Assembly (NCBI GenBank): GCA_947034885.2 | Contig: OX344753.2 | Location: 7,564,001 to 7,628,000 of the forward strand | DNA: 64,000 nucleotides | Source of the DNA: Thuidium tamariscinum | Lineage: Eukaryota; Streptophyta; Bryopsida; Hypnales; Thuidiaceae | Reading direction: 5' to 3' | In this document: in pieces, positions 1-64,000 of the stretch | How the letters are laid out: every line of letters begins with the position of its first letter | Numbering within the stretch: the stretch's first letter is position 1 | Made by a program: the position numbers and the translations under genes | Notes under the pieces: model-generated | What the model was told of the DNA's origin: nothing | The model's input: the letters and a program-made list of their open reading frames with translations, nothing else | Database searches by the model: none

Positions 1-593
1 ATTAAGATTGGAAGACTAAAGATTAGTCTAAGAAAATTGCAACCCCTAGTTCAAGAATCAATTGTGTTTTTGTAAATCCTAAGGTAATAAATGTTATAAA
101 AGATATGCATTATGACAACTTCAACATGAAATTTGGGGCAAATGAGTTGGAAAGTCATCATTTTATGCCTTCAAGGTTTCTATGAATGATGTAAAATTCA
201 TCTTGTATTTTTCAATTTTAATAAGCACTTTTAGATTACTATTGCAAACAAGTATTTTTTTAGAATTTAGGGTATAAACCTTCGGGTAGTTCAAAATACT
301 ATAGGAACTGGGCTTTGTAAGAAGAGTTCAAAATTGAGTTTGGCCTCCCTTATTCAAAAAACCAAGCCCATTACCACATATTTTTCTCAAAATTTTGAAA
401 ATTTGAAAGGAAATCTAGAAAATGATAAAAATCAATCCCTTTAAAGTTCAAAATTTGGGAAGAATTTATTGGTAAACATGTATTATAGAAAAATTTAGAG
501 AAGGCAAAATTTGGATTTAGAAGGATTACATTATAATAGTTCAATAAAATAACGGTGGACATAGATGTAAAAAAATCGTTTCCTATTTGGGAC
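1..593. other. AT-rich DNA, no gene seen
   Basis: AT-rich sequence without splice-flanked coding potential; the only open frames are short and of low complexity. It ends at the target duplication of the element starting at 594. Confidence 0.6.
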
Positions 594-1075
594 AACAATT
601 GCTATTGTGTAATCCTAAAAGTGTGAGTTTATGAGCCTAGAAAACTACATACATATACTCCTATAGTATAGGTGCCTATAATATAGAAACTTTCTATAAT
701 TATAGAGCAATTATATTATAGATACCTATATTATAAGTGTTTATGTCATGATCACCATCAATGGTTGTTGTATATCTACTTGTATACATGCTTAACCCTT
801 GAGTGCCCAAGCGTCCCAAATATGGCCTCTCAATTTCAAAAAAATTCCATGTTTGACTATTATAATCTTTTCAAAAGTATGGTCAAAGGACATATCCTTT
901 TACCTACACCTCAAGACTTGTCTCTACTACCAAAGAAGCATGTAGATCTCAATTTAGGAGACAATTTGATTGGAATGAGTTGATAAAGGTCTCAAATTCA
1001 ACGATTTTACTCTGGGCACTTGGAGTTAAGGCTCACATGCTTGCATTTTCATGCTCAAACACTAGCATCATGGTG
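594..1075. mobile_element. Non-autonomous TIR element, GCTATTNTGTGAGC family, 482 bp
   Basis: The left end contains TTGCTATTGTGTAATCC and the right end, read on the minus strand, contains ATGCTAGTGTTTGAGC, so the ends are imperfect inverted repeats. The octamer TTTGGGAC lies on both sides (586-593 and 1076-1083), as expected of a target-site duplication. The inside shares the alternating TATAGGTGCCTATAATATAG-like stretch and an ATCAATGGTTGTTG motif with copies at 36,770 and at the inner palindrome borders. No transposase is encoded. An 8-bp duplication fits hAT or a Mutator-like element; the superfamily is unresolved. Confidence 0.6.
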
Positions 1076-1083
1076 TTTGGGAC

Positions 1084-2790
1084 TATTATTTCTTTAAACT
1101 AATGTTCACTCTAATATAGTTTAGCAAAAGGAACTACATTTTGGGAGTAGCTTTGTCTAAAAGCAACATAAAAGTTTTAAAATTTGACATTCAATATAGT
1201 TGTAACTAAGAAGTCATCTTTGCTAATTTTCACAAGCTTCTTTGACATAATTTTATTGGATGATTTTGTAAAAATACCTATATTGGATAACTTAAACATT
1301 TCAGCATGTAAGATATGGAGAATTTATTGAGGAATTGACCTCATTGTGCAGAAATAAGGACAAGGAAAAGAATGCAATTTTTTTCAAGAATGAATTATTT
1401 AATTCAAGATAAATGCAAATTTTTTATATCTATCCATCTTGGTCTCATAGCTTCACCTAAAACATTGTGGTTTAAGCTTTAGAACTTCTCCCTAATTGAA
1501 GAAGGAAGACAAAAAAGTGAACAAAAAGGTAGAAAAAGAAAATCTTCACAAATGAATAAGACAACCAATGGTCCACTTTAGAGCACTTTATAATGTTATC
1601 ATAAGAAGGTTGTTTATTACACATATCTCTTCCTTATGATTATCTTCTTATAACCATTGCACATTTCCTTGTAGAATTTATAATTATTTTTTCATCTTCT
1701 ACACAAAAATTTGACAATCCAAAGTGCATTAAGGTAGGAGGCTCACAATGCACACTTGCATGTAAGAAGAAGAGGAGCTTTGTGGATGAATGTCTGGCTC
1801 CAAATATAATTTCCAAATTTTTAGTAGATAGAGAAATGAAGGGGATTTCTATGGAAATTTTGATCACAATTCTTCAAGCTCACCTAAATTAAATACGATT
1901 TTTGCAATGAAAAGCCTATAGGTATCTATTATTGAATATAGATTGTTGCAGGGGACAGCTAAAAAATACTTTTAATCGAACAAGTGAATCTAGAAATTGA
2001 TGAAGACAAAGATACAATTTTTTCTTGGAAGTCATTAATATGTCCATGAGAAACCAAAAATGGAGTCATGATCCTCATATTATAGGAAATACTTTTATAT
2101 TCAATTCGTTAATAGTTCTAAATCACATTGTACTCTCCAAACTTTTAGATAATACTATTCTACAAGAACCTAATGAAAGACTGCAACCTCAATAGAAAGC
2201 ATTGACTACATTCACCCCAATCACTAGATGCAATCTCCAAAACCATACACCCAAAGAACATTTTTATAATACAAACATTCCCATCCATTTTAGAAACTCT
2301 TTACATTGTTTTTGGACCCCCTATAGGAGCAATCTTGTATGTCTAGGTATAATTCAAGCCTCTTCCTTTAAAGTAGAACCATCCATAACCAACAAATAAC
2401 CCATAGCCATTTTAAAGATTCATGTACATTTCCAACCAAAAGTAGAATGTTTTTTTTTTCTCCTTTTAAAAATTGGAACAAAAAGTTCATGACAAATGTC
2501 CTTAAATAGATTGCAAGAAAGTAGAAAGTAGTAAGTGGGAAAGTAGATTTTTGAATGATCAAAATTAGAAGAGTCTAAACATTGGCTATGGGTCCAACGT
2601 ACTTTTCGCCTTTCAAAAATTCGTAGTAATTTCATTTAATGTGATGAAATTATCAAAGTTTTTGCAATTCCCATCTATTGTTGCACCTCTGAAAATATTT
2701 GCTTTGCCTTGCACTACACCAATACATGATTTGTTACAAGTGGTTCCACTTTATTTCTAGGGGAGACCAATAGGTTGTTTTTTTGTTTTT
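1084..2790. other. AT-rich DNA, no gene seen
   Basis: Low-GC sequence with only short open frames lacking family resemblance. No tandem structure or delimitable element was recognised. Confidence 0.5.
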
Positions 2791-2796
2791 TGTTTT

Positions 2797-3020
2797 CATT
2801 TTTGAAGAAGTGCCATAGTGGCGACATAATATGTTATGGTGGTGCTCCAAATTGCAACACCTACTTATTGAATGTATAGTATGATTTTCATCCACAATCA
2901 AGTGATTTCATCTTGTATTTTTTTATCATTTTAAAGTTGTGTGGCAATTTCATTCAAGTTATTTGTCATTTTTTGGCCAAATTATATTTTTCGGTGTAAT
3001 CTGCCACCAAAAGCCAAAAA
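2797..3020. repeat. Dispersed short repeat (GAAGTGCCATAGTGG family), copy 1
   Basis: Begins near TTTGAAGAAGTGCCATAGTGG and ends near AATCTGCCACCAAAAGCC. Three more copies are at 3,066, 9,684 and, more diverged, 52,990. The shared order is GAAGTGCCATAGTGG, CACTTATTGGATGTATAG, TTTTCATCCACAATCA, GATTTCATCT, TTTCAAAGTTGT, GTGCAATTTGGCAC. About 220 bp and non-coding, it looks like a SINE or MITE; the class is not resolved. Confidence 0.6.
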
Positions 3021-3065
3021 AGAAGCCGTGGAGACCAACCATTTGAACTAGGTTTTTTTTTTTCA

Positions 3066-3277
3066 TTTTTGAAGAAGTGCCATAGTGGCAATATAAAATG
3101 TTATAGTAGTACTCCAAGTCACAACATTCATCCACTTATTGGATGTATAGCATGGTTTTCATCCACAATTAGGCGATTTCATCTATTATTTTTTTCAATT
3201 TCAAAGTTGTCCAGCGATATCATCCAATATTTTTTTGGCACTTTTTATAACCTTTTTGAGCCAGATTTTTTTTCCTA
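3066..3277. repeat. GAAGTGCCATAGTGG family, copy 2, split by an insertion
   Basis: Same family as 2,797-3,020, with a closer match to the copy at 9,684. The sequence is interrupted after position 3,277. Its missing right end (GTGCAATCTGGCACCAG) resumes at 3,887, so the intervening 607 bp is a nested insertion. Confidence 0.65.
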
Positions 3278-3884
3278 TAGGAGGGGGCTCATAAACCGAT
3301 CAGGCTTTTGCACCTGTCCACTAGGAGGCTCTGAAATGGATCATTTACTGTGAGAAAATAAATTGTGGATTACATTGAAGCATGTTAAGACTTTGTTTTC
3401 ACTAATTGAATGGATGGTTTCAGAGTCCCATTAGGTTCATTCTCGACTATGTGGATAGGTGTCTCTTGATTATATTAAAAATAAGGATTGATTGTTGAAC
3501 TACCTTCTGTCAAGTGATAAAAAATCTGAAAGAATGATTTATTCAACCATCCATTTCAGTTTTTGAAAGGGACGCATTTAGAAACAAATTAGATCACTTT
3601 TGACATATTGCACTGCTAGTTTTTGAACCAAGCCAGATTTTTTTTGAAACTACGCATGTATGGGTTTGCAAGGCCTACTGATCACCACTATGGGACCTAC
3701 GGCAGACTATGTTTAAAAATTCATAACTAATTCAATAATGCTTCAAAAATTATGAAACAACTTGTGTTAGAATCCTCATCTATTTCTCCTTAACTGAAAA
3801 ATGAGTTAAAAATATTCCAGTCCAAGGAAATATGTGAAACGGGGGAACCAGCCCTTAGATGGTCGCTTTTTGAGCCTCTTACCA
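3278..3884 (+). mobile_element. TA-flanked MITE (AGGTARGAGGCTC family), copy A, 607 bp
   Basis: Flanked by TA on both sides (3276-3277, 3885-3886). The left end is TAGGAGGGGGCTC and the right end, read on the minus strand, is TGGTAAGAGGCTC. It matches, in inverted orientation and nearly end to end, the element at 5,986-6,589. It is inserted inside a short repeat whose uninterrupted version at 9,684 shows the join. TA duplications are typical of Tc1/mariner-class elements; no transposase is present. Confidence 0.7.
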
Positions 3885-3886
3885 TA

Positions 3887-4484
3887 GTGCAATCTGGCAC
3901 CAGAAAATTCAGAACTGCTGCAAATCAGACGCTTCTTAATGGGATGATTTTCGTCAGATTTTTCAGCGAAGTTTCGTCGATCCTTCCGAAGAACCTTCAG
4001 TAACAAACTGCCACCAAATTTATTAAATGCGTCCTCAGGTGAATAGCATTGAGTTTTGACCATTTGGCCGTTCCGTGGCCCCATTTGACTATCAATAATT
4101 AGATTCCGTATACTAACAGGCTTTGGGGGAAATATATACCGTTCACTAAGGTTCTGTTTACACAAAAAAAACTTTGGGTTGAAGCCCAAATAAGTGAAAT
4201 GTTTTGGTTGGAACTTTGGGTTGGTACCACACCTATCTTCCAATCAAAACATTGCATTTCTGTGGGCTCCAATCAATGATCTCTGAACAGATTCAAGGTT
4301 TTTAGTCAAATGTTCATTTTGGGAAGATTTTTTAAAATTTATACAAAGAGCATGAAAAAATTAAGTAGAAAATGAGTGAAATTTAGTTAGTTTTGGGATC
4401 ATTGGCTCCAACCCAAGTTTTTAGGGTGTATTGAGGCCCTCATTTGGGAACTCAAAGTTATTGATTTCGTAATTTCACAAGGCT
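3887..4484. other. Repeat remnant and AT-rich DNA
   Basis: Opens with the displaced right end of the short repeat (to about 3,905). A 145-codon minus-strand open frame (3,806-4,243) overlaps the MITE border and shows no family resemblance, so it is not called as a gene. Confidence 0.45.
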
Positions 4485-4488
4485 TTAA

Positions 4489-5126
4489 CCCCTAAAAGCC
4501 CAAGGCTTGCTTTGAACTTCTTGGAATTTGCTCTAAATTGAACAAAAATCCAACATTTTGATAAGTTGAATCAATTTTGTTTTGAAATGTAACCATACAA
4601 ATTCAAAGTAGACATGTTAGAGATGACATAGGAAAAGAAAACACAACAATATTACTTATGGATTGAAAGATTATAATGTTTGATTATGGGGGTGTAAAAA
4701 CTATGAAAATCTTTGAGCTCTCTTTTTGCATGTCAAATCTAAAAAGTTGGTCACCAAAAAAATATGAGGTTGAAGGGCCTAACAAGCACAACCCCAATCA
4801 ATTTATGGCTTCTCAAAATCTATTGTACAATGTTTTCAAATGAATTTTTAGTGTGATTTTTCCTCTAAGATCTAGTGTATTTGAGGCTCATTTCCAAGAG
4901 TCCTTAATACTACGGAATGTCAAGATTGCAATGGGTACCCTTGCACTAAATCTTGAATATAAAAATCATAATCATTCATTTTCAAAATCGGATTATTAAT
5001 GCTAAAACTAAACTTCAAAAAGAATCTTCCAAAAATATAAACTACTAAAAATAGAAATTTGACAAGGTTTTATTTAACTTCAAAGTTTCTTCGACACCAC
5101 ATTTGGGTGCCTTGGGCATTTAGGGG
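4489..5126. mobile_element. TTAA-flanked TIR element, 638 bp
   Basis: Perfect TTAA on each side (4485-4488, 5127-5130). The left terminus is CCCCTAAAAGCCCAAGGC and the right terminus, read on the minus strand, is CCCCTAAATGCCCAAGGC: 17 of 18 positions match. TTAA target duplication with a CC-starting terminus fits piggyBac; Kolobok also duplicates TTAA. No transposase frame is present, so it is a non-autonomous derivative. The interior is AT-rich. Confidence 0.75.
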
Positions 5127-5130
5127 TTAA

Positions 5131-5983
5131 TCTTCATTTTATTTAATGTCATCTTGACAAAATAGATAGGATTAAAATCATTAGGAGAGATTTGAAGGCA
5201 AGGGAAGGTTGTTTTGGGGCTATTCCCTTGCCTTTTCTTGGTTGCTTTAGGGAGAAGCTAAAATCTTTGAAACAATTTTGAGTACATTTTTGTGGGGAAG
5301 TAATGGAAATGGCATCTAAACCAAGTTGTTTCATATATTTAGGACCTTTGGTGAATTAGTTGTGAATTTTTGAAGTTAAAATGCAATGATTATTAAAAAT
5401 CAACCATTTCTTGAGATGTATTGTTGGTGCATTTAAAGAATGAAAAATGTACCCTTGTGTCATAATCACTTTTAGAGCATGGCGGCACTTTCAAAACAAA
5501 CTACTTTATTCAATGATTGAATTTTCCAATTTGCGTGGAATAGAATTGCAATTATTTATATAATGGTAAATTTTGTTGAAATGACAATATTTCATGAGTT
5601 ATTTTTACATAGTGTTGTTTAAACCAATGCGACTAGCATAGATTTTATATTGTACAATCTAAACTATAAAAGTACCAAAATTGTGGAATGACTACCCTTT
5701 CAATGAAATTCCCCATTATTAATAGTTGTAGTCTTTGACATGTATGGTATTTGCAGTGTATCATCAGAAGAAAAACATGTAAAAATTCATGTTTTTAATC
5801 ATTTTTGTATTAATTGGCCATTATTAAATGTTAGGGCCAAAGAATGCATTTGCATTAAAACCAATGTTAAAGGTCATAGGATATGTTCATTATCTATGGA
5901 CTTACAAACCAAGGGTAATGTATAGTCTATAGTAATTCATGATGAAAGTTTTACTTGGTGTAGGACCATGTTTGTAAGACTAC
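5131..5983. other. AT-rich DNA with repeat fragments, no gene seen
   Basis: Includes a fragment around 5,188-5,240 (GAGATTTGAAGGCAAGGGA) also found near 12,352, and a CATATATTTAGGACC...TTAGTTGTGAATTTTTGAAG fragment resembling the interior of the TA-flanked MITE family. Confidence 0.45.
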
Positions 5984-5985
5984 TA

Positions 5986-6589
5986 AGGTAAGAGGCTCAA
6001 AAAGCGACCATCTAAGCGCCGATGTGCTTGTTTGGTGTATCTCCCGATATGGATATATTTTTAGTTTATTTTTCAGTGAAAGAAAAACAGATGAGGAATC
6101 TAACACAAGTTGTTTCATATTTTTTGAAGCATTATTGAATTAGTTATGAATTTCAAACACAATCTATTGTAGGTCCTTATATGTGATCATAGGCCCTTGG
6201 AAACCCATCCATGCATAGTTTGAAAAAAAACTAGGCCTTGTTCAAAAACTAACATTGCAAAATGTATAAAGCAATGGAAATGGTTTGTAAAAGTGTCCCT
6301 TTCTAAATCTGAAATGAATGCTTGAATTAGTCATTATTTCAGATTTTTTAATACTTATAAGAAGATGGTTGAACAATAAATTTTTATTTTGAATTAAATT
6401 AATAGACACCTAGCCACTTAGTTAGGAATGAGCCTAGTGTGGCTCTTAAGCCATCTATTGAAGAAGTAAAGACAGATCTAATTAAGTTCTATTGTAATCC
6501 ATAGTTCATTTTCCCCCAATTCAAGTGTCCATTTCACAGCCCCTACTGGATGGTTGAAAATGCTTAGTCGGTTTTAGAGCCCTCTCCTA
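5986..6589 (-). mobile_element. TA-flanked MITE (AGGTARGAGGCTC family), copy B, 604 bp
   Basis: TA at 5984-5985 and 6590-6591. The left end is AGGTAAGAGGCTC and the right end, read on the minus strand, is TAGGAGAGGGCTC. It is the inverted counterpart of copy A and shares AAAAAGCGACCATCTAAG, ACACAAGTTGTTTCATA and ACCCATNCATGCRTAGTTT with it. Length differs by only 3 bp. No coding capacity. Confidence 0.7.
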
Positions 6590-6591
6590 TA

Positions 6592-7634
6592 CTATTTGAG
6601 AAGCAACACCATGTTAAATGAAAAATACATCTAATGTGTGTTATATTTATAAATCAAAGTTGTCCATTCTAAAAAATTGAAATATTAGTAAATTGTATAA
6701 AATACACAATAGGGCAAAACAACACAAAACCTTAAAAATATTAACCCCTAAAGGACCAAGGCATATTTTAGATATAAATTGTGAAAAAATTCCACTTTTA
6801 GGGTAGTGAAAAACATAATTTTTTTTTTCAAAATTCAATCATATAAATTTATGATAGATTGTTGTAGTAGTGTATGAAATAATTTTTAGAAACTTTGATT
6901 GCATAGCTAGAAAGATTATAACATTGAATTTGGAAGAAAATCTAATTTTTTGACCTTGTTTGATAAGATGAATAAACATTACCTCTTCTTGGGATGACAT
7001 TTTACACTACGTATGTTTGTTTAATTTTAATTTTCATCTTGCATCATATATGATATATATCTGCTAAATTTTAGAACTAGAAGAATTTGGGGTCTTAGTA
7101 AGAAACACTTGCTAATTTTGGCTCAAAATGACCTATATTAGTAAAGTCTTGTGAATTTTTAAATAGATTATTTCTAAATGAAATAAAACAAAAATAATTT
7201 TTAAAACATTGATGATAATATTTTCTAAGATTTTAGACCCAGAAAATCTATTGCTAAAAGTTATAGACAAAAATTTGCACAACAAAAAATTCCAAGAAAA
7301 TAGATACTTTGATGATTATTTTTGAAATTTTTAAAAATAATTTCAAAAATAATATAAGAAAATCTACTTTTCTAACTGAAGATGTTCCTTCTCAACCATT
7401 GTCATCTTTGGAAAATGAATGTTATTCTTTGCATTTATATAAAAGTTGTGCATTTTGATTTTTGAATGTACATTGAAGGCAGAGAGTTCAATATTTTTTT
7501 AAATGTCTTTCTAATCTTGTAAATCTTCAATAGATTTCCTTACATCTCAATTTTGAGCTTCAAATTCACATTTTGGAGGCAAAATAGTACGATGCCAAAG
7601 TTAAGAGCAAAAATTACCTACCTAAAGTCAAGAA
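6592..7634. other. AT-rich DNA; half of a TTAA-type element
   Basis: At 6,741 the sequence TTAACCCCTAAAGGACCAAG matches the left end of the element at 4,489, but I found no right end, so this is probably a decayed copy. From about 7,098 there is diverged sequence of the GGGTSATTGCAAGAAA family, whose right end reappears at 9,107-9,136 beyond an insertion. Confidence 0.4.
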
Positions 7635-9083
7635 CAGCGGTGCTATTCTGTGAGCTTGTGAGCGTGAGCCTATGAGCATAGAGCAGGGATTCTGTGAGCA
7701 CAAAGCTTAAAAATTTGAAGAAGCATTATAAAACTTAATTTTATTCATTAAAATTGGTTCCATCTTGAAATTTGAATCAAAATTTTTTATTTCTAATAAA
7801 TTTTAGTACCTATTTTTGTAGACCTATTACCGTGGTTATGTTGAAATTGGATGAAGATTCTATTTTTCAATCTTACTTAAAAGTATACATTACAAAAATG
7901 AAGTACTCAATTGATATGAAAGATGAATAAAGATGGAATTAAGTTAATATAGAGTATTGGTTGATCATTATCCTATAATAATGTAGATCTTTCTGAGGCC
8001 TAGGGAAATGTACTAATGATTTTTATTGATGTATTATTATTATAGTTGTTTAGATTTTAGAAAGAAAATTTGTTGATAAAAATCTTTGCTACACTAAATT
8101 TTATTTTGGTTAATCATGTCTTGTAGCATTATAAGTCTTCTCAAGGCCAATAGGAGGGCATCAATTATTCCCTCTTCATTTTTAAGTCGATGGACTTGTT
8201 TAAATTTTAGAAAAAAATTTGTTTGTATGATTTCATTATATATGGAAAGAAATTAGTTGCACCAAATTTCATTTTGTTCATGAGTATCTTATAGTAGCGT
8301 AGGTCTTCTCAAAGGCCAATGTAGGCACCTACAGTTTTGTCTTAATGTATCAATAATGGAACTTGTTAAGATTTTTTTTTTAAAATTTGATTGATAGGGA
8401 TTACTTTTGTAAGGAATGAAATTTGTTACACAAGATTATTGATTAGTTGACTCATTATCCTCTTATTCATCCAATGAAGGGATTCATTTCTCCTTTCTTG
8501 ATCCAATGGTTGTTTATTTATCATCTTGAAACAAGACTTGTCAAGCTTTGTTAGATTTTTGTGAACACTCTCCTTGGTCTTGCTTCTTAATACCCCTCAG
8601 CGCCGAGAGGAGTCCCATGGCTCCGATAAAATTATTATTGCAAAAAAAAAAAAAAAAAAAAAAATTGGGTTGGCCAAGGGATTCCCCTCGGTGTCGAGGG
8701 GAGTCCTTTAATTGTGGGGAGAAAAAATAATTTTTTTTAATCGGAGTTGTGGGACTCTCCTTGGTGCCAAGGGGTACTAAGAAGCAAGACTAAGGAGAGT
8801 GTTCACAAAAATTTAAATTTGTGAAATAACCTCATTTGATTTCAAAAAAATTATAATTAGTCACTAATTTTTTTTCTTCATAAAATCTAGCAAAATACAA
8901 TAAATGGTAAAACGAAGTTATTCAAGGGACCACGGTAATAGGTCCACGATAATAGTTCTACGATAATAGGCACTAAAATTTACCAAAGTCAATCAAATTT
9001 GGCCAAAACTTTTAGATGGAATCTTCAAAAAATTGTGTAGGCTCGCAAGCTCACGCTCACAGGCTCACAAAATAGCAACCCTG
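7635..9083. mobile_element. TIR element with 10-bp target duplication, 1,449 bp
   Basis: The 10-mer AAGTCAAGAA is present directly on both sides (7625-7634, 9084-9093). The left end is CAGCGGTGCTATTCTGTGAG; the right end read inward is CAGGGTTGCTATTTTGTGAG. Subterminal inverted repeats follow (GAGCGTGAGC, then CCTATTACCGTGG). No transposase frame is present. A ten-base duplication favours a Mutator-like element, while the CAGGG-type end is more hAT-like. A second, shorter family member lies at 59,716-60,517. Confidence 0.8.
8554..8811. repeat. Long hairpin nested in the 7,635-9,083 element
   Basis: Arms of about 70 bp (8,554-8,627 and 8,740-8,811) are reverse complements with few mismatches; they share GTGAACACTCTCCTT and CTTGCTTCTTA. 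The loop holds a homopolymer of A (about 8,641-8,663) and a smaller palindrome around 8,680-8,707 (CCCCTCGGTGTCGAGGGG). Its structure suggests a nested foldback element, or part of the host element's interior. Confidence 0.65.
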
Positions 9084-9683
9084 AAGTCAAGAAGACCAAA
9101 AAAAAAATAGGACAAGAGTTTCTTGCAATCACTCTTTTGCACATGCTTCCTAAAGTCATTCTAATTGCTTAAAAAACTTAGGGCATAATATCTTTTGATC
9201 AAGGCACCTGACAAAGAAAAAAAATTACATTTCCATTTAGGGAGAACATGTACACATCTTATGTTCAAACTTTATGAACACCCAATGAAATTGACTTTGT
9301 ATGTAACTACCCAAGATCTCTTCATACAATAAACAATGACTTGGTTCTTTAAGGATTAATATCTTCTTGAATTGTCATGCCTCTATCTTCTTTAGGGTGC
9401 TTGAAATGCCTTAGTAAACAAGGGTGGGACTTCCAAAGTCTTTGCAATAATCTATGAACTCAAAGGAAAAATTAAAGACTTTTGAGCAAACGAGACTCTT
9501 GGGAAGATAATTCTAATTGTTCAAAGAACACATGATTTGAAAAAATAAGCTAGAAATTAAGGTCATTCACAATTGACTATGTCCTAGTGGTGCAAAGACA
9601 TTTGAGGGTTAGAAGTAGAGATTTCCAACTATGAATTCTTCAAGGAAGTATGGCATGTAGCATATCATTATAACCAATTTTTT

Positions 9684-9905
9684 TTCATATTTGAAGAAGT
9701 GCCATAGTGGTGTTCCAAATTGCAACATTCATCCACTTATTGGATGTATAGTAAGGTTTTCATCTACAATCAAGTGATTTCATCTACTATTTTTTAATTT
9801 CAAAGTTGTCTAGCAATTTCATCCAAGTTTTTTGGCATTTTTTGTAGTGTTTTTGAACTAGATTACTTTTTTCTAGTGCAATTTGGCACTAGAAAGCCAA
9901 AAAAA
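9684..9905. repeat. GAAGTGCCATAGTGG family, uninterrupted copy 3
   Basis: Runs from TTTGAAGAAGTGCCATAGTGG to GTGCAATTTGGCACTAGAAAG. It gives the uninterrupted order that shows copy 2 at 3,066 was split by a MITE. Confidence 0.6.
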
Positions 9906-12350
9906 GCCTTGATCATAATCCTTGTCAAAGAAACCAAAATGACAAAAATTATGTGATTTTAAGCTATTAGCCAAAAGCTCTGGTGAAGAGAAGGGTTGTG
10001 GTGAAAGTATGACGCTCTTGGTGAAGCTCGATCTTTGGAGGGCCATGATGTTGTAGGAATTCGTCCAAATGGGACAAGTGAGTAGTGCATTAGCAACTAT
10101 TTGCCTCACAAATATCTAAAACAGAATTGCAGGTGGAATTTGGAGCTCTAATTGCATAGTTATATTGTTAAAGAATTTGGAAGTCCAAATGGTGACATAA
10201 ATTGATGAATATGGTCAGAAATTGGTGGTCTTCCAAAATCCAAATGAGTTTTGCAAGTTTCTTTGATTTAAAAGGGAAAATCTACCTATACCACAAAATG
10301 TGCTATAGAAAGGGTCATTTTACTCCTCATTCTCTTTTAAAGCCTCTATGAGTTTTAGTGACTCAAAGTTGCTAATGCAATTTCTCCACCAATTCCAAGG
10401 CATTATAGGCCATTTGTGTGTGTTTTGTAGCATAGGATAGATGGAGTTCCACTCCTAGCTAGGTTACCCTCAATATGTCTTGAGTTGTAAGTTCCGATTT
10501 GTCATGATATAAAAATAACAAATATTCAATGGGTGAGTATGGAGTAAGGAGACACTCAAGGGCAATGAGAATCATGTTGAGTAGTGTCACTATAAGATGG
10601 ATTACAATGAGATGAAAGTTCTACCCTATCTTATTAACTCACATGCTAAGTCTCCCGCTCAGTGCCGTGAATGGAATGTCTATTAGTAGTTCTGAACACT
10701 ATGACTTAGTAGTATAAATTAGCAATGCGAATTAATGTTGTCTGTAGTTGGGATGTGAATTGTTACGTAGTTGTGATTCAAAAAATGTTAGAAACAAAGC
10801 ATTCTAAATCCATGAAGTTGTAAAACTCTTCTAATAGTTGTTTGGACTCATAAAGTGTTATTTGAGTCACAACATGAGTGTGCAATTATGTCACCAATAT
10901 ACTTGCTAAATTTGAAAACTACAAATCACATGGGATTTGACAAATTGATTTTGAAAATGCATTCAACAAACCTTTCTTCCTCCAAAAAACAATTAATACT
11001 CTCCACAATGAATAACATATCCAATCACTATAAGCATACCTATGAATATAAAATACCCCAAAAAAATGTGTAAAAAACTTTCTAGTATCAATAAATGGAC
11101 ATATATATATATATATATAATGTGTGTGTGTGTGTCTTAGTTGCAATGATAAACATATACATGCTTTGCCCACATAAAGACACAATAAAACAGTGCAAGA
11201 AATATCATTTCTAAGATTTAAGATGCTTTGCACTCTTTCATATTGGAAAATATGAATTTCAATCACCAAAATGTAATATACCTTTTTCAATACTTCCGCG
11301 CTCATATTACCACCCAAAATGCATATGTAGTGCAAGCCTATGTCTTAATATCATATATTCATACAACCAACCACTTCAATACCTACATAATCTTTCATCC
11401 TACATCCATATGTCATAGTACAATATATTGAATTCACTTTTGTAAGGATCACTTCTCTATTAAAGTAGTATACATGTAAAAAAGGAAGATAAAACTCACT
11501 CTTAGATAACAATCAACAATAATTAAGGATAGAATACAAGTTCACTATGTCTAGATTGGTATTAAATACTAGTGCTAGAAGCACAATATATATGAGCACT
11601 ATTCAATCATTACATAACACATTCAACATTCCAAAAAATTATACTAAACAAATCCTCAAAACCATCCATAAAATTGCCATGGTATACTCCATATTGATTC
11701 TTTTCAGCAATTGAAAAGTAGACACAACCAACCATCACCAATACCTGGAGGTCTCTACAAACACATAATCATCATGTAAATATATTCACCCCTCATACAT
11801 TTATGTAACATCTTTTTTTTGCAATAAATTCTTTATATTTGTAAAGCATCAACAAGGTAACTCATTTTAAGTCCTCTTTCAAAATGTTAAACCATAACAA
11901 TTTATCACATCAACATTCATCATGGGAAAAAAACCATAAACATTTTGATCTAATGTCCATGAAGACAAAGAAATCAATGAAATAGAAAACTTAATACAAA
12001 AATCTATTAGATAATAGTTTGTCCATCCACACATCCATCATCTACCAATAATGAACCATTTAAATTTGCTTCGTACATTTGTCTCTTCTTTTAAACTTAC
12101 TATATGAAACCACAATATAAGATTTTCAACAAAGACATGAGTAGTTCAGTGCATGCTACCAAATCTATTAAAATCAATCACAAGTCCAAATCCATGTAAA
12201 TCCTTGCCAAAACAAAAGTCCATTGCCTCTAACAACACCAATACCTTTAGAAATACTAAACCTACACTCCATAAAAACAATGCAAACTTACCAATATACA
12301 CCCTCACCTTTTAGAGGAGATTTACCAATATACAACCCTAAAACCATTAC
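9906..12350. other. AT-rich DNA, no gene seen
   Basis: Only short open frames. A compound microsatellite lies at 11,101-11,135. No delimitable element or gene was recognised. Confidence 0.5.
11101..11135. repeat. (AT)n(TG)n microsatellite
   Basis: About nine AT units followed by seven to eight TG units. Confidence 0.9.
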
Positions 12351-12351
12351 A

Positions 12352-12660
12352 GGAGATTTGAAGGCAAGGGAGGGCCATTTTAGGGTTGTTTCCTTGCTTA
12401 TTCCCTGCGCTATCTTAAAACAATAAATCAACCTATAGTGGTGAATTTTCAAATTTTTGAAAAAAAATCAATTTTTTTTCCAAAAACTCCAAAAATTGTT
12501 AAGAAACCTAAAACTGATTTTTTTTTAAATTAAAATAAATAAATTAAAATTTTTTTTAACAAATTTTTTTTTATTTTTATTTTCTGATGTAATAGTGTCT
12601 TGGCCATGTCACGTTACTAATGTGGCATGTTCCCACAGTCCAAGAACTCAAAATAACTCA
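12352..12660. repeat. Dispersed repeat, pair with 14,952
   Basis: Shares with 14,952-15,240 a moderately GC-rich start, a middle of A/T runs around TTCCAAAAAACT-like sequence, and an end in the order TTTTCTGA, ATGGC, CAT, CACGTT, GTTCCCA. Both are non-coding. A start-like fragment (GGAGATTTGAAGGCAAGGGA) also occurs near 5,188. Confidence 0.45.
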
Positions 12661-13539
12661 TGGTCTTTTAATGCCCTCAAATCTCCCTTAATGATATATT
12701 ATATGATTTCAAACTACTTCTACAAACATACTGCTATAAGTTACTAGTTTAATAGTTCGATTTGTTGCACTTGAATGAATATTAATAAACAAACCTTGAC
12801 AAAGCATCACTTTCTTAAAACAGCACCCACTAAGAACGTCAAAATTGATTAAGTCTTTATTGTAGCTATATGATCAACTATGAATTATACCTAAGACTAC
12901 TTCAATCATGATCAATTACAATACTACCTAAGTCAACAAAGTCTTGACCTTGACTCTACCAAAGCAAACAACTAGCTAATGCAAAATGTAAATAACCAAA
13001 GACTTTCACATGAGTTGTTTTTCAAGGGGGCTCTTTAATACAAGTTTGCACCAAAAATAATTTGTCTAAAAATAACAACAATCATGAAGTTTTTGCCAAA
13101 ATTCTTTGTGTTAAATTATTTTTGGATGTAATCAATAGAGTGTGAATGAAAATAGAAGTGTGTTCATGTGATGTGTGCTAATGTGATATTTTCTATGGAA
13201 TATGAAGATAAATATTGAAATTTGGAGCTCTTCTATAATATTTTATATCCCTAAACACCTTTATTGCTACTTTAGTACTTCATAGAAAATGAAAAAAAGC
13301 CCTATGATCTCTAACAAAAATATTGACGATCGAATCCCCAACAAATCAAATTAGCATATTCTTATTCATTTTCAATAATTTCAGAACAAAGCCGTAAATA
13401 TACTAATCTTCTCATCTAGTTTTGTAACAAAATAGAGTCTACATCCTAAAGGGGTATATAGTTATTAAGCCACATACAATATCTAATGAATATTGATGTA
13501 GGGTCTTCAATTCCTTCAATTCCTTGACTATGTTTACTC

Positions 13540-14370
13540 CAAATACAATCAAAAACTGCCATTTCTAGTACAAATATCATTTTTCTTAAATTTTTTTTTG
13601 AGATTTGTAATTGTAGGATCATTTAGTAAATTAGTTTGAGAAAATAGAAAAAAATATTTTAAAGTTTTCCACCCTATAGATTGCAATATATTAGTGTTTG
13701 AATGCTCAAAAATAATTTTTTTCACCTTGTAAAAAATAGGGTAGTTGCACTTTGGAAGGCAACAATCATATGAAAGATGGTCCAAAATAGTTGTGCTTCT
13801 TTGCATTTATGGTTTAGGCTAAGTAGGATATTTTCTAAATTTTTCTAAATTGTTTGGAATTATACAACATATAGGAAAAAAATAGTAAATAGAAAGAAGT
13901 AGCAATCAACCCTACATACAAAATTTCAAAGAATTTATTCATGATATTAAAAATTGCCAATCCCAATGGTTGGAATGTTGTAATAAAAATATATATCCTA
14001 TGATTTTATTTTTTTCAAAAAATATTGAAAATTGAGTAAAATAAAGGACTTCAAAGTTTATTTTAGCGTAGAGCATCCATAACTGCTCGCAAACCAAAAC
14101 TCAAAACTTTTGACTCATTGATTAAAATAGAATGATTCAAAGCTTCCCATACAAAAGTAAGTAAGGAAAACTAGTTTCATATTTTTGCTTTCAAAAAAAG
14201 TGATTTTTTCCAATCTGTCGAAGCTGCCCATTTATGAAAAAAAATCCTCATCCCCATCTTCTATTAAAGTTTGTACCCAAAATATGAAAATCTCTAATTG
14301 CACAAACCTATCCAAAATTGCTATGTTGCCAAATTTAGCAAGCTAGTCCTTTAGGATTTAATAAATAGAT
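13540..14370. repeat. Diverged relative of the 38,372-39,612 element
   Basis: Shares in the same order TGCCATTTCTAGTACAAATA, CCAATCCCAATGGTT, ACTTTTGACTCATTGATT and GAATGATTCAAAGC-like blocks with the TTAA-flanked element at 38,372. Ends are degenerate, so limits are approximate. Another relative spans about 59,090-59,700. Confidence 0.45.
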
Positions 14371-14489
14371 TCCCAACTAAACCTATTTTGGTTAAAGAAT
14401 GAAATGAAGTTATTCTTTTTCTCTCTTTATTGTATTGATTTCTATGCAATTTTTTATCTTAATGATATAGATTGCATAATGTAGTTAAT

Positions 14490-14527
14490 TATATATATAT
14501 ATCTGTGTGTGTGTGTGTGTGTGTGTA
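14490..14527. repeat. (AT)n(TG)n microsatellite
   Basis: About six AT units followed by twelve TG units, interrupted by a single C. Confidence 0.9.
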
Positions 14528-14951
14528 TCCTATTGGTGTGCATGACATTATTTCACCAAAATCTTATTGTTTATTAGATAGGTAAATTAGTACACATCAT
14601 ATTATTCCACTTTCTACTATGTGAAATATAAAATTTCATCTTGAAATTTTGTAGATGATATAAATACCTCCCTTGAGCACTAATAATGCAAATCAATATA
14701 GTTGACTAGTTAATTTCTAAGTAATTTTTAAGTACAAATTTTATGAGAGAGCTTTGATTTAGATAACTTGGACAATCCTTATTTCTTATGGAAGTCCTAC
14801 ACACCTATAGTTAGTAGTGTCACGATAGACTTGTGGCTTAGTATGGTCGATCACTTGAGTGACTCTTTTAAAGCTAAAAAAGAAATAGTTCAAAGAGGGT
14901 GATACAACTACATTTTTTCTTTCAATAATTAGATATATAACATAAGAGGAT

Positions 14952-15240
14952 ATTTGGGCCCCCAGAAGACCGTTTCAGGGGTGTTCCCTGAAACTGTTCC
15001 TACTGCTGCAGACCAGCCCCCTGCTAGTCTGAATTTTTGAATTTTGAAAAAAAGAAATTAAAATTTTTTTTCCAAAAAACTTCAGAATGTATTAAAATGC
15101 AAAAAAATAATTTAAAAAAATAATTTAAAAATATTTAATATTTAATTAAAATTAATAAATAATTAGTATTTTCTGACATGGCAGTCGCTCGACCATATCA
15201 GCATCACGTTCCCAGTGTTCCCAATGCGTTTCTAGCATTT
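14952..15240. repeat. Dispersed repeat, pair with 12,352
   Basis: GC-richer ends around an A/T-run centre, paralleling 12,352-12,660. It has no open frame of note. Confidence 0.45.
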
Positions 15241-18136
15241 GGAAACTCGCAATCTTGTAAACCAGCTAGAAATCTTCTTATGATATTTAGAAGTAAAACT
15301 ATTTGCTTCTAGATGAAAGAGGAGTTGGTAGAATCACCCTTTTTCTTGAAAAATTGAAAGTCATCCACCAACTTCAATACCCTCACCGTGTTGTGTTCAT
15401 TACATCAAGTTAGTGATAGGAAAATATTTTTAGTCCGAAGAAGCAATTAATGGAGAGTACATTAGATTATTTATGCCTGAGTTCATATCTGTATGGATTA
15501 TGGAAAAGGCCAATCATAATGTTGTTTCCATTTTTTCTACAATTGCACCTAATATGAAGAGGTTTTTGCTTTTCATTGTCAAAGATTTTTTTTACTAGTT
15601 GCAATAATTTTGTATCTTGTAGTGGCAACTTACAATCTGCAAATAAAAAACCATTTTTTCAATTTGTAGAATCAATCACCACTTTTAAAAAGATGGTTTG
15701 AAAAGAACACGATAATTATTGAATAAAGATTTACAAATTTCTAGTTTGTAAATTGGTATTTTTTTTAGATCACTTCTAGAATGTGTGTTGGACACTTCTT
15801 GTTCATTATTCCTAATGTGAATTTTAGCCATGAAAATGATCCTTTTTGAATTTGAGACTGCATAGCATTCTAAACCAATGAAGCACAAGTCCTTGAATAT
15901 TATTGAAGTTTCAAGGATATACGCTCAAAGAACAAATTACCCTTTCTCTCAATTGACCAAGTATAGTCACTTTATTTTTTTTAAATAATTTTTTTTTAAA
16001 GTTGAAAAATTTGACTATCTATTGACTATAATTATTTGTATGGTTACTTTCAAAGTTGTACTAAAAAACTATTTTTTGATAGAAACTAAAATATAGGATT
16101 AAAAATTGCTTCTAAAATAGGGTATGGATTGAATACTTGTAATTTTTACAGTAACTTTTTCATTTGGTTCAAATTGCTAAGTTTTAATTATGATGATTTT
16201 TCAAGATTTCTTGCTTTACTTATTTGTTTAAATCATTACTGAAGGGTCATTTCTTGATTAGAAAAAATTACTTTTTGAAGTCATACACACTTGTATTCCT
16301 CTAAAATTTGAAAATAATAGTTCCTAGTATTTTTGTTATATAGATTAATAAGTCATAAAACAAAAAGCTTAAAAATTCTTCTTTTGAAAATTTGAAAAAC
16401 TCTACAATGAAAATGATTAATATTGATTGTATAAAAAGTCATCTAATCTATTTTAAAATAGATTAAAATAATTTTAATTAGGAAATTTTAATCTACTTTT
16501 CAATAGGTCAAAAATATTTTAAGAGCACCTAGATTTGAACCTTAGTCTCAAGGTTGATATATTGTATTAAAAACTAGGAGATCAAGTGGATACATTGTTG
16601 CAATGGTCAAGATTTATAAAACATATGTATAATAAAACAAGCAAGGAGGGGTGCTTCCGATATGCAATATATCTTTAAGGAGTTTAAGCTACATAAATTT
16701 AAAAATTTTAGCCCTTGATTTGTGAGACAATAGCCTTATGATTCATTTTTGAATTTTTTAGCTAAATTTAAGGGTTAAAATTGTTCAAATCTCCAAGTAC
16801 TAGGTGACACACCATCAAAGTAAAATTTAAAGTACAAATCTATTTTTTGACATATTTTACTATCTAGTATCTTCACTTTATTTTTTCTTGTCTACTTGCT
16901 CTTCAACTTCAAGCAAGTAAAAGGGAGAAACAACTTTTTTCTATGCCAATTATAGTTTTTGGTGAAAACTATCTACAAAGGTCAATAACAACTTTATAAA
17001 AACCATTTGAATTTCACAAAAAATAATTCATTGTTTAGTTTAGAAAAATTAATTGATAAGAAATTATTTATTTGATCTAGATTTTACTATATACATTATG
17101 CCTATTTATCTCTTGAGGATGTTGTGGCCAAGAATGGCCTATTGGCTAACCCATGTTTTTTAGTTTTAGTCTTTGTGTATGATATTTTTTTCTTGCACAA
17201 TCACTGTGTTACAAAAAATCCAATGAAAAGCACACAACAAATATGGATTCCTAGAGAATCTCTCAAATAAATTTATACAAAAAAATCAATTTTTACTACA
17301 TTCAAATGGCCTTTGTACTTCGAAGTTGCAGCAATATCTACACTATATGAACAAAGTTAATTAACATCCTGTAGGAGTTGAAGACATTACTAATAAATTG
17401 TATTACATTTTTGTTTGTTTTCCTTTTGTTGGGTTTTAAGAGGGATAGGGATCTTTTGAAAAACTTTTTACACCAATGAGAAATCAATAATTTATTAACC
17501 TTGTAAAGACGGGCTAGTCTTTGTTGAAATTATGCTTTCTAAAACTATGTGAATCATCTAATTAAAAAAATTCAAAAGTATTTATTGGAGACCAAACTAC
17601 TATTCTTAACCTCTCCTTTTTGTACAAAATTCCAAGGATGAACAATTGCAATCTTGTTTTACAAGCAAAAATTCTTTGTCATCCATCACACCTCTCTAGC
17701 CCGCTGCGACATTCCACAATTAAGTCTTCTATCTCTCATTTAGAGATAGAAATAAGAGAATGAAAACAAGAATCTACAAAGTAGCGGGGGTTTTCTGGCA
17801 ATTTATTGCCAGCTTCCTGCTTTGGCTCACTAGTGTTTGTGGCTCCCTCCCAATATTGGCCTCTGGTGGGAGGCTACATAGGGCTTTACTATTCATCCAT
17901 AGTACCCAAAACCCACTGTTGTTACAAAGATTTGGATTAGTGAAAAAATTACAATAATTTGAGAGATTTGAAGTACAACTTCCAATAATCAATAATTTGA
18001 AATTAAATTAGTTATTTGTATATTATTCAAATAATGCATACTAAAATGCATTTAAATTTCCTTTCACTTGCCATTAAGATTCAATAAAAATAATCTATAT
18101 TGCATAATAGTAAGTATGCTCAATTACTTATAGTTA
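15241..18136. other. AT-rich DNA, no gene seen
   Basis: No coding or delimitable repeat signal. A slightly GC-richer patch around 17,780-17,930 has short open frames on both strands without family resemblance. Confidence 0.5.
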
Positions 18137-18138
18137 TA

Positions 18139-18465
18139 AGTTAGAAGGCTCTTAAATGGAGCGGGTTCTAAAATGGTGCCCTACCTTAAATGTACAATAT
18201 TTGTACATGTTTCTTTTTCATAGCTTTCAGTAGTGTACTGCTAGTGTATATTTTAGCTAGGGCACCATTTTAGAGCCCTATGCCCTTTCAACTTCAAAAT
18301 TTGATAACTAATTCCAGAAAGCTCCATAAAATATGAAACAACTTGGGTTACATGTCAATTCCACTTGTCTCTCAAGGAAAGTATACTAAAAAATATTTCA
18401 AGATGTTTCACCTCCCCAAAATTCAGTTTCAGCCCTTAGATGGGCGAATAATGAGCCTTCTACCT
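18139..18465. mobile_element. TA-flanked MITE (AGGTARGAGGCTC family), 327 bp
   Basis: TA at 18137-18138 and 18466-18467. The left end is AGTTAGAAGGCTC and the right end, read inward, is AGGTAGAAGGCTC. Inside, TCTAAAATGGTGCCCT (18,167-18,182) is mirrored near 18,259-18,277. It shares GCCCTTAGATGG and GAAACAACTTG with copies A and B, and is a shorter member of that family. Confidence 0.7.
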
Positions 18466-18477
18466 TAGTGTCAATTA

Positions 18478-18753
18478 AGGTGGGTACACCTAAAATTGCA
18501 CCTCACCTAAAAGTACCATCTATGGTTGCTATACATTTCTGAATTCCATTATGTACCTATTTGGCTGGAGCGCTTTAATTTAGAAACAGACTTTGAACCT
18601 TAATAACTTTTGCATACTGTATCCAAATGCTGCGTTTTTTGGTGCATTGGAACGTGCTTTCACTTGCGAAGAAGACTATATGAAAATTTGATCAGACCGG
18701 TAATAGTTACTAGGCACAGTACCAAAAAGTGGCACTTTTAGGTGTACCCACCT
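18478..18753. mobile_element. TA-flanked MITE, AGGTGGGTACACC terminus, 276 bp
   Basis: TA at 18476-18477 and 18754-18755. The ends AGGTGGGTACACCTAAAA are inverted and identical over 18 bases. It lies 10 bp after the previous MITE and ends 236 bp before the first ATG of the FAD oxidoreductase gene, so it sits in that gene's promoter or leader. No coding capacity. Confidence 0.8.
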
Positions 18754-18991
18754 TATGGGATCAGAGGTTATCCATTGCTTCCAACGCCATTGCTTCTGCA
18801 GCTCCCCGTCAGCAGTCGGTCTTAACTGCTTGGCGACTCTTATGTTGACGCGTAGGACTGCCACCTCAGCCCAAGCATCCACCTCGGATTTCTCAGTCGA
18901 TCCACCAATAGGGAGCATCCACTTCACTCTTCAAGAATCTCTGTCCACTCTTGCACGCACAGTAGTTTGTCTTGCCAGTTCCGTGGCAACA

Positions 18992-21900
18992 ATGGACCAC
19001 CTCCCATCCACCCTCCACCGCCCTTCTCCTCTCTCAACTTCATCTTTCTTCTCTGGTTTCCCGCAACCACGTTTCCCGCATGTGAAGGCCAACTCTGGAC
19101 ATGTTTTCGTAGGCAGTGCAATCAGAATCGGGTTCCTCTCGAGCTTTCCTGGATCCAAGATTTGGAAATTTAATCGCGCGAGCGCTGCGGAGATAAATTC
19201 CGCCAATTCGAGCTCTAGTGAACGAGTCAGATCTGCTCCAGGCCGAACACAGGTATTCATTCTCTTAATTTCTTACTTATTTAGGGAGTACATTGAAATT
19301 TTTATTGGAAAACTATCACTAGTTTCCACGAGCTCCAGTGATGAACGGTGTGAACTTGCTTTTGAGATTGTGGAATTTGAGATTGGCGTTGCTAGAAAGG
19401 GTCTTTTGTTTTTTAGAGGCAACCTTGCAGCTGCTGAATGCGAGAGTTTCTTCCTTCGTATGTGCAATAGGGAGCGAATTGTGACTTGAGGAGTACAAGT
19501 CACAATTCGCTTCCTATTGCACATACGAAGGAAGGGTTTTAGGGTTTTCACACTTCGTTTGCGATCAAGCTTGATATGCAATTCGCTTGTTTTATCAACT
19601 TGTGGAAATTATTTCGGAAGCTCTAAATTCGAAGTACTCTGCAATTGTTTGCCGTGTAGCTTCGATGTTGTTTCGAGGTGGGAATCCATTCCCGTGTGTT
19701 TTCAGTGGGCTTTACTATTAGAACGGATTATTTTTTTGGTGATCCTTGTACCGATTTTCTGGAGGATTCAAATATGCTAGAATATGTGTTGTTTGGATAT
19801 TGCGTGAATTTTTTTGTGAATTGGTGAAGTTTTGAATGTCCCAATCATAAGTTTTGACTCGATGAATATTGCATCTATGATGTATCTCATGGAAGCAATA
19901 GAATCTAGAACTTGATCTCATTTCTTACAAGTCACATATGGATGGCGTTTGCATTGTCAATGGTGAACTTCTCAAGCCACTATCAAGGACCCTACGCAAA
20001 TTGATGTTGCTATATTGTAGGTGTACCTATTTGAGTCGTTGTACACTTAAAATATGACTACCTAGAATCTTGCATGAGTACATATTGAAATTGAGAATTT
20101 ATGTCTTGTTAAGAGCTCCTATATAAGGTCATCTTCCAATAAAACTTTTTTTTTTTTTGAAAGAAGAGAACAGATCTTCCAATTAAACTTTGACTCTCAT
20201 GGGTTTTGCTGACGGTATTCAATAAAGGCATTCTCCATTGCGTTGGAATCCTCTTCGATTTTCTGTACAAGAATGCTTTTGTTTTACTATTCTTATAACT
20301 GACAGTATGCTCAGCACTTTGAGTGCGACTTTCACTTGCTGTGCTTTCTGCCTTTTTGATCCTGTGGTTTCAAACCTTGGATTTGCTGTAGGCTTCAATG
20401 TCGAACGCTTCAGAATCGACCTCTGGCTCGGCATGGAGCCAGGCTGGGGGCGGTCGACATGTGATTGTATGTGGAGGGGGCGTGATCGGATGCTGCACTG
20501 CGTACTATCTTGGAAAGCTCGGGGCACAGGTCAGTTCTGATTTTTCACAAGGATTTCAAGAAACATTTTTGATATGCCCCTCCAGGACTTGCATTTCATG
20601 TGAAGTTCTCTATTCAACAAACATTGTTTTCTCTATGATAACGGTTTTCAAGTTACCCTTTCTTTCGCTTGTGCCCCCAAAGAATGGCCTTTCATTTGAG
20701 GCTTCTTAATGTGTGACGGCCAGAAATATCGTGTAAAAATCATTTTTGGTGCAGGTGACCGTGGTGGAGAAGACCGAGATTGCGTGTGCAGCGTCAGGCA
20801 AGGCCGGCGGGTTCCTGGCGCTGGATTGGTGTGACGGAAGCGCAGTTCAAGGTCTTGCGCGTGCGAGCTTCGCCTTGCATGCGCAGTTGGCCGAGGAGCT
20901 CGGCGGCGAGCGCTACGGGTACCGCCGAGTTGGTGCTCTCAGTGTGAGTGTGGAGGAACCACGCAGCCCTCAAGATCGTGTTTCTAAGGCTGGCACTCCT
21001 GTGTGGATTGATGGTCCCGTTAAAGGTGATGTTTTGCATCCATCTGCGTACCTCTTATCATGTAACAGGGTTCTCTGTAAAACTGCACTCAGACCTCTTT
21101 CATATGACCCTCTCTAAAACGAAACGGTTGAGTTTTTTGACTTACTGTCATTCACAGTATTGACAGTGGCGCACTTGTCACACATTCAAACTATGTCACA
21201 GTTAACTTTATGAAACTTTGTGGGACCAAATTCGTCAGATCAAAGAGATTAAAGTGGTCAGAGTGTAACGTATTTACATCCAAAATTCCCGCCTTAAATG
21301 TTTAGATGGTGATTCTGGGTGCACGTACCTTTGTGTAGATTGTTTCAAGAAAATTTGACAGCTTGATTAAGAAAACATTCTCCATGTTTCCTAGGAAAGC
21401 GTCCACATGATCAACGCTAAGACAAGATGGCATGATGAGATGGAGGCTGTACCTTCTGTTCTGTCAATCTTCTGCGGTTTTCTTTTCTTTTGGAAGATTT
21501 GAATTCAGAACTCTAGACTTGAAGTTAGTCTAGGGGAACTCTCTTGGATATTGTTACGATGCACAGGAATGGGTTAGTTTTACTAGGTTGCACCAAGCTC
21601 AGAATGAGGGGCAATTTTTGATTTGGAACCTGAGCAGTTGGCTTGCCATCTAGCCGTGGTCTATGATCAATGTAACCATCGAGAGACTTCTTAATGAATC
21701 ATGGGGATTTCTCTCTTGATGACGTTATCTATACTTTTCTCAAGCAATTCATATTTACTGAAAACCTATTATGATCTTTTCTATCGATATTTAGAATGTC
21801 AGGTTCTTTCGATCTCATGTAGGTTTTGTTGCTTTTGCAGGTAGTCCGTCTACAATAGGCACCCCATCAACGAACGCCCAGGTGCACCCCCAGCTGTTCA

Positions 21901-23129
21901 CTCGGGCAATCTTCTCGGAAGCACAGAAGAAGTACGGAGCTTCGTTGGTGCAAGGAGCAGTGCAGGAGGTGAAAGTGGAGGGCCAGAAAGTGACTGGAGT
22001 GGTAGTGGACGGAAAGCTTCTCACTGGCGATGCCGTTGTATTGGCAATGGGGCCCTGGTCCAGCCGCAATCCTCTCATTTCCTCTCTTACCAACATCAGT
22101 GGATTGAAAGCTCACAGCGTCGTACTCCTCCCGAAAGATATCGACGCCATTTCAGCTCACACTCTGTTCCTCAAGTAAGTCACAACACGAAATCAGCAAT
22201 CTTGAAATCTCGTATTCGGTATTTTAGTGATTTTCGGTCTGCCAAAGTGTGATGTTCGAGTGCTCAAAATTAGGACTTCCAAGTGTTCAGAAGGCGTTTT
22301 AGTTACCCTCTGAAACCTCAGAGAGCCCTCTTAAATTTAGGACAGGAAAGATCTGAGATTTCGTGTCTAACCGCTCTGGTTTCAGATAGGCATCTCAAAC
22401 TGACCCGGTTCCTCGTTCAGAGCCCAATTCCAAAGCATGAAAGCTCTAGAATTCAGGACGAATATTGATCTGAGGTTTCAGATGATTCCCATGCCTTTCT
22501 AGTTTCAGATGGGCATCTCAAATCTCTCCAGTTCCTGGTTTAGAGCCCTTTTCTGAAATCGCCGATTTTGTGAAACTATGCTAGTAGAACTAATACGACA
22601 TTTTGATCTCCAATTGACTGATTAGTGAATGTGAGGGCAGATTCTTCTTGGCAAAGAAATGTGGTTGAAACTGAAGCTTTTGTGCAATGTTGGGGTCAGG
22701 TACAAGACGAAAGAGGGAAAATCCATGGACCCGGAGATCTACCCTCGTGGTACAGGTGAAGTTTACGTGTGTGGGATGTCGGAGGAAGTGGGGGTGCCAG
22801 AAGATGCACTCCAGATTGTTCCCAGAGCTGAGTCCACGGTCATGCTACAACGAGTGGCAGCCACAGTGTCCAGCCATTTGGCCGATGCGGAGCTTTCGGT
22901 GGCCCAGGCCTGCTTCTTGCCCTGTTCCGAAGACAATGTGCCCGTGATTGGCAAACTGCCCAACTTGGAGGGCGCGTATGTGGCTACTGGACATAGTTGT
23001 TGGGGTATTCTCAACGCTCCTGCTACTGGGGCTGCTTTAGCGGAGCTCATTGTGGAAGGTGAAGCCAAAACCTGCAGTCTCAAACCTTTTGATCCTTCCA
23101 GATTTTCCAAGTTGAGGGCGCGTCGGTAG
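18992..23129 (+). CDS. FAD-dependent oxidoreductase (DAO fold, TDA3-like), five exons
   Basis: Coding exons are 18992-19252, 20392-20529, 20755-21025, 21841-22174 and 22700-23129. Every junction is GT-AG and all phases agree, giving 477 aa ending in TAG. The first about 87 residues are Ser/Pro/Arg-rich without acidic residues near the start, like an organelle transit peptide. Residues about 110-120 form the dinucleotide-binding strand and loop (VIVCGGGVIG), E138 follows the second strand, and KAGGFLALDWCDG (149-161) is the hallmark of the plant and fungal TDA3-like branch. A C-terminal GHSCWGILNAPATG (from about 432) closes the FAD site as in DAO enzymes. Substrate is unknown; related enzymes oxidise amines or amino acids. 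An upstream in-frame ATG lies at 18,755 immediately after a MITE; I prefer 18,992 because it gives a normal transit-peptide length. Intron 1 carries a strong hairpin. Confidence 0.9.
19450..19534. other. Near-perfect hairpin inside intron 1
   Basis: Arms 19450-19487 and 19497-19534 (38 bp each) are reverse complements with one mismatch, around a 9-base loop. If intron 1 is retained, the reading frame from exon 1 runs 78 codons onward and stops at 19,487-19,489, exactly at the end of the left arm. The stem is long enough to be a small-RNA precursor or a pause/termination structure; it may also be a foldback relic. Confidence 0.85.
22378..22549 (+). repeat. Direct repeat of about 50 bp in intron 4
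   Basis: A block around 22,378-22,426 and another around 22,500-22,549 share GTTTCAGATRGGCATCTCAAA, then CGGTTCCTSGTT-like and CAGAGCCC. It is a small intronic duplication. Confidence 0.5.
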
Positions 23130-24200
23130 GAGCTATTTCACTCTTCATCATCGTTTTGTCTAACTTGTATCCATATGTAAAAATTATGATTCAGAAAATT
23201 TTGCAATCAAATTGTTTCTGTACGTAAACTCATGGTGCTTGAATTGTGACTGTAAAAATAGTGTTTCCAAAATTTCAACAAATTTGAATCTGTATGTTTA
23301 ATCTGAATGTTAAAATGGTGGTTCAGAATTGCAATGCTACACGTGTTTCACCTATGCCTGAAGCAAGCAACTGCCATTTTGTGAATTCGTCGTACTGATT
23401 CCAATTTGACTTTTATCCGTTTCTTTAGTGTTCCTCCTGTTTGAATGGAATTTTTAAAGTTTTGCTCCGCGGATGAGTGTAATTGTTTATTCCTTTCTGC
23501 AAGCTTTCAGAAAGGCCTTTCTGAAGGTTTCTGCCTTCGGCAACCTTAATCCTGAAGCATAATCCTTCCTGTCACCTTATTCTTATTTAAACCCTGCCAC
23601 TTATTTATATCTGCTGAATGATGATTACTTTAGCAAGCACGATACCACGCATTTGTTGATACCTACGGCTGATTAGAAGTTTGATATACAGTACAGTACG
23701 TTTGTTGTTGCCAACCTACATGACCGTTAAGTGGATTCACTGAGATGAGGGTCTACTGCTTTCTCAGAGACAAAAATTGCAGACCAAGCGAGAGAGGACA
23801 GAGGTGCTCCGAGGACCTCAACGCACTTTACCTCTAAAAATACGAAAGCCAGTGAAGTGCACCTACTTTCGAATCACAAGCTCTCACAGTACTTGAACCC
23901 AATAAAACACCCAAACAAAACTAAATTTCCCGGCATGTTCCATCTACTGCAAGACAGGTCGGAGCATAGAATGCTGCATTCTTCAAAATTGATGCTACAA
24001 TTCGTGGTACAGTTGAAGAAGTACACCAAATTTACCACGTAAAACACAAATTTCCAAAGGAGCTGCAATTGCTGAACTCAAAAAATTCGGTGCTTCCAAG
24101 TCTCAAGAAGCCGGCATGGTACAAAAGCATGGGTTAAGAGAAGGGCCACTCCCAGGACCTAATGCAGCAAAAGAGTTTCACTCATTTTCACTCATTTCAA
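23130..24200. other. 3'-to-3' intergenic region
   Basis: Separates two convergent genes and must contain both 3' untranslated regions. It holds short open frames only. A small palindrome CTTTCAGAAAGGCCTTTCTGAAGG lies around 23,504-23,527; no other feature is seen. Confidence 0.5.
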
Positions 24201-26021
24201 CTAGTCTACAGAACTCAGACGCGGAGATTGCAACGGTATCCTCGTCCGCGGAGTATACAAGGGCTTATCGTCATCTGTGGCCGCAGGATAAGGATTCCAT
24301 GGAGGCACATGGGAATCCCTTCCACCCAAATTTGGAGTTCGAAAGCTGGGAGACTTTAACTCACTTGCAGGGTTCGTCATCGAAGTAGTGTTTTGTTCAG
24401 CATTATCAACTTTCGGTGGTGGCGACTCCAATTCTAATGGTGCTGCCTCTCCTCTTGATGGTGCTGCCTCTTCCAAAGTTGGTGCAACCTTTCCCATTGA
24501 TGGTGTAGGCTCTTCCGAACGCGGTGCTGCTTCTCCTGTTGATGGTGTAGACTCTTCCAAACGCGGTGCTGATTCTCCTACAGATGGTGTCGATTCTCTT
24601 AAACGTGGTGCAGCTTCTCCCCTTGGTGAGACCTGCTCCTTCCAAAGTGGTGCTGCTGTTACCGTTGTAGTATTTCCAGCCAGAACAGTGCCCTTCGCGA
24701 GAGTCTTCTTCCGGATAAACTTGCTGCGAATCCTCTGAAGCAGACCATTCTCTCCACCCTTGTCAGATTTCTGAGATCTCTCGACTCGAGGCTCTACAAC
24801 AAAACTGGAGGTAGACAAATCAGTAAGTTCCGTTGGGCTTTCGTCGGTGTAGACCAAGCTATCCGGAGGCAGAGTATGCTCCCCACCTACGGGAGATTTC
24901 TGAATCTTCTCGATGGGAGGCTCTGTAACAGAAGTGGAGATAGGGATCTCTGTTTTAGGAAGTGCTGTAGCGGTTTCGACGATGTAGACCAAGCTCTCCA
25001 CAACACTCTCGCTCACTCGGAATCCCGGAAAGACAGTGAACGCAATCTCCAAGTTGCCATCATTCTCCTCCCCCTCCGCATCCCCAACTCCAGGCACCAC
25101 GGGCGCCATGAAGCGTCGCTGAAACGCATCTCCTCGTGTGGGAACGATGGGGACAATCTTCTGCTCAAACGAAAACGCCAATCTCTGCAGCAACCACACC
25201 GACACTGCAGCGCTGAGGAAGCTCCTGTAAAATGGAGTGTCGGGGTGGTGTCCCTGTTCGAGCTCCTGGTGGTGACGACAATCTCCTCCAAAGAACGCCT
25301 CCGAAGGCGCGATCGTCCGAAACTTCTGCACACAGAATTGAGACAGGAAGCTCAACTCGCTCGAATCTTTTGATTCGGTTTCCAAGAGCGTCGAAACCGT
25401 TTGAGATTTCGTTCGGCACTTCTGGAATTGCGCAAAACAGCGGTGCATGTGATCTTGAACCTCCCACGGCTTCTCCCCTGGATTAGGAATCCCGAAGGAC
25501 GCATTCTCGAAGTCGGAGAAGAAGTGATGGACGATGTACGCTTGCGCTACGAACTTCAAGGGGACCGTGGGCGGGGACGACGATGGCAAGTGCAAGAGTT
25601 GCTGCATCTGGGATTCTATTGCTAGGGTTTCAGCTGGATCCCCTGTGTTCATTTGCGCCACGAAGTCCTTAGCGAACTCTTTCACCGCGTCGCGGGCTGC
25701 GGAGTGGGAAGTGACGAGAGTCTTGGGCGAGGGTCCGCCATCATCGTCTCGGTACAAGCCTTGCACCACACGGTGCTGCTGCAACGGCTTCTCATCTTCC
25801 ACCTCCAGATCAGAGGCAACGTCAGGGTTGGGCTTGCCGGGCGTCTTGCTCTTAAACCAGCTGCGGTTGTGATCCTTCTTGCCAGCATTCGGAGGCTCTT
25901 TCATCTGCACGACGTCCGGAGTCGGATCCAAGTATATTGGCAAGTTGTAATCTCCGATACTGGACTTGCTTCGCTGGTGGGATCGTTTTCGCCTGCCGTC
26001 GGCCTTCAGTTCACTAGTCAT
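24201..26021 (-). CDS. DUF641 / GIL1-IRKI-like protein, intronless coding region
   Basis: 606 aa. The ATG at 26,019-26,021 directly follows TTTTGCAG on the coding strand, a 3' splice site, so a leader intron is likely. Residues about 105-347 match the plant GIL1/IRKI family: a helical block with KPWEVQDHMHRCF (184-196), then FCVQKFRTIAPSEAFFGG (229-246), PDTPFYRSF (260-268), VWLLQRLAFSFE (275-286) and FPGFRVSESVVESLVYI (331-347), the family's most conserved C-terminal strands. GIL1 acts in light-dependent loss of gravitropism and IRKI binds a receptor kinase; both are plant-specific. The first 100 residues are basic and Ser/Pro-rich. Unusually, the domain is followed by about 260 extra residues, including a degenerate 12-residue Pro/Glu/Ser repeat (about 470-545). 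Family assignment is from remembered motifs, not a search; function here is inferred. Confidence 0.8.
   Translation of the reverse strand: MTSELKADGRRKRSHQRSKSSIGDYNLPIYLDPTPDVVQMKEPPNAGKKDHNRSWFKSKTPGKPNPDVASDLEVEDEKPLQQHRVVQGLYRDDDGGPSPKTLVTSHSAARDAVKEFAKDFVAQMNTGDPAETLAIESQMQQLLHLPSSSPPTVPLKFVAQAYIVHHFFSDFENASFGIPNPGEKPWEVQDHMHRCFAQFQKCRTKSQTVSTLLETESKDSSELSFLSQFCVQKFRTIAPSEAFFGGDCRHHQELEQGHHPDTPFYRSFLSAAVSVWLLQRLAFSFEQKIVPIVPTRGDAFQRRFMAPVVPGVGDAEGEENDGNLEIAFTVFPGFRVSESVVESLVYIVETATALPKTEIPISTSVTEPPIEKIQKSPVGGEHTLPPDSLVYTDESPTELTDLSTSSFVVEPRVERSQKSDKGGENGLLQRIRSKFIRKKTLAKGTVLAGNTTTVTAAPLWKEQVSPRGEAAPRLRESTPSVGESAPRLEESTPSTGEAAPRSEEPTPSMGKVAPTLEEAAPSRGEAAPLELESPPPKVDNAEQNTTSMTNPASELKSPSFRTPNLGGRDSHVPPWNPYPAATDDDKPLYTPRTRIPLQSPRLSSVD
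24440..24640 (-). repeat. 36-bp degenerate tandem repeat coding a Pro-Glu-Ser tail
   Basis: About six units on a 36-bp period encode variants of PSxGExAPRLEE. The DNA units have diverged while keeping frame and the A-P and P-S positions. Confidence 0.7.
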
Positions 26022-26965
26022 CTGCAAAACACAAAGATTCTTGCCCTAATTACTCATCTAAGTCTCAACCGACAATTCTGCCATTACCGACAGAGCTGAA
26101 AGCCTCTGGCCATGGCCATGGATAACGCTCCCTGATCGTTTTTGAAAGGTCTAAGGAGGTGCGATTCAAGCACCACACTACGAGTTCGGATAAGTACATA
26201 AACTCCACAAGCATTGTTCATTACCTCTGAACAGCTGATCTGGATTCTCTACACAACCTACGAGAGCATCAAATGAGATTCGTTTTCGCCGTGAGCATTT
26301 CGTACACAACCTCAAATCAGGTATTCATACCTCCAGAGCGAACGTAGTAGATTGATAGAGCTAGTTTCCGGATCGGTCCAGTTGCAGACCGCGTCTCCGC
26401 ACTTCCACGAGGTCAGAGCTTTCTCAGATCCCTCACCACAACCAGAGTCTAACACTGCAGCTTCTCTCATTTGCCTCTCTCGCTACTAAGGTAGACCAGA
26501 TCTACCTTCTCCACCGCAGGGTTAGCGTGCTTCACCCCAATGTGTCACAGTGAACTGGCGAATCATAAGACCCGCGCTGGCACCATCGGTATACCTCGTA
26601 AGCCACACATATATAGCAGTCGGTGTGCCGAGCGCCGAGAGATCCTAGCTGTGAAATTTCTATATTTACAACTTCTCCAGTTCGATCCGTCAGCTTCGGA
26701 TTATCGGGTCATGGAATGCATCTGGAGTGTACAATAGCCGATACAGAACAACGGAGTCGCCTTCTACTGTACAATAATACCGGAACACTATGGTGGTGAT
26801 GTGTTGTCCATTACCGTTCTAGCCCTGGAAAATAGAAACAGAGACACAACATCGATATATTATCGAGACCTCCAAAGTGTGCACAGCAAAGGCCCCGGCT
26901 CTCAGGTCAGGCGCCCAGCTCCTGACTAGGGGAAACACTGAATCTGCGGATGCCCATAATTTCAA
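26022..26965 (-). promoter_or_regulatory. Likely promoter and leader of the DUF641-like gene
   Basis: About 0.9 kb of balanced composition with no convincing open frame, upstream of a start codon preceded by a splice acceptor. It probably contains the transcription start and a leader exon; no TATA element can be assigned. A palindrome GGTAGACCAGATCTACC lies near 26,490-26,506. Confidence 0.35.
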
Positions 26966-27538
26966 GGCGAGGCAGGTGGTGATTTGCAGCAGCAGAATCT
27001 TTTGGCTTATGCGCAGGCATTAGCAGTAAACTAGTCGGCACTTGAATACAGAATTGCAAATATTAGATGGACGGGCGACTTCTGTGGTTACCTTGACGGT
27101 AACGTGCTTGAATCATTCTCTTCATTCTGCGAATCGATGAAGAAAGCGTGCAACGTGTCTGTCTAGGGGAAGCCGTCGGTAAGGTAAATCGTAACTTGCA
27201 CTCTGATTGCGCTTGGCCATAGTTACAGTGCTTGCTACCGTCATCCATGTGGGGCCGCAGATAAATAGAAGACAAACAATCATTGGACCTACTTGCCACC
27301 CGGTGAAGCAACTTCAGTGCGACTTTTGCAGGGCAGGGGTTTCCAATGTTCCGTAAAGCTTTTACGAGACCGGGATTTGTAATACCGTTTCTAGGTGAAC
27401 ATACTACCCATACACTAGCGCATGGCGAAGCCATGCCTGTTTCAAACGAGACGAAGATTCTCGAGAGGACTATACTCACTACAGTGCCAAAGATACTACA
27501 CCATTCCATTTGCGACAATATGAGGTTTCAGCTTCCTC
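26966..27538. repeat. Outer, diverged continuation of palindrome arm 1
   Basis: Mirrors 45,297-45,871 with roughly three quarters identity by eye. Matching blocks include GGCAGGTGGTGA, AGTCGGCACTTGAATACA, CCTTGACGGTAACGTG and TTTCAAACGAGACGAAGATT. The coordinate sum stays near 72,837, so it is colinear with the arms. The step from diverged to identical is sharp, at 27,538/27,539. Open frames here are not conserved with those in the partner, so it is probably non-coding. Confidence 0.8.
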
Positions 27539-27599
27539 TTCAGCAATCGCGCGAGTACGTAGGATGCTGCTGTTTCATTTAAGTCTTCAAGCAGATCTG

Positions 27600-28680
27600 C
27601 AGTGTCAGTGAGCTTTGATTTATTTATTTACAAGTTTGAAAATGTCACGACCGAGACCAGGGGTCGGCGAAGGTGAATAAGACAATTGTCTCGTCTCTGC
27701 CTCAGTCACGAATCATGCTCCTTCCTTTAACGGTGGAGTGCAGTCTCAAAATCTTTAGAAAGTTCGCAATGAATTAATTAACGGAGCTCCAGAGCAGTAG
27801 CAGAAGATGCCTCAAACTTTGATATAAATTGCCACGGCAGGTGGTTATGAGTCTAGTCGTATTGATTGTTCCGACACGCCATTACGTATACCAGGCTCCA
27901 GATCTCAGATGAGATTCTGAAATGGAATGCCTCATGTACCAGAATCTCTCGTTAATTACCACGCCAAAGAGTATCATCACTTGTTCTCAGCCAATGCATT
28001 GTTCCGTTTCAAAACGACCTGGTGATGCACGGCAGCTAGTGCGACTGCTGCAGGAAATCGTTTGCCATCGACCGAACCAAACCTCCGAAGCGAAGGGGCA
28101 ATCAGGCGAGGTGGCGGAAGGACCACGTGGCATACAATAAACTAAAAAACCTAACTCAGTTTCAGATTAAGAACGCTGCCAACGAAGTTCTTCGCATCTT
28201 CCGAATAAACAATGCACCATGGTACAAAATTTGCACAATGCGCTCGAAACTAAATAACGGTGGTCGCCGTCACCACTCCACACAAGTCACGCAGGTCAAC
28301 AGACAGAGACCATTCAAGAAACGAGATCTCCGTTCTAAGAATGGTAAATGGCTTTCGGCGAGACCAGAGAATGCAACACCTCGTCAGTCGTAAGACGCTT
28401 CATTTAGAGGACAACGGGTCAAGACAACGAACGAACAACTTCACACCGAGAACTCTTTCGGCGGGATACACATCGTCCTCTAATTTGCGGCGCCTCAAGT
28501 TAAGGACTGCCGACCGCGCGGAGTACCTCAGAACGGTGTGATTTTGCCTCATGCCGAAACCAGCACGAATCAACGGATTAACAGATTCACTGTAAACAAG
28601 CCAGATCGTCGAGGACCACGGCCGAGGCCTTCACTTGGCCCGCGAATTTCGCAACAACAAGCTCGAGGCAGTCGAACCCC
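27600..28680 (+). other. Upstream region of the arm-1 secreted-protein gene
   Basis: Balanced-composition DNA with short open frames (for example 27,922-28,140) that show no family resemblance and poor codon structure. It is likely promoter and 5' flank. Confidence 0.4.
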
Positions 28681-28684
28681 ACAA

Positions 28685-28692
28685 CTTTAAAA
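28685..28692 (+). promoter_or_regulatory. TATA-like box, arm-1 gene
   Basis: TTTAAAAG, about 230 bp before the ATG at 28,920. It is the only TATA-like site close upstream in this GC-rich stretch. Weak evidence. Confidence 0.3.
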
Positions 28693-28919
28693 GCCAGGCC
28701 AGCATTCACCATTACCTGCACTCAGGTTGCTATCGCCTCTCCTCGTTTCCAACCCAGCAGGCGCTCATCGCATTGCTGGCCATTCGACTGGCGATCACTC
28801 TCGGACGGAAGTACTTACTATACATTGCATTGCAACTTAGCGGACGCGATTTTCTGGGTTCCCACCACCCGGGCGATCCCGATTGTTCCAGCGGCTTCCA
28901 TCCAGCTAACTCGATCTCC

Positions 28920-29273
28920 ATGGCGAGTCGCCGAGCCTTCGCAGCCCGACACGAGGCGGCCCTGATGACCCTGGCCGTGCTGGTGGCCATGGCCCTGCTC
29001 GTCGCCGGCGCGGACGCGGGCCGCTGGAGCCACAAGCACCGTCACCACCACCGCGGCCACGCCAGCCCGCCCGCGCCGCCCGGCTTCGACCAGCCCACGG
29101 CCGCTCCGTCTCCGCCCTTCTTCGGCGACGGACCCGCGGCGTCCCCGTTCACGCAGAGGTGGTCGCACTCTGGCTCCGAAGAGCCTATTGCGGATTTGGC
29201 CCCGGCGGACTCGCCCCTGTCGTGGGACGGTTCGCCGCAGGCCACGCCTTCTCAGGAGTCCGGGTTCTACTGA
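28920..29273 (+). CDS. Small secreted Pro/His-rich protein, arm-1 copy
   Basis: 117 aa from an ATG in good context (CTCCATGGCG). Residues 1-33 form a signal peptide: basic start, a Leu/Ala/Val core (about 15-29), and a small-residue end before GRWSH. The mature part opens with a His/Arg cluster (KHRHHHRGH), then is Pro/Ala/Ser-rich with AP, SP and PP dipeptides typical of hydroxyproline-glycosylated wall proteins, and ends in QESGFY. No Cys and no known peptide-hormone motif. The frame is open 95 codons upstream of the ATG without another in-frame ATG, so the start is secure. The DNA is far GC-richer than its surroundings. An identical copy faces it at 43,562-43,915. It could be an arabinogalactan-like peptide or a signalling precursor; function is unknown. 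Confidence 0.7.
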   Translation: MASRRAFAARHEAALMTLAVLVAMALLVAGADAGRWSHKHRHHHRGHASPPAPPGFDQPTAAPSPPFFGDGPAASPFTQRWSHSGSEEPIADLAPADSPLSWDGSPQATPSQESGFY

Positions 29274-29795
29274 CCAACGGATCGCGGTGACATTGCCTGC
29301 GGCAGGGCTCTCGCCTGTTCCGATCCCGACGTACGGTTTATACACTTACAAATAGCTAGTCTACGTCCAAGTTGCTCGGGGTCCCCGATCCCCCGTTCGC
29401 CCGGCTTTGATCTCCCACGAACTAACTAATTAGGCCTAGGCTGTGCAGTGAGTGCGTTGTTGGAGACGACCTTAGTCCAGAGGCGGGAGCCACTTGGGGC
29501 CTTAACTTTCAATTTTGCTAAGATACGACCTTTAGTTACCTTTAGTTACGCCCTTCATTGCCTTGGAGGCTCAGGGAAGGCCCATGCTTCGAATAGGCTG
29601 CAGAGTGCTGTCCACTAATCCAGAAGCTAGTCATGATGTAGCTTAGTCACGAAGTATATATACAGTCAGGAGCTCGGTGGCACCTGCGTCGATCAGATAA
29701 TTATACGGTTCAATGCTAGCGAGAGTCCCAGCCAGCAACGGACGCCGTGCACACGGACTGTCTTGGCAGGGCCATCTAATCTAATATACTTCTGA
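29274..29795 (+). other. 3' region of the arm-1 gene
   Basis: GC-balanced sequence between the stop codon and a candidate polyadenylation signal. It contains a short direct repeat (CTTTAGTTAC twice near 29,530-29,550). Confidence 0.4.
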
Positions 29796-29801
29796 AATAA
29801 A
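29796..29801 (+). other. Candidate polyadenylation signal, arm-1 gene
   Basis: AATAAA about 520 bp after the stop codon, the first perfect hexamer downstream. Confidence 0.35.
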
Positions 29802-31217
29802 TGTTCAGGCATGAAGTCCACCCGTGCGTGTGGTTGAATTCGAGCTGTTCTTGTTCATCCCACTTAGCTTCAAGGCTTGGAATGCTGTACGTCTATGTGG
29901 TTGAATGCTGCATGCATCCGCTTTCCCGGCATGATCGCCATACTCAAATGAATTGTGGAAATTCGGGGCACTGGCAGTTGCGAATTGAGCGCGCGCGCGC
30001 GCGTTCGTTGCTGGGGCCTTCGTTACACGTTATCCTGGAATCTGGCTAGCCAGCGTGCTGTCGAACGATACACATCCGCCTAAGTTCGATCCGTGATGGA
30101 TCGAAATGAATTCACGGCCATGATAATTTGCGCGCACACATCCCATGAATTGAAAGAGCCGCATGCATGCATGTAGCTGCCTGGCGCGGCGTCCGCCCAT
30201 CCATGCCAGCGAGCTCGGAGCTCGAATTAATTTGTACGTTCGTGCCCACGCACGCGTCTCGCGCCCAAGGCCCCGGCGCGACGGGCGCCCTTGACTGGGA
30301 GGAACCGCTACCCGCCAGCACTTCAGCTTGCTTCAGTCCGGGTGCGACGCATGCAGCGAGCACCAGACCCATATTGTTTGGTGGGGGGTCGGGGCACGGT
30401 ATATATTTCATGGTTGTCGCCCTCTCCTTCATGGGCTATGATATCACCTGGCTGCGTCCGAGAGCAGACCTGCTTCTCACTCATCTGATCTTCAGATGCA
30501 ATCTGCACCCCATGAGCCCTTTTGCTGCTCCTCTCCCGTGCTCCCATCCACATTCCACAATGAAAGTCGAAAATTGAAAAAGTAAAAGTTGAGCTTGCCA
30601 ACGAAGGTCCACTGCCTGTGTGTGCGGCCATGGAGTTCACAGGCATAACATTCAGTAGCCCAAAGAAGGGCTGTGTTTGCCTTGGTGAAGTTTGCATCTC
30701 CTAATTTCATCAATGACATCCCTGGGTACTGTATTTTTGTTAACTTCTCAAGTCCAAATAAAGATTAACATTAGAAGCAGAATTTATGTTTAAATTAAAA
30801 TTCACATGATGTGAAAACTAACATGATTAATTGGTTCCTTTCCTGACACAACAAAGTTATTTATTGATTTGGATCCTACAACAAAGTACATCTTGCTCCA
30901 TTGACTTGCTCTAACATTTTATGACGCGTGACCTTATAGCTAAAGAATGGTGTGAAATATTCCACATCATTTCGTCCACTGGGAGGCAATTTGGCAAAGT
31001 GCTATTGAATGTTATAGAGCACGAACTCTAATAATAAATCTTGGTAAGTTGCTTGCCGTAGGAACTCTGAAAATGTCCTTTGAACCCACCGACCTCTAAA
31101 GGCCCAAAGGCCTTGAGGTTTGGGGGTTTGAAATGCGCTTGTGTGATCTTAGATCTTTAATTTCAAATTGTTAAGTTCTAATCATAGCAATTTCTTTTAA
31201 GATTTTTATTTATTTTT
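29802..31217. other. GC-rich to AT-rich transition in arm 1, no secure gene
   Basis: 29.8-30.7 kb is GC-rich with overlapping open frames on both strands (for example 30,167-30,577 + and 30,112-30,432 -) that show no family resemblance; a TATA-like TATATATTT lies near 30,400. After about 30,720 it becomes AT-rich. Confidence 0.4.
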
Positions 31218-31330
31218 GGGTCATTGCAAGAAACATCGTTCAAAAAGCGTAGCGTTTTTCACAATACTCCTAGTTTTTTTGGGAGTACTTTAAGATTAGA
31301 AAAATAATTTTTAAAAAGATAAAAAATAAG

Positions 31331-31362
<32 letters not shown>

Positions 31363-31977
31363 CTTTAAAAAGAAGGCATCCTAAGAAGGAAAAGTATAGA
31401 AAATTTCTCGAAGTAGGTAAACTAGAAAAGTGCAAAATCTCATGAAAGTAGTTTTGTCATTGTAATTTCACATTTTAATTTATAGAAAATAGAAAAAGGA
31501 ATTTTTTTTAAACTAAAAATTTTCCGTTTAGGAAGAGTTCATATTGATTACATTTCACTAAAAAAAAGATCCAAGAACCATCTTCAATGTTCAAAAATTG
31601 TGCGCAACAGAAGTGTTGTTTGTACTCATGTGGAGGACTTAAAATAATGTATTTTTAGATTTCCTTTGGTAGATACAAGTTTATTTATTATGCAAGTAGA
31701 CCATGAAAGTTTCAACTCCAAATATTTAAATTTAGGGGCTCATAACGTAGTGAAAATCCCTAAACCTCACCTTGTGACAAATTAACAAAAATAGTTTTTA
31801 AATATAAAATGAATTTTATTAATTTCTGAAAAATAAGAGATGTGATAACAATAAAGTTGTACATCTTCAATAAAAATTTCATGTTCATTCAACTTGTGCT
31901 TCAAAAATTATTGCAGACAATGAGAGAGTATGTCCAATTGTGACAGCAAAATAGTACCACCGTTTTTGCAATGACCC
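31218..31977. mobile_element. GGGTSATTGCAAGAAA element, arm 1 copy 1, about 760 bp
   Basis: The left end is GGGTCATTGCAAGAAACATC; the right end, read inward, is GGGTCATTGCAAAAACGGTG. The interior shares AGAAGGCATCCTAAGAAGGA-like sequence with copies at 35,690 and 51,492. It carries the (AT) tract that distinguishes the arms. No transposase. Confidence 0.65.
31335..31362. repeat. (AT)14 microsatellite
   Basis: 28 bases here versus 26 in the mirror copy (41,475-41,500). Confidence 0.95.
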
Positions 31978-32036
31978 TTTTTATATTCAAGTCATTTTTG
32001 CAGTGTCATTTTTTGAATTGGGAAGGTTATTTCTAA

Positions 32037-32743
32037 GGGTGATTGCAAGAAACACCAGTGCTATTTGTTGTGTTTTGCAACAATAATCATCACTTTTTCT
32101 AGAGTACTTTAAAATTAGAAAACCATTTTTTTTAATTTAAAAATATTACTGATGTATACACCTTCAAGATGAAGGTACTCAAGGAAGGAAATGCATAGAA
32201 AATTTTTCTAAGGAAGAGAACTTGAAAAGTGCCAAACCTCAAGAAAATAGGTACTTGAATGTTTAAATTAGTTAAAAATAGTAAATACAAAAAATAAAAA
32301 GTGGCCATTTGTAACAACTCCATAGAGATGGTCATTCACCCAAAAAAACACCAAAATAACATTTTATATGTTTCAAATTACAAGTAGAAAGAAGCTCACT
32401 TTGTTGACTTCAAAACCACATAAAATTAATTATTTTTGAAATTCCTCTAGCCATTAGCTACAAGTCTACTAGAAGACCCCTCATCCAAATTTCACTTCAA
32501 TGTTCATTTTGGGGGGTACTCAATAGTATTAAAAAACTCCAAATTGACAATTGTGACATTCAATTGGGGTCTACTTTTGAAAATTATGAAAAGATATATG
32601 ATAGATAAGGTGTATGATAGTCACAAGTACCTTCTCTATGAATCTTAAGTCATTTGGAGCCAAAACACAAAAATTATGGCCAAAAAACAAATCAACATAC
32701 AACGTGGGACAAAAAATAGTACAAGTGTTTCTTGCAATCACCC
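32037..32743. mobile_element. GGGTSATTGCAAGAAA element, arm 1 copy 2, about 707 bp
   Basis: Ends GGGTGATTGCAAGAAACACC and, read inward from the right, GGGTGATTGCAAGAAACACT: 19 of 20 identical. It lies 60 bp after copy 1. No clear target duplication and no transposase. Confidence 0.7.
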
Positions 32744-33072
32744 TTAAGGTGAGATCCACTAGCACCTATTAAATAAAAGAATATTTGCAAAGCAAAGTCT
32801 TTTTTTTGTTTTGGAAACACATGAACAAATTCCATTGTAGAGGCTAAAGTACATAGAACCAAAGGCCAAGGCCTTGGCCATTGACGTTTTTTCTTGTCTT
32901 TTTTGAAACTAAACTCAAGAGGAGACCTACAAACCAAAACTCACAATAGCGAGTCCCACCCCACAATCACAAGAAACCCGACCAAACCAAAGCAAAGTCT
33001 TTAGAATCTATAATATACACATACTGTACACTTGTTAATGAAATTTCACAAGAATCTCAAAAAAAATCAATG

Positions 33073-33312
33073 AGGGCTAGCTACTATTATGTGAGTCTAG
33101 AAATACAAGCCCATGAATCTATAAAGTTATACAACTATGTTATAGCTAGGTGTTTATATCATAAAAACTTCCTATAATTACAATTATATTAGATATAGTT
33201 ACCTATATTGTAGATGTTTGCATTTTAAGCACCCTCAATGGTTGTAGGATATTTGTTTCTTTCGATGGTCAGGACTTACTTGCTTGTATTTTAATTCCTA
33301 CAGAGTAGTTAT
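33073..33312. repeat. GCTATTNTGTGAGC-family element spanning the inner border of arm 1
   Basis: A short (about 240 bp) relative of the elements at 594 and 36,770, with ACTATTATGTGAG at one end, CAATGGTTGTAGGATAT inside, and CTTGCTTGTATTTTAATTCC near the other. The arm-identity plateau ends inside it, at 33,182. It holds TTAA at 33,225-33,228, the intact counterpart of the site occupied by an element on the other arm. Confidence 0.6.
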
Positions 33313-35689
33313 TTAAAGAAAATGAATGGATGAAATAATTTTTATTTGTGTACGTTGGATCTGTTTGCGTTTATTTGTTATTTAAATTTTGAATGCTTAT
33401 CTTGTGAGGATGAAGGACATAGGAGGAGTTTTAATTTTGAAAATTTTGAGAATATTTTTGTTATAACAATGCTCACAAAGATTTGCGTTTCCTTTGGCTT
33501 GAATCCTAGAGCGGTGTTGCATTGTAGATGTGTAAATTATAAAAGAAAAATATGTGTTTGTTATTTAAATAGTTTTTGATTGTAATGTTGTTGTAAAAAA
33601 ATTGGTATTTCTTGAGATGAATTTAAAGTGATGCCTTCTCAATAGAGTCTGTATGGACAAACAATTAAGAAAAGTGATTTACCAAAGAGCTTCATTAGTT
33701 TAAATCAATTACTTTAAGTTTTAGAATCTCATTGTTATTGATTGTAAAATTGAAGGGGATGTTGGAGTCTCCAAGTATATTAAGTGACACTCCTCTTTAA
33801 AATTTGTATTTTTAGCTCTATTAGACAACTATTTGATCTCAATTTCTTTACTTCCATACTTAGAGATATTTTCAATTTTATTTCATGATTTGAAATTATC
33901 GAAACAAAAGGTGAACTTAATATTATCTTGCATGTAAATTTTGAAGGATTATAATACCACACAAGGGATATAAATAGAATTATAAGGAAGAAAAAGAGAC
34001 GAATGGATAAAATTTTGTTTACGCGGCATGTTATGAAATAAAATCTATTTACTTAGGTGGAGGAGGTGGATGATGAAGTAGAGGTAAGGATTAAACTTTT
34101 CTTCCTCTTTCTCATACTTTATTTTGTTTTATTGTAAATTCAAAGAACCGTAGCATATTGTGTATTGTAAATTTTATCATGTTTGTATAGTAAATGAGGT
34201 AGTGACTGCCTCTTTTGAGCTCATTGTAAATTTTATCATGAAAGTTTGAGAGAATGCTTTCATTGGAGAAATTTTGAATCCTCAAAGAAGCCTCTAAAAT
34301 GGCCTCAATTGGGATCCTCAATTAGATTTTAATGTGTACTTGTCAAAGAAAGGACAATTTTTTCCACTATTTCCACCCATTTTGACATCATGATGTTTTT
34401 AAAGGTACATGTTTTTTTATTAGATAATGGGACATAAGGTACTTCTTGTCATTCAAATTTTAAGTACATTGAGGGATTACTTTATTTGGAGAAGGACAAA
34501 TTTGGTGCAATTAAGTACTAATGGCTCATGTGTTTTTAGTACAATGAGTGAGACTTTTTTTTTATAAGATCATTGGTACTTCATGCTTATGATGTTTGCA
34601 CCATGAAATGCCTCTTATTGGACAATAGAACAATAGGTACTTTTTGTCATTCAAGTCCTTGGTACAATAAGTGAATTCTTTATTTAACAAATTCATAAGT
34701 ACTTGAAGAATATTCACATAAGGTAGATACACATATTGTGTACTAAGGCTATCATCTCTAGCCTTCAATAAATAGCTTTGCATGTCAATTTCTAAGGGCT
34801 TCTTTGAGGGGTCAAAATTTCTCTAATGGTTTTATGTGATTTAACAGTCTATAAATTATTTTGTTTGAATTTTGTATTAAAAAGTTATGCATGTTGGAAT
34901 TATTAATTATAGAACTCAAGGTCACTTAATATAGAATATGAAGACAATTATATTTATGGTGCCCATTGTTGATTGATGAAGAAGTGTTCAGTTTTGAGAT
35001 CTTAAGTGCCTATGTATTGACTTGTGTTTTCAAAGAACAATCACGCATTTAGTTTAGAGTTATAAAATGAAAGATTTAGACTTGAAAATAAACTAATGTC
35101 TAGCTACCTTTAAATCCAAGAGAGGGAACTTTGTGTGGCTATAAAAGTCAGAGAATATTAGATTTGATTTAAATTTTTTCTTAAATGTAGATATTTGTAT
35201 TAGCTTTTTGAAAATCTATCACATTCTTTTATTAGAGTTTGAAAGTTGAAGATATAAGCTTGAAAGTAAATTAGTATTGAGCTACTTTTGAATTGAGGAG
35301 GAGAACTTTATCCAATCATAAAAATCAAGAGTATGAAGTTTTGACTTGAAATTTATGTGTTTTGTAAATATTTGAGTTAGCTTTTCAAAAAGTTATTGAA
35401 TACTTTTTTTGGAGTTAACATGTGAAGGGTATGGGCTTAAAAGTATAGTAGTGTCAAGTTGCATATGAATTGAGTAGAAGAAACTTTGAACAACTATAGA
35501 AGTTGGAAAATAAAAGGTTTTGAATTGAAAATTGAAGGATTTGTAGAAATTTATTTTGGATTTTTGAAAATTTATTAGACTCTTTGTTTTCAGTTTGGTA
35601 GTAGTTGTGCCACTCATTTAAGTGTTGGATATACTTTTAAGGATTTCTATGTAGATTATATACAACTCATACTACTTCTAGATGAAAGC

Positions 35690-36405
35690 AAGAAAGACCG
35701 ACCAATTTTTGTAGCATTTTCCATAGTACACATGGTTTTCTTAGGATTACTAAATAATTAAAAAAATAATTTTAAAAAGATTTAAAAAAAAAACATGTTC
35801 AATGTATATGCTTTTAAGAAGAAGATACCCTAGGAAGGAAAAATATAGAAAAAATCTTTAAATAGGAAAACTAGAAAAATGCAAAATTTCATAAAAATAG
35901 GTACTTTGATGTATTACTTTGTAAATAATAGGGAAAAGAATTTGAAAAAAAATTAAAATTGGAAATTTGGAAGAACTTTATGATGAAGAGATTTCACAAA
36001 AAGAATAATCTCAAAACCATCTTGAATGTTCAAAAGTACATGCACAATTAGTACACATGTAGAAAAAAAAATGATTTTTTAAATTGCCTTTGGTAGAAAC
36101 ATGCCTACTCGGTATGGAAATAGACCACAAAAATTTGAGCTTTAGATCATTAATTTTGGATACTCCTCAATACTAAAAAAAAACCTTAACTACAAAGTGT
36201 GACAACTTAGCTAAATTGAAATTTAATTATAAATTTTTTTTTGAATTTTTTTGAAAAATAAGAAATTTGATCATTTTCATATTTGACATTCCTAATCAAA
36301 AATTCAAAATCATCTAGTTCATACTTCAAAAGTTATAGTCAATGACAACTTTGTCATTCCAAGTGCAATGCAAAATAGATTTAGTCTTTCATGTTTTCAT
36401 CCTGC
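35690..36405. mobile_element. Diverged GGGTSATTGCAAGAAA-family element in the spacer
   Basis: Termini are degraded (AAGAAAGACC and GTCTTTCATG remain), but the interior follows the family order: TTTTAAGAAGAAGATACCCT, AGGAAGGAAAA, TAGGAAAACTAGAAAAATGC, then paired TAGAAACATGCCTACT. Limits are approximate. Confidence 0.5.
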
Positions 36406-36769
36406 TATACAATTTTTTTGGTATATTATTTGACTTATACAATACTATATGAGGTTTATACAAGTATGTGTATGAATTGATGTATTATATGGTATATCTA
36501 TGAATATAAGTGTGATTTATATGTATTGTACATATATGGTAATACTATATTCTACATATATCACATGTATATTGGTATAGATATATATGTTCATAATTTT
36601 TACAAAGTAATGTATGTATGTAAATTTTTTAATCTATACTTTTATTTTTCACTTCATCATGAGATTCTTCACATTCTGGGCCAATTCTAATTGATGCTAG
36701 AAACTTCATATTTTCCAAAGGCAAACCTTTTTATTTGATAGTAGCTTGAGGGAACTACATTGAAAAGAC

Positions 36770-37004
36770 CAAAGTTGCTATTTTGTGAGCTTAGAATCGT
36801 AAGCATATGACTCTATAGTCTATATATCTACATTATCGGTGTCTATATTGTAGAAACCTTCCATGACTATAGAATACTTATATTATGAATACCTATATTA
36901 TATGTGTTTATATGTAAGTACCTTCAATGGTTGTTGAATATCTAATTATATATATATTTGAAGCTTGAAGGCTTGCATTTCAATGCTCACATGCAGCATT
37001 ACTG
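36770..37004. mobile_element. GCTATTNTGTGAGC-family element, 235 bp
   Basis: The left end is CAAAGTTGCTATTTTGTGAG; the right end, read inward, is CAGTAATGCTGCATGTGAGC. It carries the TATATTATAGAAACC-like and CAATGGTTGTTGAATAT blocks of the family. The target duplication is uncertain. Confidence 0.55.
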
Positions 37005-38279
37005 GAAACCATCAATATTAGGCCAAGTTTTGCTCCATCATGTATGAAGATCAATTTTTAACAAATCTTAGCCCAACCTTAGTGGTTTTCATTTTTTTGG
37101 TAAAATTTTGCAATCATTGAATTGCTTGGATAAAAAACAAACGGGAGATGGCATTTATAAAACCATATAGTTCTTGTCAATGGATGGGTAGGTGGATTAG
37201 AGTTAGGAAACTAAATCCAATGAGATGGAGAAGATAGAAGAAAAAACTTGGAACTCAAGCATAGTAAAGTAAATTTATTATTTGGATTGATAAAGCCATT
37301 CACTCATGAATTCATAACTATGGAATTTGGAGAAGTCATATGATCATTAAAAAACCCAATGCAAAGACTTGTTGCTTGTCTTTCCTTTATGTGGTAATCA
37401 ACATTGCATATCCTTGACTCATAAGTGGTATTTTGGTACAATTTGCTATGAATGATTATAATTACCATAGATGTATGATTAGGAATTCACAAAGTTTGCG
37501 TGTACTTTAAATTCCTTTAAAGAAGGTAGAAATGGTTTAATGAGAAATCTATTAGTTTAGAATGAATTGTTACTTATATTGTCAATGCATGGTGGATTAT
37601 TGTTTTAAAAAACATCATCTAAAAACATTAAATTGTAGTGCTAAGGGATATCCATTGCTTAAAAGGTGTAGGTGGTTTCCACTTGATCCCTATCAAACTC
37701 TTTCAAGTTTCTTTTTGTCATTGTGGTGAAAAACTTCATAATGACATTTTTCTAATTGAAATTGAAATGATTGTTTCCTATTGGAACAATTGATTGGTTA
37801 GTTTCAAACAATTTACATACATAATTTTAAAGACATGATTTTCCTTATACAAGGACTTTTTGAATTTTGATAATTTTATTTTTGCCACAATTTTATATAA
37901 AAGAAATGAATTTTATAACAATAACCATTTTTTCAATTTTGAAAATATCAAGAATGTATAAGTCAATCTCATGAAAACAAAATTTAGGTTAAAATAATAA
38001 AAATTTGACTTCAAATATATAGATCTGGATGATTTAAATAAAGAAATTAGGCGCAACTAATGAGTTAAATAAGAAAGAAGCTAAATGACTTTATGATAAT
38101 AATTAAATTGCAATATTCTTATAAATAGTATTGAAAAACATATTCTCAAAATTTTGAAATTTTAGACTCAAACTTGGTTCTTTACCCTCAAAAGACAAGC
38201 ATCCAAATTTTGAACAACAAAGGAATGCAAACACATTCATTATACACAAATGTATGTTTTCCATCTATTGATTTTTGAC

Positions 38280-38371
38280 AATGATTAGTATGTGAGGATG
38301 AAAATGCAAGCATGTGAGTCTTGAGCATATGCATATTAAACTAATATCCTACAACCATTGGAGGTGCTAAA
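38280..38371. repeat. Distal part of the split border repeat (arm-2 side)
   Basis: Reverse-complement match to about 33,229-33,312 of the arm-1 border repeat: ATATCCTACAACCATTG is shared and AAAATGCAAGCATGTGAG matches the terminal region. It is separated from its other half (39,613 onward) by the TTAA element. Confidence 0.6.
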
Positions 38372-39612
38372 CCCCTAAAGTTCTTTCACTAAATTTTATC
38401 CAAAAGTGCTCCAAAAGTGCCATTTCTAGTACAAATACCAAACTTTAGAAAAATAACATTTTATTAGATATATAATTGTAGAATCTTGTAGTATTCTAGT
38501 ATAAAAAAATGTGAAAAAAATTTCAAAAATTTCAATTTTGTGGATTGCAAGATATTCGCATTTGAATTGATAAAAATCCTATTTTTTGCCATGAAGAAAA
38601 TTAGGCAACTAGACTCTACATGCTAAACTATTCACTGAAAGATGACACTCAATAGTACCATCTTTTTTTTTAGTTAACAGTCCCCCCGTTTTGTAAAAAA
38701 TCCAAAGTTGTTGATGTTTTATTAAAAAAATCTCCCCCTCTTGATCATTTTTAATCCAATTTAATACATAATATGAATATGAATACGAAATATGAATACA
38801 AATACAAAGACAAAATATAATATATGGATATGAATACAAAAAATAGATGTCGAATTCAAGTTTATGTATGAATACAAAATATAGATAAGGTAATGTATAT
38901 GGATATGGATTCAATAATATATCCCATATTGTTTGCAACTGAAGGCTTTCCTAAAAATTACAAATAGAGAGGGGGGATAGTTTTCAAAATCAAATAAATG
39001 ATTGAAAATCTTCACTCTTCTTACTATCCACTTAGAAGACGGTACATTTGTATGAAAAATGTCTAAGTATGTTGATGATGCCTCTTTGGATTCATTCTTC
39101 AAGTCAAGTTGGCTACATGCTTGAAAATTTTCAAATCATTTTAAAGTGTACAATATATAAGGAAAAATAATAAGTAAAATATAAAAAAAGAAAAAAAACA
39201 CTAAATTGATAAGATTTCATTTGTGAAATTGAAAAATGTCAATCCCAATGGTTATAATGATGTTATAAACAATTTCTACCAAAACTCTACATAACTTTTG
39301 ACTCATTGATTGAAATCAAATGATTCAAAGCATTCTACATATACAAAAATCAGGAAAAGCAATTTCAAAATCTCTTGCTAAAAAAGTGATTTTTCTATAC
39401 CTACTAGGATTGTCCTACTTGCGAATCAAAAAATCAAACATACAATAACTTTCTAACAATGTATTCAAAACTTATGAAAATTCTTCAGCCTCAAATGCAT
39501 TCCTTGTCCACAAATTCCTATGAAAATTCAAAGAAGATAAAAAAACTCTCTAGTCACATGAACCTGACCAATAATTCAATACTACCAAAAAATACAACTT
39601 GTACTTTAGGGG
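38372..39612. mobile_element. TTAA-type TIR element at the inner border, 1,241 bp
   Basis: The left end is CCCCTAAAGTTC and the right end, read inward, is CCCCTAAAGTAC. Flanks are TAAA (38,368-38,371) and TTGA (39,613-39,616), one-base variants of TTAA. The sequence joined across it matches the arm-1 border repeat, which has an unoccupied TTAA at 33,225, so the insertion is demonstrated by an empty site. A minus-strand open frame at 38,609-38,938 is low-complexity and not transposase-like. Relatives lie at 13,540 and 59,090. Confidence 0.75.
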
Positions 39613-39764
39613 TTGAATGCAAACACCTACAATATAGGTCACTATTTCTAATACTGTAATTATAGGAAGTTTTTATGATATAAACACCTAGCTATAACAT
39701 AGTTGTATAACTTTATAGATTCATGGGCTTGTATTTCTAGACTCACATAATAGTAGCTAGCCCT
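39613..39764. repeat. Proximal part of the border repeat, arm-2 side
   Basis: Mirrors 33,073-33,224. Identical to arm 1 from 39,655 upward; below that it drops to roughly 80 percent by eye. Confidence 0.65.
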
Positions 39765-40093
39765 CATTGATTTTTTTTGAGATTCTTGTGAAATTTCATT
39801 AACAAGTGTACAGTATGTGTATATTATAGATTCTAAAGACTTTGCTTTGGTTTGGTCGGGTTTCTTGTGATTGTGGGGTGGGACTCGCTATTGTGAGTTT
39901 TGGTTTGTAGGTCTCCTCTTGAGTTTAGTTTCAAAAAAGACAAGAAAAAACGTCAATGGCCAAGGCCTTGGCCTTTGGTTCTATGTACTTTAGCCTCTAC
40001 AATGGAATTTGTTCATGTGTTTCCAAAACAAAAAAAAGACTTTGCTTTGCAAATATTCTTTTATTTAATAGGTGCTAGTGGATCTCACCTTAA

Positions 40094-40800
40094 GGGTGAT
40101 TGCAAGAAACACTTGTACTATTTTTTGTCCCACGTTGTATGTTGATTTGTTTTTTGGCCATAATTTTTGTGTTTTGGCTCCAAATGACTTAAGATTCATA
40201 GAGAAGGTACTTGTGACTATCATACACCTTATCTATCATATATCTTTTCATAATTTTCAAAAGTAGACCCCAATTGAATGTCACAATTGTCAATTTGGAG
40301 TTTTTTAATACTATTGAGTACCCCCCAAAATGAACATTGAAGTGAAATTTGGATGAGGGGTCTTCTAGTAGACTTGTAGCTAATGGCTAGAGGAATTTCA
40401 AAAATAATTAATTTTATGTGGTTTTGAAGTCAACAAAGTGAGCTTCTTTCTACTTGTAATTTGAAACATATAAAATGTTATTTTGGTGTTTTTTTGGGTG
40501 AATGACCATCTCTATGGAGTTGTTACAAATGGCCACTTTTTATTTTTTGTATTTACTATTTTTAACTAATTTAAACATTCAAGTACCTATTTTCTTGAGG
40601 TTTGGCACTTTTCAAGTTCTCTTCCTTAGAAAAATTTTCTATGCATTTCCTTCCTTGAGTACCTTCATCTTGAAGGTGTATACATCAGTAATATTTTTAA
40701 ATTAAAAAAAATGGTTTTCTAATTTTAAAGTACTCTAGAAAAAGTGATGATTATTGTTGCAAAACACAACAAATAGCACTGGTGTTTCTTGCAATCACCC
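40094..40800. mobile_element. GGGTSATTGCAAGAAA element, arm 2 mirror of 32,037
   Basis: Exact mirror of 32,037-32,743. Confidence 0.7.
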
Positions 40801-40859
40801 TTAGAAATAACCTTCCCAATTCAAAAAATGACACTGCAAAAATGACTTGAATATAAAAA

Positions 40860-41617
40860 GGGTCATTGCAAAAACGGTGGTACTATTTTGCTGTCACAAT
40901 TGGACATACTCTCTCATTGTCTGCAATAATTTTTGAAGCACAAGTTGAATGAACATGAAATTTTTATTGAAGATGTACAACTTTATTGTTATCACATCTC
41001 TTATTTTTCAGAAATTAATAAAATTCATTTTATATTTAAAAACTATTTTTGTTAATTTGTCACAAGGTGAGGTTTAGGGATTTTCACTACGTTATGAGCC
41101 CCTAAATTTAAATATTTGGAGTTGAAACTTTCATGGTCTACTTGCATAATAAATAAACTTGTATCTACCAAAGGAAATCTAAAAATACATTATTTTAAGT
41201 CCTCCACATGAGTACAAACAACACTTCTGTTGCGCACAATTTTTGAACATTGAAGATGGTTCTTGGATCTTTTTTTTAGTGAAATGTAATCAATATGAAC
41301 TCTTCCTAAACGGAAAATTTTTAGTTTAAAAAAAATTCCTTTTTCTATTTTCTATAAATTAAAATGTGAAATTACAATGACAAAACTACTTTCATGAGAT
41401 TTTGCACTTTTCTAGTTTACCTACTTCGAGAAATTTTCTATACTTTTCCTTCTTAGGATGCCTTCTTTTTAAAGATATATATATATATATATATATATAT
41501 GAAACTTATTTTTTATCTTTTTAAAAATTATTTTTCTAATCTTAAAGTACTCCCAAAAAAACTAGGAGTATTGTGAAAAACGCTACGCTTTTTGAACGAT
41601 GTTTCTTGCAATGACCC
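40860..41617. mobile_element. GGGTSATTGCAAGAAA element, arm 2 mirror of 31,218
   Basis: Mirror of 31,218-31,977, shorter by one AT unit. Confidence 0.65.
41475..41500. repeat. (AT)13 microsatellite
   Basis: The only length difference found between the arms (28 bases in the mirror). Confidence 0.95.
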
Positions 41618-43033
41618 AAAAATAAATAAAAATCTTAAAAGAAATTGCTATGATTAGAACTTAACAATTTGAAATTAAAGATCTAAGATCACACAAGCGC
41701 ATTTCAAACCCCCAAACCTCAAGGCCTTTGGGCCTTTAGAGGTCGGTGGGTTCAAAGGACATTTTCAGAGTTCCTACGGCAAGCAACTTACCAAGATTTA
41801 TTATTAGAGTTCGTGCTCTATAACATTCAATAGCACTTTGCCAAATTGCCTCCCAGTGGACGAAATGATGTGGAATATTTCACACCATTCTTTAGCTATA
41901 AGGTCACGCGTCATAAAATGTTAGAGCAAGTCAATGGAGCAAGATGTACTTTGTTGTAGGATCCAAATCAATAAATAACTTTGTTGTGTCAGGAAAGGAA
42001 CCAATTAATCATGTTAGTTTTCACATCATGTGAATTTTAATTTAAACATAAATTCTGCTTCTAATGTTAATCTTTATTTGGACTTGAGAAGTTAACAAAA
42101 ATACAGTACCCAGGGATGTCATTGATGAAATTAGGAGATGCAAACTTCACCAAGGCAAACACAGCCCTTCTTTGGGCTACTGAATGTTATGCCTGTGAAC
42201 TCCATGGCCGCACACACAGGCAGTGGACCTTCGTTGGCAAGCTCAACTTTTACTTTTTCAATTTTCGACTTTCATTGTGGAATGTGGATGGGAGCACGGG
42301 AGAGGAGCAGCAAAAGGGCTCATGGGGTGCAGATTGCATCTGAAGATCAGATGAGTGAGAAGCAGGTCTGCTCTCGGACGCAGCCAGGTGATATCATAGC
42401 CCATGAAGGAGAGGGCGACAACCATGAAATATATACCGTGCCCCGACCCCCCACCAAACAATATGGGTCTGGTGCTCGCTGCATGCGTCGCACCCGGACT
42501 GAAGCAAGCTGAAGTGCTGGCGGGTAGCGGTTCCTCCCAGTCAAGGGCGCCCGTCGCGCCGGGGCCTTGGGCGCGAGACGCGTGCGTGGGCACGAACGTA
42601 CAAATTAATTCGAGCTCCGAGCTCGCTGGCATGGATGGGCGGACGCCGCGCCAGGCAGCTACATGCATGCATGCGGCTCTTTCAATTCATGGGATGTGTG
42701 CGCGCAAATTATCATGGCCGTGAATTCATTTCGATCCATCACGGATCGAACTTAGGCGGATGTGTATCGTTCGACAGCACGCTGGCTAGCCAGATTCCAG
42801 GATAACGTGTAACGAAGGCCCCAGCAACGAACGCGCGCGCGCGCGCTCAATTCGCAACTGCCAGTGCCCCGAATTTCCACAATTCATTTGAGTATGGCGA
42901 TCATGCCGGGAAAGCGGATGCATGCAGCATTCAACCACATAGACGTACAGCATTCCAAGCCTTGAAGCTAAGTGGGATGAACAAGAACAGCTCGAATTCA
43001 ACCACACGCACGGGTGGACTTCATGCCTGAACA
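41618..43033. other. Arm-2 transition region, no secure gene
   Basis: Mirror of 29,802-31,217, with the same overlapping open frames. Confidence 0.4.
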
Positions 43034-43039
43034 TTTATT
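43034..43039 (-). other. Candidate polyadenylation signal, arm-2 gene
   Basis: AATAAA on the minus strand, mirror of 29,796-29,801. Confidence 0.35.
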
Positions 43040-43561
43040 TCAGAAGTATATTAGATTAGATGGCCCTGCCAAGACAGTCCGTGTGCACGGCGTCCGTTGC
43101 TGGCTGGGACTCTCGCTAGCATTGAACCGTATAATTATCTGATCGACGCAGGTGCCACCGAGCTCCTGACTGTATATATACTTCGTGACTAAGCTACATC
43201 ATGACTAGCTTCTGGATTAGTGGACAGCACTCTGCAGCCTATTCGAAGCATGGGCCTTCCCTGAGCCTCCAAGGCAATGAAGGGCGTAACTAAAGGTAAC
43301 TAAAGGTCGTATCTTAGCAAAATTGAAAGTTAAGGCCCCAAGTGGCTCCCGCCTCTGGACTAAGGTCGTCTCCAACAACGCACTCACTGCACAGCCTAGG
43401 CCTAATTAGTTAGTTCGTGGGAGATCAAAGCCGGGCGAACGGGGGATCGGGGACCCCGAGCAACTTGGACGTAGACTAGCTATTTGTAAGTGTATAAACC
43501 GTACGTCGGGATCGGAACAGGCGAGAGCCCTGCCGCAGGCAATGTCACCGCGATCCGTTGG

Positions 43562-43915
43562 TCAGTAGAACCCGGACTCCTGAGAAGGCGTGGCCTGCGG
43601 CGAACCGTCCCACGACAGGGGCGAGTCCGCCGGGGCCAAATCCGCAATAGGCTCTTCGGAGCCAGAGTGCGACCACCTCTGCGTGAACGGGGACGCCGCG
43701 GGTCCGTCGCCGAAGAAGGGCGGAGACGGAGCGGCCGTGGGCTGGTCGAAGCCGGGCGGCGCGGGCGGGCTGGCGTGGCCGCGGTGGTGGTGACGGTGCT
43801 TGTGGCTCCAGCGGCCCGCGTCCGCGCCGGCGACGAGCAGGGCCATGGCCACCAGCACGGCCAGGGTCATCAGGGCCGCCTCGTGTCGGGCTGCGAAGGC
43901 TCGGCGACTCGCCAT
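43562..43915 (-). CDS. Small secreted Pro/His-rich protein, arm-2 copy
   Basis: Encodes the same 117 residues as 28,920-29,273, with identical flanks through the promoter-side and 3' regions. The two genes point toward the spacer, so transcription from both would converge on the palindrome centre. Their products, and any transcript reads, cannot be told apart by sequence. Signal peptide, His/Arg cluster and Pro-rich tail are as in the other copy. Confidence 0.7.
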   Translation of the reverse strand: MASRRAFAARHEAALMTLAVLVAMALLVAGADAGRWSHKHRHHHRGHASPPAPPGFDQPTAAPSPPFFGDGPAASPFTQRWSHSGSEEPIADLAPADSPLSWDGSPQATPSQESGFY

Positions 43916-44142
43916 GGAGATCGAGTTAGCTGGATGGAAGCCGCTGGAACAATCGGGATCGCCCGGGTGGTGGGAACCCAGAAAATCGCGTCCGCTAAGT
44001 TGCAATGCAATGTATAGTAAGTACTTCCGTCCGAGAGTGATCGCCAGTCGAATGGCCAGCAATGCGATGAGCGCCTGCTGGGTTGGAAACGAGGAGAGGC
44101 GATAGCAACCTGAGTGCAGGTAATGGTGAATGCTGGCCTGGC

Positions 44143-44150
44143 TTTTAAAG
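44143..44150 (-). promoter_or_regulatory. TATA-like box, arm-2 gene
   Basis: Mirror of the TTTAAAAG at 28,685-28,692. Weak evidence. Confidence 0.3.
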
Positions 44151-45296
44151 TTGTGGGGTTCGACTGCCTCGAGCTTGTTGTTGCGAAATTCGCGGGCCAA
44201 GTGAAGGCCTCGGCCGTGGTCCTCGACGATCTGGCTTGTTTACAGTGAATCTGTTAATCCGTTGATTCGTGCTGGTTTCGGCATGAGGCAAAATCACACC
44301 GTTCTGAGGTACTCCGCGCGGTCGGCAGTCCTTAACTTGAGGCGCCGCAAATTAGAGGACGATGTGTATCCCGCCGAAAGAGTTCTCGGTGTGAAGTTGT
44401 TCGTTCGTTGTCTTGACCCGTTGTCCTCTAAATGAAGCGTCTTACGACTGACGAGGTGTTGCATTCTCTGGTCTCGCCGAAAGCCATTTACCATTCTTAG
44501 AACGGAGATCTCGTTTCTTGAATGGTCTCTGTCTGTTGACCTGCGTGACTTGTGTGGAGTGGTGACGGCGACCACCGTTATTTAGTTTCGAGCGCATTGT
44601 GCAAATTTTGTACCATGGTGCATTGTTTATTCGGAAGATGCGAAGAACTTCGTTGGCAGCGTTCTTAATCTGAAACTGAGTTAGGTTTTTTAGTTTATTG
44701 TATGCCACGTGGTCCTTCCGCCACCTCGCCTGATTGCCCCTTCGCTTCGGAGGTTTGGTTCGGTCGATGGCAAACGATTTCCTGCAGCAGTCGCACTAGC
44801 TGCCGTGCATCACCAGGTCGTTTTGAAACGGAACAATGCATTGGCTGAGAACAAGTGATGATACTCTTTGGCGTGGTAATTAACGAGAGATTCTGGTACA
44901 TGAGGCATTCCATTTCAGAATCTCATCTGAGATCTGGAGCCTGGTATACGTAATGGCGTGTCGGAACAATCAATACGACTAGACTCATAACCACCTGCCG
45001 TGGCAATTTATATCAAAGTTTGAGGCATCTTCTGCTACTGCTCTGGAGCTCCGTTAATTAATTCATTGCGAACTTTCTAAAGATTTTGAGACTGCACTCC
45101 ACCGTTAAAGGAAGGAGCATGATTCGTGACTGAGGCAGAGACGAGACAATTGTCTTATTCACCTTCGCCGACCCCTGGTCTCGGTCGTGACATTTTCAAA
45201 CTTGTAAATAAATAAATCAAAGCTCACTGACACTGCAGATCTGCTTGAAGACTTAAATGAAACAGCAGCATCCTACGTACTCGCGCGATTGCTGAA

Positions 45297-45871
45297 ACCC
45301 AACAATGTTACAAACGGAATGAGTGTTAACATCTTCATGCGGACTTTATCAGGAGATCATCGTTGCCACAGACTGTAGTCCTCTCGAGAATCTTCGTCTC
45401 GTTTGAAACTGGCATGGCTTCCCCGTAGGCTAGCATCAAACTCTAGATACTTAGATAGATAGTACGTGGGTTCTGGTTAAAGATTCACGGAGCATTCCCA
45501 ACCTCCTGCCCGGCAGAGTTGCACCGACATTGCTTCACGTGGTGACATTATTAGGTCTAATGATTGTCTGTCTTCTTTCCGCGACCCCACATGGATGGCG
45601 GTGCTAGCACTGTAACTTTGGCGAAGCGCAATCAGAGTGCAAGTCACGATTCGCCTTCTCGACAGCTTCCTGCAGACGACAGACATGGTCATGGGCGCCC
45701 AAAATCAACCGTCCGATGCTTGTGCAATCACGTTACCGTCAAGGCATCAACAGAAGTCGTCCCTCTACCGTATTTTCGATTTTGTATTCAAGTGCCGACT
45801 GGTTTATCGCTAATATATACTTGCGTATATGCAAAAAGATCCGTCTGCTGCTAGTCACCACCTGCCTTGTC
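45297..45871. repeat. Outer, diverged continuation of palindrome arm 2
   Basis: Colinear mirror of 26,966-27,538 at roughly three quarters identity with small indels. The reading frames differ from those in the partner, arguing against a conserved coding exon. Confidence 0.8.
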
Positions 45872-46347
45872 TGGCAATCGCAAGTTCTGGAATTCTCAAA
45901 CGGCAGAATAACTGTAGACTCTTCCTCCAATGCAATTTCCAACGCGTATACCTAGCTAAAATATCCGGGATGTCGGTGATGATGTATCGCATGGTTCGCG
46001 GGTTTGGTCTACATCGAGTACTGCGAGGTACGCAAAGGATGGCGACTTCAAATTAATTTGAAGCACTCGTTGACGTCGCCCAGCGACATGAATTTTTTGC
46101 ATAAACGGGAAGGGCTCATGCATGATCGCAAGGCCGGGAGGCAGGAAGCTCAACGTCAATCCTGTAAATTTCTAGGTGTCGAGATTGTCTGTTGAGGCCT
46201 CTTACTTTGTCAACTGTTTCTCGCGATCGGTTGTCTCTTCTGCTGTCACACTCAGGTCTGCGAAATGACTTCTTCGCAACGATAACTTCGCTTCCAAGAG
46301 TCAGGAGTCGCACCAAACTTGAAACTACAAGATTTACACTCAGCTTG

Positions 46348-46356
46348 AAACCCTAA
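46348..46356 (+). promoter_or_regulatory. Telo-box-like motif
   Basis: AAACCCTAA, a motif common in promoters of plant translation-related and housekeeping genes. It lies 87 bp before a possible splice acceptor (TTGCAG, 46,435-46,440) and a short open frame. A single copy, so suggestive only. Confidence 0.35.
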
Positions 46357-46442
46357 ACCCTTAAATTTGCGTGCGCTTGTCCCGTCCACGATTACAGCAA
46401 TCGCTCACCAACCTATAATTCCTGAAACCTCGAATTGCAGAT

Positions 46443-46505
46443 ATGGCCGTTCCAATTCCAAGACCTGTGCAAACGAACGACATTGAAAATCCGCTTAAGA
46501 CCTAA
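46443..46505 (+). pseudogene. 20-codon ORF after a splice-acceptor-like site; possible truncated first exon
   Basis: ATG at 46,443 sits two bases after TTGCAG and reads MAVPIPRPVQTNDIENPLKT before TAA. The context (pyrimidine-rich leader, telo-box, balanced base composition up to about 46,560 and then an abrupt drop to AT-rich repeats) resembles the 5' end of a real gene whose remainder was lost. There is no good donor inside the ORF. I cannot assign a family. It may equally be chance. Confidence 0.25.
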
Positions 46506-46659
46506 TCCCGTCGATTCCGTCGCTTGTGGAAGTCGGAACAAATTTTACACACATTTGGCCTTGTTACTGTATAATTATAATGTTTTCCTTGATGTCATCA
46601 AATTCAATGGTCAAAGAAGAAGGGGTTTTTTTCATAATATTTTGGATGAATGAGATTTT

Positions 46660-47537
46660 GCACAAAATGTTGCTTGGAATACCTTGTTCATTATCTAGAA
46701 TATAGAGTCCAAAGCACGTAGGGTTCAATTAATGTGTACATCTTTGCTTCAAAAATCTATCTCTTAGGGCAGTGAACGGTGGGAGTAGGAAACTACGAGT
46801 AAAAAAATGATAGGGTATTTTAAAAACATGGGGCCTAAAAATTATAAAAGGGTTTAGAGTAATATAGGGTATAGAAAATGGTATTGGACGTCTCTAAAGT
46901 ACTGTAGGGTATGGAATAATAGGTCCCATTAGAAAATGCAGTAGTCCTAAAATATCCCCCTTTATATTAATTTTTTTGGCCAAAAGTCTGAAAAAGCTAC
47001 TTTCTTGACTACCTTATGAGTGGCATATTGGTCTGGATAAAAGAATAGAAATTTTTATTACTATGTATATAGTATTTTACTATACCAAATACACTTCATT
47101 AGTTCAATTACTGCTTTAGAATACCTACAGTGGCTTTACTACTCTTACAACAATATAGCACATAACTTAGTGGCTCACTATTCTTATAGCAATACAATAC
47201 ATCTGGGATGGTCCAATAATCCATGTTGTCTAGGTTACTAGTACCTTGGTTATTGCAAGTTGACTTGAGTATGATACGCCTATCAACTCGGGTATCATCG
47301 TAGGAACCTAGGTATATATGTAACTGAATATGGAGTATCCTATATTTTAATACCAGTATTGGTACCCTCTTTATAGTCATGAAGGTATCAAATGTGCAAC
47401 AATAAGCATTGTATGAAGATTATATAGATCATGACCGGCCTTCCATAAAATGTTTTTTTTTATATATGTAACCCATTGTCTCTTGTAATATTCTATCCCA
47501 ATTTTGTCAAATTGGGTTAGTCTATGAGGGATGGAAC
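46660..47537. other. AT-rich DNA, no gene seen
   Basis: Only short open frames; no delimitable element. Confidence 0.5.
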
Positions 47538-47539
47538 TA

Positions 47540-47814
47540 AGGTACTGGTGGTCCATTTAAGAGTTGATTGCATTTTGGAAAAACATCAAGTCCTTGAAAT
47601 GTTCTTCAGTAAATTTTAATAAAAAGAAAATAATATTGGCATCCAATTCAAGATGCTTCAGATTATTTGGACCTTCAAGGAGTTAGTTATGAATTTATAA
47701 TTAAAGTTGAATTGCAGAGGTTATCAATACTAGTTTCTACCTCTATAAATGCAATCTATTTGAACATTGATGAGGATTTTTTTCAAGCTTGCTTTGTTTT
47801 AGGGCCTCCTACCT
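47540..47814. mobile_element. TA-flanked MITE (AGGTARGAGGCTC family), 275 bp
   Basis: TA at 47538-47539 and 47815-47816. Ends are AGGTACTGGTGGTCC and, read inward from the right, AGGTAGGAGGCCC. The interior shares AGATGCTTCAGATTATT and GGAGTTAGTTATGAATTT-like blocks with copies A and B. Confidence 0.6.
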
Positions 47815-47816
47815 TA

Positions 47817-49658
47817 GTAGTAAATTAAATCAACCTATTACCACCTAGATTTTCTATTGAAAAAATTGAGAGAAGTTATTTGTCAATTCACATTTTTTTT
47901 AGGGATTGATTAGTCATATGCAAGTAGAATGGTGACATTCTAACAACAATTTTTTTTCTTTGATTTATTAAAGTTTGTAGGCACTCAATTGGTAAAGCAT
48001 GGGTAGACCTATGCTAAACCACATGTTGATGTGTCTCTTCTCTAAGTACATTGGATTAGAGTTTGCCCTTGCACAATTAGTCTTTTTTGAGGTGTCTCCT
48101 TTGGTGCCGGACATTTTTGTTCCACCTCCTTTTTGCAATCGAAAGTTTTTTTTCTAATCTTTATGAGTTTACGTTCTCCAAAAAATTGTGAAAAAGTTGC
48201 ATTGATTTACAAGTTGATGCACAATGTGTCCATGCCCAAATACTTGAATTACCATCTCTAGGATTTAGGAATGGTGGAAATTAGTTTTTTCAAGAGAACT
48301 AAGTTATGTAGAGGTTGGGAATAAAAAGAGGCCTTTTAAAATGATCCTATAATACAAAGGTACATTTTGCAGTATTCTTCATTGCACCATCAATGTACAA
48401 GAAGTGGACCTTTTAGAAGGTGGTCCACTTTAATAACCACTAAATTTCAACTTCAAGAATTGACAAAGGTCCAAACATCATTGTATGCTTTTGTCTAATT
48501 TGATAGATTGGTGCTAAAATAATTTAATGGCAATTCAATTTAGATTTCTTAGCTATTGACACTTTACTCTTCCACCTGATTTTTAGACACTCCTATTTTT
48601 TGAATTCATTCTTTCTATTCATGCATAAATGTATCCTTTTTTTTAAAATTCTTCAAGAATAATTTTGGAATGTTTAGGATTATCAACAATGAAACGGAAT
48701 GAGGTTTACATGATCAATTTGAATGACATAGAAATTGCTTTTTGATATCAAATTCACTTTAACCTACATTGTTTGATTCCATGTATGTATCTTCACAATA
48801 TGTACAATAATATGTAGGAATTGTTTTTGTACTATCTGTTAAGTTCTAGTTGCAAGTAGTCATTAGTGGTGGGAAAGAAAATAAATTTTGAAAGAAATTT
48901 GATGTAAGACAAAAATTTTAGTAGAATTCTTTTTAATCTAAATTACCATATCATTTATTCATATCAATTTGGAATTATAAGTAATGTAAGACCCTACTCT
49001 ATTAATACAAAGTAGAAAATTACATAATAATAGCATGTTAAAAAAGAAAGAAGTAATACCACCCTATGAAATAGTAGTTGGTTGCTCCTATATCATTATT
49101 TTTTTAACACATTGACCCCCTCAAGATCTATCTTCATTTCTAAAAACAATTGACAAAAGACTAATGAGGATGGCAAGTTTGGACCTTTACAAAAATTACC
49201 CCGTATATATTTTATAGCTTCCCAACAATTTTTGCAACTTTTTTCTTAAATAATAATTAATTGAAGTGCAAAAAACAATTTGTCACCCCCTGAAAGGAAT
49301 GTATTGAAATTGGATAGTTTTAAAATATAATTAAAATAAATTGGGCATTCATTGAAGTTGTTCTTACGAATTTTGTATAGTTGTTTTTATTTTCATTTAA
49401 GGCAAACGCATTTACCTTAATCCTTGTTTGAATATCCTCCAAATCCTAAACTTTTTTACCTTGTGTATGAGGTTTTTGTTAAGAATTAGGGTTTGTTGTA
49501 TGTGAGAGGTATGTTTTGTTTATGAGAGATTTTGCTTTAAAATGGTGAGAATGATGAGGCAAAAAACTTTGCAATATATGTTTACAATTAATGACAAAGA
49601 AAAAATGCAAAATAGTATGGAACAAGTTGAATTTCTATGAATTAGGCATTCTTTTGAT
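47817..49658. other. AT-rich DNA, no gene seen
   Basis: No coding signal. Around 47,985 a GGCACTCAATTGGTAAAGCATGG stretch faintly resembles a tRNA-derived A box but has no clear B box. Confidence 0.45.
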
Positions 49659-51491
<1,833 letters not shown>

Positions 51492-52236
51492 GGGTCATTG
51501 CAAGAAAGACCTACTAAAAGCGTAGCGTTTTGCACAATACTCACTTTTTTCTTTGGGAGTATTATATAAATAGTAAATCAATTTTTTTTAAAAGTAAAAA
51601 ATATGTTTGATGTATATACTTTTAAGAAGAAGATACCCTAGGAAGGAAAAGCATAGAAAAATTCTCTAAGTAGGAGAACTAGAAAAGTGCTGAATTTCGT
51701 GAAAATTGTAACTTTCACTATAGTTTCACATTTTAATTTGTAAAAAATAGGGAAAGTAATTTTTCTTAAAACTAAAAATTGGACATTTGGGAAGACTTTA
51801 TGGTAAAGGTATTTCACCAAAATAATGATTTGAAAACTATCTTGATTGTTCAAAAATGTATGCGCAAGGGAGGCCTGTTAGCACACATGTAGAGGAAAGA
51901 GAATAATGATTTTTTAAACTTTCCTTTGGTGGAAACATGCCTACTTAGTGTAGGAATAGACCCTAGAAATCTCAGCTTTAAATTATTAATTTAAAGTACT
52001 CCCCAGTACTAAAAACCCCTAAACTGCAAAATGTGACAAATTAGAGAAATTAGAATTTAAATATAAAATAATTTTTGAAAATTTCTGAAAGATAAGGGTT
52101 TTGATAACTATCAAGTCATCCATCTTCAATAAAAATTTTAAGATCAAAGAATTAATGCTTCAAAAGTTATAGCTCATGACAACTCTGTCACTCAAAGTGT
52201 GACGCCAAATAGTACAAGTCTTTCTTGCATTCACCC
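51492..52236. mobile_element. GGGTSATTGCAAGAAA-family element, about 745 bp
   Basis: The left end is GGGTCATTGCAAGAAAGACC and the right end, read inward, is GGGTGAATGCAAGAAAGACT. The interior order matches the arm copies (AGAAGATACCCTAGGAAGGA, TAGGAGAACTAGAAAAGTGC). ATGT occurs directly on both sides but is short. No transposase. Confidence 0.65.
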
Positions 52237-52985
52237 ATGTGCAGTTGCATTATAGTCACATAAGAATGACTAAACTCCATGTTAACAAACTATTCTACCC
52301 ATCTTTTTTATAAAAAATTTAGACTTGGCTTTTTGGAGTCATTTAAGTCATTTTGAAGTCACTTAAGTCATTTTGGAGTCACACAAGAGTGATGCATAGT
52401 CATAGTTAATGGCACCAAGTAATTGTTAATAACTTCAGCATCCATGTTGAATACCTCCCATTCCCCCTTATATTGTCAATGTCATTTTTCAATGAATAGT
52501 TGTAGTGAATGTTGCACTTCATCACTGTTTCATCTGCGAGTCGTACAAAATGACAAAAAAATGACTTAAACTTTTGGACAATGCAGATTTGGTGCAATTA
52601 CAGAATTTGCAGTCATTTTCCAAGTGAAACTAGATAAGCAATCATTCTTTGGAATCATTTTTACCCCTGTTTTTTGTAGTGATTGTAATTGCTTCCTACA
52701 AGTATATATACCATATATTCCATACCATATATTTTTATGGAATTAGCAAGGAAGAATAACAAGGCACTTAGAAATGAGTGACACAATTTATAAATAAGAA
52801 ATAAGCAAGAATAAACCACTGCATATATAGTAAAGCATAAGTAAATGAGTGACTCGCTTCTTGAATAAGCAATATGCACCGAATTAGCAATAAGCACCAC
52901 TGATAATCATATCCCTACTAGAGTTCATGAGAGTGCAGGACCAATGGGTAATTGGCAAATAGAGCAACTAATCACCATCAGCCCC
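52237..52985. other. AT-rich DNA, no gene seen
   Basis: A short tandem of TCATTTTGGAGTCAC-like units occurs at about 52,330-52,385. Otherwise nothing. Confidence 0.45.
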
Positions 52986-52989
52986 TTTT

Positions 52990-53245
52990 TTTTGTTTTTG
53001 AGAAAGTGCTAAGATGGCAACCACTTAAAATTTGGTGAAGCATTGTATATCTCCATCCATCCATCTTTTTTACCAAAAAACGCTTTTCAGTCATATCCAT
53101 GCACTTTTTCATCCAAATTTAACAATTTCATCTATATTTTGAATAGAAATGAAGAAGTTATGGCGAAAAAAGATTACTTTTATCTGGCGAAAAGTAGACA
53201 TTTATTTTGGAATAGTGCAATCTAGCACCATATCGCCCAAAAAAA
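52990..53245. repeat. GAAGTGCCATAGTGG family, diverged copy 4
   Basis: Matches in order GAGAAAGTGCTAAGATGGC, TATCTCCATCCATCCAT, AATTTCATCTATA and GTGCAATCTAGCACCATA. More diverged than the 2.8-9.9 kb copies. Confidence 0.4.
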
Positions 53246-53465
53246 GGGCTGATTCACCATATCCAAATAATGTAAAGCCTCCATTCACCATATAGGTGAA
53301 CTTTTAGCCTATGCCTACAACTTTGAGCCTTTGGTTTGGGTCATCTGAATTGTTGCACATTTTTTCTGTGTTGATAGCAAAACACCAAATGTCAATTGAT
53401 TAAGCGATTACACACCAAAGTTCACCTGTATGGTCAATGGAGCATCTAAGGCACTGAAAGATTAA

Positions 53466-53677
53466 CCCTTAAACGACGCCCAAGCCATTTTCTGGTCGAT
53501 GAACTTCAGGGAATCTTTTTATGTAGGACAGAATTGCAATCATTCATCCTCGGAATTAGGGGTGGAAAAGGAAGATGCTTTGACTTCCAACGTGTGTTCT
53601 TAGATTTTTTTTGAACCAATGACTCTCACAGTATCAAAATTCCTCAATTCCACGGCCACTGGCTCGTCGTTTAGGGG
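53466..53677. mobile_element. TTAA-type MITE, 212 bp
   Basis: TTAA at 53462-53465 and TGAA (one change) at 53678-53681. Ends are CCCTTAAACGACG and, read inward from the right, CCCCTAAACGACGAGCC. Its first 40 bases resemble those of the element at 58,695 (CCCTTAAAYGAYGC), so the two are one subfamily on either side of the proline dehydrogenase gene. Confidence 0.65.
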
Positions 53678-53690
53678 TGAAGTCAGTACT

Positions 53691-54068
53691 TCAGTTTCTT
53701 GTACCACAACTCATGCAATAGATACGGTCAACCTTTCCAATTACAAGCAAGCCTTTGATCTTTAAAAAAAGATCTAAACCTCCCAGAGGTATACTAGAAA
53801 ACTTAGCTGCGTTAAACAACACTAGAGTAATTTCTAAGGCAGTAGTAAACCAAAACCTTGTCAATTGTAAGTCAGTGATGTCTTCAAGAATACCTCTGAA
53901 TGATGGATTCTCTACTAGTGCTGCAAAAGGTTGTAATGTAAGAGAAGGGTGACCTAATTTGAAGCGAGAGGAGTCCGTCGCCTGTCTGCGCCATAGCAAA
54001 CTCGAAAGAAGGGGCAAACGCTGCCAACCACGCGCAGCTGAAACAAGGGCGAACGCTCTCACGCACAT
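53691..54068 (-). CDS. Putative short protein with presequence-like N-terminus (gene fragment?)
   Basis: 125 aa from an ATG at 54,066-54,068 on the minus strand. The first about 60 residues are rich in Arg, Leu, Ala and Ser with few acids (MCVRAF..., two RR/R-Q segments), as in a mitochondrial presequence, while the last part is hydrophobic and lacks family resemblance. A 3' splice-like GTGTCAG precedes the region at about 54,125. A donor-like AGAGGTATTC lies within (about 53,887), so the true exon may end there and the rest be intron. It is divergent from proline dehydrogenase, and its 3' side abuts a MITE 13 bp away. It may be a truncated gene or chance. Confidence 0.3.
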   Translation of the reverse strand: MCVRAFALVSAARGWQRLPLLSSLLWRRQATDSSRFKLGHPSLTLQPFAALVENPSFRGILEDITDLQLTRFWFTTALEITLVLFNAAKFSSIPLGGLDLFLKIKGLLVIGKVDRIYCMSCGTRN

Positions 54069-55652
54069 TTTCGTAAATGCCACAAAACAGCAATGGAATG
54101 TGATCTCGCACAAACACTCACCCTGACACAAAATTCAACAAAAATCAACAAAATCCCCATCTCGGAACACATGTAGCAATGGGGAATTACTCTGAATTCT
54201 ACATGCACTCCTCGACACAATGAGCTAGATGCTCTCCACGACCATTCTTCACATCGCAGGCGAGAAATGTCACCAATTCCATTACATGATTAAGCCTAAT
54301 CGCAAAACCCTCAAAGCAACTTTCACTCACAGATGGAGAATGGGTTCAATCTGCCACACTCAGCAAGAATGACGCAAGTGATGGCACTGTTACGACAGTG
54401 TTTTAGGCTTAAACCAATTTCCACAAATGTATCTATCTCTATCCTCCCAATTTTCTTTAGTATCACCTTTGGTAATATCACATACTCTTTTCCACCCTGG
54501 TCCACTCCAGCTGTAGCATGACGTCAGCGTCGAGCACTATCCGCTACCTGCTACTTTTGCATCTCCAACCTGCCAAAACTCAATCAGCTCACCATCCACC
54601 TAACGCCTCACTCTTCTGTCGAGCTCTATTCTTCAAGCGGGGCGCTTCCTGTGGCGCTTCCTATTGACGTGCTCGCGGATTGTCTTCCACCACACTTGAT
54701 CAAGTACCTTCGTCACGACTAGTTAGTGAATGAATTGGGTGTTGGGTTGAGAGCTGTTTCTGGAAATTTCTATTGAATGTGCAGTGAAAAAGGCGCCTTA
54801 AGACTCAAGTCTGTCTCTCTGCTTCTCTGTTTGGACATGCAGGTGTGGTTTCGCAAGGCACCTTCTTGTTCCCGCATTTGTTCACACCGGAGTCGCAAGT
54901 CGTGGTGCTTGTTCACCAGGTGCGTGAAAAATTGACGCAATCGCGAATTTCATGTGGTTGCATTCCTCGATTTTCATAATTAGTTGATGTTGTGATGCAT
55001 TCCACTCAATCTCGGTCAGGGTTCTGGTTTGGGGCTTTCTCCCTCGTTAGGTGAGTGTAGAAGGGTTTTGAGTGCCAAAGCTCACTCTTGATGTGCTCGC
55101 AAATTGTCTTCCACAACAATTGATTCACCCTTTAAGGATCTTGGTTGATTTGGGGGTCAGGCAAGACATTTTCTGGTTTCAGGTTAAACATTGAAAAAAA
55201 CACCAAAGCATTAGTTTTCTGTGTGGTCGATTGTGTAATTGCTTTAGTTTTCCAGAGTGGAATTGTACTATGCAGTGACATTTCTTTGGTAGAGCCTTCC
55301 TTTGCTCTGTTAAGGTTTCATGGGCTTAATGATTGGTGGTCGGTTCCAAGTCATTTAAGTGATTTTCTCCTGTTTTTTTGCTATGGAAAGGGAATTAGAG
55401 TTTGAGAAGGGATGCCCGTCCTTTTCTGCTGTGATGGAGCCTTTGGATCGGTGCATCATTCGGATTTTCTTAGGTTATTAGTTTGTGCTTTTCGCAGTGG
55501 GAACAGTGGTTTTGAAAGTACGGAGAAGTGCAATTCTACGAGAGGTAGTAATTGATTAGCTATTTTTTTAGTTTTCCTCTACAACATAAACTAGTTTTTA
55601 ATTGATTATTAGTTCGTTGGAAATATACTTACAATTCATATAATTTCAGAAG
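54069..55652 (+). promoter_or_regulatory. Promoter and 5' leader region of proline dehydrogenase
   Basis: A balanced-composition region between two divergent starts. TTTCAG at 55,644-55,649 just before the ATG indicates a leader intron; a plausible upstream donor is GCAGGTGTGG near 54,839. Exact transcript start and leader exons cannot be set. No TATA element is assigned. Confidence 0.4.
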
Positions 55653-58125
55653 ATGGCATGGAGCAAGACTCGTACTCTGGTGCAGCTCTCCTCCGCCTGC
55701 AGAGAATTAGTGAGGTCTCAATTTGAAGTCAGAGGAGTCACGACGAAGGCCGATCTTTTCACAACGCACAACACTTCGGAGGACATTTTACTGAGCAACA
55801 ATGGGGAGGCGTTATATGCAAAATTGACCTCGAAGGAGCTACTCAAGGCGCTTTTGAACCTTCAGTTGGTTGCGTATGAGCCCGTGGTGGACTTGAGCAT
55901 CAAAATTCTCACATCGGACTTTATAAAATCTCCTTTGTTTAGGGCGGCGGTTTTACCCGTGCTCAATAGAACTGCTTACTCCCATTTCTGTGCTGGAGAA
56001 AATGTTGAAGAAGCCTCGAGAACATTGGCAAGAATGTGGGAGCTAGGGGTACGTGGCATTATGACCTATGGACTTGAAGATGAAACGGAGAGCGAATCTT
56101 GTGACCAAAATCTTGAGAAGTTTTTGCAAATTGTTCTACAGACCAGTCAACTGCCGCCAGAATCTGTAAGATCATGCTTTTCTTGCTTGCTTGCTTGGTA
56201 GATTTCACCGTAATTTCCAGATTCTTAGTCTAAGATTTTATGTATCGTCTTCTTAGATGCTATAGAAAATATGAGCCAAGCTTTAATTCAATTTTCTTAC
56301 AAGTGTTTTCAATCAGGTGAGCAGTGCTTGCGTGAAGATCTCGGCCATTTGCCCCATCCAAATTCTCAAGCGCGTGAGCAATTTACTACGGTGGGAGCAT
56401 GTGAACAAGGATTTCCGTCTGCCATGGAAGCAAGATGTAATCCCTGTCCTAGCAGAATGCAGTCCGACGTACCACGTTCAGTCTCTTCCACAACCTCTAG
56501 CAGAAGAGGAAGAGATGGAATTGATTCGTGCCCATAACCGCCTTGCAAAGCTTTGCCAAACTTGTGAATCGGAAGGAATCCCTCTACTGGTAGACGCTGA
56601 ATATTCTCAAGTACAACCAGCGATTGACTACATTATCAATGTGGCTGCCAGCGAATTCAACAGAGCTCGAGAACCTCTAGTTTATGCAACCATGCAAACT
56701 TATTTGAGAGACTCCTTCTCCCGCCTTAGTATGGCAGTAAAAGGATCACATCACAGGGGACTATCGTATGGTGTGAAAATCGTTCGCGGGGCCTACATTT
56801 CTCGAGAGAACGCGTTAGCAGCTTCTTTGGGGGTTCCTTCTCCAATTCACCCTAATATTGAGGCAACTCATCGGTCATATGATTCTTGTGCTGCATTCAT
56901 GCTGGAACAGGCAGCTTCAAACGATGGGTCAGTGGTACTTGCAACTCACAATGTGAACTCAGGTGAGTAGTCATACTACCAGCATTACCTGGCACAATAT
57001 TCAATAGGGGCGTCACGTCAGCTCACATTCTCGTTCTCGCATGGGTTTCTTTCAATGCCTATGAATTTCGAGTAGAACTCTATCACTTATCCTTGAAGGT
57101 TTTAATGGGACTTAACTCTTATTCAAAGAGTTTCAAAGGTTTTCTCTGAGGATGACCTAATTAAACTTTTTTTGTACAATAAAAGATTGGAATGCGCATG
57201 CATCTTGCTAATCTATTGAAAGTGTGCTATTGAATTACGTAAGTCAGTATGAACCAGAGTTGTTGGTTGAATTAGTTTCTATGATGATGGATGATGGACC
57301 ATGGCATTTTGCATCTCTCGAGGATCGTCAAACTAGAATTAGAAGTAGTCAACTACTAAGAGGTTATGATCGGGGATTTGCAGGTCGCGCAGCAGCGGCT
57401 AAAGTTCAAGAACTCGGTTTGTCGCGAGGAAACCCACGGGTACAGTTTGGACAGCTCAAAGGAATGGCCGATGTTCTGTCTTTATCCCTGGTTCATGCTG
57501 GTTTCCGAGTAAGCAAGGTACTACCATTTGGATCCGTTGCCGATTTCATTCCATTCATTGTTAGACGTGCAGAGGAGAACCGTGGCCTTCTTGGCAATAC
57601 TGTCATGGATCGTCAGTTCCTCAGGTGCGATGTACTTCCAATGTCCTATCTTTGTAAAAACTCCTACATTGTTTCAATTCCCATTCCGTTGAAATGTTCC
57701 TTTTCTTCCAAAATGTTGCTTGTTGCCACTAATGACCCGCTGCACGAAATTAACCTCAGTTTGTGCACCACAGCGACTTTAGGAAGCCACAGTAATCTCT
57801 ATTTTTCAAATTTTATTGAGGTGCTTTTGACCACTTCGGAAACCTCAAAGTAGCTTACAACAACCTCCTTGGGCATAATGGTTGTGGGTCACATTCATTT
57901 TTTTTACTCGTTGCAATTGAACGCACACAATGCATACTGACCGTCGTGTTGTATATTTAGTGTAGCAATTATTACCATAATATTTTGCCCAATTGGTGGG
58001 AGATTCTTCACGCTCTAAAGATTACACGTGTACCAAAATCTTCGTCTTTACGAAACTAACATTGTGATCCTTTGGGCTTCAGGGCAGAGCTGAGAAGACG
58101 ACTACAGAAAAGGTTCTCCTCTTGA
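55653..58125 (+). CDS. ProDH: Proline dehydrogenase, mitochondrial, four coding exons
   Basis: Coding exons are 55653-56165, 56317-56962, 57384-57624 and 58083-58125. All are GT-AG with consistent phase, giving 480 aa (plant enzymes are about 480-500). It oxidises proline to pyrroline-5-carboxylate with FAD at the inner mitochondrial membrane. Residues 1-about 30 are Arg/Ser/Thr-rich, a presequence. The barrel shows the family order: KISAICPIQILKRVSNLLRW (178-197), LLVDAEYSQVQPAIDY (261-276), QTYLRD (298-303), VKIVRGAY (324-331), VVLATHN (377-383), QLKGMADVLS (410-419), and LPFGSVADFIPF then RRAEENRG (447-454), whose Arg-Arg and Glu bind proline in characterised enzymes. No key residue appears lost. 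The last exon is only 14 codons. The two similar TTAA-type MITEs outside the gene do not disturb it. Expression is likely proline- and stress-responsive as in other plants, which is inference. Confidence 0.95.
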
Positions 58126-58690
58126 TGCCATGAATTCGCATCTTCTGTTGGAAGATGGGTTGCAACTTTGCATTCATCATTGAGGGTGGTCTTCAGTCGC
58201 AAGAAGCTGATCGCTTCGATTGCTGTACTTTGTAACCTAATTCTACAGTTCCCAGAAACGTCGTGGGAGATATGCGGGGAGGGACGGCCACCTCTCCCTT
58301 GCTTACATACAGTATCTGATGGCCAGCAGTGGCATCCTCAGCCATCCTTTCTGTTCACACCAGTATGTAAGATAATGCCCAGTGGCCACCTCGGCCACTC
58401 CGGAAATCACTCCATCTCTTCTACTTCGACCTCCTTTGTTGGGGAGGCCGAAAGAGTCAGGTAATTATTTTTTTATACGATATTGGGCTCACGTTGTTGC
58501 TGGGTAGCTTTGTCAAGTACGCCACATCCAGTGACTTACATGTATTCGATATTATAACTCTTGTCTCTGCTACCATTTGCCTACTCATTCTCCTTAACCT
58601 CCAGAAAAACAATTTTGTGCTTTTAGGTCCAAAATTGCTTCAAATACTTGTATTCAAAGCAAGGCAAAAATCTTCACCTATAATCATTCA
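58126..58690 (+). other. 3' region of proline dehydrogenase
   Basis: Balanced composition to about 58,470, then AT-rich, presumably the 3' untranslated region. No perfect AATAAA is near the stop. It ends at the TTAA of the next element. Confidence 0.45.
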
Positions 58691-58694
58691 TTAA

Positions 58695-59046
58695 CCCTTA
58701 AATGATGCGCACGCCAATTTGTGGTTGATGAATGACTTCCAAACAGTCTACCGCATGACAAAAACAAAGGTTGTCATTTAGTTTTTCTCGGTAGCAAAGT
58801 TATGATTGTGTGCCATCATGTAGTGCACTAAAAACCTTCAATCAATAAATTCATATATTTAAAGAAGCCCAAATTCTCAGAAGAGGGTGTCGGATTTACA
58901 TTCCCCCTCTTGTACTTTGTATCACGGGCTACATTCTTTGTTGACTTGTGTTCCATTTCACATCCTAGAGCTTGAGCAATTTGTGTAGAAATGGATACTG
59001 TTCATGGGCTGTTGCTCTCTACGGTAACCTGCTCGTCGATTAGGGG
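58695..59046. mobile_element. TTAA-flanked MITE, 352 bp
   Basis: Perfect TTAA at 58691-58694 and 59047-59050. Ends are CCCTTAAATGATGCGC and, read inward from the right, CCCCTAATCGACGAGCAGG. Same subfamily as 53,466-53,677. No coding capacity. Confidence 0.7.
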
Positions 59047-59089
59047 TTAACAAATGAAACTCAAGGATCCTTTAGTGAACTTGTGAGAG

Positions 59090-59700
59090 TACACCCTCCA
59101 AAATTTTTAGAGTAAGAAGCTTTGCCAATTGCAAGGTTATGATGCTTGAATTTTAAAAAAGAACATTTTCAACTCTTCTCAAATAGTTAAAATTCATCTT
59201 TCAAACTTTTTATCCAAAAATGTGTGTTTTTCAACTTCCATCTTTCCATGATATATTGAAGAAATAAGTTGGGGATTTGTATAAGAAATAAGTTGGGGAT
59301 TTGTATAAGAAATTCAACCAAAAAAAAATTCATATTCATGCTTCATACTTGAAAAAATAGTAAGTAGAAAGAGGTAGAATATGATTAACAATTCTAAATT
59401 GTTAAGAGTTTAGTTATAGATTTGAAAAATTCCAATTGGTTGTAATGTTGTAATAAACAACTTACAATCTACGTTTCTTTTTAATTTTTTCCAAAAACAT
59501 TGAAAATTATTGAATTCAAAATATGACTTAAAAGTTTATTATAGGATAGAGACTCTATACTTACCCACAAACTAAAATTCTTCACAATTTTCATCTCATT
59601 AATCAAATTAGAAGGATTCAAAACATCCCCTATATATAAAAGTATAAAAACTCAAGCTCAAAATTTAATTTTCTTAAAAAATATTTTTTTCTGCATCATC
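59090..59700. repeat. Diverged relative of the 38,372-39,612 element
   Basis: Shares ATTCCAATTGGTTGTAATG, ACAAACTAAAATTCTTCACA-like and GAAGGATTCAAAACATCC-like blocks with 13,540-14,370 and the spacer element. Ends are not determined. Confidence 0.4.
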
Positions 59701-59715
59701 CACTAGTTGTTTGGG

Positions 59716-60517
59716 CGGGGATGCTATTTTGTCAGCCTATGAGCTTGTGAGCCTAGAATTTTTGGTGAAATTTTTAGTGATTTTTAGGGCATGGACCTAT
59801 TACCGTGCTTTAAGAATTTTGGATTTTTATATCTAGTATCCCCTCATGGGATTTGAAATTTGTGACTTTCAAATTTTTTTTTAAAAATTTTCAGTTTTTT
59901 TATATTTTTTTTCAGTCCTTTTTTTATTTTTCAAATTTTTTTTGCAACTCCATCACCTTCCAAAATCCGTCTTGATATTGAAAGGGGTTTGGAGGTAGAG
60001 GGCTTTGGAGCTCTCAAAACTTCTTTTTTCATTTTTTTTCAATTTTTTTTTTTTTTTCTGACTATGTTACTAGTTCATTTTTTTTGGCGACTTTTCACCC
60101 TTGAAAACCTTCTCTCGGTACTGAGAGAAGGATTTCAGGGTGAAAAAGTTGGAAAAAAAAAAAAAAAAAAAAAAAATTCCACGACTCCATCACCCTAAAA
60201 AACCCCTTGTTGGATTCTGGATTTTGAACCTCAAAAATAAAATTCAAAAATTCAAATTTTTCTTAGAAGGTATTGAGAGGCCCTTTGGAGATAGTAGGGT
60301 TTGAAATTTTAAAATACATTAACCACATTTCCACAGTCATAGGTCCACCGTCATAAACTTGAAATTTTACTATAAATAGATTTTTAAAAATGACTTCACT
60401 TTTTTTTCTCTTGGCTTAAAAAACTCACAATTTTTTTTGGTTAATTCTCTGGGCTCACAAAACCTACGCTCACGGCTTGCAAGCTCATGCTTTGAGGCTC
60501 ACAAACTAGCGTCGTTG
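59716..60517. mobile_element. TIR element with 10-bp target duplication, 802 bp
   Basis: The 10-mer GTTGTTTGGG is directly repeated at 59706-59715 and 60518-60527. Ends are CGGGGATGCTATTTTGTCAG and, read inward from the right, CAACGACGCTAGTTTGTGAG. Subterminal GACCTATTACCGTG is mirrored by ATAGGTCCACCGTCAT. Inside lie a small hairpin (CCTTCTCTC near 60,107, mirrored 6 bp on) and an A-run. A short sibling of the 7,635-9,083 element. Confidence 0.8.
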
Positions 60518-60527
60518 GTTGTTTGGG

Positions 60528-63177
60528 CTTCAAAAAAAAACTACATATCATACGTTAATTTTTTAACCATAAGTTAAGTGTTATGAATTTTTTTGTTTTT
60601 GTGAAGCTATTCCTTGACAATATATTGTGAGAAAAATAAAAAATAAAAAATCTAAATCTCATTTGCAAATGGATGAAGAAAATGCTATGTTGTCTAATAA
60701 TGCTACTTGGGTATTAACCACCATAAGATTTGACAAACAATAGATTTTGCGACTTTTCTCATGTTTTTGTACTAAACACTCAATTGATTAGATTGTTATT
60801 GCATTTGTCATTAGGATCATTTCTAAGAGTACGTAGCATTGTAACCAACCTAAAACATTCCTAATTGGAGATTGAAATTTTCCTTCCTTGGATACTAGAG
60901 AGTGAAATTAATTTAATATGCAAATAATCATTGGATAACTTGAAAGTTGCAACACTAGTTTCATTGTGTGCCTAGGATGTTGCAATGATAGGCCCCTAAA
61001 GTTTTGGTTAATAATTAATGTTTTGTCTACCTATGGTTGTTTTATTAGAATATTCAACAATTATTTTTCAAATGCATTTGTGAAAATGAATTAATACTAG
61101 GTGACACATTTTCGGAGGAAATGAATGTGCACTACAATGCACATGGGATCATTTTAATAAGTTTGATATAATAATTATAATCCTAAATCCTATCCTCTTT
61201 TGTATTGAAACACACATGGTGTCATGGTAGCTTGAGGTTACCTTCAATGTATTTTTGCTAAATCTATCTATACCTTAAGATAAATTGTTTGATTTGTTTT
61301 GTTTGTTTGTTCGTTACATTGAAATTTCCAAGACCTTCTGTCTTCTAATCATGTTTTTAGTACCTTCAAAAAGCCATCAACAAGGAGGGGTGCATGGGTT
61401 TTGTTTTGTGGTGTTCTAACCTTCAATGTGAAAGTTATTGAATTTCAAAGTTTTTATGGATTAAAAAATTAGAAAATTACTTTGATTTTGATTTTTGATT
61501 GTAGCAATGGCACATATGACACTAGTTACTATTTAATTGTAAGGATTGGTTCAATTTAGTTTATTATTATTAAAGAATTTGGAAATTATTTAGTAGTTGT
61601 TCTTCACTTTAGACAATTGTTCAAATAATTTAGAAGTTGTATAATTTTCTTCATTGCATAGGAAAGTGATAGTCATAACTTTCAATTATTGAATTCAATA
61701 TTTTTTATAGTATTAAAGTTTTGATGTAAACTAGAATAATGAATTTGGATTCTATCACTAACTTGGTAGATATGTCTTAGAATCAAGCTATGTAAGTATC
61801 TTTGTCAACATTTTGACTTTCTTCTCTTTTCACTTCACTTTATTTCCTTTTAAACAATATATCGTATAAAAATGCACTGACACAAGAATTATATTTCTCA
61901 AAGATGACCTTAGGCTATGATAGACTAAATGATTGAATGCAAAAGTGTAAACTAATGTGTTCATGAGAGGATCTAAGGTAAATCAATCTATGAGAGGCAG
62001 ATTGATTAGTTTGCCATGTTGATACTTTTGAAAATTAAATTTTTTTCCCAATAGAAAGACAAACATGAGAAATGGAAAGAGCAATTGAAATTTATTTATT
62101 TTTTGACAAAATATGAATTTGCTAAGAATTTTTGAAGTGTACAAGCCTAATAGTTCAAAACAGTCAAAACTATCAAAATGAATGACCACAATGGTCGTCA
62201 GATCACCTAAAGTAGTCCCAATATTTCCTAATATGGTTGCCAAATTTTCTAACATGGACATGACATAATAGAATAAAAAAGTTAGTTCTTATAATGACTT
62301 TATACTAAAAAGGTGGAAGTTCCTAAATTAGTCTCTAATAATTCCATCACCTTCATACAAAGCATTGAATTTGGTCATTAACTTACCTAATGAAGTCCTA
62401 ACCTCATTAATTAGAAAACATTTGCCATGGATTGATAAAAAAAGTGTAATAGGTTGTTTTGTAGATGTTTGCATTAGAGAGTTAGCTTATTTTGGGTTGG
62501 TTTACCTTATGCTTTATGAATTATTTCATAGTAAGAGCTTGAAATACTAGAGTCACATATGTTGTATATTTCACAACATGTAAAACTTGGTAATTGCACC
62601 TAAATGTGACCTATTTCATTTTACAAAGTCCTAAATATTCTTGCAAAAAATATATGTACATCTTCTATTCATGAAAGTATAGGATTGATTTTGAATGTTT
62701 TTATTTTCAACACTTTCAAAATGCATCCCTTTTTACTCCAAACAAGATTTACCAACAGTATTAGATAGTTGTCAAAGGAAGTGACAAGCAATGACTGCCT
62801 CTTTATGGTGCATAGGTGCATAGTGACAAACTATGCACCATGGGAAAAAATTTTAATTTTAAATTTTTTGGTAGGGGGGAGGTGTGTGTGTGAATTAAAA
62901 ATTAAAAAATTAAAAAATAATTTTTTTTTTCACTCCTCACCCCACCCTCTACCCCTTCCACCTCCCTTGTATTTTCAAAGGATAAATGGAAGTGCAAACA
63001 ATATGGGATGTATCCCATATTGCACTTGTCTTTGTATTCTAATTTGTATTCATATTCTAAATCTCATTTGCAATTGTATTTGTATTTTGATTTGTATTCA
63101 TATTAAGATCCAATGGCACCTGATTTTTCTTTGAAAGGAGGTGAAATTTTTTTTCTCCATCCAATGGCTCCTAATTT
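60528..63177. other. AT-rich DNA, no gene seen
   Basis: Short low-complexity frames only. The stretch around 62,990-63,110 has repeated TTTGTATTCTAATTTGTATTC-like units. Confidence 0.5.
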
Positions 63178-63198
63178 GGGGGGAGGGGGGGGGGGGGG
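63178..63198 (+). repeat. Guanine run
   Basis: Six G, one A, then fourteen G. It could form intramolecular G-quadruplex DNA and is prone to length error. Confidence 0.9.
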
Positions 63199-63682
63199 CT
63201 AGGTATTGAAAACCAAGGGTGACAAGTAAGTCGCCCCAAATAGTTTAAGAGGAGGAACCATTTTCAAGTCATAATTTGGTCAATCTGAGATGTATTTATT
63301 TTAAATTTAAGCTTATTGTAGCAATTCACTTAGAGTGTGATGATTAAATACAAACAACCTAAATAGGAATCCCATTGTCCTCAAATTTCTTTACATCAAT
63401 TCCATTGGGGAAAGCTTCATAATATTCTAGATCTTTGAAAACCAATTTTGATATTTTTTATTGCATGTGACATGTATTTTCTATAGGTATGAAAATTGTA
63501 CAAGTTACAAATTTTATCACCAAATATAAAAATAATTTATAAGTATAGAAAATTATATCCAATCATCTAAGAAAAAATTTCTAAGGAGAAAGGTGAAATT
63601 AATAATTGTTTAGAAAAACTCAAAGAGTTTAAAAGAAATTTCACACTCTAAATATGCTAGCGACTTGGCTAGGCCTTATAAA

Positions 63683-64000
63683 GGGTGATAGCAAGAAACA
63701 CTTGTCCTATTTTTTGTCCCCTTGACCTCCAACAGGTAGTTTTTTGCTCATAACTTTTGCATAGTTTTCCCTATCAACTTGAAATTTGGAATGAAGGTGC
63801 ATACAAAAGTTTTATATGTTTTGTAATTTTTTCAATTTTTTAAAAATTAGTTTACTATTTTTAAACTGCCCCCGATTGGCTGTCTACCTTGGCCATTTTG
63901 GGGGGTTTTAGTCCTATTTTTGACCCAAAAATGCAAATTTTGAGCTGAAAATTGGCATGCTTATATCTATAGTATAGTTACACAATCCCTAAAAAGTATT
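63683..64000. mobile_element. GGGTSATTGCAAGAAA-family element, cut by the window end
   Basis: Begins GGGTGATAGCAAGAAACACT and continues TGTCCTATTTTTTGTCCCC, matching the ends of the arm elements. The right end is outside the window. Confidence 0.55.

Follow-up and report, generated by a model that had tools for sequence, protein, structure and literature searches.

An inverted duplication in a moss that is probably old, with a core that recent gene conversion would have made identical

Two inverted arms in the genome of the moss Thuidium tamariscinum are nearly indistinguishable, raising the question of whether they were duplicated very recently, are being homogenised, or are a single sequence that the assembly duplicated. 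The original prediction put forward all three readings for this locus, which lies within a stretch of 64,000 nucleotides that we call the window. We aligned the arms end to end and found 0 substitutions in 5,642 aligned bases. The sole difference was one 2-bp indel, amounting to one AT unit, as had been predicted. The predicted coordinates and pairing sums were also exact (27,539+45,296=72,835; 33,182+39,655=72,837). The locus had been described as a giant palindrome, and the arms are indeed inverted copies, but the identical cores are separated by a spacer of 6,472 bp (33,183-39,654), so that it is not a palindrome of the spacer-less kind. The main parts of the structure are:

27,539-33,182, plus strand: identical core of arm A (5,644 bp; 0 substitutions in 5,642 against arm B, one 2-bp indel)
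39,655-45,296, minus strand: identical core of arm B (5,642 bp; 0 substitutions in 5,642 against arm A, one 2-bp indel)
33,471-38,124, no strand: spacer between the putatively old inverted duplicates; its halves share only short, weak matches apart from the inner flanks, and it contains dispersed repeats

As a local control we used 104 contiguous kb, comprising the window and 20 kb on each side with no N. The identity of the arms is beyond chance because no other repeat longer than 150 bp at more than 91% identity was listed by megablast or blastn in these 104 kb.

The arms do not end where the identity ends. Outside the identical core, collinear inverted homology runs approximately 580 bp outward and 290 bp inward, with 22-26% substitution along most of its extent (about 73-74% identity). 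The aligned, diverged flanks are:

26,959-27,538, plus strand: arm A, outer side; diverged from arm B at 115 of 513 sites (K80 0.269)
45,297-45,878, minus strand: arm B, outer side; aligned to the outer flank of arm A
33,183-33,470, plus strand: arm A, inner side; diverged from arm B at 4 of 39 sites in 33,183-33,224 and at 64 of 244 (K80 0.325) in 33,225-33,470
39,613-39,654, minus strand: arm B, inner side, piece next to the core; aligned to 33,183-33,224
38,125-38,371, minus strand: arm B, inner side, piece farther from the core; aligned to 33,225-33,470 at about 73-74% identity

The difference in divergence between core and flank is large on both sides (Fisher, p 2e-130 for the outer and 5e-93 for the inner), and along the outer flanks divergence does not rise or fall in a gradient as the core is approached. 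On the inner side the edge of the core may be less abrupt than on the outer side because the 42-bp piece next to it is less diverged than the remaining inner flank (4/39 versus 64/244, p 0.04). A 154-aa minus-strand frame in the outer flank was considered as a gene and dropped, given many arm-to-arm indels of which several are not multiples of three.

Arms produced by a recent segmental inverted duplication would end at non-homologous sequence; here homology passes both ends. Since this homology continues beyond both edges and is far more diverged there, the duplication itself appears to be old, with only the core being fresh. The genome searches bear on the same point. A search of the 363-Mb genome with arm A's outer flank gave two matches, the flank itself and arm B (both of two candidates scored), so that this flank is a local paralog rather than a dispersed repeat. 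This uniqueness rests on the search from the arm A side; on the arm B side a dispersed repeat begins near 46,767 and holds 39 of the 40 matches of the outer-side search (best 40 of 206 candidates). The 6.5 kb just outside arm A are single-copy apart from 11 short matches. Positions 43-277 of the inner flank match as a whole elsewhere in arm B only, at 74%, and the flank to about 33,309 (approximately its first 127 bp) overlaps a short dispersed repeat. Full-length matches to the arm were arms A and B only among the matches listed (40 of 11,009 candidates scored, most candidates in this whole-arm search being copies of a transposon inside the arm), and none of the 87 matches listed placed the first 3.67 kb of the arm at a third locus (best 40 of 11,009 candidates scored).

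If 5.64 kb had been duplicated in inverted orientation, or transposed, in one very recent step between sites that were previously unrelated, this would account for a core with zero substitutions. Such a step is very unlikely, given that collinear diverged homology lies on both sides of both copies and that arm B is the only other match in the genome for arm A's outer flank. A newly inserted copy would not fit without a seam between paralogous flanks that were already in place and correctly oriented. The suggestion of a very recent duplication is therefore contradicted.

Two transposable elements help to order the events at this locus. They are, with the AT tract that distinguishes the arms:

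31,218-31,977, plus strand: short, MITE-like transposon in arm A (family consensus 746 bp; terminal inverted repeats GGGTCATTGCAAGAAACG...), carrying the AT tract
40,860-41,617, minus strand: the same MITE-like element, mirrored in arm B
31,335-31,362, plus strand: AT microsatellite, (AT)14, against (AT)13 at 41,475-41,500; the sole core difference
38,372-39,612, minus strand: transposable-element insertion of 1,241 bp in arm B only, separated by 42 bp from the identical core on its inner side

The 1,241-bp element has 10-bp perfect terminal inverted repeats (CCCCTAAAGT/ACTTTAGGGG) and a degenerate TTAA target duplication, and arm A has an empty site at this position. It belongs to a dispersed family, and several matches start at its first base or stop at its last base. 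The MITE-like element has no stop-to-stop frame of at least 75 codons. Exact 4-bp flanking duplications were found in 26 of 31 other copies, with TTTT at the arm copy, and the longest AT run across these 31 copies ranges from 3 to 29 units. The K80 distance from the arm element to the consensus of the 31 other copies is 0.047, a value that may be shortened since these copies are 31 of the 38 top-ranking matches listed for the arm copy. By comparison, the flanks have diverged by 0.135-0.163 per branch (half of 0.269 and 0.325), and the distance of the element is the smaller of the two (binomial test of at most 34 in 742 against 0.126, p 8e-14). Assuming similar neutral rates in element and flanks, the element common to both arms appears to be about three times younger than the duplication. 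This would place its insertion after the duplication, in which case it must have crossed between the arms.

We consider it highly probable that this is an old inverted duplication, the core of which was homogenised very recently by intrachromosomal (ectopic) gene conversion between paralogs. The evidence comes from one assembly of one individual of one species. The proposal that the arms are being homogenised is supported by the diverged paralogous flanks around an identical core and by the young element in both arms, and these same observations indicate a duplication older than the identity of its arms suggests. The original duplication would have been approximately 6.5 kb per arm, in tail-to-tail orientation, with the central 5.64 kb homogenised later as one arm served as template and the other was overwritten. 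One arm may have suffered a double-strand break or a stalled fork, with the other serving for its repair by RAD51-type homologous recombination. The tract would end where pairing failed, on the outer side at indels and about 22% mismatch and on the inner side close to the 1.24-kb arm-B insertion. The zero count in the core is best explained by a last conversion within roughly the last 0.2% of the time since the duplication, which makes repeated conversion more likely than a single lucky event.

Could the assembly have produced this identity? If the real arms were similar (e.g. 95-99.9%) and were given the same consensus by the assembler or polisher, perfect identity would be exaggerated, and a shared consensus could look like this, with no substitution and a single microsatellite difference. 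We regard this as improbable, since it would not produce a jump from near zero to 22-26% at the edges with the flanks correctly resolved, and since dispersed copies of the MITE-like family, which average 6% apart, were kept distinct in the assembly. Arms of 5.6 kb are also within reach of single long reads; the available part of one report describes a comparable public moss assembly as PacBio HiFi (PMC11992514), and the sequencing technology of the present assembly may differ. Consensus sharing could hide small differences between the arms but would not create the cliff between core and flank. Thus, the diverged flanks disfavour the idea that the assembly duplicated one sequence, while the assembler or polishing may nonetheless account for part of the exact identity.

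Each arm contains a predicted gene, and the two copies are convergent:

28,920-29,273, plus strand: predicted single-exon gene in arm A, encoding a 117-aa secreted His/Pro-rich protein with a signal-peptide-like start by eye
43,562-43,915, minus strand: identical predicted gene copy in arm B

The frame containing the 117-aa protein matched no Pfam family at E 0.01. This protein has two credible places in the genome, the two arms (all four candidates scored); a weak protein match on contig C6 (34%, E 0.02) was dropped as composition-driven with a stop inside. The presence of a predicted gene leaves room for purifying selection alone holding the arms identical without recombination. This explanation is hardly credible, since the transposon and the rest of the AT-rich inner half match between the arms as perfectly as the gene does, save for one AT unit, and such constraint would be unexpected in an AT-rich half or a transposon. 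Under gene conversion, the two arm genes would evolve as one. Selection may favour keeping two copies of the gene identical.

Lang et al. (2008) is reportedly the work cited for suspected conversion among near-identical tandemly arrayed genes of Physcomitrella. The available text of a study of this moss likewise suggests conversion between neighbouring duplicate genes that are unusually similar (PMC3045890), resembling the present case. As far as that text goes, the Physcomitrella case is argued from gene similarity, as conversion often is; here both tract ends are readable against diverged remnants of the duplication and the two transposable elements order the steps. What is described of mammalian sex-chromosome palindromes and those of the willow W is also similar, with gene-bearing inverted arms that are near-identical over kilobases via arm-to-arm conversion. 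In the accessible portion of the account of Salix purpurea W.P1/W.P2 (PMC7023750), conversion is restricted to part of the arms, as we propose here. The willow palindromes are described there as having four arms with conserved stretches of about 20 kb and as belonging to a sex-determining region, whereas the moss locus has two 5.6-kb arms on the contig C5 and keeps strongly diverged duplication remnants on both sides. Neither this locus nor any homogenised palindrome on a moss chromosome was found described in the top-ranked open-licence literature.

In a genome of this kind, the age of a local duplication cannot be read from how identical its copies are. Moss vegetative cells are haploid and homologous recombination in them is unusually efficient. 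The locus is a test site for how frequent ectopic conversion is in a haploid plant whose homologous recombination is strong, and for whether tract ends are set by sequence heterology. We tentatively suggest, at somewhat less than even chance, that inverted duplicates on ordinary moss chromosomes are continuously homogenised, that palindromes "kept young" in this way are a general genome feature rather than a peculiarity of sex chromosomes, and that the spacer flips between individuals by crossing-over between the arms. Physcomitrella is noted for gene targeting by homologous recombination in the section available of one article (PMC4990234).

On C5, one of 11 large contigs and 30.6 Mb long, the locus occupies 7.59-7.61 Mb. 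The original prediction offered sex chromosomes as one possible context, in which case the locus would lie in a non-recombining, sex-specific region; this position neither supports nor contradicts that suggestion. The locus adjoins ordinary conserved genes, and a gene of the plant-specific GIL1/IRKI family was identified. No RNA genes were detected in the window at Rfam gathering thresholds. Among other contigs, one of 103 kb looks mitochondrial by eye and carries a tRNA-Cys; one of its frames, which we take to be rps1-like, had no Pfam match. A 115-kb contig begins with plastid-like rps12 and rps7 frames.

The coordinates and pairing sums of the original prediction, which described a giant palindrome, proved exact: 27,539-33,182 (arm A) matches the reverse complement of 39,655-45,296 (arm B). 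Aligned end to end, these arms show 0 substitutions across 5,642 aligned bases; the reported difference of one AT unit is the sole indel, 2 bp within an AT tract that counts 14 units in arm A and 13 in arm B. A spacer of 6,472 bp separates the arms. Among the megablast and blastn matches listed, the 104 contiguous kb around the locus contained no other repeat longer than 150 bp above 91% identity. The ends of the identical core stand as predicted, but the palindrome extends beyond them, with diverged homology running on past both.

Away from the spacer, the outer flanks (26,959-27,538 versus 45,297-45,878) differ at 115 of 513 sites, a K80 substitution distance of 0.269. Facing the spacer, the inner flank was aligned after leaving out an arm B insertion of 1,241 bp. 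Its first piece (33,183-33,224 versus 39,616-39,654) differs at 4 of 39 sites and its second (33,225-33,470 versus 38,125-38,371) at 64 of 244, with a K80 of 0.325. Diverged homology on both sides of the core indicates that the locus is an old inverted duplication of approximately 6.5 kb per arm, of which the identical 5.64 kb is the middle. A 46-bp block within the strongly diverged outer flank (27,427-27,472 versus 45,376-45,421) has only one mismatch; it could be a regulatory element under conservation, or else a small patch that was converted separately.

The genome assembly comprises 11 large contigs (17.5-54.2 Mb) and eight small ones (12-115 kb); one small contig opens with plastid-like rps12 and rps7 frames and a 103-kb contig looks mitochondrial by eye. 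The latter comes close in size to the mitogenomes published for three mosses (104.6-104.9 kb), and the genome is probably that of a moss. In this 363-Mb genome the arm A outer flank had two matches, itself and arm B (2 of 2 candidates scored). The arm A inner flank had 40 matches listed, the best 40 of 132 candidates being scored. Among these, flank positions 43-277 were covered by two window places only, positions 1-127 correspond to a short dispersed repeat with 37 other matches falling within them, and positions 129-212 had one further match. The search from the outer side of arm B was dominated by matches to a dispersed repeat that begins near 46,767, and flank uniqueness is seen from arm A only. 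This repeat (46,767-47,100, about 330 bp or more) lies just outside the arm B outer flank and is 82-91% identical to 39 other places listed.

This arrangement is best explained by gene conversion acting between the two inverted arms via homologous recombination, with break repair and RAD51 dependence as putative features. The change at the core boundary supports this (Fisher test, 2e-130 for core versus outer flank and 5e-93 for core versus inner flank). Differences per 60 aligned sites in the outer flank, from outside to inside, were 12, 12, 18, 10, 7, 19, 19 and 6, then 12 of 33, with no gradient toward the core in these bins. Divergence in the 42-bp inner piece is somewhat lower than in the remaining inner flank (p 0.04), and the transition there may be more gradual than at the outer edge.

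An assembler's shared consensus could mask small differences between the arms. However, a shared consensus without truly close arms could not yield an identical core within flanks that are 22-26% diverged. Because this contrast needs arms that are truly close in the core, the conversion reading would hold even then, and only the word "identical" would soften. Public moss assemblies are described as made from haploid gametophytes (PMC11992514); if this one was, allelic haplotypes cannot account for the two arms.

Two transposable elements, one common to both arms and one in arm B only, give the order of events.

Transposable elements of the locus
31,218-31,977, 746-bp-family copy in arm A, terminal inverted repeats
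40,860-41,617, 746-bp-family copy at the mirror position in arm B, terminal inverted repeats
32,036-32,743 and 40,094-40,801, older relatives of this family, one per arm, next to the younger copy
35,688-36,402, older relative in the spacer
51,491-52,236, older relative outside arms and spacer
38,372-39,612, 1,241-bp element in arm B only, with terminal repeats of 10 bp that match perfectly and a TTAA duplication that is degenerate

The older relatives are roughly 66-74% identical to the family or to each other. The 746-bp family, named here for its consensus length, is dispersed (loci L026-L038 and L046-L063, copies elsewhere), with terminal repeats that begin GGGTC and an AT run of varying length. 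An exact 4-bp target duplication flanks 26 of 31 other copies and is present in the arm copy too. A majority consensus was built from 31 copies, out of 38 high-identity matches listed besides the arms. The arm copy lies at a K80 of 0.047 from it (0.020-0.075 for the 31 other copies), and the duplication, at half of the flank distances, is 0.135-0.163 per branch. By these distances the shared element has about a third of the duplication's age, and thus entered one arm afterwards and reached the other by copying. Taking the family copies from the top hits to the arm may have reduced the distance to the consensus somewhat but, in our judgement, hardly threefold.

The 1,241-bp element has an empty site in arm A. 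It belongs to a dispersed family with at least 106 matches (best 40 of 7,400 first-look candidates scored), several of which start at its first base or finish at its last. It lies 42 bp past the inner edge of the core, which fits a conversion tract halted at heterology.

With no substitution on either of the two 5,642-bp branches, change since the last event has an upper bound (95%) of 2.7e-4 substitutions per site, or about 0.2% of the age of the duplication measured in this way. Assuming a neutral rate of around 1e-8 per year, the last event would be younger than some tens of thousands of years and the duplication roughly 13-16 million years old. A lone event would need luck to fall in the latest 0.2%, which favors repeated over single conversion; this argument is only moderate because the locus was chosen for its identity.

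Arm-to-arm conversion of inverted repeats is described in mammalian sex chromosomes and willow (PMC7023750), and in Physcomitrella conversion has been proposed between neighboring duplicates (PMC3045890). In the willow account, homogenization is limited to parts of the arms (PMC7023750). Among the papers that our literature searches listed, none reported this locus, which is a clean new example of this known kind of conversion.

Predicted genes in and near the arms
28,920-29,273, single-exon gene in arm A, 117-aa protein, convergent with the arm B copy
43,562-43,915, single-exon gene in arm B, 117-aa protein, convergent with the arm A copy
24,201-26,027, minus strand, neighboring GIL1/IRKI-family gene
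21,795-22,175 and 22,635-23,126, plus strand, pieces of a neighboring FAD-dependent oxidoreductase
56,287 to 57,850, plus strand, pieces of a neighboring proline dehydrogenase

By eye, the predicted 117-aa protein begins with a signal-peptide-like stretch and continues as a His/Pro-rich body, and a polyadenylation-like AATAAA lies near 29,795. The frame holding this gene matched no Pfam family at E 0.01. Searching the genome with the protein gave four candidates, of which three matched: both arms, plus one weak match that we dismissed. GC at third positions is 0.86 in this gene, versus 0.55 in the GIL1/IRKI frame and 0.43 in the proline dehydrogenase frame. Of 12 matches to the region directly outside arm A (20,400-26,900), one is the region itself and 11 are short fragments no longer than 313 bp, with 69-94% identity. 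Within the GIL1/IRKI-family coding frame, a 42-bp tandem repeat (4.3 copies, 24,439-24,620) encodes a repetitive tail. The window holds a second inverted pair (3,276-3,888 versus 5,982-6,591), whose copies share about 77% identity across 610 bp and for which no identical core was reported. Its repeat occurs a third time, as a copy of roughly 380 bp, outside the window (locus L024, 7331-7709); this copy is about 90.6% identical to 5984-6364.
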